Shown: one piece after another, positions 1 to 38,226 of the stretch | How the letters are laid out: each line of letters opens with the position of its first letter | Position numbering within the stretch: the first letter of the stretch is position 1 | Assembly: GCA_946532115.1 (NCBI GenBank) | Contig: CAMNBC010000008.1 | Span: 1 to 38,226, forward strand | Source of the DNA: an uncultured Treponema sp. | GTDB taxonomy: Bacteria; Spirochaetota; Spirochaetia; Treponematales; Treponemataceae | Direction of reading: 5' to 3' | Length of the DNA stretch: 38,226 nucleotides | Position numbers and translations under genes: made by a program | Notes under the pieces: model-generated | Databases searched by the model: none | Seen by the model: only the letters and a program-made list of their open reading frames with translations | What the model was told of the DNA's origin: nothing

Positions 1-1167
1 CTGGCTTCTTAAAGACCTCGGCAAATCTTCCATTTTGATTTCGTCGCCAGTGCACATAACAACCGCGCTTTCAACTGCATTTTTGAGTTCACGGATATTT
101 CCCGGCCAGCCATATTTTATCATTGCAGCCTTGGAAGCCTTGTCAAAACCTTTTATGTTCTTTTTATTTTCGATATTGAACTCCCGTAAAAACGAATGCA
201 TCAGTAAAGGAATATCATCCATGCGCTCACGCAGAGACGGCATTTCAATCCGGACAACGTTCAGACGGTAAAATAAATCTTCACGGAACTTACCTGCTTT
301 TACTTCCTCTTCAAGATTGCGGTTAGTTGCCGCTACAACACGTACGTCAACTTCAACAGATTTTTCTCCGCCAACACGTTCAAAGGTACGTTCCTGCAAA
401 ACCCTGAGCAGCTTTACCTGAGTGGCAAGATTTATCTCACCAATTTCATCCAGAAAAATTGTTCCTCCGTCGGCAAGTTCAAAACGTCCCTTGTGTAAAT
501 TTTCGGCACCGGTGAAAGCACCTTTCTCAAAACCAAAGAGTTCACTTTCAATCAGAGACTCACTCAGAGCCGCACAATGAACAACAACAAAAGGCCCCTT
601 AGCCCGCTCCGACTGTTCGTGCACAGCCCTTGCAACAAGTTCCTTACCGACACCACTTTCACCGGTAATAAGTACACTGGCACGAGTAGGAGCAGCCCTT
701 GCAATCATCTGCCGTACACGATTCAGCGACTCGCTCTTTCCAATCATCTCATCCGGCGACTGACTCTTTAAAAGCTTAGCCTGAAGTTCACGATTCTGCT
801 CGGCAAGGATTTTCCCCTGCAAGGCATTTTTTACAATTTTGTTCAGGTGATCAAGATCCAGCGGCTTAGTCAAAAAATCAAAAGCGCCCGCCTTCAAAGC
901 AGCAGTAGCATCATCAATACTTCCGTGACCAGTAAGCACAATAATAGGCACACCAGGGTGTTCCGTAGTAACACGCTTAACGACTTCGCTGCCACTAATC
1001 CCGTCCATTCTCAAGTCGGTAATTACAAGGTCAATTCCCCCCTGTGCAATCAGCGCAAGACCGTCCGCACCGTTGGCGGCCTGCTTTACCTCGTAGCCTT
1101 CCAGTTCAAAATTATCTGCAAGTCCGTTACGGATATTTTCTTCGTCGTCAATTGTAAGAATGGTCAT
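1..1167 (-). CDS. NtrC/AtoC-type sigma-54-dependent response regulator (3' end outside window)
   Basis: Activator of sigma-54 RNA polymerase, presumably phosphorylated by the kinase encoded just upstream. I translated 389 residues before the window edge. The receiver domain (about 1-120) has acidic D7/D8, phospho-acceptor D51 and K101 in FLTKP. The AAA+ domain has Walker A GESGVGKE (169-176), the sigma-54 contact loop GAFTGA (216-221) and Walker B FLDE (238-241). The C-terminal DNA-binding helix-turn-helix lies outside the window. ATG at 1167 has an ideal Shine-Dalgarno (GGAGG, 5 nt spacer) and overlaps the end of the kinase gene by 20 bases, indicating translational coupling. Targets cannot be read from this window; the symbol atoC is often used for such proteins, but acetoacetate sensing is not implied. 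Confidence 0.95.
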
Positions 1168-2401
1168 GGTCGCCTCCGTCACTTGTTAAAAGTTTTGTAT
1201 CTTTCTGCGGAATCGGGAAGGTAATTGTAAAGGCAGTCCCCTCACCTTCTTTTGAATCCACAATAATATCACCGGAAAATTCTTTTATGATTTTATAAAC
1301 CATCGTCATGCCAAGCCCGGTACCATTTGCCTTAGTTGTATAGTACGGCTCAAAAATTTTAGAAAGGCTTTCTTCCGACATACCACAGCCGTTATCTGCA
1401 ATTGTGATAATGAATTTATTTTCACGAACGGTATTTGAGATGCAGAACTTGGCAATGCCCTCACTTTTGATGTCAGAGTCCTCACCTGAATATTTAGACT
1501 TTAAGGCCGCCAGAGAATTCTGTGAAATATTCATGATTACATCGCGGAAGAGTTTTTCATCCAGAAGGATTTTCTTTCCGCTTTCTGAAGGCCTGTATAT
1601 AACGTCAATTCCTTCTCCGTTAAATTCCGGCTTAAAGAACGACACAAGTCCGTCTATCAGTTTATCAGGTTCCTTGAGTTCCAGCTGGGCTTTTACAGGA
1701 CGAACCGCTAGTAAAAAGTCCATAACAAGTTTATTCAAGTGATCAATTTCTTCGTTTACAACATCAATATGGTCTTCTACAAACTTTTTGGCAGGAAGCT
1801 TGTCTTCATTTTCCCGCGCTTTTGCAAGAGCCTTTTGAATAAGCTGAATGTGAATGCTGATTGCGCCGAGCGGATTTTTGATTTCGTGAGCCATGCCGGC
1901 TGCAAGATTCGTAAGGTTTGCAAGATTTTCCATGCGGTGCAGAAGAATATCCTGATTTTTCTTTTCTGTAATATCGCGCACAAGAATCATTTTGCCGTTG
2001 AGTACACCTTCGTTAATAAGAGGCGCAATAGTAACAGTAAGAAAACGCACAGTGCCACCACTTGTCACAGTGGAAAAGTCTTCTGAACTGTTTGTAACAT
2101 TTTTTTCAAGACACCTTCTTAAAAAGTCTGCGATATCTTCATCTTCAATATATTCCCAGATTGGTTTTTCACTGCCAAGAATATCTTCCAGATGCTCGCT
2201 GAATGGAAGCCAGCTTTCGGCAATTGTATTGGAACGCAAAAGGCGGAAGTTATCATCAGTAATTAAAAGTCCGGTAGAAAGAGATTCAAATACAGAATAA
2301 AGACTTTCGTTTTCATCAACAACATCTTCCAGAAGCGAAAGCACCTGTTCTTTGGAAAGTTTTTCTGCCTTCTGTTTTACGCGTTTTACATAGCCTCGCA
2401 A
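1148..2401 (-). CDS. Soluble PAS-domain sensor histidine kinase (NtrB/AtoS-like)
   Basis: Autophosphorylating kinase expected to pass phosphate to the adjacent regulator. The 417 residues contain a PAS fold (about 32-145), a HisKA helix with phospho-accepting H172 in MAHEIKNPLG, an N box around N291-N295, a G1 box D336-NGCG and a G2 box GTGLG (360-364). No transmembrane segment or signal peptide is visible, so it should sense a cytoplasmic signal. The start appears to be TTG at 2401, preceded by GGAGG at 6 nt; no better-placed ATG is present. Its 5' end overlaps holB by 16 bases and its 3' end overlaps the regulator by 20. Confidence 0.93.
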   Translation of the reverse strand: MRGYVKRVKQKAEKLSKEQVLSLLEDVVDENESLYSVFESLSTGLLITDDNFRLLRSNTIAESWLPFSEHLEDILGSEKPIWEYIEDEDIADFLRRCLEKNVTNSSEDFSTVTSGGTVRFLTVTIAPLINEGVLNGKMILVRDITEKKNQDILLHRMENLANLTNLAAGMAHEIKNPLGAISIHIQLIQKALAKARENEDKLPAKKFVEDHIDVVNEEIDHLNKLVMDFLLAVRPVKAQLELKEPDKLIDGLVSFFKPEFNGEGIDVIYRPSESGKKILLDEKLFRDVIMNISQNSLAALKSKYSGEDSDIKSEGIAKFCISNTVRENKFIITIADNGCGMSEESLSKIFEPYYTTKANGTGLGMTMVYKIIKEFSGDIIVDSKEGEGTAFTITFPIPQKDTKLLTSDGGDHDHSYN

Positions 2402-3612
2402 AATACACCTCCAAAGCTGTTATTTAAAGCAAACAAGTCGCGCAAAAGGATTTCCAGTGCACTAACCGGAGACTGATTGAATAAAGTAATGTTATCGCTG
2501 CAGTTACGTAAAAGCCCCATTGCTTTGGCAGCAGCTTCACTGCCCGCCTGCGAGTTCAGCATAGGACGCATAAAATGAGCAAGGTCAGAAAGGAATAAAC
2601 GAAGTTCAATTCTCGGATAAAACTTTCCGCAGTTTTTTACAATTTCATCAATATTACAGATTTCATGTTTTGCAACAGAGTTATAAAATATTCTTGCCTG
2701 TGATTTTATTTCAGAAGGAGTTACAGGAAGATAGGTCAAAAGATATTCATTTAAACTGCCTGCAAAATCATCATTATGAAAAACCCTTGTAATTACATCG
2801 CGCTGCTGTTCTTTTGTGCGTTCTGCAAAATTATAGGTACGCACACGGGAAAGAATAGTCTGCATGATTGCATTGCGCTTAGAAGTAAGAAGGATGAATA
2901 CAACATCTTCCGGCGGCTCTTCGAGAATTTTGAGTAAGGCATTCCTAACACTGTTTTGCATGCGGTCTGCATTTTCAATAATTACAGTTTTGCGGCCCTC
3001 TTCTGATTTGATATGAGCCCAGCTTTCCATATTACGCACCTGGCTGATTGGAAGCGAATCATAAAGAAAATCATCTTCCAGCTTCATACAGGATTTAGCA
3101 ATATCTTCACAAAGTTTTTTTACAGTAGAGTTATCAGGCAGCTCACGCGGAAAATCAAGCTGTTCCAGATTTTCATTAATTTCTTCTATTAAACTGCCAA
3201 TTTTATTGAGATTGGAATCTCCTTCCCAGAGAATCCCATTAAAACGCAGAGTTAATTTTCTTACACTGCGCAAAAATAAATAACGGGCAGCATCAATAAA
3301 TTTTGCATTTATAAAATGAGCCTGAATAAAAGTTTTGGCTGCAGCAGAGATTTCTAAAGAACAGTCACGAGGTCCCATAAGCATTAAGTTAGAACAAACT
3401 AACGATTTATGCTGCAGGCAGGAAGGACATTCACAAATCCATTTGCCCTGAGGATTTTCGTGACAAGAAAGAATGCGGGCCGTTTCCAGGGCAGCAGTAA
3501 GTTTACCGCTTGCTTCAGGGCCTGCAAACAAAATCGCACCGGGAAGTCTGTTATGACGGATATCTGCCGCTAAAAGTTTTCCAGCATCCTGATTCACAAG
3601 GTTTTCATACAT
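2386..3612 (-). CDS. holB: DNA polymerase III delta' subunit-like clamp-loader protein
   Basis: Member of the clamp-loader AAA+ family that helps open the sliding clamp at replication forks. Visible: an N-terminal nucleotide-binding region with Walker A-like GPEASGK, a cysteine cluster after ARILSC (CxCxxC), and the conserved LKILEEPPEDVVFILLTS segment. The sensor motif reads SRVR rather than SRC, as in non-catalytic delta' subunits. About 408 residues, longer than the usual 300-340, with an insertion between the cysteine cluster and the ILEEPP region. I prefer ATG at 3612 (AGGAG 10 nt upstream) over the TTG at 3621, which sits almost on the Shine-Dalgarno. It overlaps cvpA slightly and the kinase by 16 bases. 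Confidence 0.85.
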   Translation of the reverse strand: MYENLVNQDAGKLLAADIRHNRLPGAILFAGPEASGKLTAALETARILSCHENPQGKWICECPSCLQHKSLVCSNLMLMGPRDCSLEISAAAKTFIQAHFINAKFIDAARYLFLRSVRKLTLRFNGILWEGDSNLNKIGSLIEEINENLEQLDFPRELPDNSTVKKLCEDIAKSCMKLEDDFLYDSLPISQVRNMESWAHIKSEEGRKTVIIENADRMQNSVRNALLKILEEPPEDVVFILLTSKRNAIMQTILSRVRTYNFAERTKEQQRDVITRVFHNDDFAGSLNEYLLTYLPVTPSEIKSQARIFYNSVAKHEICNIDEIVKNCGKFYPRIELRLFLSDLAHFMRPMLNSQAGSEAAAKAMGLLRNCSDNITLFNQSPVSALEILLRDLFALNNSFGGVFCEAM

Positions 3613-4084
3613 GGGTTCCAATCTCCTCTTTTGCAGTATTAAACAGACTCGTTACAATGCCATAGAAAAAACTTCCGCCAAGCAAAGGAGCCGGATTAAA
3701 AAACGGCTGTATACTGATAAGAAAAACTACAAGGCAAACAACAGCCCCGCCTTCAACAATTCCAAAAATAAAACCTAAAGTGCGGTCCAGACTCTTAAGA
3801 ATGCTCCATTCAAAAACCTTTGCAACAATCATCTGCACAAGTTTTATCACAAGAAAAGTCACCACAAAAATCAAAAGAAAAGCAAGGACATTTGCAATGT
3901 AAGTATTTTTTACATCCTTTAAAAGCCCGCCCGCAATATTCTTATAAAAAAGCCAGGCCAGAATGATTCCCACAATAAAGGCAATTTTTCCAAACACATT
4001 GTCTATAAAACCTTTTATTGCACCGCCAATTGCAAAAAGCAGAATAACTCCGCTGAATACCCAGTCTATAATTGCAAAGTTCAT
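3605..4084 (-). CDS. cvpA: CvpA family inner-membrane protein
   Basis: A 159-residue protein with four hydrophobic segments (about 5-25, 30-50, 62-85, 108-128) in the layout of the CvpA/colicin V production family. Family members are linked to envelope homeostasis, but the biochemical role is not settled. The opening DWVFSGVILLFAIGGAIKGF is characteristic. Start ATG at 4084 overlaps the murG stop by 4 bases (ATGA), so it is probably translated by re-initiation after murG. The neighbourhood (peptidoglycan, clamp loader, two-component pair) is mixed housekeeping. Confidence 0.85.
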   Translation of the reverse strand: MNFAIIDWVFSGVILLFAIGGAIKGFIDNVFGKIAFIVGIILAWLFYKNIAGGLLKDVKNTYIANVLAFLLIFVVTFLVIKLVQMIVAKVFEWSILKSLDRTLGFIFGIVEGGAVVCLVVFLISIQPFFNPAPLLGGSFFYGIVTSLFNTAKEEIGTHV

Positions 4085-5280
4085 TTTTCACTCTCCCCTT
4101 TTTCACCGTTGATTTTTTCAAAAAGAATTGACGCAATTTTTTTAGCAGGAGGTTCACCGCCAGTAAGAATGCGAAGTGCATCTTTATACGAAGCACGTTT
4201 TGTTTCATCCAGCATATTCGTAAGGGCTGCTTTAAGATGTTCTGAATCAGCATCTGCCCCCACAAGCACTTCTGCAGCTCCCTTGCTTTTGAAAAACTCT
4301 GCATTGTCTACCTGATCTCCACGGGTACCGTTACCACACAATGGAACCAGCACCATAGGCTTTTGCAAAACAGCCGCTTCCCAGATTGAATTAGCACCGG
4401 CACGACTTAAAATTACATCAGCGGCGGCAACAACATCAGGCATTTCTTTATAGATGAAATTATAAGGCTTGTATGATTCCCCATACTTTTCTACAAGCAG
4501 AGCAGAACGGTTATCATCAGCATTCAAAAGTCCTGTCTGATGCACAACAGTAAAATGCTCACACAAAAAATCAATATTATCAAAAACAAGCTCGTTGATT
4601 TGACGTGCACCGGAGCTGCCGCCAAGAACCAAAAGAACTGGTTTTACAAAATCCCCGTTTGAAGTCCCCGGCGCAATTCCAAGAAAATCACGACCTTTTG
4701 CAGAATCAGTTTTATAAAAAACAGGACGCACCGGGTTACCGGTTACAATAACACGCTTTTGATCTGCGGCACCCAGGCGATTTTTTGTTTCTTCATAAGA
4801 GACAAACATACAGTCAGCAGACTTAAAATTAAGTCTGTTAGCAAGACCTAACGTAAAATCACATTCGTGAGTAAAAACCGGAATATGCAGAAGATGAGCG
4901 GCAAGACACGGAGGCACACTTACAAAGCCGCCCTTAGAAAAAAGAACAGCAGGCTTTTCGCGGCGCAGAATATGGTAAGCAGAAAAAAAGCCGCCCATAA
5001 TGCGGAATAAATCAGAAAAATTTTTTAGGGAAAAATAACGGCGAAGCTTTCCTGACGGAATACCATAGAACTTATCTGCCGTAGGCTTTGAGTCAGGGCC
5101 GATGGATGTTTCAACAATTTTTTTATCCATGCCTTTGGAACAGCCAATCCAGCAGATTTTTATATCAAGATTATTAGAAGCTGCAAAAGTTTTTAATTCA
5201 TCAGCAACAGCAAGCCCGGGATAAATGTGTCCGGCAGTACCGCCGCCAGTAAAAAATACAAGATTTTTATTTAATTTCAT
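4081..5280 (-). CDS. murG: UDP-N-acetylglucosamine-undecaprenyl-PP-MurNAc-pentapeptide transferase
   Basis: MurG adds GlcNAc to lipid I to form lipid II on the inner face of the cytoplasmic membrane. GT-B fold, family GT28. The N-terminal glycine-rich loop GGGTAGH (12-18) precedes PGLAVADEL. The second glycine loop is GGSSGARQIN, and the donor-binding segment is SRAGANSIWEAAVLQKPMVL. At 399 residues it is somewhat longer than the usual 355-370. It is the first gene of the operon. No Shine-Dalgarno precedes ATG 5280; instead a TGTTAAAAT extended -10 ends 8 nt before it, which suggests a leaderless or nearly leaderless transcript. Confidence 0.97.
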   Translation of the reverse strand: MKLNKNLVFFTGGGTAGHIYPGLAVADELKTFAASNNLDIKICWIGCSKGMDKKIVETSIGPDSKPTADKFYGIPSGKLRRYFSLKNFSDLFRIMGGFFSAYHILRREKPAVLFSKGGFVSVPPCLAAHLLHIPVFTHECDFTLGLANRLNFKSADCMFVSYEETKNRLGAADQKRVIVTGNPVRPVFYKTDSAKGRDFLGIAPGTSNGDFVKPVLLVLGGSSGARQINELVFDNIDFLCEHFTVVHQTGLLNADDNRSALLVEKYGESYKPYNFIYKEMPDVVAAADVILSRAGANSIWEAAVLQKPMVLVPLCGNGTRGDQVDNAEFFKSKGAAEVLVGADADSEHLKAALTNMLDETKRASYKDALRILTGGEPPAKKIASILFEKINGEKGESEK

Positions 5281-5288
5281 AGTGTGTC

Positions 5289-5317
5289 ATTTTAACACAG
5301 ATTTAGAAGTTTTTAAA
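5289..5317 (-). promoter_or_regulatory. Promoter for the murG operon, extended -10
   Basis: On the minus strand: TTTAAA (5312-5317), 17-nt spacer, then TGT-TAAAAT (-10 hexamer at 5289-5294 with extended TG). The -10 ends 8 nt before the murG ATG, leaving no room for a ribosome binding site. Position and motif are seen in sequence; activity and leaderless translation are inferred. Confidence 0.5.
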
Positions 5318-5342
5318 TAGAATAACCAAGGTTATTTTTTCT

Positions 5343-5371
5343 TTTACATTTAGAAGATTTTAATTTATAAT
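5343..5371 (+). promoter_or_regulatory. Consensus sigma-70-type promoter for the divergent ATP-binding gene
   Basis: TTTACA (5343-5348), exactly 17 nt, TATAAT (5366-5371). The -10 ends 7 nt before ATG 5379, so the predicted transcription start falls on or next to the start codon. No Shine-Dalgarno is present. This is the cleanest leaderless candidate in the window. Confidence 0.65.
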
Positions 5372-5378
5372 AATAGTA

Positions 5379-6038
5379 ATGACAGTAACACCTGGTCTTA
5401 CAGAAATACCCGATATCTCACGTGCTTTAGAATGCATAAAAAATAAAACTCCATTTGAATATGTTCTGAACGGCCCTTCCCAGGAAAGCCGCGAGTTCAT
5501 TAAGAATGTAGCACTCGAATACCTTCGCGAAATCAATAAAGAAAAATCCTATAACCTTTTATGTCTTTGTATAGAAGAAGTGATTTCCAACTGCGTAAAA
5601 GCAAACATAAAACGTGCATACTTTCTTTCCAACAATCTGGACATAAATAATCCGGAAGATTACCAGAAAGGAATGAAAAATTTTAAAGAAGCCGGCATGG
5701 GAAACAGCAAAGATGCCCAGTTCGTAGAAAAAATCAACAGCCTTGGGCTATACGTAAAACTGAATTTCAGGCTGGAAGGAAACACCTTTTATCTTACCGC
5801 CCGCAACAATTCCGTAATTTCTAAGGAAGAAATAGAACGCATCCACAAAAAGCTCAAGCTTTGTGAAAATCAGACTCCGGAACAAATGTTCATGAATTCC
5901 ATAGACACAACAGAAGGAGCCGGACTCGGAATCATAATGATCAAAAGAATTTTGAGTCAGATAAGTTCAACAAACGACTGCTTTAATATCAGTGCCACAG
6001 ACACCGAAACAATCACCGAATTAAAGATTCTTAAGTAA
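5379..6038 (+). CDS. HATPase_c-like ATP-binding regulatory protein
   Basis: A 219-residue protein with the signatures of a GHKL ATPase domain: an N-box-like helix EEVISN (66-71), a G1-like ARNNS (141-145) and a G2-like EGAGLGI (179-185). There is no HisKA domain or membrane segment, so it resembles stand-alone anti-sigma/serine kinase or kinase-like regulators more than a complete sensor kinase. The canonical G1 aspartate (DxGxG) is replaced by RNNS, so catalysis is uncertain. It is one of two clear plus-strand genes here, divergent from murG with a shared 98-bp control region, and its 3' end overlaps the convergent small membrane gene by 18 bases. No partner anti-anti-sigma gene is nearby. 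Confidence 0.6.
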   Translation: MTVTPGLTEIPDISRALECIKNKTPFEYVLNGPSQESREFIKNVALEYLREINKEKSYNLLCLCIEEVISNCVKANIKRAYFLSNNLDINNPEDYQKGMKNFKEAGMGNSKDAQFVEKINSLGLYVKLNFRLEGNTFYLTARNNSVISKEEIERIHKKLKLCENQTPEQMFMNSIDTTEGAGLGIIMIKRILSQISSTNDCFNISATDTETITELKILK

Positions 6039-6212
6039 ATTAGACCAGCGCGAGTTCTTAAAGCCCCAGATGCAGGTAACAATCAAAGCTGCAAACAAAG
6101 CAGAAAAAAATGTTTCATTAAAAACACTAACCGACTTAAACTGAATGATTGTTAAAAAAAGACTAAAACAGAATACGCCTGTGAACATGCGGATAATACT
6201 TTTGTGATTCAT
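6021..6212 (-). CDS. Small two-helix membrane protein, unknown function
   Basis: A 63-residue protein starting MNHKSIIRMF. The ATG at 6212 has GGAGAG 4 nt upstream, so I chose it over a longer reading that begins 31 codons earlier without a ribosome site. Two hydrophobic stretches (about 8-23 and 35-50) separated by a short polar loop suggest a helical hairpin in the membrane, with a basic tail (KNSRWSNLLKNL). I recognise no family. Its 3' end overlaps the convergent ATP-binding gene. Confidence 0.5.
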   Translation of the reverse strand: MNHKSIIRMFTGVFCFSLFLTIIQFKSVSVFNETFFSALFAALIVTCIWGFKNSRWSNLLKNL

Positions 6213-6323
6213 AACACTCTCCAATTTATTTTTTAATTCAAGTACATTTTTATGGGCTAAGGAGTATTTTACATTATGTTTGGGGGATTGGCAAGAGTTT
6301 AACAACCTGAAAGATATCTTTAT

Positions 6324-6878
6324 TTAACTGATTAATTTAATCAATCTTATATATTCCTGATACGCAAATTTTAACGAAGATAATTCAGAAGTAAAAGTAG
6401 TTTTTGAAAACTCTTCCGCCATTTTGGCAGCTGAATTATAACAGTCTGATTCATGGCCATTTAAGAAATGTGCATAATCATGTTCTTCATCAACATCTTC
6501 GCCATCAAAGTGTTTTATCCAAGTTTCAATATTTCGTTTTGGAACAAAAAGCAAAAGCTTATCTTTTGCAGTACGTATGTCTACTCCAGCCTCACCACAC
6601 GCTTCATCTAATTGCTTTTGTCTTTCAATACATGTATTAAAATCAGCATCAATTGCAACAACCAGTACATTTGAAACATAACTATTTGAACGCAAAAAAC
6701 TTAATTGTTTTGGATACTGCGCTCTTACATATTGCTCACCACAGCCTGCTGCCGGTAACGGTAAAGCATTTATTTTTCTTGCATTAACACCCTGAGATAT
6801 TAAGAAACGGCGGATGAAACAATGAGTCAGTTTATCTTCACATAAAATATTGTATTTGTAATCCTTACTCAGCTTCAT
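6324..6878 (-). CDS. TOPRIM-like putative nuclease, partner of the upstream ATPase
   Basis: A 184-residue protein I cannot assign to a named family with certainty. It has the layout of a minimal TOPRIM fold: E14 at the end of the first beta strand (ILCEDK), an alpha-beta core, then a hydrophobic strand ending in D77-A-D79 (VLVVAIDAD), followed by a basic helix and KRNIETWI (114-121). In TOPRIM nucleases the Glu and DxD bind metal. The start ATG at 6878 lies inside the last codons of the ATPase gene (14-base overlap) with AGGTGG upstream, so the two are translationally coupled. The ATPase + TOPRIM arrangement recalls OLD-type and PARIS-type phage-defence pairs. Homology to either is inference; other small TOPRIM-like families are possible. 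Confidence 0.55.
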   Translation of the reverse strand: MKLSKDYKYNILCEDKLTHCFIRRFLISQGVNARKINALPLPAAGCGEQYVRAQYPKQLSFLRSNSYVSNVLVVAIDADFNTCIERQKQLDEACGEAGVDIRTAKDKLLLFVPKRNIETWIKHFDGEDVDEEHDYAHFLNGHESDCYNSAAKMAEEFSKTTFTSELSSLKFAYQEYIRLIKLIS

Positions 6879-7965
6879 TCATACCACCTTGTGCAATTAT
6901 TTCTGAATAAGTTAAACCACAGTCAGATTTTGGTGGAGTTGCAATTGTTGTAGCTCCATAGGAACGACGCTCAAGCCAGATTCCATTTGAAGGAGCAAAA
7001 AAGTCTATAACACATGGGTGATGAGAAATCAATACACACTGATTTTTATCTGTTGCCCTATCCTGGATAAACTGAACCAACTGCCCTACTTCCGGTAGCG
7101 AAATAAAATTATCCGGTTCATCAAGCAAGAGAGAATAATCATCATCAAAGTACATTACAACAAGAAAATATAAGATAAAGAGCATACGCTCACCATCTGA
7201 TATTTCATTAAAAGCGTACGAGTTCTTTACACCATTATGGTCATATTCAAAATAAAGCACTTTTCCATTATCACCATTTAAATAGGTTCTAACAAAACAA
7301 GGATTTATATCTTTCAATACCTGCCACAGTTCCATCATTTTTTCAGGATTTCGCTGAACAATATACATGTAAACATTAGTAATATTGCTTGCAGAATAAT
7401 CAAGAGCCTGCTGTTCTGCAAAAGAAAGAGAGAAATTATAATCAAATGGTAACGGATGACAAACTATAATCTTCTCAATTGCCTGCTTAAAGTCATAAAG
7501 CTTTGAATAATCAGAATGTTCATAAGCAGTGCTTATACCAGAATATAACCAGTTTACAAGAACTTCCGGCCCTTGCTTATATGAATCATCGTATAAAACT
7601 GCTTTTCCACTTTCTGCTTTGAAAAGTAAATTATCATCACAAAGAACAATTTCTTTTTTTACCCTATTCTTCTTATCTTTTACATCAAACTCAATTTCAA
7701 GCTGATAAATATAAACAGAGCTTTTATAAGTAAGTGAAAGCTCAAAAGACTGAACTGGAACTGACTGCCATCGGGTAAGAGTCTGGAATCCAAAAGCTGT
7801 AGAAGAATCAGCCTTTCCCAAAATAAAGAAACGCAGAGCAGCAATAAGAGAAAAAATCGTTGATTTTCCAACTCCATTATTACCAAGAAGAAGATTTAGA
7901 GATGCAAAATCTATCTTAAGATTTACAAGAGAACAATAATTATCGGCTTTTAGGTAATTTAACAT
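6865..7965 (-). CDS. ABC/AAA15-type ATPase, first gene of a two-gene defence-like module
   Basis: A 366-residue SMC/ABC-fold ATPase: Walker A GNNGVGKST (28-36), signature SDGER (256-260), Walker B LLLDEPDN (279-286) and H-loop SHH (314-316). The region between Walker A and the signature is about 220 residues with no obvious long coiled coil or zinc hook, so it is not Rad50-like. Such ATPases usually act as sensors or gates for a nuclease encoded next door. ATG 7965 follows an AAAGGAAAA site. A TTGATA-N17-TAAAAT promoter sits just upstream, so the pair is an independent transcription unit. Confidence 0.75.
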   Translation of the reverse strand: MLNYLKADNYCSLVNLKIDFASLNLLLGNNGVGKSTIFSLIAALRFFILGKADSSTAFGFQTLTRWQSVPVQSFELSLTYKSSVYIYQLEIEFDVKDKKNRVKKEIVLCDDNLLFKAESGKAVLYDDSYKQGPEVLVNWLYSGISTAYEHSDYSKLYDFKQAIEKIIVCHPLPFDYNFSLSFAEQQALDYSASNITNVYMYIVQRNPEKMMELWQVLKDINPCFVRTYLNGDNGKVLYFEYDHNGVKNSYAFNEISDGERMLFILYFLVVMYFDDDYSLLLDEPDNFISLPEVGQLVQFIQDRATDKNQCVLISHHPCVIDFFAPSNGIWLERRSYGATTIATPPKSDCGLTYSEIIAQGGMNEAE

Positions 7966-7985
7966 ACAATTTTCCTTTTTGTTCT

Positions 7986-8014
7986 ATTTTATAATAATAT
8001 GGTATCCTTATCAA
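7986..8014 (-). promoter_or_regulatory. Promoter of the ATPase-TOPRIM module
   Basis: Minus strand TTGATA (8009-8014), 17-nt spacer, TAAAAT (7986-7991), about 20 nt before the ATPase start with a ribosome site between. Spacing and hexamers are near consensus. Confidence 0.55.
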
Positions 8015-8062
8015 GAATTCAAAAGTTTCAATTATAAAATTATACTGGCTTTTTTTGCCTGA

Positions 8063-8173
8063 CCCGAACACCAGCAATACCAGCGGTTAGAGAATCCTCA
8101 TAAAACAAATCCAACACTTGAAACACTTTACAAACTGCAAAAAGTGTTTAACAGACCATTTTTAGCACTTTAA
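8063..8173 (+). pseudogene. Fossil C-terminus of an XRE-family (helix-turn-helix) repressor or antitoxin
   Basis: Reading plus-strand codons from 8063 to the TAA at 8171-8173 gives 36 residues including QQYQRLENPHKTNPTLETLY and then KLQKVF. This is the recognition-helix and C-terminal pattern of XRE/HigA-like proteins (QxYxRLENPxKxNPTLxTLxKL). A TGA lies directly upstream in frame and no start is available, so only the tail survives. It implies that a regulator or toxin-antitoxin locus once stood here. Confidence 0.6.
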
Positions 8174-8180
8174 AATAACA

Positions 8181-8208
8181 AACCTCCATCAATAAGTTGA
8201 TGGAGGTT
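8181..8208 (-). terminator. Rho-independent terminator of manA copy 1
   Basis: Perfect 12-bp stem (AACCTCCATCAA with its complement) and a 4-nt loop, 23 nt beyond the manA stop on the minus strand, followed on that strand by a T-rich tail. It is nearly the same hairpin as the one after manA copy 2. Confidence 0.8.
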
Positions 8209-8231
8209 TAATTTTGCAGAATATTTCGTTT

Positions 8232-9107
8232 CTAGATTGATGAAAAAATCATTTCCGCATTACCTTTAAAAATAGCCTTACCATAATTATTCGGCAGAAT
8301 AAAGTGGCCGCCTTTTGCAAAGTTATGATTATCCAGGCTGCAGCTTCCTTCTATAACTGAGCATAGTAGGAAGGGCTGATTTTGATTGATTTCTAATTCA
8401 CCATTTACAAGGCCGTGCCATACAGTGAATAAATTGCAGCTTACAAGCTGTTTTACTGGTCCGATGCATTTTGATTCATTCATCGGTGGATTTTTCTGAA
8501 CGTATGGTGCATTTATAACCTCAATGCTCTGCTTTACATGGAGCTGTCTTGGTTTGCCATCCTGCAGGCGGTTATAGTCATATACTCGGTAAGTAATGTC
8601 ACTTGACTGCTGAGTTTCGAGGATAACTGTTCCGCCTTTTATTGCGTGTACAGTACCTGGCTCAATAAAGAAAAAGTCTCCTTTGTGAACCGGCACTTCG
8701 CGTATAAAGTCGTTCCAGCGTCCATTTTCTATCATGCTCTTTACTTCATCTTTGTTCTTTGCATTATGACCAATAACGATAGTTGTACCAGGCTTTGCAT
8801 CCATGATGTACCAGCATTCAGTTTTACTCAGAGAGCCATTTTCGTTCTTTGCGGCATATTGGTCATTCGGGTGAACTTGAATGCTCAGGTCGGCATGTGC
8901 ATCAATTATCTTTGTGAGTAAAGGAAACCGATCTCCTTTTACATTTCCAAAAAGTTCCGGATTTTCTTTCCACAAGGCTGATAAATTTTTTCCTGAATAT
9001 TCTTCATTCAAAACTTCATCATTTCCATTTGGATGCGCGCTGATTCCCCACTGCTCTGTTCCCCAGATAAGGGGCTTTGTTGTTGCTTTTAATAAGATTG
9101 GAGACAT
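8232..9107 (-). CDS. manA: Mannose-6-phosphate isomerase, class I, copy 1 (orphan)
   Basis: Interconverts mannose-6-phosphate and fructose-6-phosphate; a zinc cupin enzyme that feeds GDP-mannose or mannose catabolism. The 291 residues carry the metal-binding pattern of the family: QVHP, ECWY and HAIKGG. By my count it differs from copy 2 (11967-12842) at 23 positions, about 92 % identity, many of them conservative or in the C-terminal cupin. Unlike copy 2 it has no manC upstream and no recognisable Shine-Dalgarno; homology between the copies stops at the start codon. It is divergent from the 9123 gene with only 15 bases between start codons. It may therefore be poorly expressed despite an intact frame. 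Confidence 0.9.
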   Translation of the reverse strand: MSPILLKATTKPLIWGTEQWGISAHPNGNDEVLNEEYSGKNLSALWKENPELFGNVKGDRFPLLTKIIDAHADLSIQVHPNDQYAAKNENGSLSKTECWYIMDAKPGTTIVIGHNAKNKDEVKSMIENGRWNDFIREVPVHKGDFFFIEPGTVHAIKGGTVILETQQSSDITYRVYDYNRLQDGKPRQLHVKQSIEVINAPYVQKNPPMNESKCIGPVKQLVSCNLFTVWHGLVNGELEINQNQPFLLCSVIEGSCSLDNHNFAKGGHFILPNNYGKAIFKGNAEMIFSSI

Positions 9108-9115
9108 GATATAAT
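9107..9115 (+). promoter_or_regulatory. Extended -10 promoter TGATATAAT for the 9123 gene
   Basis: TGA-TATAAT, a perfect extended -10, begins at the manA copy-1 start codon and ends 7 nt before ATG 9123. No Shine-Dalgarno and no good -35 are seen. The transcript would start at or next to the ATG. Confidence 0.5.
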
Positions 9116-9122
9116 AATTTGC

Positions 9123-9719
9123 ATGACGGAAGATGACATAAAGAAAAACTGGAATTATTTCAAATCACTTGCCAAACAATTTCATCAAACGGAACAATTT
9201 GTAGATCATGCTTTAGATAGTACGGGTAAGCTTTTGAACGGCAAAACTTTTTCAAACGAATTTGCAAAACTTCTATTACTGTCTACATCTGAATTTGAAG
9301 TAATTGCTAAAGCTATATATATAGAATCCGGTTATACAGTAAATAACAAAACAAATATAAAAGAACTCTCAAAAACTATTCTTTATCTTTATCCTAAAAT
9401 TATAAATACAAAAATTACTACCCCTTACAATATTATAATGCCATTATCAAAATGGTCTGTCACAAAACCTGATTATGGCATTCCATGGTGGAATGCATAT
9501 AACAAAATAAAACATGACAGAACAAATAATTTTGAAGCCGCTAATCTCAATAATAGCTTAAATTCTTTAGCTTCATTAATGATTCTTGAATTGTATTTAT
9601 CGCAAAAAGTGCTTGGAAACCTGGATGTAATTACCCCCATAAATTGCGATTATTTTGATTGTGAATATGGAAAATCTGTACTGGCAATAAATCCAGGAAT
9701 TAGTTTACCGGATTTTTAA
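9123..9719 (+). CDS. Unrecognised all-alpha protein, possibly HEPN-like
   Basis: A 198-residue, Lys/Asn-rich, predicted mostly helical protein. The only suggestive motif is PWWNAYNKIKHDR (121-133), followed by a long helix rich in Leu/Ala (SLNSLASLMILELYL). A Y-N-x-x-K-H-D-R motif before a long helix is seen in many HEPN-type proteins, some of which are RNases in toxin or abortive-infection systems. The canonical RxxxxH is not clearly met, because the residue five before H131 is Tyr, so catalysis is doubtful. It is one of the few plus-strand genes, sits inside the manA-bracketed island and appears to be read from a leaderless extended -10 promoter. Confidence 0.45.
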   Translation: MTEDDIKKNWNYFKSLAKQFHQTEQFVDHALDSTGKLLNGKTFSNEFAKLLLLSTSEFEVIAKAIYIESGYTVNNKTNIKELSKTILYLYPKIINTKITTPYNIIMPLSKWSVTKPDYGIPWWNAYNKIKHDRTNNFEAANLNNSLNSLASLMILELYLSQKVLGNLDVITPINCDYFDCEYGKSVLAINPGISLPDF

Positions 9720-9822
9720 CACACTTTTTCATTGTACAATTTTTTATTTTTTCTAACCATTTAAACAATATATTATATTTTTAATAATCTACAATAATAC
9801 TATAATTTATTGTTTCACTACC

Positions 9823-10815
9823 CTATTTCTTTCTCCTAATCTTTGCAATCTGTTCTTCCCTTTCCTTTGCTTTTTCCAGAAGCATATCTTTTATCTCCTG
9901 TGTAGGCCAAATATACTTTTTTACATAATCAATTAATTCTTGCAGGTTTTTACCTTCTTTATCCCAGTGAACAATCGCAATTAATCTAGGAAGTTTAGAT
10001 TGGACTTCTGAAAAATGCTGGATATCTTTTGTAAAGGTTTTAAATTTGTCTTTTATAGTTTTTTGAGGTAAGTTGATAAGAAAGGAATATAGATTTTGGA
10101 AATTTTTATTTTTCTGAATCAAATCTATATGTGGCGTATATAAAAGTATATTATGATTCTGTGCAATACTTTCAATACTATCTGATTTTTTAATTTCGTC
10201 TGTCGTTATATCAGTTTTTAAGAGATATAGATTTGCATTTGTTACAATTATAGGAATCTGATAGAAAATTGTATCTTTGACTAATAATAAATTAATTTCA
10301 TGATAAAAAGCATCAATTATCTTTTCTGTAAAAGAACCCGACAATTGATAGGCTGCCTGTACTATAGTTTTTTCGTTAGCCTGGTCTTTACTATATACTT
10401 CCACACCTTTAATACAAATAGGAGCTAAAGAAGGAAAATCAGATGTATGCTTTAGTAAATCCTTTTTTTTACAAAAAGCATCAACTTCATGAATAAACGA
10501 TGTTGAATTAATATCTTGCATATAAGCAGTTTCATTAGGCAAAAAGCACCAGATAGTATCCGGCTCCATTTTATATTTACATTCAATTTGAAAATCCAAA
10601 TAATGGTCTATAGAAATATAAGAAGCTGCTAAATCGTAGGAAAACTCTTTTTGCGTTCCGTTTTCATCATCTTTTATATATGGATATTCAAAATCAACAA
10701 TAAATCTGTTTTTTCGAAGATAATTACAAACTTCGTATTCAAATGGAAGCCCAGATTTTAAGAGCGCTTTCTTATATGATGATTCTTTATTATTCTTATT
10801 TTCAGTTTCTTGCAT
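9823..10815 (-). CDS. PD-(D/E)XK-like predicted nuclease, stand-alone
   Basis: A 330-residue protein whose first 90 residues fit a restriction-endonuclease-like fold: helix with E26/E28 (LPFEYEVCNYLRKN), a strand containing D61 (FSYDLAA) and then E78-C-K80 (DFQIECKYK), i.e. E...D...ExK. The remainder is a larger alpha/beta region of unknown role ending in a very basic helix (KAKEREEQIAKIRRKK) that could bind nucleic acid. No methylase or ATPase is adjacent. It starts at ATG 10815, about 48 bases downstream of a decayed copy of the small cassette gene found at 11659-11838, so it may once have formed a two-gene cassette. Function unknown; defence is a guess. Confidence 0.55.
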   Translation of the reverse strand: MQETENKNNKESSYKKALLKSGLPFEYEVCNYLRKNRFIVDFEYPYIKDDENGTQKEFSYDLAASYISIDHYLDFQIECKYKMEPDTIWCFLPNETAYMQDINSTSFIHEVDAFCKKKDLLKHTSDFPSLAPICIKGVEVYSKDQANEKTIVQAAYQLSGSFTEKIIDAFYHEINLLLVKDTIFYQIPIIVTNANLYLLKTDITTDEIKKSDSIESIAQNHNILLYTPHIDLIQKNKNFQNLYSFLINLPQKTIKDKFKTFTKDIQHFSEVQSKLPRLIAIVHWDKEGKNLQELIDYVKKYIWPTQEIKDMLLEKAKEREEQIAKIRRKK

Positions 10816-10862
10816 GCTTAGATTTTTTATTAAAACTTATTCTTGGTGAATTCTCCATGCTA

Positions 10863-10925
10863 TTATAATGCTTGAATTTCTGTATTTTTCATTTCAAGCG
10901 CCTTTTTCACATAATTAAGAGCAAT
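10863..10925 (-). pseudogene. Decayed copy of the small cassette gene (59-aa type)
   Basis: On the minus strand, IALNYVKKALEMKNTEIQAL ends in a stop at 10863-10865. The intact gene at 11659-11838 ends IAMNYERKALEMIKAEAKGN, with 9 of the first 12 residues identical. A stop codon precedes the fragment in frame, so only the C-terminal third remains. It lies directly upstream of the nuclease-like gene. Confidence 0.6.
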
Positions 10926-10982
10926 ACTCTATAACTCCATAAATAATATTATAATACCGTTTTGAACAGCCCCTTTTTATTC

Positions 10983-11060
10983 TTATACTAATGTAACCAA
11001 CTTAGCAAGATTTCTTGGTTTGTCGGGATCGTAGCCGTGCTGGATGGCACAGTTGAGAAA
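10983..11060 (-). pseudogene. Fossil C-terminus of a SIS-domain sugar isomerase (GlmS-like)
   Basis: The last 25 codons before TAA (10983-10985) read FLNCAIQHGYDPDKPRNLAK then LVTLV. The (D/G)xDPDKPRNLAKxVT ending is typical of the SIS domain of GlmS and related aminosugar isomerases/deaminases. In-frame stops lie immediately upstream, so the rest of the gene (several hundred codons) is gone. Confidence 0.65.
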
Positions 11061-11086
11061 TTAATTAAATAATTAATTATGCGTTC

Positions 11087-11659
11087 CTATAAAAGCTGAT
11101 ACATAAAGACACAGCCATCATCGTATTTTGGTTTTACATGCTGATGAACAAATTGTTCATCTTCTGGATCAAGTCTATGAAATCCCATAGTTTTGTAATG
11201 CTTAATAAGTTTATCCTCAGGCAATGCGTATATGTATATAGCCTGTATTCCTACAAAAGTTCTAAGAAACTTCACAATTGGTAAAACAAACTCAGCAAAT
11301 ACAGTTGAACCTAAATTTTTAGCATCCGGATGATTTTTCCTGTAGGAAGAATTTACTGCAAAATTTGAAAGTTCGACAGACGGAATTGAATAAAAGTATC
11401 CATTACCTGCATCAATGGTAAATAACCCATTCTTCATTGAAAAGTATGCAACAATTTCATGAGTAAATTTATCTTTTACCAGATACGTCCTTGCAGAACC
11501 ATCCTTTTCATCAGATTCAGCAAGCTCTTTAATATAACGTTCCAACCCCTGACCAGAAGGATTTTTTACACAAAAATCTTTAATAAGATTCAGATTGTCT
11601 GTCGAGTCTAATAGATGTTCATAATAAAAGAGTTCAGTTTCCAACGGAAGGAATACCAT
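11087..11659 (-). CDS. GNAT-family N-acetyltransferase, possible toxin-like partner
   Basis: A 190-residue protein with GNAT features in its second half: the strand VELSNFAVNSSYRKNHPDAK (about 103-122) followed by the LGSTVFAEFVLPIV helix, then IQAIYIYALPEDKLIKHYKTMGF, the usual beta5-alpha4 ending (xxYKxxGF). The acetyl-CoA pyrophosphate loop is degenerate (RKNHPDAKNLG instead of RxxGxG). Its ATG shares one base with the stop of the 59-codon gene upstream (TAATG), indicating tight coupling. The small gene plus GNAT arrangement resembles GNAT toxin-antitoxin pairs such as TacAT or AtaRT, but the small partner is not an obvious ribbon-helix-helix protein. The substrate is unknown. Confidence 0.6.
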   Translation of the reverse strand: MVFLPLETELFYYEHLLDSTDNLNLIKDFCVKNPSGQGLERYIKELAESDEKDGSARTYLVKDKFTHEIVAYFSMKNGLFTIDAGNGYFYSIPSVELSNFAVNSSYRKNHPDAKNLGSTVFAEFVLPIVKFLRTFVGIQAIYIYALPEDKLIKHYKTMGFHRLDPEDEQFVHQHVKPKYDDGCVFMYQLL

Positions 11660-11838
11660 TATTTATTCCCCTTTGCTTCTGCTTTTATCATTTCTAAAGC
11701 TTTTCGCTCATAATTCATAGCGATTTTCTGAAGCTTTGAAAAATCTGCTTTTGGAGAATTTAATATCTTCAAGAGAACGTCTTTTCCCTTACTGGCAGGA
11801 ATGTCATTAATTGTCTGATAACGGTTAATTGAAGCCAT
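11659..11838 (-). CDS. 59-residue protein upstream of the GNAT gene, antitoxin-like by position
   Basis: A small gene starting MASINRYQTINDIPASKGKD and ending in a lysine-rich helix (IAMNYERKALEMIKAEAKGN). ATG 11838 is preceded by GGAGG at 6 nt, an excellent start. The composition (short, charged, helical, basic tail) fits an antitoxin or small adaptor, but I do not recognise the family. It is coupled to the GNAT gene by TAATG. A decayed homologue stands before the nuclease-like gene at 9823-10815, suggesting the same small gene is reused with different effectors. Confidence 0.65.
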   Translation of the reverse strand: MASINRYQTINDIPASKGKDVLLKILNSPKADFSKLQKIAMNYERKALEMIKAEAKGNK

Positions 11839-11858
11839 ATAATACCTCCATAACTATT

Positions 11859-11867
11859 AATATAACA
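11859..11867 (-). promoter_or_regulatory. Extended -10 (TGTTATATT) for the small gene-GNAT cassette
   Basis: Minus-strand TGT-TATATT, 20 nt before ATG 11838, with the ribosome site between. The identical nonamer precedes the ATPase at 37932. The -35 region is not convincing. Confidence 0.4.
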
Positions 11868-11900
11868 CCATTTCCTAAAAAAATCATTATTTTTAAAATA

Positions 11901-11934
11901 ATAAACCTCCATCAGTTGATTGATGGAGGTTTAT
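11901..11934 (-). terminator. Rho-independent terminator of manA copy 2
   Basis: Perfect 14-bp stem (ATAAACCTCCATCA and its complement) with a 6-nt loop, about 32 nt past the manA stop, with a T-rich tail on the minus strand. It separates the polysaccharide locus from the GNAT cassette. Related to the hairpin at 8181-8208. Confidence 0.8.
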
Positions 11935-11966
11935 TGTCTATTAATATGAACCTATCTTTATTCTAA

Positions 11967-12842
11967 TTAAATACTAGAAAAAATCATTTCCGCATCACCT
12001 TTGAAAACAGCCTTACCATAATTATTCGGCAAAATAAAATGGTCGCCATTCTCAAAGGTTTGATTATCTAGGCTGCAACTTCCTTCTATAACTGAGCATA
12101 GTAGGAAGGGCTGATTTTGATTGATTTCTAATTCACCATTTACAAGGCCGTGCCATACAGTGAATAAATTGCAGCTTACAAGCTGTTTTACTTCCCCAAT
12201 GCATTTTGATTCATTCATCGGTGGATTTTTCTGAACGTACGGTGCATTTATAACATCAATACTCTGCTTTACATGGAGCTGTCTTGGCTTACCATCTTGC
12301 AGGCGATCATAGTCATATACGCGGTAAGTAATGTCACTTGACTGCTGTGTTTCGAGGATGACGGTGCCGCCTTTTATTGCATGGACTGTGCCTGGTTCAA
12401 TAAAGAAAAAGTCTCCTTTGTGAACCGGCACTTCGCAGATAAAATCTGTCCAGCGCCCATTTTCTATCATGCTCTTTACTTCATCTTTGTTCCTGGCATT
12501 ATGACCAATAACTATAGTAGTACCAGGCTTTGCATCTATGATGTACCAGCATTCAGTTTTACCCAGCGAGCCGTTTTCGTTCTTTGCGGCATATTCGTCA
12601 TCCGGGTGAACTTGAATGCTTAGGTCGGCATGTGCATCAATTATCTTTGTGAGTAAAGGAAATCGGTCGCCTTTTGCATTTCCAAAAAGTTCGGGATTTT
12701 CTTTCCACAAGGCTGATAAAGTTTTTCCTGAATATTCTTCATTCAAAACCTGGTCATCGCCATTTGGATGAGCGCTGATTCCCCACTGCTCTGTTCCCCA
12801 GATAAGGGTTTTTGTTGTCGCTTTTAATAAGATTGGGTTCAT
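11967..12842 (-). CDS. manA: Mannose-6-phosphate isomerase, class I, copy 2
   Basis: Same 291-residue enzyme as the copy at 8232-9107, with the QVHP, ECWY and HAIKGG metal-site motifs intact. It follows the manC remnant by only 2 bases, and its ribosome site (AGAGATAG) lies in the last codons of manC, so this is probably the original manC-manA arrangement for making mannose-1-phosphate and GDP-mannose (the mutase is not in the window). With manC truncated, this copy can still supply fructose-6-P/mannose-6-P interconversion. Confidence 0.93.
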   Translation of the reverse strand: MNPILLKATTKTLIWGTEQWGISAHPNGDDQVLNEEYSGKTLSALWKENPELFGNAKGDRFPLLTKIIDAHADLSIQVHPDDEYAAKNENGSLGKTECWYIIDAKPGTTIVIGHNARNKDEVKSMIENGRWTDFICEVPVHKGDFFFIEPGTVHAIKGGTVILETQQSSDITYRVYDYDRLQDGKPRQLHVKQSIDVINAPYVQKNPPMNESKCIGEVKQLVSCNLFTVWHGLVNGELEINQNQPFLLCSVIEGSCSLDNQTFENGDHFILPNNYGKAVFKGDAEMIFSSI

Positions 12843-12844
12843 AA

Positions 12845-13624
12845 CTATCTCTTTTTAATCTCTTCGGCAACCTTTTTTACATCCTGAATCTTGCCTTTTG
12901 CTGCAACTAACAAAGCATCATCACTATCAACAATCACAACATCATCAAGTCCTATTGTTGCAATTGTGCGTTTGTCACCTCTGATGTAAGAACTGGTTGT
13001 ATCGAGGGTAATTACATCATCTCCCTTTATAACATTCTGATTTTCATCTTTCTTGCTGATGTCGTAAAGTGCGCTCCAGGAACCAACATCATCCCAGCCG
13101 GCATTCAGTTTTACAACCTTACCCTTTGAGGTCTTTTCCATAACAGCATAGTCGATTGAGTCTCCTTTGATTTTTCCAAAGGATTCTTTATCAAGACGGA
13201 TAAAATCGGTTTCTACACTAGCTTTTTCAAAAGCTTCGATAGAAAGATTTGCCATTTCAGGATTGTGAGTTTTTAATTCTTCCAGGAAAGATGATGCTTT
13301 GAAAACAAACATTCCGCTGTTCCAGGCGTATTCGCCACTTGCAAGATATTCCTGAGCTTTTTCAAGGCATGGCTTTTCTACAAACTTTTCGAGAGTATAA
13401 GCTCCATCGGTTTCTGAACCGACAGCTTTTACATAACCATAACCAGTAGCGGGGAAAGTTGGTACAATTCCAAAAGTTACAAGACAGCCTTTTTCTGCAT
13501 TTACAGCAGCGGCTTTTACTGTATTCTGAAAAGCTTTTACATCTGCAATTACATGGTCACTTGGAAGCACTACTACTACTGCGTCTTTATCCTGCTTCAT
13601 AGTGTCGCTGCCGGTGATAAACAT
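12845..13624 (-). pseudogene. manC: 5'-truncated mannose-1-phosphate guanylyltransferase
   Basis: The 259 residues match the middle and C-terminal parts of GDP-mannose pyrophosphorylase: VLPSDHVI, GYGYVK, FVEKP, WNSGMFVF, DYAVMEKT, AGWDDVGSWSALY. The family is normally about 350 residues and begins with the GGxGTRLWPxSR nucleotide-binding loop; that loop and roughly the first 100 residues are missing. Homology starts at FITGSDTMKQDKD, at 13621. Just upstream the frame hits a stop (TAA) and the sequence belongs to something else. ATG 13624 has no ribosome site. It is therefore very likely inactive as a nucleotidyltransferase, although the remaining frame is open, so the loss may be recent. Confidence 0.85.
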
Positions 13625-13737
13625 CCGTTAGAAATTTATTTCCGGCATTGACATATACTCCTCTTGATAAAAAATCAGCAGTATTTTCATTCAAAATAAA
13701 TAGTAATTGCCAGTTGATTTCAGAATATACTCGCATA
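13589..13737 (-). pseudogene. Unidentified gene fragment fused to the broken manC end
   Basis: On the minus strand, a short frame beginning MRVYSEINWQLLFILNENTA is preceded by a GAGGT site and runs through GVYVNAGNKFLT before entering manC in another frame and stopping. I do not recognise it. It marks the foreign side of the truncation junction. It may be a piece of a gene brought in by the rearrangement, or chance. Confidence 0.25.
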
Positions 13738-13788
13738 ATTTTTTTTACCTCAACCTGCTGAATTTACAGAAAGAACTTCATTGTCTTA

Positions 13789-14532
13789 TTATCTTAATTT
13801 CTTCAACAATCCTTTAAAAGCATAAAATATAAAATATTTTATACAAGACAATAGTGATAAATTCAATTCATGTCGTAAAATATGCCAATGCCATTGCATT
13901 GTTAGAAATTTGTTTCCAGATACAGATTTTTTTTGTACGCGATAAAAAGCTTCACAAGTATTTGTATTCATAGCATAAAATTTCTCTTTTAGAATTGTAA
14001 GCCACATTAAATAATCTTCATGATGTATCTCTTTTTGATAAACTTTACCAACCTTTTGTGTATCATATATTCCAGTCAGATTACCTATACAATCTCCTTT
14101 TAAAAGATATTGATAATCAACTAACATTGGAGAAGTTATTATTCTATTTTGTAAGCTTCCATCTGATTTCATTTTGCAATAATATGAAAATACAACTGCA
14201 ACGTTACGCATATCAAATATAGGAATTTGATGTTCTAATTTTGTAGGTAACCATTCATCATCACAATCTAGAAAAGCAATATATCTTCCGCATGCAGCTT
14301 CTATTCCAATATTACGAGGTGTTGCAGGTAATTTAGAAGATTGAGTTGTATGAAAAAGTTTAATTCGTTTATCATTGGTAATAAACTTTTCAACAATTCT
14401 GACAGACTCATCTGTAGAAGCATCATCTACAATAATAAGTTCCCAATCCGTATAGGTTTGATTTTGTACAGAACGAATTGAATCCGCTATAAAACTTGCA
14501 CCATTATGACATGGCATAATAATTGAGACCAT
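13789..14532 (-). CDS. Family 2 glycosyltransferase (GT-A)
   Basis: Transfers a sugar from a nucleotide donor during repeat-unit assembly. About 247 residues, typical for the TuaG/WbbA-like group: N-terminal MVSIIMPCHNGASFIADSI, metal-binding DCDDEW (about 89-94) after the acceptor region, and the C-terminal YRVQKKSVSGNKF pattern. I prefer ATG 14532 (GAGG 9 nt upstream); a GTG at 14547 would add five residues. It stands apart from the rest of the locus, separated by a 470-bp gap upstream and the manC wreckage downstream. Confidence 0.85.
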   Translation of the reverse strand: MVSIIMPCHNGASFIADSIRSVQNQTYTDWELIIVDDASTDESVRIVEKFITNDKRIKLFHTTQSSKLPATPRNIGIEAACGRYIAFLDCDDEWLPTKLEHQIPIFDMRNVAVVFSYYCKMKSDGSLQNRIITSPMLVDYQYLLKGDCIGNLTGIYDTQKVGKVYQKEIHHEDYLMWLTILKEKFYAMNTNTCEAFYRVQKKSVSGNKFLTMQWHWHILRHELNLSLLSCIKYFIFYAFKGLLKKLR

Positions 14533-15017
14533 ACAATTATACCTCACACAAACCTTTTATTTTATGAATCTAACTTAAAGGCTAATTATTTTTTGGGGAC
14601 TAAAAAATAAAGTATGAAAACAGCTCTTAAAAATACAATCTTTTAAAATGAAATTATTGTTCGAAATAGATGTTTAATGTTTTATATATACAAAGAACAG
14701 ATTACTATCATATATATCTAAATTGATTATCTTCTTTATAAAATTCTTATTTTAATTAAAAAATCAGTACCTTATTTAGGCAGGGATAAATTATACATAG
14801 AAAAGATTGTTTCACATTTCAAGAATTCTTAGAAATGATTTTATAACAATTGTTTTTTTAGCATAAACGTGACTTGATAACATATTTTCATTGAAAGTTA
14901 ATTTCATAATCTCATGTAAGAAGACTTCAATCATTAAATTCTACTAAAAGAAGAAAGAAATGAACAATTATTTTTACATGAAAAATCTTTGTTTTATAAA
15001 ATTATTAGATTTTATTA
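14533..15017. other. 485-bp AT-rich gap without a recognisable gene
   Basis: Very AT-rich; the longest minus-strand frame I noticed is about 40 codons (MIEVFLHEIMKLTFNENMLS..., near 14930) and matches nothing I know. No convincing terminator or promoter pair. Its position between two glycosyltransferase genes suggests a deleted gene. Confidence 0.4.
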
Positions 15018-15941
15018 TTAAGACTTTAATTTTTTTATAAACTCATTTTCTGTAATTTTATAATAATTTAATAAAGAGTTAAATTGTTCATCATTTTTAT
15101 TATTATCAACATTTATTACGGATAAAGTACTACTCTCTTTAATTAATCCATACTCTCTATAAATATTTACATATTTCAAGTGTCTGAGTTTATTTAATTT
15201 CAAAATTTTTGTATTATTCAAAATTGCCATAAAATAAAACCATAAATCATCTGCATATGGCACAAGTTTCTTAATTAAAGAATAATTATCATAGTCTTCA
15301 AATAATGAATTTGGAGGATATAAACATCCTGTTCCTCCAAGTAAGGTATAAAACTTTGAAATACCACTCTCGTTTGGATTATAAACCCATTTGTTAAACT
15401 TGTTTATAGCATATTTACCATTAGTTGTTATTTTAATACATTGATGACAAATAATCGCTTTATCATTATATGAATGTGCTTTTAATAATTCTGATAACCA
15501 ATACTTTGGATAGTAAATATCATCATCAGCTGTAACAATAACATATTCTGGAAATTCATGTTTAGCAGGTATTAATTTTTTATATGATTTTAAATCCTCA
15601 CAATAATGAAATTCTATTATTTCATTAAAAAAATTAATTAATTCATCTGAAACCAAATTTTTATCATTATAGGCTAAATAAACAATAATCTTTTCTGGAA
15701 GCAATGTTTGATTCACAAGTGAAAATAGAGTATATTTTAATTCTTTAATTCTATTTCCATAAGAAGTTAAAGAAACAATTACTTTATCAACTCGTTTTAC
15801 TTTTGAAATTTCTTTTTTGACAATTAGTTTATCAATATTTCCTTTATACAGTTTTTTTCTTGTTAAAAAAAAATATAATTCTCTTAATAAAACATTATTC
15901 AATACAAATTGCTTTACTTTTGATCCATTCCAAAATTTCAT
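15018..15941 (-). CDS. GT-A glycosyltransferase of the surface polysaccharide locus
   Basis: A 307-residue protein with a nucleotide-sugar-binding core: KVIVSLTSYGNRIKELKYTL, then SLVNQTLLPEKIIVYLA, the metal-binding TADDDIYYPKYWL and the later PYADDLWFYFMA. This IVSLTSYGxR group is common in O-antigen and capsule clusters, and the DDD motif fits the GT-A donor site. It is soluble apart from possible peripheral attachment through the basic N-terminal stretch. It is the last gene of the main minus-strand run and follows the next GT gene by 3 bases. Confidence 0.8.
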   Translation of the reverse strand: MKFWNGSKVKQFVLNNVLLRELYFFLTRKKLYKGNIDKLIVKKEISKVKRVDKVIVSLTSYGNRIKELKYTLFSLVNQTLLPEKIIVYLAYNDKNLVSDELINFFNEIIEFHYCEDLKSYKKLIPAKHEFPEYVIVTADDDIYYPKYWLSELLKAHSYNDKAIICHQCIKITTNGKYAINKFNKWVYNPNESGISKFYTLLGGTGCLYPPNSLFEDYDNYSLIKKLVPYADDLWFYFMAILNNTKILKLNKLRHLKYVNIYREYGLIKESSTLSVINVDNNKNDEQFNSLLNYYKITENEFIKKLKS

Positions 15942-15944
15942 TTT

Positions 15945-17078
15945 TTAATCCTCAAAAATATGCTTTAATTGTTTTGAAACTGTTTCAGGCGAAAAATATT
16001 CAAGACACTTATACACATTCTTTCTCATTTCTTCATATTCATATTCTGTTATATTTGTTAAGTCTTTTATTTGTAATAATAATTCACTCATATTTCTTTT
16101 GCAAAAACCGCATACTTCTGTTTGTTTATCTAAAATATATTTAAAAAAATCATTTTCTAATATTATTATTGGCTTTCCTAATGAAAATGCTTCTAACAAA
16201 GAGCCACTTGCAGTAAGTTTATATGAATCATTTGGCATTAAAAATAAAATATAATCCAATTTATTTATTTCTCTTAAATATTCATTCTCAGGAATAAGCG
16301 AATCTGTTTTAAATGGGAGCTGTACATTTTCATTTAAAAGACTTCTTATCTGCCCACTTGTTTTTCCTATATGCAATATAGATATGTTATGCAGATTATT
16401 TTCTATTAAATATTGACAAATTGTATTTAACTGTAAAATTCCTTTACTTTCTAAACCAACACCTATGGTTCCAATTTTTATATTCCTTGGATTGTAAGAT
16501 AGACAATTAGAATCTTGTAAATATTTCGATACATAAGGATGGTCAATATAATAAAGATTTTTCTCTAAATCTGGCATTATTTTTATCGCGTTGTCTTTAA
16601 TAATCTTTCCCAGAACTATTAATTTCCATTCTTTAGGTAAATGCATAAGACTCTTTTTCATATAATAATTCATATTTGTTATCTTTAAATTATTATTTGC
16701 AATAAATTCTAATTGCCCATGTAAAATAAAAAAAATATTATTCTTTTTTTTAAAAAGATATCTAGAAAAGATTAGTGTTTGGGGCAAAGCATTTGATATC
16801 AGAAGTTTTTTATCTCTAACCATCCACTTTATTTTTATTAAATTATAGAATTCTTGGAATATTTTATAAATTTTTTTTGATGGTTTATCATAATTTGGAA
16901 TTTTTAAATTTATAAATTTTATTGATTGTAATTCCGGCACATTTTGAAATTTATCAAATTGTGTACGACTTCCCATAAAAATAATTTCATTATCTATATT
17001 TAAAAGAGATATTAATAAGGCTTTATTGAATTCATAATGTATAAACTTTGTTGCATATGGTTCATATACAAAAATCAT
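15945..17078 (-). CDS. GT-B (GT4-like) glycosyltransferase
   Basis: A 377-residue protein with the two-domain GT-B look. The C-terminal half contains IGTIGVGLESKGILQLNTIC, LHIGKT and the donor-binding segment GSLLEAFSLGKPIIILEND, which includes the conserved acidic E(x)7-like region of GT4 enzymes. ATG 17078 has AGGAG about 12 nt upstream. It lies in the AT-richest part of the locus between the polymerase and another transferase, consistent with assembly of a strain-specific repeat unit. Donor and acceptor cannot be inferred. Confidence 0.75.
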   Translation of the reverse strand: MIFVYEPYATKFIHYEFNKALLISLLNIDNEIIFMGSRTQFDKFQNVPELQSIKFINLKIPNYDKPSKKIYKIFQEFYNLIKIKWMVRDKKLLISNALPQTLIFSRYLFKKKNNIFFILHGQLEFIANNNLKITNMNYYMKKSLMHLPKEWKLIVLGKIIKDNAIKIMPDLEKNLYYIDHPYVSKYLQDSNCLSYNPRNIKIGTIGVGLESKGILQLNTICQYLIENNLHNISILHIGKTSGQIRSLLNENVQLPFKTDSLIPENEYLREINKLDYILFLMPNDSYKLTASGSLLEAFSLGKPIIILENDFFKYILDKQTEVCGFCKRNMSELLLQIKDLTNITEYEYEEMRKNVYKCLEYFSPETVSKQLKHIFED

Positions 17079-17093
17079 AAAACAATTAAACTC

Positions 17094-18161
17094 CTATTTA
17101 TAATTAAATATTGTAGATATAGGTACAAAACATTCATAATAGCCATGAATACCTGTGTATAATCTTATTCCTAAATACACAAAAATTAATAATAATAATG
17201 GTATTTTAATATAATTCTTTTTTGATATTTTAAGAAAATACGGATATATAAATATTTCCATAATTGTGTAATAATCAGTTAGTCTTGAAAGAGCAAAACT
17301 AATTGGAGCAACGATTATATAAATACAAAACCCAACTATATAGAAAGTATAAATTAACTCAAATTTAGCATCATGTTCATGTTGTTTTTGTTTTAAGTAA
17401 ATAAGCAATATAAGTAAAAAGCTTCTACTAATCAGAGAACGGATTAATAAGAAAATTTTACTAGCACCACCACCATAACCAAAAGTACTTTTCGAATCTT
17501 GTGCATATACTAAAAAATGTATTATTAAATTCGCTTTTGCCCCAGCAAAAAGTGTAATAATTTTATCAAAAAAGATTGATATTATTAATGATACAATAAT
17601 CAAGTATATCGTTTTTTTTATAGAAATCTCTCTTTTATATAGAAAAAATATAGGAAAATATGCAATTGCTGCTGTATGAAAAGATAAAGCTAAAACCCAA
17701 TAAATAAAAGCTCGATATTTATGATTTTTTAACAAACAAAATGTAGAAAGCATTGTAATTGATACTGATATAGTTATTCTTACAAAAAACATATTTCCCC
17801 TATTAAGACAAAAAAATGCTAATAAAGACAAGAGAGGATATATTGAAATTTTGAATAACGGTTTAGCTATACATAAATATAAAATTATTGCTTCAATGCA
17901 TAATAAAATCGTAAATCTATCTGTAAAAGTTCTAACAAGTCTATTAATATAAGTAAAGCCAATCTCTCGATAAGAACCTTCAACTAACATATTTTGGAAT
18001 ATAGTATAATATGCATCCCAATCAGTTCCCATATTCCATCTAATAAATGAAAAAATAAAGAAAAAGAATAATATTTCAATAAATATTCCTGTTCTTGAAA
18101 TTTTATCTTTAATAGTACATCCAAAAACTATTAATACAAAAACAGTATAATAAAAAAACAT
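17094..18161 (-). CDS. wzy: EpsG-family polysaccharide polymerase (Wzy)
   Basis: A 355-residue integral membrane protein with about ten hydrophobic helices and the EpsG-family signature RWNMGTDWDAYYTIF (about 41-55) after the second helix. Members polymerise undecaprenyl-linked repeat units on the outer side of the cytoplasmic membrane. With wzx in the same operon it points to a Wzx/Wzy-dependent pathway. Wzy proteins are assigned by topology and context, so the symbol is tentative. Confidence 0.75.
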   Translation of the reverse strand: MFFYYTVFVLIVFGCTIKDKISRTGIFIEILFFFFIFSFIRWNMGTDWDAYYTIFQNMLVEGSYREIGFTYINRLVRTFTDRFTILLCIEAIILYLCIAKPLFKISIYPLLSLLAFFCLNRGNMFFVRITISVSITMLSTFCLLKNHKYRAFIYWVLALSFHTAAIAYFPIFFLYKREISIKKTIYLIIVSLIISIFFDKIITLFAGAKANLIIHFLVYAQDSKSTFGYGGGASKIFLLIRSLISRSFLLILLIYLKQKQHEHDAKFELIYTFYIVGFCIYIIVAPISFALSRLTDYYTIMEIFIYPYFLKISKKNYIKIPLLLLIFVYLGIRLYTGIHGYYECFVPISTIFNYK

Positions 18162-18226
18162 TCTTTTACTCTCTAAAAAATCTTAATTTTATAATATAAA
18201 CAAACATATAATTTTTTTATAAAAAT

Positions 18227-19120
18227 TTATAATTTCTGAATTTTCATGCGCCATTCATAACATTCTTTTCTATTTCCAGGTAGATACCATATTATTTTTA
18301 ATAATTTACATAATACTTTATAATGGAATCGTTTTGGATCATTCTTTTTTAAATAAATGCATGCACTATACCACATTTCCTTATGTGCAAATGTTGTAAA
18401 ATTATAACCTCTTTCTTTCTCTTTTTTTGAACTCGCACCTTCAAAATGTATAATTTGTGGACCATCAATAATTTTTCTTATCTTATTTTTTTCTGATAAG
18501 CGATATTGTAAGTCGGTTTCTTCATAATACATAAAAAACTCTTCATCGAATTTAGCATTTATATCATTTTTTAAAAACAAATCAGCTCCTGTTATATATT
18601 CTACATCTCCAATATATTTAGGAGTCTTTTTTTTCTTCTTTTTAATATGACGTATAAAAGGTCTAATAGTTGCATTAATAAAATTCATCCCTAATAAAAG
18701 TAATAAATTTTTATATTTTGGAAATTTTCCGTAACTATGTATATATTCCCCTGTTGTATCAATTAGATTACAACCTAAAGCCCCTAGTTGTTCATTATTA
18801 GATGATTCCCAATAGTCAAAAAAAATCTTAACTGCATTATTTAATAAAATAGTATCACTATTTAAATAAAAGATATATTTTCCTTTTGCAATTGCAAGAC
18901 CACAATTATTTGCAGTACCAAATCCTAAATTTGATTTATTATCAATAATAATGACTTGAGGAAACTCATTTTTTATCATTTCAACAGAACCATCATTACT
19001 ACCATTATCAGAAATAATAACTTCAAACTTAACATCTTTTGTTTTATCAAATATAGAAACCAAACAGTTTCTTAAAAGAGTTTTAGTATTGTAATTAACA
19101 ATAATTATACTAACATCCAT
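18227..19120 (-). CDS. Family 2 glycosyltransferase, rhamnosyltransferase-like
   Basis: The protein begins MDVSIIIVNYNTKTLLRNCL, a classic family 2 opening, followed by ISDNGSNDGSVEMI and the metal-site LNSDTILL. A later EEFFMYYEETDLQYRL block is characteristic of the WbbL/RfbN-like rhamnosyltransferase group. I prefer ATG 19120 (AAAGG upstream), giving about 297 residues; an upstream ATG at 19180 would add 20 residues and overlap the preceding gene by 16 bases. The sugar transferred need not be rhamnose, because no rmlABCD genes are present. Confidence 0.8.
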   Translation of the reverse strand: MDVSIIIVNYNTKTLLRNCLVSIFDKTKDVKFEVIISDNGSNDGSVEMIKNEFPQVIIIDNKSNLGFGTANNCGLAIAKGKYIFYLNSDTILLNNAVKIFFDYWESSNNEQLGALGCNLIDTTGEYIHSYGKFPKYKNLLLLLGMNFINATIRPFIRHIKKKKKKTPKYIGDVEYITGADLFLKNDINAKFDEEFFMYYEETDLQYRLSEKNKIRKIIDGPQIIHFEGASSKKEKERGYNFTTFAHKEMWYSACIYLKKNDPKRFHYKVLCKLLKIIWYLPGNRKECYEWRMKIQKL

Positions 19121-19164
19121 AATAGAAAAGCCTTTTTTTTCGGAATTAAAAATAGTTAAATTTA

Positions 19165-20112
19165 TCAGACATTTATACATTTCTTAATTCTTAATAAAAA
19201 TCTTAAAATAAAACATGGAACTAAGCTTATTATTAGCATAAAAAAACAAGATTTCTTTGTGATACTATTTTTTATAAAAAACCAATTTTCACGAATACTT
19301 TTTAATGAAATTCCACCTTGTAATTTTAATCTTATTAAACCTCTTATTGAAAATAATTTAGTTTTAATTCCATGAGAATATACACACACTTTTTTTGACT
19401 CATACGTATAAAATAAAGGAAGTGAAAAAACAAACAAAAACCATTTTTGACAAAAAATTTCTAAAACTTTGGATTGCCAACCATTCGTTTTTTTTATATA
19501 CAAATTTGAAATACATATATTTGGAATAAAGTGAACTACCCCTTTATTAATCGAAAAATATTCAAATATAATTCCTGTTTGTATAAAATTTGATTCATAA
19601 TACCTCTTAAAATCCGAATTATTAATAACTCTTTCATTAAAAACTAAAACGCTAATCCATGTCAAATGCCATCCAATCTCTTTGAGAAGTTCATTTCCGT
19701 CATAATAAATTTTTTCTTTATCTGAAGAATTTCTTTCCTTTTCTCCAAGAACAATCAAATCAACATCCTCAGAAACTACATAATTCAATAACAGTGATAA
19801 GTTTATCTTATCAATAAAAAGCCCATCTCCTAGTAACCATCTATATTTTCCTTTGGCATGTGTTAGAACAAATTCAAAATTTTTATCAGGACCAATATTT
19901 TCCTTTTGACAATAATATACAATGTTATCAAATTTATTACTGAAAAAATTACAAATACTTTTGGTATTATCTGTAGAACAATTATCTGATATAACAATTT
20001 CTATATCTTTATTATTCACAATTGCACAAAGCTTTTCCAGTGTTTGTTTTATTGAGTTTTCTCTATTATATGTAGGAATACAAATGCTTAAAATAGGATT
20101 ATTTTCTATCAT
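19165..20112 (-). CDS. Family 2 glycosyltransferase
   Basis: A 315-residue GT-A transferase: ILSICIPTYNRENSIKQTLE at the N-terminus, IVISDNCSTDNTKSI, and WLLGDG in place of the DxD site, as in the subgroup where the first Asp is replaced. A hydrophobic, basic C-terminal region (KKSCFFMLIISLVPCFILRF) is probably a membrane anchor. It belongs to the AT-rich strain-specific part of the operon. Confidence 0.75.
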   Translation of the reverse strand: MIENNPILSICIPTYNRENSIKQTLEKLCAIVNNKDIEIVISDNCSTDNTKSICNFFSNKFDNIVYYCQKENIGPDKNFEFVLTHAKGKYRWLLGDGLFIDKINLSLLLNYVVSEDVDLIVLGEKERNSSDKEKIYYDGNELLKEIGWHLTWISVLVFNERVINNSDFKRYYESNFIQTGIIFEYFSINKGVVHFIPNICISNLYIKKTNGWQSKVLEIFCQKWFLFVFSLPLFYTYESKKVCVYSHGIKTKLFSIRGLIRLKLQGGISLKSIRENWFFIKNSITKKSCFFMLIISLVPCFILRFLLRIKKCINV

Positions 20113-20227
20113 GTTTTAGAATCTCAAATTATTGATAATATATTAATTTATTATTTTCTTTTATTTCTTTATTATCATTAAAAGGGTATTATGAACCGTT
20201 TTGAAATAAAATTTATGTATTTATTAA

Positions 20228-21559
20228 TCAGATATGTAATTTTTTCTTCCATTTCCTAAAAATTATGTATGACCAAGGGGTTCCCCAAATATATGAAGAG
20301 AGTAATCCCAAGAAAAAGTAATCTGGAGACATAAATTTTCCAATAAGGACAGTAATCACAAATACCCATACTGCTGAAACAATGCCTGTATACCAATAAG
20401 GTTCAATTTTATGTCCTCTCAAATACACAGCCCATGAATTAATGAATACTTGTATAAAATAAGCAGAAATAAGAATTAATAATCCTTGCCATGGCAAAAA
20501 TCTGCTAACGATTTTGTTAATAAAAGGTATTCCCCCAAATAATTTAATAAACATAAAGAAACAACAAGCAATAAACAGATATGCTAATCCACTAAGAATT
20601 AAACGTTTATTAAAAATTCTATCCAACTCACTCCAGTCTTTTTTTTCTATCAACATGTTTATTCTTGGAGTAATGGTATACACAAAGATTGTAGAAAAAC
20701 TAAACATGGCTGTTACCAAACTCATCGAAATACCAATTTTTCCACTATATACTGGGCCATGAAAATAATGCATAAGAGGGGTGTATATCTGGAACAAAAA
20801 ATACCCACTTGCAAAAGATAATACATATTTTTTAAACAGAGGAAGTATTTCCTTTTTCCATGGATATGAAAAATTTACTGATTCGTTCCAAAGCTGCTTT
20901 AATATTTTCCCAAATGTTTTAAATATAGTTATAAACATAAAGGAAGCACTTAATATTATTCCAAATGCAAGAGAATAAATATTTAACTGCAATAACAAAC
21001 TTAAAATAACAACAACACTGTTAATTACTGCAACTACTAAACGTGACTTCTGGATTTTTGATATTTGATCCATTCCTTCAATAAAAGAAAGAACTGAGTT
21101 ATTAAAAAAGTTTACGAGTGACCCGATGGAATAAATTATCCAAGGAACAAAATATACAGACAACACTTTATCTCTTACTAAAAAATAAATTCCAACAATA
21201 AAAATAACTGGGTAAACAATTGCACAAATAGTAGAAAGCCAACGAATTACAAAGCGAAGAAAGCTTCCCATTTTTTTGATATTTTGAGACTGTCCTTCTA
21301 AAAGGCCATCGTTTCCAATTTTTAAGGAAGCATATTCATGTGCACTGAATTGCAAAATTATATTAGAAAATCCTAAATCAGCAAAAGTACTAAGAGCAGC
21401 GACACTTCCAAATAAATACCAATACCCCTGCTGTTCTTCTGTAAGGTAGAGAGGAATTAGAAGAAGCATTAACGGACCAGAAATAAGTCTCCATGCTTGA
21501 TTGAAAAAGGTTGCAAGAATATCTCTTATTGATTTATTTTTATTTAATAAAAAATTCAT
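20228..21559 (-). CDS. wzx: Wzx-type polysaccharide flippase
   Basis: A 443-residue membrane protein with about 12 predicted helices and the polysaccharide-biosynthesis/MOP layout: cytoplasmic start, FNQAWRLISGPLMLLLIPLY, then ADLGFSNIILQF. Flips undecaprenyl-PP-linked repeat units to the periplasmic face. Together with the EpsG-type polymerase it defines a Wzx/Wzy assembly system. A 115-bp AT-rich gap separates it from the next gene downstream. Confidence 0.85.
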   Translation of the reverse strand: MNFLLNKNKSIRDILATFFNQAWRLISGPLMLLLIPLYLTEEQQGYWYLFGSVAALSTFADLGFSNIILQFSAHEYASLKIGNDGLLEGQSQNIKKMGSFLRFVIRWLSTICAIVYPVIFIVGIYFLVRDKVLSVYFVPWIIYSIGSLVNFFNNSVLSFIEGMDQISKIQKSRLVVAVINSVVVILSLLLQLNIYSLAFGIILSASFMFITIFKTFGKILKQLWNESVNFSYPWKKEILPLFKKYVLSFASGYFLFQIYTPLMHYFHGPVYSGKIGISMSLVTAMFSFSTIFVYTITPRINMLIEKKDWSELDRIFNKRLILSGLAYLFIACCFFMFIKLFGGIPFINKIVSRFLPWQGLLILISAYFIQVFINSWAVYLRGHKIEPYWYTGIVSAVWVFVITVLIGKFMSPDYFFLGLLSSYIWGTPWSYIIFRKWKKKLHI

Positions 21560-21589
21560 TATAGTGACTACTATTTCTTTATATAATTT

Positions 21590-22471
21590 TTACAATTTTA
21601 AAGAAAAGAATGAAATCAATGATTTCCAATTTGTATCATACTCCAATGCACTAACGTCCGCTACAAGATACATTGGCTGATGAGGATAATACTCTTTCAC
21701 TCCAAATCTCACAGGTACATCAGGTGCAATCTGCTTTTGTAATTCACTCACATATTCGGATAGTAGTCGGCCTTTTCCACTTCCAAGAGGGTATATTTTT
21801 CCATCAACTCCATGTTCTGCAACTGCAAGAAAAGCTCTAGCTGCGTCATCACAATGAAGATAATCCCACATTTGCTCACACTTTGTAAGTTCTGGACTTC
21901 TACCAGCTTTTAGTTCGCGAATCACATAACTTATTAAAGTATTTTCACCATCGTTTGGACCATAAACACTTAAAATACGTATCCAGTTAAAACGAATTCC
22001 AAGTTGTTTGCAAAGCATACCAGAAAATTTTCCAGCAGTATATTTTGCAATTCCGTAACCACTTTCTGGTTTTACTGGTAAATCTGGAGTTAATGGAACA
22101 GTTTGAATACCATATTCAGCTTGAGATCCCGCTCCTATAAACACCTTACAACCGACATGAGCCGCTAATCGTACAGCATCGAGAGTATACTCAATATTTT
22201 GTAATTGACAGTCTACATCATCACGACCACTGACAGAAGTCTTATTCCATGCAAGATGAATAAAAATATCATATTGTCCTATAAGTTTAATTATTTTATA
22301 CTCAGATATATTGCAATAAACAATATTAACACGATTATCTTGTGGTATATTTTTTATACGTGAAGAATCTTTATGAACAAGACATGTAATTTCATAATCT
22401 TGTTTCAAGGCTTCTCGGATTATGGCTGAACCAATCATACCGGTTGCACCTGTTATAATAATCTTTTTCAT
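21590..22471 (-). CDS. NAD-dependent epimerase/dehydratase (extended SDR), candidate sugar ketoreductase
   Basis: A 293-residue extended SDR: GATGMIG nucleotide loop (8-14), Y139-GIA-K143 catalytic pair, and SVYGPNDGENT typical of nucleotide-sugar epimerases and reductases. It overlaps the HAD gene by 4 bases (ATGA) and lies in the TPP enzyme-HAD-SDR run. By analogy with YerF, which reduces the acetyl branch made by YerE, it is a candidate reductase for the product of the thiamine enzyme. A plain 4-ketoreductase or 4-epimerase role is equally possible. Confidence 0.75.
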   Translation of the reverse strand: MKKIIITGATGMIGSAIIREALKQDYEITCLVHKDSSRIKNIPQDNRVNIVYCNISEYKIIKLIGQYDIFIHLAWNKTSVSGRDDVDCQLQNIEYTLDAVRLAAHVGCKVFIGAGSQAEYGIQTVPLTPDLPVKPESGYGIAKYTAGKFSGMLCKQLGIRFNWIRILSVYGPNDGENTLISYVIRELKAGRSPELTKCEQMWDYLHCDDAARAFLAVAEHGVDGKIYPLGSGKGRLLSEYVSELQKQIAPDVPVRFGVKEYYPHQPMYLVADVSALEYDTNWKSLISFFSLKL

Positions 22472-23127
22472 ATTTCTTCCACTAATATTTTCTTTAAGTC
22501 GGAAACTGATTCAGTTATAAAATTACATCCAGATGTTTCTAACTCTTCTTTTGTACCAGTTCCCCAAAGCACACCTATAGACATAATACTATTGTTCAAA
22601 GCAGCTTTACTATCAGTTTCCATATCACCAATTGCCAAAAACTTTTCATTCGGATAATCAGACATACAAAGTGCAAATAATTCAGTTTTAGTTTTGCGTT
22701 TATCATCTGATGATTTCATGTAACTATATGGAGTTATAACTGATGCAAAAAAATTACTCCATCCAAGTTTTTTTAAGATTCTGCTTGTAGCCAAATCAGG
22801 TTTGTTTGTAACAATGTGATGAATAAATCTTGAATCAGCTAGAATTTCCTCAATTTTGTCGAAAGCGGGAGTATTATTAAAACCGCAATTATCGTAATTA
22901 TCTCGAAATGCTTTTATAATTTCAGTTTTTTTTTCAAGTGTAAGGTGCTCAGATGAGAATGCAGCATCTAAAATTTTATCAATTGTTGGACCAACTCTAA
23001 ATGGTGCCTTCTGATCTTTTTCAGAAAGACCTGCTTGCCTGACAGATTTTACTAGAGCTTCTAAAACCTCATTCTCAGAATTAATCAGAGTACCATCTAA
23101 ATCCCAAATTATATGAAGTTTATTCAT
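22468..23127 (-). CDS. HAD-family phosphatase
   Basis: A 219-residue HAD subfamily IA hydrolase: DLDGT (9-13) with nucleophile D9, TNKPD as motif II, KxxT helix region, and GDMETDSKAA as motif IV. It resembles phosphoglycolate phosphatase, but here it sits between the thiamine enzyme and an SDR in a sugar operon. Its substrate is probably a phosphorylated intermediate of the same pathway, perhaps a product of the aldolase. Stop and start overlap (ATGA) with the following SDR; 6 bases separate it from the thiamine enzyme gene. Confidence 0.8.
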   Translation of the reverse strand: MNKLHIIWDLDGTLINSENEVLEALVKSVRQAGLSEKDQKAPFRVGPTIDKILDAAFSSEHLTLEKKTEIIKAFRDNYDNCGFNNTPAFDKIEEILADSRFIHHIVTNKPDLATSRILKKLGWSNFFASVITPYSYMKSSDDKRKTKTELFALCMSDYPNEKFLAIGDMETDSKAALNNSIMSIGVLWGTGTKEELETSGCNFITESVSDLKKILVEEI

Positions 23128-23133
23128 TTTGAA

Positions 23134-24942
23134 TTACAGCGAAAATGCTTCCCCTTTTATAGATTTCATTTCGTCTTCAGGTAAGAATGGATACATATCT
23201 TCCAAAGTTGGAGATACCATTGAACCATCAGGAAGTTTTTTGGATGATAATTTTGGGCTAAAGAATTGATTTGGATTTAGCACTGCTTCAATAATAACAG
23301 GGCCATCCAAATTCAACGCCTTCTGAATATTTTCATTAGAAGTTGAATACTTATCTACTTTTACATATGGAATTTGATAAGCATAAGCAATTCTTTCAAG
23401 AACAGGGAATGACAAATCTCCACTTTCCCGACCTACACCAACTTCACAGTGATTAGAGAAAAGATTTCTTTGAGTTTGTCGTATTGAATGATAGCCATCA
23501 TTATTCAAAATAACAATCTTAAGATTTAATTTATTATGGAATATTGTCTGCAGCTCCTGAATATTCATCTGAAGGCTTCCGTCACCTTCAATACAAATAG
23601 TGCGTTTATCGCCACGTCTTACAGCTACACCTAGTGCAGCAGGAAGACCATAGCCCATTGCAGCACAGCCGGAATTAGTAAACAATCTTGTATTTTTCTT
23701 AATAATTCCAGCCTGGAAGCCTATTACACAGGCACTTCCGTTACTGCATACAACAGCATCATCATCATTAAGATTTTTGAAAAGACAATCTATAAAAGCA
23801 TATGGATTTATAGGGCTTTCTTCTTTTTTCATTTCTGGCAGACAAGCCGGGTAACGAAGATTTATATTATGAGCCCAAGTAGTCCACTTTGAATGGTCAA
23901 CTAAATCAAGGTTTGAACTAGAAAGCTTTTCAATTACATCTTTTACATTTGCATAAAGGGGCATATCAATTTTAAGTGTCGGTTTCATTAATTCTGCAGG
24001 GTCAATATCAACCATTATCTTATATGCATCTTTGGCAAAGTTTTCCCAGTTATAGCTGATTTGTCTTATATTAAGACGGCAGCCTAAAACAAGAAGAAGG
24101 TCAGAATACTGAGCTACAAAGTTTCCGCCACGTGTACCAACAGTTCCCGGACGTCCTGCAAAACACGGATTTTCATCTTCTATTACATCATGTGCATTCC
24201 AGGCCGTAACAACAGGAATACCAAGTTTTTTTACAAGCTTCTGGAAAGCATCATAACATCCACTAAGTCTGATTCCTTCACCTGCAAAAATTACCGGGCG
24301 CTTTGCAGAGTTTAACTTCTTAATTATTTCTTCGATTTTCGAATCTTCAATTTCAAAAGGTATTTCACGGGAATCTTCTGCATTATTGTAGTGATGTAAA
24401 TCATCTGTCTCAATTGTTGCACCCTGAATATTTAATGGAACATCAATCCAACATGGACCAGGACGACCATTCATAGCCAAAAACAATGCTTTTTCTAGTA
24501 TGTATGCAATATCATTAGCATTTTCTACCATTACTGCATATTTTGTCATTGTTTTTACAGTATCAATAATATTGAATTCCTGATCTCCAAGCTGGCGTAA
24601 AGGGACATTTGTTGAACGAATTGTTGTTACAAATTTTACTTGTCCAGAAAGTACCAGCATTGGAATAGAATCAAGCCAGCCTCCCATAACTCCGGTAATT
24701 GCATTTGTTCCACCTGGACCACTTGTTACACAAACAGCAGCAATCTTTCCACTATAACGAGCATAGCCTTCTGCTGCGATAGCACATGCCTGCTCATGAT
24801 GATTATAAGTACTGTGTAATTTTGGATGATGCCCTAATGCATCATTTAAGTGCATCGCACCTCCGCCTGTTACGGTAAAAACATCAGTAATTCCATTGTT
24901 TGCTAAAAAATCAGCAATAAAATCTGCAACTCGCTGTTTCAT
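23134..24942 (-). CDS. Thiamine-diphosphate enzyme of the acetolactate synthase family (YerE-like candidate)
   Basis: A 602-residue ThDP enzyme with three domains. The catalytic glutamate is E50 in NHHEQACAIAAEGYAR, and the ThDP/Mg site is EGDGSLQMNIQELQ. Housekeeping acetolactate synthase would normally sit with ilvN or ilvC; this gene is inside a polysaccharide operon that also makes CDP-4-keto-3,6-dideoxyhexose. In Yersinia the related YerE transfers a two-carbon unit from pyruvate to C-4 of that sugar to build yersiniose. I infer a similar C-branching or acyl-transfer role. It is adjacent to an aldolase, a HAD phosphatase and an SDR, so a different 2-oxo-acid chemistry is possible. Confidence 0.75.
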   Translation of the reverse strand: MKQRVADFIADFLANNGITDVFTVTGGGAMHLNDALGHHPKLHSTYNHHEQACAIAAEGYARYSGKIAAVCVTSGPGGTNAITGVMGGWLDSIPMLVLSGQVKFVTTIRSTNVPLRQLGDQEFNIIDTVKTMTKYAVMVENANDIAYILEKALFLAMNGRPGPCWIDVPLNIQGATIETDDLHHYNNAEDSREIPFEIEDSKIEEIIKKLNSAKRPVIFAGEGIRLSGCYDAFQKLVKKLGIPVVTAWNAHDVIEDENPCFAGRPGTVGTRGGNFVAQYSDLLLVLGCRLNIRQISYNWENFAKDAYKIMVDIDPAELMKPTLKIDMPLYANVKDVIEKLSSSNLDLVDHSKWTTWAHNINLRYPACLPEMKKEESPINPYAFIDCLFKNLNDDDAVVCSNGSACVIGFQAGIIKKNTRLFTNSGCAAMGYGLPAALGVAVRRGDKRTICIEGDGSLQMNIQELQTIFHNKLNLKIVILNNDGYHSIRQTQRNLFSNHCEVGVGRESGDLSFPVLERIAYAYQIPYVKVDKYSTSNENIQKALNLDGPVIIEAVLNPNQFFSPKLSSKKLPDGSMVSPTLEDMYPFLPEDEMKSIKGEAFSL

Positions 24943-24951
24943 TTTTCTATC

Positions 24952-26553
24952 CTAAAAATATTTACTTGGGGTAATTGTTGAAATATTAATTTTATTCTTT
25001 ACAGAATCTATATAAGCTTTTAAGGCTTCATTTCTTAAAGAAATATTAGTTTTGTCATAAAGTAACTTTACATAATCAGAATAATAACAACTGTTCACAT
25101 CTTCTGAATAACCGTCAAAACCTGCAAGCCTTATTGATCTTACACCAATTCTTATAGCAAGATTTACAAGCAACACAAGTGGATTATCATAAATTGCATC
25201 ATTATCTGATTTTAAATTTGCAAAATTAACAATATAATCAACTTTTTCTTTTGCTTCTGTAATATTTGACGTACAAATTAATTTAATATTTTCATTCTGC
25301 GCATAAATTCTGCTAAAGAATTGGCTATAGCGTTTTGAATTTCCCATGAATACATAATCAACAGAAAATTCATCATTCAAAAAGTTTACACTAAATACCA
25401 CTGGATTAGATTTAGAAATATAATTTTTAATCTCAAACTCATTTTCTTTAATAGTTTTTCCAGGAGCTATAAGCAAGATTTCTTTTCCAGAAAGATCATT
25501 TGTTAATTTTGAAATGGACTCTTCATCTTTTACTTCCGTGTTCTGAAAATCCTGATACAATTTTTCGCAAAGATTTTTATCATATAAAAGATTTTTATCA
25601 TTTTCTTTTGGAATTCTTGCTAGAATTTCATTTAACTGTTTTACAGAAAGCGTTTTCTTTTCAAGAAGCTGTGTTACATAGTTAGGATGACATTCATTCA
25701 ATGCTGAAATATAGAACATTGGACGATAGCCCCACTCTTTTTTTGCAAACTCTTTTGTTATATCAATATCTATTGCTTCCTGAATCTGATTTATATCGTA
25801 ATGCTTTCCTAATCTTTCGTTCATATACATAGCAACGAGTTCTGTACACGCATTACCAGCACTTTTTCCCATACCGAACAATGTGCCATCGATTGAAATA
25901 TCACGATTCTTTACATTTTCCATTACGGCAATTGTATTTGAATATGCAAGCTGAAAATTATTATGAGCATGATAACCAAGAATAATATTTTTATTCAAAT
26001 GCTCGTTCATAATATTACAGTAATGAAGAACTTTATCACTATGCATAAGACCATAAGTGTCTACAATCGTAACAGCATATGGGTCAATTTTGTTTATTTT
26101 ATTTATCAGCGAAATCATTTCTTCATCACTGAATGTTGTTACAGAAACAGGATTTACAAAAAGCTTATACCCTTTTTCTTTTATCTGCCGACAAAAATCC
26201 AAAGCCTTATCCTGTAAATGTTTTTTGAAGATTACACGAATTCCATCCAAATGGCTTTCTGATTTCGGAGAAATATGTTCAATACTGCAGGTACCGTAAT
26301 CAATCATAGCCACAACCATTGCATTAGGTTTTTGCATTCCATCAAAAACAGGTTCTATAGATTTCGTATCCGGATAAATTGAACGATTGGGATCATACGG
26401 ACGTCGATCATCAATAAAACCAACTTCTATTGCATCAAGACCGGCACTATCAAGTCGGCTAAAAATACTTTTTATACTACCCGCACCGTATTCCCAGTCA
26501 TTTACATAACCACCATCACGGAGGGTACAATCAAGAAGATATAATTTTGACAT
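24952..26553 (-). CDS. DRE-TIM (HMGL-like) aldolase with a C-terminal Rossmann-like domain
   Basis: A 533-residue protein. The N-terminal TIM barrel (about 1-300) has LLDCTLRDGGYVNDW with D8, R12 and D13, the metal ligands H195 and H197 in GYHAHNNFQ, and a glycine-rich GMGKSAGN loop: all hallmarks of 4-hydroxy-2-oxovalerate aldolase/HMG-CoA lyase enzymes. The C-terminal part (about 345-533, LSGKEILLIAPGKTIKENE onward) looks like a second alpha/beta domain of unknown role. Its partner just downstream is the thiamine enzyme (9-base gap). In catabolic operons such aldolases pair with acetaldehyde dehydrogenase, which is absent here, so it probably makes or trims a 2-oxo-acid or sugar precursor for the polysaccharide. 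Confidence 0.8.
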   Translation of the reverse strand: MSKLYLLDCTLRDGGYVNDWEYGAGSIKSIFSRLDSAGLDAIEVGFIDDRRPYDPNRSIYPDTKSIEPVFDGMQKPNAMVVAMIDYGTCSIEHISPKSESHLDGIRVIFKKHLQDKALDFCRQIKEKGYKLFVNPVSVTTFSDEEMISLINKINKIDPYAVTIVDTYGLMHSDKVLHYCNIMNEHLNKNIILGYHAHNNFQLAYSNTIAVMENVKNRDISIDGTLFGMGKSAGNACTELVAMYMNERLGKHYDINQIQEAIDIDITKEFAKKEWGYRPMFYISALNECHPNYVTQLLEKKTLSVKQLNEILARIPKENDKNLLYDKNLCEKLYQDFQNTEVKDEESISKLTNDLSGKEILLIAPGKTIKENEFEIKNYISKSNPVVFSVNFLNDEFSVDYVFMGNSKRYSQFFSRIYAQNENIKLICTSNITEAKEKVDYIVNFANLKSDNDAIYDNPLVLLVNLAIRIGVRSIRLAGFDGYSEDVNSCYYSDYVKLLYDKTNISLRNEALKAYIDSVKNKINISTITPSKYF

Positions 26554-26563
26554 TACTTTGGCC

Positions 26564-27799
26564 TCAATTACCTTCTTTAAGGAAGGTTATAATAGAAATA
26601 TTTATAAGTTCATATATAAAGAACATTAACGACACTACATCAACTATAATTCTTGTAATATTAAACCAACCAGCATATACAATCTGAATATTCTGTAATA
26701 AAACAATACTAAAGATTAAGAATATAACTGATTCGATTCGTGAAAAATTTTCTTCTTCACTAAAAAATAACAGTATTATTGGGAACAAATATAATCCACA
26801 ATAATATTCACTGTGTGCTGGAAAATACAAAGCAGCCATTATTATTAGCAAAAACTTGTAAAAAATCTTTCTAACTTTGAAAGAAAGTATAATAGCATAA
26901 ACACAAATAACTCGAATGAGAATAGAACTTATTCTAAGGAAGAGATTAGAAATACCATCTGGTGCAGATATTAATTTCTCTAGAGCTTTTCCAAACCAAT
27001 AACATAGATACGGAAGCCCAAATTTTGGATTAAGTTCTACAGCATAAGTTTTAGAATTCCATTTTAGCGTTTCAAGGAAAGTTGGAATTGCCCTAAATCC
27101 ACTCTTAAAGGTTAGGAATGGCAGAAATGTTAAAATAATTCCAAGAATAAAACAATAAACTATAATCTTAAAATCTTTTTTCTGTATATATATTATTCCT
27201 AGAAATACGGGATAAACTTTCAAAACAGATGCAATCACAAGACAAGTTGCCGCAAAATATCTTTCTTTTTTATTATCACTTTCATAAAAAGCAATAAAAT
27301 AATACATAAATGCAGCAGTTACTATAATCCAGTTTCCTCTTTCAACACTAAAAAATAAAAGATTTGATATAAATAACGGTATTAGTATTAACTTACTTAA
27401 ATTGTATTTTTTTACAAAACAGCATAAAGAATGCACAAATAATATAATACTTATTACTATAAATATAAAAGCACATATCATTGCTTGTGGATTTAACCAA
27501 CACTCTTGTAGAGTCATATTATTAAAATCGACTAACCAGATAAATGGATAAAGCAACATATAACTCAATGGCAAATAACATGTATAACCTAAACCTTTTG
27601 GGTTAAGATATACATCTTTATTTGCAGAAAATCTTGCAATGTTAAAGAAATCGGCAAGCAAATCTTTACCATCTGCAAAGAAAATATTCCATTGATGAGT
27701 TGATGGTACAAAAAAAAGTAGAAATAAATGAATAATATAAGATATAAGAATTGAGTATACTAAAACATTTAGTAGTTGCTTTTTATTTGTGATTTTCAT
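26564..27799 (-). CDS. GT-C type membrane glycosyltransferase (GT87/DUF2029-like)
   Basis: A 411-residue protein with about 10-11 transmembrane helices, a large first periplasmic loop (FADGKDLLADFFNIARFS, YTCYLPLSYMLLYP) and charged Asp residues near the start of that loop, as in polyprenyl-phosphate-dependent GT-C enzymes. It directly follows gtrB and shares the operon with gtrA. In phage and Salmonella Gtr systems the third gene is exactly such a serotype-specific membrane transferase that moves the sugar from undecaprenyl-phosphate to the polymer. I infer that role. Confidence 0.7.
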   Translation of the reverse strand: MKITNKKQLLNVLVYSILISYIIHLFLLFFVPSTHQWNIFFADGKDLLADFFNIARFSANKDVYLNPKGLGYTCYLPLSYMLLYPFIWLVDFNNMTLQECWLNPQAMICAFIFIVISIILFVHSLCCFVKKYNLSKLILIPLFISNLLFFSVERGNWIIVTAAFMYYFIAFYESDNKKERYFAATCLVIASVLKVYPVFLGIIYIQKKDFKIIVYCFILGIILTFLPFLTFKSGFRAIPTFLETLKWNSKTYAVELNPKFGLPYLCYWFGKALEKLISAPDGISNLFLRISSILIRVICVYAIILSFKVRKIFYKFLLIIMAALYFPAHSEYYCGLYLFPIILLFFSEEENFSRIESVIFLIFSIVLLQNIQIVYAGWFNITRIIVDVVSLMFFIYELINISIITFLKEGN

Positions 27800-27810
27800 A
27801 TTTCATTACC

Positions 27811-28731
27811 TTAGAAGTTTTTCTCTTCTACAATAAAATTTGGTCTATCACGTGTAGAATCAAAGGTTCTCCATAAATATTCGCCTAATAAGCCCAAGGT
27901 CAACATAATAAATCCAAAGCTAAATAGTTGAAAAATAAATAACAAAGCCCAGCCCTGTACAGAAATTTTACCTAAACATTTTTGAATAAGCACAACAACA
28001 CCCCAGATTAAAGCACCAACAAATGAAAGAAAACCTACTGAAGTAATCAATTTTATTGGTAATGTTGAAAAACTAAAAAGAGTATCCATTACCAATTTAA
28101 CTTTTTTCTTTAATGTGTAGCGACTTTTTCCAATCTGTCTTGCAAGTCTTGTATAAGGGACTTCAGCAGTTTTGAACCCAGCCCATAATATTTGACCTGT
28201 TAGTGCACTATTATTCTCATCAAGTTTAGAAAGTACATCTATTACTTTTCTATCAATCAAATATACATCAAAACCATTTTTGGGCATTGTTTTTAATGCA
28301 AATTTCCTAACCATCCAATAATAAAAATTCGCAAAAAACACTTGTTGATGACTTTCTTCTCTTCCCTTTCTTACAGCAAGAACTACATTATTACCTTCTT
28401 TCCACTTTTCAACCATATCAAGAATCAGTTCTGTAGGTTCCTGTAAATCTGCTGCCTTAAAAACCGCACAATCCCCAGTACAATAATTTAAGCCAGCCAA
28501 AACTGCCGCATGTGAACCAAAGTTTCTTGATAATCTGAGAATCTTAATATTTTTATCTCTTACAGACAACGATTTCATGACTTCATAAGATCTATCTTTT
28601 GAACCATCATCTATCATCACAATTTCATAATCATAATCTATTACATCAATAATCTTTTTCTTTATATCTTCATATAAAGGAACTAGATTTTGTTCATTAT
28701 AATATACAGGTACTACAATTGATAGTTTCAT
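27811..28731 (-). CDS. gtrB: Polyprenyl-phosphate glycosyltransferase, GtrB-like
   Basis: A 306-residue DPM1/GtrB protein. The N-terminal catalytic domain begins LSIVVPVYYNEQNLVPLYED, with a nucleotide-binding VMIDDGSKD and a KAADLQEP metal site. Two C-terminal membrane helices (about 232-252 and 265-287) end in GLLGEYLWRTFDSTRDRPNF, the standard tail of the family. It charges undecaprenyl-phosphate with a hexose on the cytoplasmic side for flipping by GtrA. GAGGAG lies 4 nt before ATG 28731. It is flanked by an SDR and the GT-C transferase. Confidence 0.9.
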   Translation of the reverse strand: MKLSIVVPVYYNEQNLVPLYEDIKKKIIDVIDYDYEIVMIDDGSKDRSYEVMKSLSVRDKNIKILRLSRNFGSHAAVLAGLNYCTGDCAVFKAADLQEPTELILDMVEKWKEGNNVVLAVRKGREESHQQVFFANFYYWMVRKFALKTMPKNGFDVYLIDRKVIDVLSKLDENNSALTGQILWAGFKTAEVPYTRLARQIGKSRYTLKKKVKLVMDTLFSFSTLPIKLITSVGFLSFVGALIWGVVVLIQKCLGKISVQGWALLFIFQLFSFGFIMLTLGLLGEYLWRTFDSTRDRPNFIVEEKNF

Positions 28732-28743
28732 TTTTCTCCTCGA

Positions 28744-29640
28744 TTAATTTTCTTTTACCCATTCAGAAAATGAATATTTTATTACATTACCAAGTTTATT
28801 TTTTAATTTTTCATCATTAAAAATCGTACTGCCAGATTCAATTTTTTTTGCTATTTCAGGCCAATCGATAAAAGATATTTTTACTTTATACTTTTTCGCC
28901 AATAATTCTGCCATTTCTTTCAAACTATAATCTTCACCACCTACATTAAAAACATCATTAATACAGTTTTCTGATAGACCTGCTAAATAAAAAATATTAC
29001 ATAAATCTTTCATATTAATCAGGGTTCGTCTTTGGTGACCATCTCCATACAACACAATATCTTCACCATTTATTGCCTTATTTAACATAAATTCTGCTGT
29101 ACCATAGGAAGATGCACTCTCTATCATCGTCCCATATGGTACACAAATTCTTAAAATACAGTAATTTATACCGTATATTTCATGATACTGCCTCAAATAA
29201 TTTTCACATGCAAATTTATTCAAAGCATATATTGTCTTGAATTCTTTTTCAGCACCTTCTGTTAAAGGAAAATCTTGTCCTTTATAAATAAGCCTAGTAG
29301 AAGGAAATACGATTTTTGCCTTAGATTTTTGATTTATATATTCAGATATAACATTTAACAAAGCAAGTTCATTTATATCTATAAAAGTCTCATAATCAGT
29401 AAAGCCATTTGCACTTCCTGTTTTACCAATAAACATATATATAATATCACAATTCATATTTATCAAAGAAACTGAATCCTTTGACTTTATATTAATCTTT
29501 GAGTACGGAATTTCATCATCTATTTGTTTATCAGAAAAATCATATAGGCCTATGATTTTCATTTCTTCATTTTGATTTATAAAATGAATTAAATTTCTAG
29601 CAATATAACTATTAGCACCGATAATTATTGCTGTCTTCAT
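28744..29640 (-). CDS. Extended SDR, candidate NDP-sugar 4-ketoreductase
   Basis: A 298-residue SDR with a variant nucleotide loop GANSYIA (8-14) instead of GxxGxxG, serine S114 and the Y138-ALN-K142 pair, then VPYGTMIESASSYG and LINMKDLCNIF as in nucleotide-sugar reductases. Its ATG directly abuts the stop of the Gfo/Idh gene (TAAATG). After a 2,3-dehydratase and a 3-ketoreductase, a 4-ketoreductase is what a 2,6-dideoxysugar pathway needs, and this gene is in the right place. A 4-epimerase cannot be excluded. Confidence 0.75.
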   Translation of the reverse strand: MKTAIIIGANSYIARNLIHFINQNEEMKIIGLYDFSDKQIDDEIPYSKINIKSKDSVSLINMNCDIIYMFIGKTGSANGFTDYETFIDINELALLNVISEYINQKSKAKIVFPSTRLIYKGQDFPLTEGAEKEFKTIYALNKFACENYLRQYHEIYGINYCILRICVPYGTMIESASSYGTAEFMLNKAINGEDIVLYGDGHQRRTLINMKDLCNIFYLAGLSENCINDVFNVGGEDYSLKEMAELLAKKYKVKISFIDWPEIAKKIESGSTIFNDEKLKNKLGNVIKYSFSEWVKEN

Positions 29641-30639
29641 TTAAAAGTCTCCAGAAAGTCTTTTGAAATCTTCAACAAGTTTAGCCTGGTTGTGTATATT
29701 TTTATAACTCTGATTTCTTACATCAACATCTAAAATACATTTTTTAAAGTATTGTAAAGAATTATAGAAAGAATCATCCTCGGATAATTTTCTATTTTCG
29801 ATTACATTATTTTTATTTATAGATATTTCTGGAATATAACCTACAGGTGCAGTCAGAATTCTATTTGTATAAAGAGTTCCTTTACTACCCCATACCTCAA
29901 GTTCACATTTATAATTATTATCCATTCCAAAAGAAACTTGAGCTGTTACCCCTTCATTATTAACCAAAGTTGCAGAACCATACATATCTACTTCAAATTG
30001 TTTAAGATAATTACTTTGAGCTGTAGTTATATTTGCTTCTTTCCCAAGAAGCATAGCTGCAAGTTTTAATGTATATCCACCTGCATCTATTAAGGCTCCA
30101 CCACCTAATTTTTTATTATATCGAAAATCATTTATTGCTCTCATTGGGAAGCCAAATGAAATTCTATATAAACGTATCTCTCCTATTTCCCCACTTTGTA
30201 AAATAGTATTAATTTCATCTATTTGTTTATGAAAAACAAACATATAATTCTCGTGCAAAGCTAATTGTTTCTCTTCAGCTAAATTGATTAATGAATCAGT
30301 ATCTTTCAGTAATGTTGTTGATGGTTTTTCAATTAAAACATGTTTTCCATATTTTAACGCTTCATAAGCCCATTTATAATGTAACGCAGGTGGAAGAGGA
30401 ATATATACAGCTTCTATTTCTGTAGAAGAAATTAATTCTCTATAGCTTGAAAATATTTTTCCCCCATAAGCTTCAATCATTTCAGTTGCTTTTTCTTTCT
30501 GTCCAGGTACAGTTTTCCCGTTATTTTCTTCAGCAGACGAAATACCTAGCCCCACAAATTCAAAAGAAGAATCTTTTTTTAAGGCAGGTAAAAAACGTCT
30601 ATGAGCTATTTCAGAAGGGCATATAATTCCTATTTTCAT
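29641..30639 (-). CDS. Gfo/Idh/MocA oxidoreductase, candidate NDP-sugar 3-ketoreductase
   Basis: A 332-residue two-domain oxidoreductase. The Rossmann N-terminus reads MKIGIICPSEIAHRRFLPAL, and E104-K105-P106 in VLIEKPSTT is the catalytic lysine motif of the family. The C-terminal domain contains GGGALIDAGGYTLKLAAMLLG. Start chosen at ATG 30639 (GGTGA 6 nt upstream) rather than TTG 30651. It follows the NDP-hexose 2,3-dehydratase by 17 bases; in 2,6-dideoxysugar pathways (TylC1, SpnN and relatives) the unstable 3,4-diketo product of the dehydratase is reduced at C-3 by exactly this family. Confidence 0.8.
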   Translation of the reverse strand: MKIGIICPSEIAHRRFLPALKKDSSFEFVGLGISSAEENNGKTVPGQKEKATEMIEAYGGKIFSSYRELISSTEIEAVYIPLPPALHYKWAYEALKYGKHVLIEKPSTTLLKDTDSLINLAEEKQLALHENYMFVFHKQIDEINTILQSGEIGEIRLYRISFGFPMRAINDFRYNKKLGGGALIDAGGYTLKLAAMLLGKEANITTAQSNYLKQFEVDMYGSATLVNNEGVTAQVSFGMDNNYKCELEVWGSKGTLYTNRILTAPVGYIPEISINKNNVIENRKLSEDDSFYNSLQYFKKCILDVDVRNQSYKNIHNQAKLVEDFKRLSGDF

Positions 30640-30656
30640 ATCTATCACCAATTTGT

Positions 30657-32042
30657 TTATAAAGGAAGTAATGAAATTAAATTTCGTAATTGTATATTCA
30701 AACAGTTATTTATTTGTGTTAAAAAATTTAAGGTCGCTAAATCACACCATATATATTCATCTATTTCATTTAATTCTTCAGGAAAAGAATCAATCTCAAC
30801 AATCATATTTCTATTTTGTTCATGATAAAAACGCCCACCTTCTTCTGATAACATAGAATCAAATAAGATTTTACAATTTTGGTGGGATTCTGAAATTAAC
30901 ATCCTAAAGTATTTATCAACAAAAGAATCATCTTTTGAATTATGAGAAGGTTCCCATTGTATAGAGGGAGACAATTCGATTTTATCAAAACAACCGATTT
31001 CAGGCTTTATTCTAACAAGAAATTTTCTTTTATTATCAACAAGTTTTGTAATCAAAGCAAATGTTGCACATCCTATTGCTTTAAATAAAGGTTGGAACCA
31101 GCATTGTACCTCTCTTCCTGAAATTTCAATATCATAGTACTTAACCATAAAATCTGAAGTCTTCGTACAAGTGATTCCGTATTCATCAATCGTCCAATCT
31201 ACCAATTGATTTAAAGGTGTCTGCACTACCGAAATTTCTTTAAACATTTTGTAATTATTTATTTTATGATAAATTTGTACCAATTCTTTTTGTATGTCAT
31301 TTGATAAAAATATACTATTATATAAAGCTTTATCTTTAAAATATTTATTTAAATCTTGTTTGGGAGATTCCAATATAAAAGGAATTCCAGATAAAACAGT
31401 TCTAGTATCCATATTCACCAAATTATCAATCTTCATTAATTCTTTTATCTGCCCAAGAGTCATCCATTTAAAATTTTGCAGAACAGGAATTTCATCCTGA
31501 ACAAGCATAATCATATTTCTATTTCGTTTCTTAAGAAAACGAGATGACTGTTCACTCTGAATTTGGTCATATACAACTATATACTTACTTGAATTTTCAA
31601 AATATTCTAAATACGCTGGACTTTTTCCACCATGAGCTCTTGTAAAATTACTTTTTGTTGCCTGAATTGTAGGAGATACCTGAACACAATTAATATTTCC
31701 TGGTTCAATTTTTCCTTGCATTAAAAAATTTAGTTTTCCATCAATTATTTTGCCTATAATTCCAAGATACCCAATTTCAGGTTGATTTATAATCGGCTGT
31801 TCTTTTACAAATTCATGATTTTCAAAGAAACGAACGCCTTTTATTGAAAAGAAACTTCTTTTTCTGTTCAATACTTCACCCATATAATCATCATAAAACC
31901 AGAACGTATCCTTAAATATAGAGGTTTCTTTAATATTTACTTTCGTATTTTCATTTAATTGCTGAACCCATTTTAGTAAATCAGAAGTTTTATTTACATT
32001 ACCTTCTACATCCGCCCAGGATTCTACAAAATAATCAATCAT
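30657..32042 (-). CDS. NDP-hexose 2,3-dehydratase
   Basis: A 461-residue enzyme with the family's internal duplication: QGKIEPGNINCVQVSPTIQ (109-127) matches RIKPEIGCFDKIELSPSIQ (344-362), and RFLKKRNRNMI (168-178) matches RFYHEQNRNMI (404-414). The family (TylX3, EvaA, SpnO) removes the 2-hydroxyl of NDP-4-keto-6-deoxyhexose, the committed step to 2,6-dideoxysugars. It is best known from actinomycete antibiotics, so its presence in a spirochaete surface locus is notable. Its ATG overlaps the gtrA stop by 4 bases (ATGA). The nucleotide is probably CDP, because the only sugar-nucleotide genes in the window are CDP-specific; that is inference. Confidence 0.88.
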   Translation of the reverse strand: MIDYFVESWADVEGNVNKTSDLLKWVQQLNENTKVNIKETSIFKDTFWFYDDYMGEVLNRKRSFFSIKGVRFFENHEFVKEQPIINQPEIGYLGIIGKIIDGKLNFLMQGKIEPGNINCVQVSPTIQATKSNFTRAHGGKSPAYLEYFENSSKYIVVYDQIQSEQSSRFLKKRNRNMIMLVQDEIPVLQNFKWMTLGQIKELMKIDNLVNMDTRTVLSGIPFILESPKQDLNKYFKDKALYNSIFLSNDIQKELVQIYHKINNYKMFKEISVVQTPLNQLVDWTIDEYGITCTKTSDFMVKYYDIEISGREVQCWFQPLFKAIGCATFALITKLVDNKRKFLVRIKPEIGCFDKIELSPSIQWEPSHNSKDDSFVDKYFRMLISESHQNCKILFDSMLSEEGGRFYHEQNRNMIVEIDSFPEELNEIDEYIWCDLATLNFLTQINNCLNIQLRNLISLLPL

Positions 32043-32458
32043 TTTTGACCTTTTACTTTAAATGCCCAAATTTTATTTAACACAAAATTGATTGGCAAAT
32101 TTACAATTATACAAATAATTTGTGCAAAGTATTTTGAAACTGTTAAAATATCTATTAACAATTTCAATTCTGCACTTTGTAGAAATAATCCAGTAATAGA
32201 ATAAGAAAGTAACATTTTTATAAAAGAATACAGTTTAGATCTATCGTCTGCATTATTCTTTTTAAAAACAAAGTAATTATTCCAAACAAAAGCATTTATT
32301 ATACTTATAAAAAAACCAATTGCATTTGCAACAAAATAATTAACATTCACATACACAAGGAAGGTATATATGCCTAGAGATATTATTGCATTCGAGCAAC
32401 CTACTAATCCAAATTTTATGAATTGAACTATATTTTTTTTTGTAAGAAATAATGACAT
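32039..32458 (-). CDS. gtrA: GtrA-like lipid-linked sugar flippase
   Basis: A 139-residue membrane protein with four hydrophobic helices and the GtrA-family opening IVQFIKFGLVGCSNAIISLG, then NYFVANAIGFFISIINAFVWNNYFVF. It is proposed to flip undecaprenyl-phosphate-glucose (or another hexose) to the periplasm. GtrB and the GT-C enzyme lie 3.3 to 5.5 kb further along the same operon, so the trio is split by the deoxysugar genes. It is inserted between rfbH and the 2,3-dehydratase, overlapping the latter by 4 bases. Confidence 0.85.
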   Translation of the reverse strand: MSLFLTKKNIVQFIKFGLVGCSNAIISLGIYTFLVYVNVNYFVANAIGFFISIINAFVWNNYFVFKKNNADDRSKLYSFIKMLLSYSITGLFLQSAELKLLIDILTVSKYFAQIICIIVNLPINFVLNKIWAFKVKGQK

Positions 32459-32483
32459 TGTACCATTTATAGTAAATAATTTA

Positions 32484-33812
32484 TTATACGCTAGATTTTA
32501 TTACTTCAATCATCTTATCAATCATAGCTTCTGTCATTCCTGGATATACACCAATCCAGAATGTATCACGCATGATTCGATCTGTTACAGAAAGGTCACC
32601 AATTACACGGTAAGCATCAGTTCCACGAATCTGGTCAAAACAAGGGTGACGGGTAAGGTTTCCGGCAAAGAGAGCTCGAGTCTGAATATTTGCTGCTTCA
32701 ATCTTCTTTACAAGTTCTGTTCTGTCTGTTCCTTCTTTACATGTAATAAGGAATCCAAACCAACTTGGGTTACCGTTTTCTACAGGTTCAGGAAGAATCA
32801 GTTTATCCTGTAAACTTTCAAGACCTGCTCTTAGGCGCTTAAAGTTTTCCTTACGTTTTTCTACAAACATTGGGAATTTTTCGAGCTGTGCACAACCTAC
32901 AGCTGCCTGCAAGTCTGTTGCCTTAAGATTGTAACCAAAGTGGCTGTATGTATATTTGTGGTCATATCCAAGAGGGAGTGTTCCAAACTGCTTGTCAAAA
33001 CGATGACCACAAAGGTTATCTTTTCCAGAAGGACAGATACAGTCGCGTCCCCAGTCTCTCATTGAGCGGATAATTTTATGAAGAAGAGGATTACGCGTAT
33101 AAACTGCTCCACCCTCACCCATTGTCATGTGGTGTGGCGGATAGAAGCTTGAAGTTCCGATATCACCTACAGTTCCTGTCTTATATGTTTTTCCGTCTAA
33201 TGTATACTCAGAACCAAGAGCATCACAGTTGTCTTCAATAAGCCAGAGGCTATGTTTTTCACAGAAGACTTTTACAGCTTTAAGATTAAAAGGATTTCCC
33301 AAGGTATGAGCAATCATAACAGCCTTTGTCTTTGGACTAAGTGCTGCTTCGAGTTGAGTTACATCAATATTGTACTGAGGAATTGTTACATCAACAAAAA
33401 CTGGTATTGCACCATACTGAAGGATTGGAGTTACAGTTGTTGGGAAACCACAGGCAACTGTAATAACTTCGTCACCACGTTTTACCTGTCTTTCTTTCAA
33501 AAGCGGAGATGTCAAAGTCATGAATGCAAGAAGGTTAGCAGAAGAACCTGAATTTACAAGAGAAACAAATGGAGTACCTAAATATTCACCAAGCTGTTTT
33601 TCAAACTGGTCTGTATAGCGGCCGCTTGTAAGCCAGAATTCAAGAGCTGAATCTGTAAGATTCATCATTTCTTTTTCATCAAATACACGGCTTGCATAAG
33701 AGATGCGGTCTCCGTCCTTATATTCAGGGCGAACCATAAATTTTTTATAATATTCTTTTACACTGTTTAAGATTTCTTTTGTTGCTTCTTCTTTTGATTT
33801 GTTTTCGAACAT
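32484..33812 (-). CDS. rfbH: CDP-4-keto-6-deoxy-D-glucose 3-dehydrase (E1)
   Basis: PMP-dependent iron-sulfur enzyme that, with a reductase partner, removes the 3-hydroxyl to give CDP-4-keto-3,6-dideoxyglucose. It has the aminotransferase fold, but the PLP lysine is replaced by histidine in SSFYPPHHMTMGEGG. The [2Fe-2S] cysteines follow the E1 order: C in EDNCDAL, then DCIC and, seven residues later, C in NLCGHRF. ATG 33812 is chosen because GGAG lies 6 nt upstream; the ATG 12 bases earlier has no site. About 442 residues. The usual reductase E3 (RfbI/AscD) is not in the window, so a cellular flavodoxin or ferredoxin, or a distant gene, must supply electrons. Confidence 0.95.
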   Translation of the reverse strand: MFENKSKEEATKEILNSVKEYYKKFMVRPEYKDGDRISYASRVFDEKEMMNLTDSALEFWLTSGRYTDQFEKQLGEYLGTPFVSLVNSGSSANLLAFMTLTSPLLKERQVKRGDEVITVACGFPTTVTPILQYGAIPVFVDVTIPQYNIDVTQLEAALSPKTKAVMIAHTLGNPFNLKAVKVFCEKHSLWLIEDNCDALGSEYTLDGKTYKTGTVGDIGTSSFYPPHHMTMGEGGAVYTRNPLLHKIIRSMRDWGRDCICPSGKDNLCGHRFDKQFGTLPLGYDHKYTYSHFGYNLKATDLQAAVGCAQLEKFPMFVEKRKENFKRLRAGLESLQDKLILPEPVENGNPSWFGFLITCKEGTDRTELVKKIEAANIQTRALFAGNLTRHPCFDQIRGTDAYRVIGDLSVTDRIMRDTFWIGVYPGMTEAMIDKMIEVIKSSV

Positions 33813-33828
33813 GTTATTCTCCATTATC

Positions 33829-33889
33829 TGTCATGCCGAACTTGTTTCGGCATCTTTTTTATAGATTCTGAAACAAGTTCAGAATGACG
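33829..33889. repeat. Nested palindromic intergenic repeat between rfbG and rfbH
   Basis: Two small hairpins, GCCGAA-CTTGT-TTCGGC (33835-33851) and ATTCTGAA-ACAAG-TTCAGAAT (33865-33885), are also the two arms of one larger inverted repeat of about 26 bp with six mismatches (33829-33854 against 33864-33889). Loops CTTGT and ACAAG are complementary. Relics of the same unit occur at 34978-35028 and 35870-35885. Confidence 0.75.
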
Positions 33890-33891
33890 AC

Positions 33892-34953
33892 TTATACATT
33901 AAAATATTCTTTTATCTGTTTATCTGTAATTTCTGCAGCAAAAATACCACTCTGCACAGCCTTTTCCCATTCAACAATCTTTTTCATTGCATCCCGGATT
34001 CCCCACTGTGGATACCAGCCAAGCACTGTTTTTGATTTTGAACAGTCAAGCTTTAAGAAGTTTGCTTCGTGTGGTGCATTAGCTTCACTAACATTCTTCC
34101 AAGCAGCGCCATTACCCCAGTTTTCGCAGAACAAAGTTGCAAGCTGGCCTGTTGTTACACAAGATTCATCATCAGGGCCAAAATTATAAGAACCTACAAA
34201 TGATTTGTTTTCATACTGAGCCTTTGCCAAAGTAAGATACCCCCGAAGACATTCCAGCACATGCTGATATGGACGGGTTGAATTAGGATTACGAAGAATT
34301 ATTTCTTTTCCTTCTTCTACTGCACGAATACAGTCTGGAATAATTCTGTCTGTTGCATAATCTCCACCGCCGATTACGTTTCCACTGCGGGCAGTTGAAA
34401 TTGCAGGTGAAGTTTCTTCATTAAAGAATGAATTACGATAGCTGTAAGTAACCAACTCTGAACAAGATTTACTGTTAGAATATGGGTCATAACCACAGAG
34501 TTCTTCATTCTCACGATAGCCCCAGGCCCATTCTTTGTTCAGGTAAACTTTGTCTGTTGTAATGTTTACAAAGGATTGTACTGTATCACAGGCACGAACT
34601 GCTTCCAGAATATTTACAGTTCCCATTACATTACTTTCGTAAGTTCCGACAGGATCTTTGTATGAAGTTCTGACTATTGGCTGAGCAGCAAGATGAAGAA
34701 CAATATCAGGCTTTGCTTCTACAAGAGCAGCCTTCAACTTTGCACCATCACGAATATCACCAATAATAGACTTCATCTGACTTGCAATATTAGTCTGCTC
34801 AAAAATGCTTGGATTTGTAGGAGGTTCAAGAGAATAACCAGTAACTTCTGCACCCGCTAAAATCAGAATACGACTGAGCCAGGTTCCTTTGAAGCCGGTA
34901 TGGCCGGTTAGAAAGACTTTTTTTCCTTTATAAAAGTTTAATATTTCGTTCAT
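33892..34953 (-). CDS. rfbG: CDP-glucose 4,6-dehydratase
   Basis: Converts CDP-glucose to CDP-4-keto-6-deoxyglucose. Extended SDR with KKVFLTGHTGFKGTWL at the N-terminus (nucleotide loop about 17-23), NITTDKVY, and the catalytic pair in DPYSNSKSCSE, then SARSGNVIGGGDYATDRIIP, all standard for RfbG/DdhB. Start chosen at ATG 34953 (AGGTAA upstream), giving 353 residues; the longer reading would run through the palindromic repeat. Sits between rfbF and rfbH in the order of CDP-dideoxyhexose clusters. Confidence 0.96.
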   Translation of the reverse strand: MNEILNFYKGKKVFLTGHTGFKGTWLSRILILAGAEVTGYSLEPPTNPSIFEQTNIASQMKSIIGDIRDGAKLKAALVEAKPDIVLHLAAQPIVRTSYKDPVGTYESNVMGTVNILEAVRACDTVQSFVNITTDKVYLNKEWAWGYRENEELCGYDPYSNSKSCSELVTYSYRNSFFNEETSPAISTARSGNVIGGGDYATDRIIPDCIRAVEEGKEIILRNPNSTRPYQHVLECLRGYLTLAKAQYENKSFVGSYNFGPDDESCVTTGQLATLFCENWGNGAAWKNVSEANAPHEANFLKLDCSKSKTVLGWYPQWGIRDAMKKIVEWEKAVQSGIFAAEITDKQIKEYFNV

Positions 34954-34977
34954 TATTTTATTACCTGTTTTGTATGG

Positions 34978-35028
34978 ATTGTCGGGTCTAGGCCGACAAT
35001 GACACATTAATCGAGTTCGGAATGACAG
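34978..35028. repeat. Hairpin and relic of the palindromic repeat between rfbF and rfbG
   Basis: ATTGTCGG (34978-34985) pairs perfectly with CCGACAAT (34993-35000) around a 7-nt loop. It is followed by GAGTTCGGAATGACAG, which resembles the right half of the unit at 33829-33889. Probably a degenerate member of the same family. Confidence 0.6.
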
Positions 35029-35036
35029 ACTCCTGA

Positions 35037-35822
35037 TTACTTCTTAAAATGTCCCCAAACATCCCAAGGTGCTTTTTCTGTAGCCCAAAGCTTATTCAAA
35101 TCTTCCTTATCTTTAAGCATATCCATTGGATGCCAGAAGCCATCATGTTTATAAGCATGGAGCTGCCCGTCTTTTGCAATATTCTGAAGAGGAGCACGTT
35201 CCCACATAATGTCGTGTGAATCTGCAGGAATATAATCGAGAGCTTTATTTTCACAAACAAAAAAACCGCCGTTTATCCAGTTGTCACTTGGTTTTTCCTG
35301 GAACTGACTGATTGTTCCATCAGCCTGAATCTCAAGAGCACCAAAACGACCTTCTGGTTTTACAGCGGTTAAAGTAACGAGTTTTCCGGATTTAGCATGT
35401 GAATCTACAAGTTTTGAAATATCAACATCAGAAACTCCATCTCCGTATGTAAGCATGAAAGGTTCGTTTCCAATGTAAGATTTTGCTTTAGCAATACGAC
35501 CGGCTGTCATTGTATCTGGGCCTGTATAAAGCATTGTAACAGTCCATGGCTCTGTGCGCATTTTATGAATCTGCACATCATTGTTGGCCATATCAATGGT
35601 CATGTCTGAATAGCGGTTATAGTAATTCAAAAAGTAATCTTTAATTACATGACCTTTGTAACCGGTAAGAATGACAAAATCGTTATAGCCGTAGTGGCTA
35701 TAGATTTTCATAATGTGCCAGAGAATTGGATATCCTCCGATTTCAACCATAGGTTTTGGGATGAGCTTTGTTTCTTCACCAAGACGTGTACCCATTCCAC
35801 CAGCGAGGATAAGTGTTTTCAT
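35037..35822 (-). CDS. rfbF: Glucose-1-phosphate cytidylyltransferase
   Basis: Makes CDP-glucose from CTP and glucose-1-phosphate, the entry step for CDP-linked deoxysugars. 261 residues, the family's usual length, with LAGGMGTRLGEETKLIPKPM (7-26), the YGDGVSDVD metal site and INGGFFVCE. ATG 35822 has AGGAT 7 nt upstream. It is the first gene of the polysaccharide operon, behind a long leader. Confidence 0.97.
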   Translation of the reverse strand: MKTLILAGGMGTRLGEETKLIPKPMVEIGGYPILWHIMKIYSHYGYNDFVILTGYKGHVIKDYFLNYYNRYSDMTIDMANNDVQIHKMRTEPWTVTMLYTGPDTMTAGRIAKAKSYIGNEPFMLTYGDGVSDVDISKLVDSHAKSGKLVTLTAVKPEGRFGALEIQADGTISQFQEKPSDNWINGGFFVCENKALDYIPADSHDIMWERAPLQNIAKDGQLHAYKHDGFWHPMDMLKDKEDLNKLWATEKAPWDVWGHFKK

Positions 35823-36062
35823 GATTTTAATCCTGTTATTTTTGATTTGTTAGAAACATGAATAAATCCCGACAAGGACTTGTCGAGTTTTATTTGAGAG
35901 AAGCAAATTATTTTGTAAATGATTTTTGTTTGGAAATAACTTTCCATTCAGCGGAGGAACCGTTGTTTGAAAACACGAGAGGCATTGGTGATGCTGGGAA
36001 CGTATGCTGCCGAAACAAACTATACCTCTCTGGGCATCCGCTGTAGAACTGTTTGATACAGT
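35823..36062 (-). promoter_or_regulatory. Roughly 240-nt untranslated leader of the polysaccharide operon
   Basis: Between the predicted start of transcription (about 36063) and rfbF there is no credible gene. The leader holds a compact hairpin CGACAAG-GA-CTTGTCG (35870-35885) close to the coding region and several shorter self-complementary stretches. No ops/JUMPstart element (GGCGGTAGC) is present. A regulatory RNA role is possible but not shown. Confidence 0.4.
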
Positions 36063-36069
36063 AAATATT

Positions 36070-36098
36070 ATTATATGAAATAAACTGTAAAAAGACAA
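36070..36098 (-). promoter_or_regulatory. Promoter of the polysaccharide operon
   Basis: Minus strand TTGTCT (36093-36098), exactly 17 nt, TATAAT (36070-36075). Closest consensus match upstream of rfbF. The region from here to the nuclease stop at 36180 is AT-only and shows no strong terminator, so some read-through from the nuclease gene is possible. Confidence 0.6.
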
Positions 36099-36179
36099 TT
36101 AGTTTACATTGCTTTTTTTATTGTATATAAATTATTTATAATTTAAATAAAAGCAAATTCAATTATATTATAACGTCGC

Positions 36180-36680
36180 TTATACCAGTTCTTGAATTAC
36201 ATTCGAAATGTATAAATGAGTCTTATACTCTTTCAGAAAATTACTTTTTAGCTCATTTTTTGATTCATTTAATAATTTTTTTCTCTGCTTCCAGTTGCAT
36301 AAATATGCATCTCGAATTTTATGCTTATCATTTGGATGAGAATTATTAAAATGCTTTATTGTACAGGCAACCTGCGCTGCGGCTTTTTTCACCCAGGTAC
36401 CACCACGCCAGCATTTTATTTCTATAAAGCACAAACTTTTATCTGTCAGAAGCATGGCATCACAAACCTTGTCATCACTTCCGTCATCTTTCTTTAGCGA
36501 AATATTATGATCCACGGCTATAAATGAATAATCCGTACGATTATTGCTTATAACAATAACTTGATGTTCGGAATCTCCTATATGCTCCATACGAACAGGA
36601 CTCTGGTCATGGTCATCGCAAATGGCAAACTCTTTCTGGGTAGGAACCGCCTCTGCATAAGAATAAAAATTAACCTGCAA
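36180..36680 (-). CDS. Small PD-(D/E)XK nuclease-like partner of the AAA ATPase
   Basis: A 166-residue protein with a restriction-endonuclease-like core: D74 (KVCDAMLL), E87-I-K89 (CFIEIKCWRGG) and Q103 in the following helix (AAAQVA). This D...ExK...Q pattern is typical of metal-dependent nucleases. The start is most likely TTG 36680, because GGAGG lies 6 nt upstream inside the end of the ATPase gene; no ATG is available and a TTG at 36731 has no site. It overlaps the ATPase by 11 bases. Gene order (ATPase then nuclease) mirrors the module at 6324-7965, but the nuclease fold differs. Confidence 0.65.
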   Translation of the reverse strand: MQVNFYSYAEAVPTQKEFAICDDHDQSPVRMEHIGDSEHQVIVISNNRTDYSFIAVDHNISLKKDDGSDDKVCDAMLLTDKSLCFIEIKCWRGGTWVKKAAAQVACTIKHFNNSHPNDKHKIRDAYLCNWKQRKKLLNESKNELKSNFLKEYKTHLYISNVIQELV

Positions 36681-37932
36681 CTTCTTCCTCCAGGTCCAGT
36701 AGCTGATCAAATTTATCGTTTGCTTCTCCAAGAGTGAGGTTCAACATATTATTGTCAGAAGGAAGACCTCTGTCAAAGGTTTCCAATTTCTTTATCTGTC
36801 CATTCTCTATTTGATAAACATGACACAAATTTCCGTCTAACCAAGATTCTTTTGAAATGATTTTTTCAACTTCTTTTGCTGCGACCTTTTTTTCTGCCAA
36901 TTCAAATGCTTTTGCTGCCAGTGTAATATATGAAAGTACATAAGGGCTGTGTGTTGTAATTACAATTTTATTGGAATCATTAGAATTTGCGGCATCGAAC
37001 AAGAAGGCAAGGTTATTCATTTGAGAGTCAGGGAACAAGTTCTGTTCAGGCTCTTCCACTATGTTCAAAAAATAAGCATTCGTAAATCTTCTGGCAGCTT
37101 GCTCTATTTCTTTTAGAGACTGTTCAGAAACACTTTTTGTTATGCCAGACTTAATATATCGTTCAAGTTCATCTTGCACGGTCTCGCTATCAAGCTGCAA
37201 TAACAATTGATTTAAATTTTTATCACTTAATCCACGAATTTTTTCAAGTATACTTTGTTCTGCCTGTAACATCAAAAACTGGGTTACAAGAGTAGAAGGA
37301 ACTATTGACTGCAAGCCACTTGAAGCACAAATCAAGGGAACTGATTTTCCAGTTTTCTCGTCAATCACAGAAGTTTCACCATTTGATTTGTTAACTATAG
37401 CTTTGTAACCAGCAAGAGGAAGATTAAAAAGACCATTATTTTGCAAAGATTCACTTGCCTGTAAGTAACGTTTACGCAAAAGGCGAAGCATAGGAGGAAG
37501 ATTTTCAAGTTCTTCAATATTTTTTACCACTGAGAGGATGTTTCTTTCTGATGGTATATACATTATTTTGGGACGCTTGTAATCTTTTATTGCATTCTTC
37601 ATTTCTTCTGCAAAAAAAACATCTTTCTTGAACAGAAAATAGAAAGCATCACCTGCATATTCAATTTCTGTATTCTCATTGAAAGAATAATCTAATAACT
37701 GACTATGGCATAATTCATTAAAATCCAGATTATCAAACTCGTCTTTATTATAATCTCCTCGAAAGAAAGCCTTTTCCAGCCAGCTGCAAATAGCAAACAA
37801 TTTAGAGATAGTACTTTTTCCTGTTCCCTGATCGCCGATAAAAACAGTATATTTATCAAATTTTATAAAACCGTCATCAGAATCAAAACCTTCTGTAATT
37901 GGGCCAAAATACTTTATTCTAAGCTTAGACAT
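36670..37932 (-). CDS. OLD/AAA15-type ATPase, first gene of a second defence-like module
   Basis: A 420-residue ATPase: Walker A GDQGTGKST (33-41), signature-like SSGLQS (204-209), Walker B IVEEPEQNLFP (291-301) with E293/E294, and H-loop TTHSP (326-330). The NIVEEPEQNLFP and ITTHSPYVL blocks are typical of OLD-family and related AAA_21 ATPases. The TOPRIM domain of OLD is absent; instead a separate PD-(D/E)XK protein is encoded next. GAGGA lies 4 nt before ATG 37932, and an extended -10 (TGTTATATT) about 20 nt further up. Likely a sensor/gate for the nuclease; a phage-defence role is inferred. Confidence 0.75.
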   Translation of the reverse strand: MSKLRIKYFGPITEGFDSDDGFIKFDKYTVFIGDQGTGKSTISKLFAICSWLEKAFFRGDYNKDEFDNLDFNELCHSQLLDYSFNENTEIEYAGDAFYFLFKKDVFFAEEMKNAIKDYKRPKIMYIPSERNILSVVKNIEELENLPPMLRLLRKRYLQASESLQNNGLFNLPLAGYKAIVNKSNGETSVIDEKTGKSVPLICASSGLQSIVPSTLVTQFLMLQAEQSILEKIRGLSDKNLNQLLLQLDSETVQDELERYIKSGITKSVSEQSLKEIEQAARRFTNAYFLNIVEEPEQNLFPDSQMNNLAFLFDAANSNDSNKIVITTHSPYVLSYITLAAKAFELAEKKVAAKEVEKIISKESWLDGNLCHVYQIENGQIKKLETFDRGLPSDNNMLNLTLGEANDKFDQLLDLEEEVAG

Positions 37933-37950
37933 GTCATCCTCTTGCTTTCA

Positions 37951-37959
37951 AATATAACA
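37951..37959 (-). promoter_or_regulatory. Extended -10 (TGTTATATT) for the ATPase-nuclease pair
   Basis: Minus-strand TGT-TATATT, identical to the nonamer before the small gene-GNAT cassette at 11859. No good -35 hexamer. Confidence 0.4.
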
Positions 37960-38020
37960 TGGTATATTAAAAAAATCCACATCACTGTAAAAACATAAAC
38001 ATAAACTGATTTTTTTTCTC

Positions 38021-38180
38021 ACTGCGGCAGGCTATGGAGCCCCTGCGTAAGCAGTCCACCGCAGGGGACGGGCCGGACGCGAAGCGGCCGAGCTGGCCCC
38101 GAGGAGGATGAGCGCTTTGCGCGAAGGGCGGAACAGCCGACCGGGGTAGACACGTAGTGGCTACCCCGGTGCCGCCCAAC
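38021..38180. repeat. GC-rich block of four stem-loop modules
   Basis: A strongly GC-rich stretch in an AT-rich region, with no coding sense. Four modules, 34-39 nt apart, each have a tiny apical hairpin: TGC-GTAA-GCA (38044-38053), CGC-GAA-GCG (38078-38086), GCGC-TTT-GCGC (38112-38122), CAC-GTA-GTG (38151-38159). Outer stems include CCCCTGCG/CGCAGGGG (38040-38047, 38060-38067), GGGCC/GGCCC (38070-38074, 38095-38099), ACCGGGGTAG/CTACCCCGGT (38140-38149, 38161-38170) and GGGCGG/CCGCCC (38126-38131, 38172-38177). Could be an interspersed repeat or a structured RNA. Confidence 0.65.
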
Positions 38181-38226
38181 ATCATCAACTTAAGACTAAA
38201 AAGACGGTTTTAGATTACAGCCGAAT

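Follow-up and report, generated by a model that had tools for sequence, protein, structure and literature searches.

Within the 38,226-nucleotide stretch of uncultured Treponema sp. DNA analyzed here (hereafter the window; contig CAMNBC010000008.1 of assembly GCA_946532115.1), we identify a four-gene cassette that we read as a new form of the YerE pathway. We consider it likely that the product of the operon carrying this cassette is a CDP-activated, 4-C-branched 3,6-dideoxysugar destined for a surface glycan, with the donor of the branch made by an aldolase and a HAD phosphatase. The cassette comprises four minus-strand ORFs, all starting with ATG and transcribed in the order aldolase, ThDP enzyme, HAD, and SDR. 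In line with the original prediction, these genes adjoin one another with short gaps or overlaps (9 bp, 6 bp, and then a 4-bp overlap in transcribed order), and all four have Pfam matches. They belong to a 14-gene operon with gaps of −4 to 67 bp, headed by rfbF, rfbG, and rfbH. The prediction had placed the cassette downstream of CDP-dideoxysugar genes, and these are indeed real and part of the same operon; however, six genes intervene between rfbH and the aldolase gene. In transcription order, the features are:

35037..35822, minus strand: RfbF, glucose-1-phosphate cytidylyltransferase (TIGR02623, above cut-off)
33892..35007, minus strand: RfbG, CDP-glucose 4,6-dehydratase (TIGR02622, above cut-off)
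32484..33824, minus strand: RfbH, CDP-4-keto-6-deoxyglucose 3-dehydratase (NF011936, above cut-off; C-x-C-x7-C)
32039..32458, minus strand: GtrA-like membrane protein (PF04138)
30657..32042, minus strand: NDP-hexose 2,3-dehydratase (PF03559)
29641..30651, minus strand: Gfo/Idh/MocA oxidoreductase (PF01408/PF22725; 37% homologue in locus L157)
28744..29640, minus strand: SDR2 (PF01370; 45% homologue in L157)
27811..28731, minus strand: GT2, ArnC/PgfS-like, probably a polyprenyl-phosphate sugar transferase (PF00535; PgfS model 215 bits, below the cut-off of 500)
26564..27799, minus strand: GT87-like membrane glycosyltransferase (PF09594)
24952..26553, minus strand: DRE-TIM (HMGL-like) aldolase with a fused C-terminal domain, function putative (PF00682)
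24952..25542, minus strand: fused domain at the aldolase C-terminus, spanning residues 338-533 (modeled with a sialyltransferase/MptE fold)
23134..24942, minus strand: YerE-like ThDP enzyme, putative carboligase (PF02776/PF00205/PF02775; JanthE match)
22468..23127, minus strand: HAD phosphatase, putatively dephosphorylating the aldol product (PF13419, 2e-15; DLDGT at residue 9)
21590..22471, minus strand: extended SDR (SDR1), putative branch-ketone reductase (PF01370, 3e-37; GATGMIG and YGIAK motifs)

Judged by curated sequence models, the CDP-dideoxysugar genes are true rfbF, rfbG, and rfbH. Their products scored 364 with TIGR02623 (NCBIfam equivalog cut-off 300), 459 with TIGR02622 (cut-off 278), and 707 with NF011936 (cut-off 423), respectively, and the C-x-C-x7-C motif of RfbH lies at residues 262-272. 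Given the substrates of the known pathways, these three enzymes would lead to CDP-4-keto-3,6-dideoxyglucose. A search for an RfbI-type reductase gave nothing in the window and one short Fer2 match elsewhere in the genome bin (73% complete).

The ThDP enzyme belongs to the YerE-like carboligases, as its sequence relationships indicate. Its best solved relative is JanthE from Janthinobacterium sp. HH01 (PDB 8rph), at 388 bits compared to 243 for the best acetolactate synthase (AHAS), and this alignment spans the full length of the enzyme (residues 2-593, E 5e-115). In the phylogenetic tree, where JanthE was the single YerE-like reference, it nests among the cassette ThDP enzymes, while nine AHAS sequences, including the one from the same genome, fall outside with 100/100 support. 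The final tree omits L144 and L145, which were wrong ORFs with terminal branches of 9-10; the AHAS rows of the residue comparison include both. The ThDP machinery is present (catalytic E50, G453-D454-G455, and N480-N481), and in the active-site region D120 and V268 replace the F and H of the AHAS type. The JanthE counterparts of the compared residues have been described as active-site residues, and the natural substrates of JanthE are not established (PMC12188165). Y297 is common to the cassette enzyme and JanthE, but JanthE has a CDG motif, P293, and V at the position of D120, whereas the window enzyme has GDG, R293, and D120.

A rival reading is that the enzyme is a plain acetolactate synthase, or part of 2-oxo acid metabolism carried in a polysaccharide island. 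Overall likeness to AHAS large subunits (342 bits with TIGR00118) and R293, which is common to AHAS, speak for this reading. Yet the score falls under the equivalog cut-off of 538.35, and the genome has its own acetolactate synthase in a separate ilvB-type gene that reaches 645 bits. Together with the tree, the residue differences, and the tight co-occurrence with RfbH described below, this makes the acetolactate synthase reading highly improbable, and we reject it. When plasmid records were searched, the ThDP query retrieved acetolactate synthases only, and the aldolase query retrieved distant aldolases.

We next consider how these genes co-occur. Among 148 related genomes, 16 carried YerE-like ThDP genes, and 15 of these 16 also carried RfbH (Fisher p ~2e-18, a value that is optimistic owing to shared ancestry); the 16th has rfbF-rfbG beside its ThDP gene. 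All 11 relatives with both the aldolase and the ThDP enzyme had RfbH (p 3e-13). Even among distant loci with no nearby rfb genes, RfbH was found elsewhere in 12 of 14, and in a locus from another family (L037) rfbF, rfbG, rfbH, ThDP, aldolase, HAD, and SDR are contiguous. The cassette therefore does not occur mainly in loci lacking a 4-keto sugar, and these associations, along with the JanthE match, the tree, and the rfb genes of the operon, support the original prediction that a YerE-like ThDP enzyme may act on a CDP-4-keto sugar.

A second survey covered 98 aldolase loci. A ThDP gene lay within 4.5 kb of the aldolase in 70 of them (ThDP-type), 18 adjoined CMP-sugar transferases (CMP-type), and none had both, although these proportions are not unbiased because the loci were picked by similarity to the fused aldolase. 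SDR1 was present in 51/70 ThDP-type loci compared to 0/18 CMP-type loci. A HAD-motif ORF was found in 48/72 ThDP-type and 14/18 CMP-type loci, going undetected in about a third of the former, and the slot was filled by three HAD subfamilies: that of the window, a KdsC type (L034 and L117), and a HAD-IIA type (L040). The HAD fits as the phosphatase of the donor, as we infer from this arrangement. GtrA homologues were also observed inside 16 of the 70 ThDP-type loci.

Across related genomes, three donor set-ups accompany one rfb-ThDP core. The first is yersiniose-like and has no donor genes, comprising rfbFGH, ThDP, and SDR without the aldolase (L162, L163, and L164). In the second, a true DmpF-DmpG pair takes the place of the aldolase next to rfbF, rfbH, and ThDP; this pair makes 4-hydroxy-2-oxopentanoate, the kind of donor used by the erwiniose enzyme. 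The third is the fused aldolase with HAD, as in the window, and its aldolase is of a different lineage from the DmpG of relatives. The loci of the first set-up are consistent with a yersiniose-type route, in which the ThDP enzyme would add acetyl from plain pyruvate, the SDR would reduce it, and the aldolase and HAD would make another product, such as an ulosonic acid. The CMP-type loci, where aldolase copies adjoin CMP-sugar transferases together with HAD, point the same way. However, the aldolase much more often accompanies a ThDP gene, never with a CMP-transferase in the same locus, and we saw no such transferase in the window. As DmpF-DmpG in the aldolase slot also points to donor supply, we find the yersiniose-type route unlikely.

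Four of the intervening genes (27811-32042) probably form a separate 2,6-dideoxysugar module, for a different sugar from that of the cassette. An alternative is that the acceptor is CDP-4-keto-2,3,6-trideoxyhexose, with the same chemistry otherwise, because the 2,3-dehydratase and Gfo/Idh/MocA enzymes would act before RfbH. Spinosyn forosamine biosynthesis offers a precedent for such steps ahead of an RfbH-type step, and the PF03559 and Gfo genes do lie between rfbH and the cassette. Moreover, PF03559 was found in only 2/148 relatives, each of which also bears the cassette. Still, in genome G095 the 2,3-dehydratase-Gfo-SDR2-GT2 set stands alone near a nucleotide-sugar dehydratase homologue, on another contig than rfbFGH-ThDP-aldolase, and no other surveyed cassette locus had a PF03559 match. 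A trideoxyhexose acceptor thus seems quite improbable, and we retain CDP-4-keto-3,6-dideoxyglucose as the likely acceptor.

The aldolase has the hallmarks of a DRE-TIM metallolyase, namely an HMGL-like barrel and an Asp/His/His metal site (D13, H195, and H197). These residues and R12 were invariant in the surveyed loci wherever the region was present. Its AF2 model (mean pLDDT 91) has a barrel matching 3dxi and 1nvm. The nearest solved relative is 3dxi (BVU_2661 of Bacteroides vulgatus, deposited as a "putative aldolase" and solved for the N-terminal domain only), followed by 4-hydroxy-2-oxovalerate aldolases. Although it shares the fold and metal-site residues of the DmpG/BphI type, the window aldolase scores far under the curated cut-offs for 4-hydroxy-2-oxovalerate aldolase (TIGR03217 and PRK08195; 83 vs 286 and 93 vs 229), and the catalytic His of DmpG (LRDGxH motif) is Tyr16, as it is Tyr in 67/70 ThDP-type loci. 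These low scores and Tyr16 count against the proposed reaction, so that the aldehyde substrate and even the aldol chemistry of this enzyme are putative. It also differs from the DmpG/BphI type in having no match to the DmpG communication domain, and no acetaldehyde dehydrogenase partner was seen in the window. A neighbor clustering aimed at an aldehyde-supplying gene returned mostly antisense ORFs and membrane glycosyltransferases.

The PF00682 match is confined to residues 4-259, leaving ~200 C-terminal residues without a Pfam match. This extra domain, which the original prediction had called unexplained, can now be placed by structure comparison: as modeled (residues 338-533, AF2 pLDDT 91), it has a sialyltransferase (CMP-binding) fold. 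Neither Pfam nor PDB sequence searches gave a significant match, so that fold comparison alone provided matches, with a VIA Z of 12.3 over 161 residues to the GT42 sialyltransferase CstII (1ro8) and 12.2 to HPPK/MptE (8sd5). Maf proteins also belong to this group (Z 10.8-12.3), and further down the match list Z falls from 8.6 to 4.3. Judged by conservation across the surveyed loci, the domain has no nearly invariant His, and it may thus lack the catalytic base of GT42 enzymes. The domain may bind a cytidine nucleotide (CMP/CDP) for feedback, regulation, or docking, and this is the weakest step of the pathway. A broader idea, which we hold only tentatively, is that the fused aldolase opens a route to 3-deoxy-2-ulosonic acids that does not need PEP, in which pyruvate is joined to a sugar phosphate before a HAD phosphatase acts, and which has two outlets: CMP activation beside KdsB/NeuA-like enzymes, and YerE-like decarboxylative transfer onto CDP-4-keto sugars beside rfbFGH. 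The sialyltransferase-fold domain would then sense or dock the shared cytidine-nucleotide product.

In the pathway we favor, the aldolase would join pyruvate to a phosphorylated aldehyde, giving a phosphorylated 4-hydroxy-2-oxo acid from which the HAD would remove the phosphate. The ThDP enzyme would decarboxylate this donor and transfer its acyl group onto the keto carbon C4 of the CDP-4-keto sugar, yielding a tertiary alcohol as expected from its family, and the SDR would reduce the ketone in the newly formed branch, leaving a hydroxyl. The predicted branch (1'-OH, 2'-CH2, 3'-OH) has the aldol pattern of caryophyllose, whose own branch is 1,3,4,5-tetrahydroxyhexyl (PMC5706390). Like yersiniose A biosynthesis in Yersinia pseudotuberculosis, the operon combines CDP-4-keto-3,6-dideoxyglucose genes with a YerE-family ThDP enzyme and an SDR partner; unlike it, and as anticipated in the original prediction, it adds an aldolase and a phosphatase. 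YerE prefers pyruvate, whereas the related YerE-like enzymes ErwE (erwiniose, Pectobacterium atrosepticum) and MMAR_2332 (caryophyllose, Mycobacterium marinum) use 4-hydroxy-2-oxo acid donors, with ErwE not using pyruvate (PMC12247030); erwiniose has 10 carbons (PMC8657720). These donors, and DmpF-DmpG in the same slot of relatives, lend support to the proposal that the aldolase may make the cassette's own oxo-acid donor. Because an aldol-type donor is already known for ErwE and MMAR_2332, this proposal extends known chemistry. The enzymes making those two donors were named in no open paper we found, and the largely open literature that was searched contained no description of an aldolase-HAD-ThDP set.

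Gene clusters have yielded a long list of YerE-like enzymes, but sugar structures are known for few (PMC12247030). An enzyme, SpirE, has been predicted for aurantose in Spirochaeta aurantia (PMC12247030). If our reading is right, how long the branch is and how it is oxidized could be predicted from an adjoining aldolase and phosphatase, and a gene cluster could thereby be converted into a structural prediction. Our reading would also provide C-C bond-forming enzymes as a modular set and give a testable role to the sialyltransferase-fold domain that the aldolase carries. Bearers of the cassette that can be grown in culture include Clostridium thailandense PL3, Selenomonas artemidis DSM 19719, and [Clostridium] aminophilum DSM 10710. 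The cassette is spread across gut and rumen Lachnospiraceae, Oscillospiraceae, treponemes, Bacteroidales, Fibrobacter, and two archaeal (Methanomassiliicoccaceae) bins, suggesting that long-chain branched sugars may be common, and largely unseen, in the gut.

The cassette belongs to a tightly packed run of 14 minus-strand genes that begins with rfbF (35822) and ends with a membrane-protein gene (20228), all gaps lying between -4 and 67 bp. The window is contig C8 of a bin (2.45 Mb, 73% complete) whose nearest named relatives are treponeme bins. All four predicted genes are present and are transcribed from aldolase to SDR, downstream of rfbH and an intervening block:

rfbH-to-aldolase interval, minus strand, by Pfam: GtrA, NDP-hexose 2,3-dehydratase, Gfo/Idh/MocA, a second SDR, an ArnC/PgfS-like GT2 and GT87
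24952-26553, minus strand: fused aldolase
23134-24942, minus strand: ThDP enzyme
22468-23127, minus strand: HAD phosphatase
21590-22471, minus strand: SDR

The CDP-dideoxysugar genes of the original prediction were borne out, establishing their family membership: RfbF, RfbG and RfbH all passed NCBI equivalog cut-offs in a profile search. A predicted supply of CDP-4-keto-3,6-dideoxyglucose encoded in the operon is therefore well founded. The 2,3-dehydratase family (PF03559) occurs in only 2 of 148 related genomes. In the other one, G095, the 2,3-dehydratase-Gfo-SDR2-GT2 set is intact on a separate contig (locus L157), near a nucleotide-sugar dehydratase homologue, and rfbFGH, ThDP gene, aldolase, HAD and SDR form an uninterrupted run. 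We therefore interpret 27811-32042 as a probable independent module for a 2,6-dideoxysugar that was inserted into the operon.

Outside the operon, G+C falls to 22-25% at 14000-20000, compared to ~44% at the window start, fitting an acquired polysaccharide island. A ManC-like gene (12845-13624) aligns to the nucleotidyltransferase-domain profile at positions 93-244 alone, and its start is probably truncated or broken. There are two phosphomannose isomerase genes of equal size (291 aa; 8232-9107 and 11967-12842). AAA_15/AAA_21 ATPases (36180-37932 and 6865-7965), one adjoining a weak, below-cut-off NERD nuclease-like gene, flank the polysaccharide region and are possible defence genes.

The best solved relative of the ThDP enzyme is 8rph (388 bits over residues 2-593 in a PDB sequence search, vs. 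243 bits for acetolactate synthases), titled simply a thiamine pyrophosphate-binding protein in that database, which we identify as JanthE. Supporting this identity, 8rph carries a CDG motif and has P293 and Y297 at the positions given for JanthE (PMC12188165), which is classed as a YerE-like enzyme (PMC12188165, PMC12247030). On the acetolactate synthase profile TIGR00118 (cut-off 538), the window enzyme scored 342 bits, below the cut-off, and another gene of the same genome scored 645. When nine AHAS were included in a tree, JanthE grouped within the set of cassette enzymes, from which the AHAS were set apart at 100/100 support. D120 and V268 occupy the AHAS F and H positions, Y297 is shared with JanthE, and R293 is shared with AHAS. 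Together, these results establish family membership: the ThDP enzyme belongs, as predicted, to the YerE-like enzymes, with active-site features of its own.

A co-occurrence survey, as the original prediction suggested, found RfbH and YerE-like ThDP genes in 16 of 148 relatives each, with 15 genomes in common (Fisher p ~2e-18, a value made too small by kinship). ThDP genes were called at ≥272 bits, a cut set after inspecting the list, in which the next, acetolactate synthase-like matches begin at 247. The sixteenth ThDP genome, G137, has rfbF and rfbG adjoining its ThDP gene. All 11 relatives with both aldolase and ThDP gene have RfbH. A twelfth relative, G010, retains HAD and SDR but just a piece of the aldolase, cut off by the end of a contig; a search for RfbH there found none.

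A wider survey took in 98 loci (Spirochaetes, Firmicutes, Bacteroidales, Fibrobacter and two archaeal bins), a sample picked by aldolase similarity that shows partners rather than frequencies. The loci fell into clean groups: in 70 a ThDP gene lay within 4.5 kb, 18 carried a KdsB/NeuA-like CMP-transferase, none contained both and 10 contained neither. The 70 ThDP loci included at least one rfbF/G/H gene in 46, rfbH in 38 and an SDR in 51, in fetched stretches that often end at contig edges; among 14 genomes checked whose ThDP loci had no rfb gene, 12 encode RfbH elsewhere (67-72% identity). The 18 loci that pair the fused aldolase with a CMP-transferase (L042, L046, L048, L049, L085, L105, L106, L125, L126 and others) had no rfbH or SDR in their fetched stretches, many likewise ending at contig edges. 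They never carry a ThDP gene and usually have a HAD or KdsC phosphatase, and may encode a pyruvate-aldolase route to ulosonic acids. Two loci from Methanomassiliicoccaceae bins (L084 and L121, the latter with ThDP and SDR genes) contain a cassette-type aldolase, reflecting either cross-domain gene exchange or binning error.

The strongest new evidence on the donor came from donor-slot contents in relatives, where donor modules are exchanged. The window and most surveyed loci have the fused aldolase and HAD. Three loci (L162, L163 and L164) have rfbFGH, ThDP gene and SDR without aldolase, a gene set like that of the yersiniose pathway. Others carry DmpF/DmpG:

L159: DmpF/DmpG (1713-5743) beside rfbF and rfbH, plus a YerE-like ThDP gene
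L160: DmpF/DmpG (147-3390) beside rfbF and rfbH
L158: rfbF, acetaldehyde dehydrogenase and ThDP gene, with RfbH and an aldolase-type match on the same contig

In L159 and L160, both enzymes are genuine: the acetylating acetaldehyde dehydrogenase scored 367-372 bits on TIGR03215 (cut-off 282), and the 4-hydroxy-2-oxovalerate aldolase 361-364 bits on TIGR03217 (cut-off 286). The DmpG communication domain was shown for L159, which additionally holds an HpcH/HpaI aldolase. All three are candidates for an erwiniose/aurantose-like pathway in treponemes. Such an enzyme pair makes 4-hydroxy-2-oxopentanoate. The erwiniose enzyme ErwE prefers hydroxylated donors of this type and does not use pyruvate (PMC12247030). 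The caryophyllose branch, made through MMAR_2332, is 1,3,4,5-tetrahydroxyhexyl (PMC5706390); its CH2 between C1' and C3' is presumably the mark of pyruvate in an aldol reaction. Given the three donor set-ups, the ErwE preference and this branch pattern, the aldolase is best interpreted as a donor-synthesis enzyme, which supports the earlier idea that it makes an oxo-acid donor.

A same-strand HAD-motif ORF lay within 5 kb in 48/72 ThDP-type loci (two counted twice) and 14/18 CMP-type loci. Because non-orthologous phosphatases replace one another in this slot (window type; KdsC type in L034 and L117; HAD-IIA type in L040), the gene content suggests a phosphorylated aldol product. Eight ThDP-type cassettes (L034, L060, L073, L077, L081, L107, L115 and L117) also encode an AroB relative of the "putative sugar phosphate phospholyase (cyclizing)" kind that could cyclise the branch; at L034 12506-13570 it exceeds the TIGR04425 cut-off. 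Bradyrhizose, a bicyclic sugar, would need such cyclisation.

Sequence searches with the aldolase's C-terminal domain gave no significant match. AlphaFold models were confident, this domain included (pLDDT 91), and comparison established its fold: it matched CstII sialyltransferase (Z 12.3, 161 residues, 2.9 Å) and an archaeal HPPK/MptE enzyme (Z 12.2), followed by Maf and SteA proteins and mammalian sialyltransferases before Z dropped from 8.6 to 4.3. Across surveyed loci, G365, N390, N430, G478, D480 and G481 are near-invariant, and no His is. Because cytidine-nucleotide sugars are made in ThDP and CMP contexts alike, it is attractive to suppose that the domain binds CMP/CDP for regulation or docking. 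The domain is dispensable for the chemistry, since both aldolases of cassette locus L050 lack it. At 7163-9839 in this rfbFGH-ThDP locus, the two unfused aldolases accompany a split transketolase pair, perhaps another donor-supply design.

Overall, the proposed branched-sugar cassette was supported and sharpened. We infer each of the reactions of aldolase, HAD, ThDP enzyme and SDR; the system is YerE-type branched-sugar biosynthesis, in which the aldolase-phosphatase donor module is the new part.
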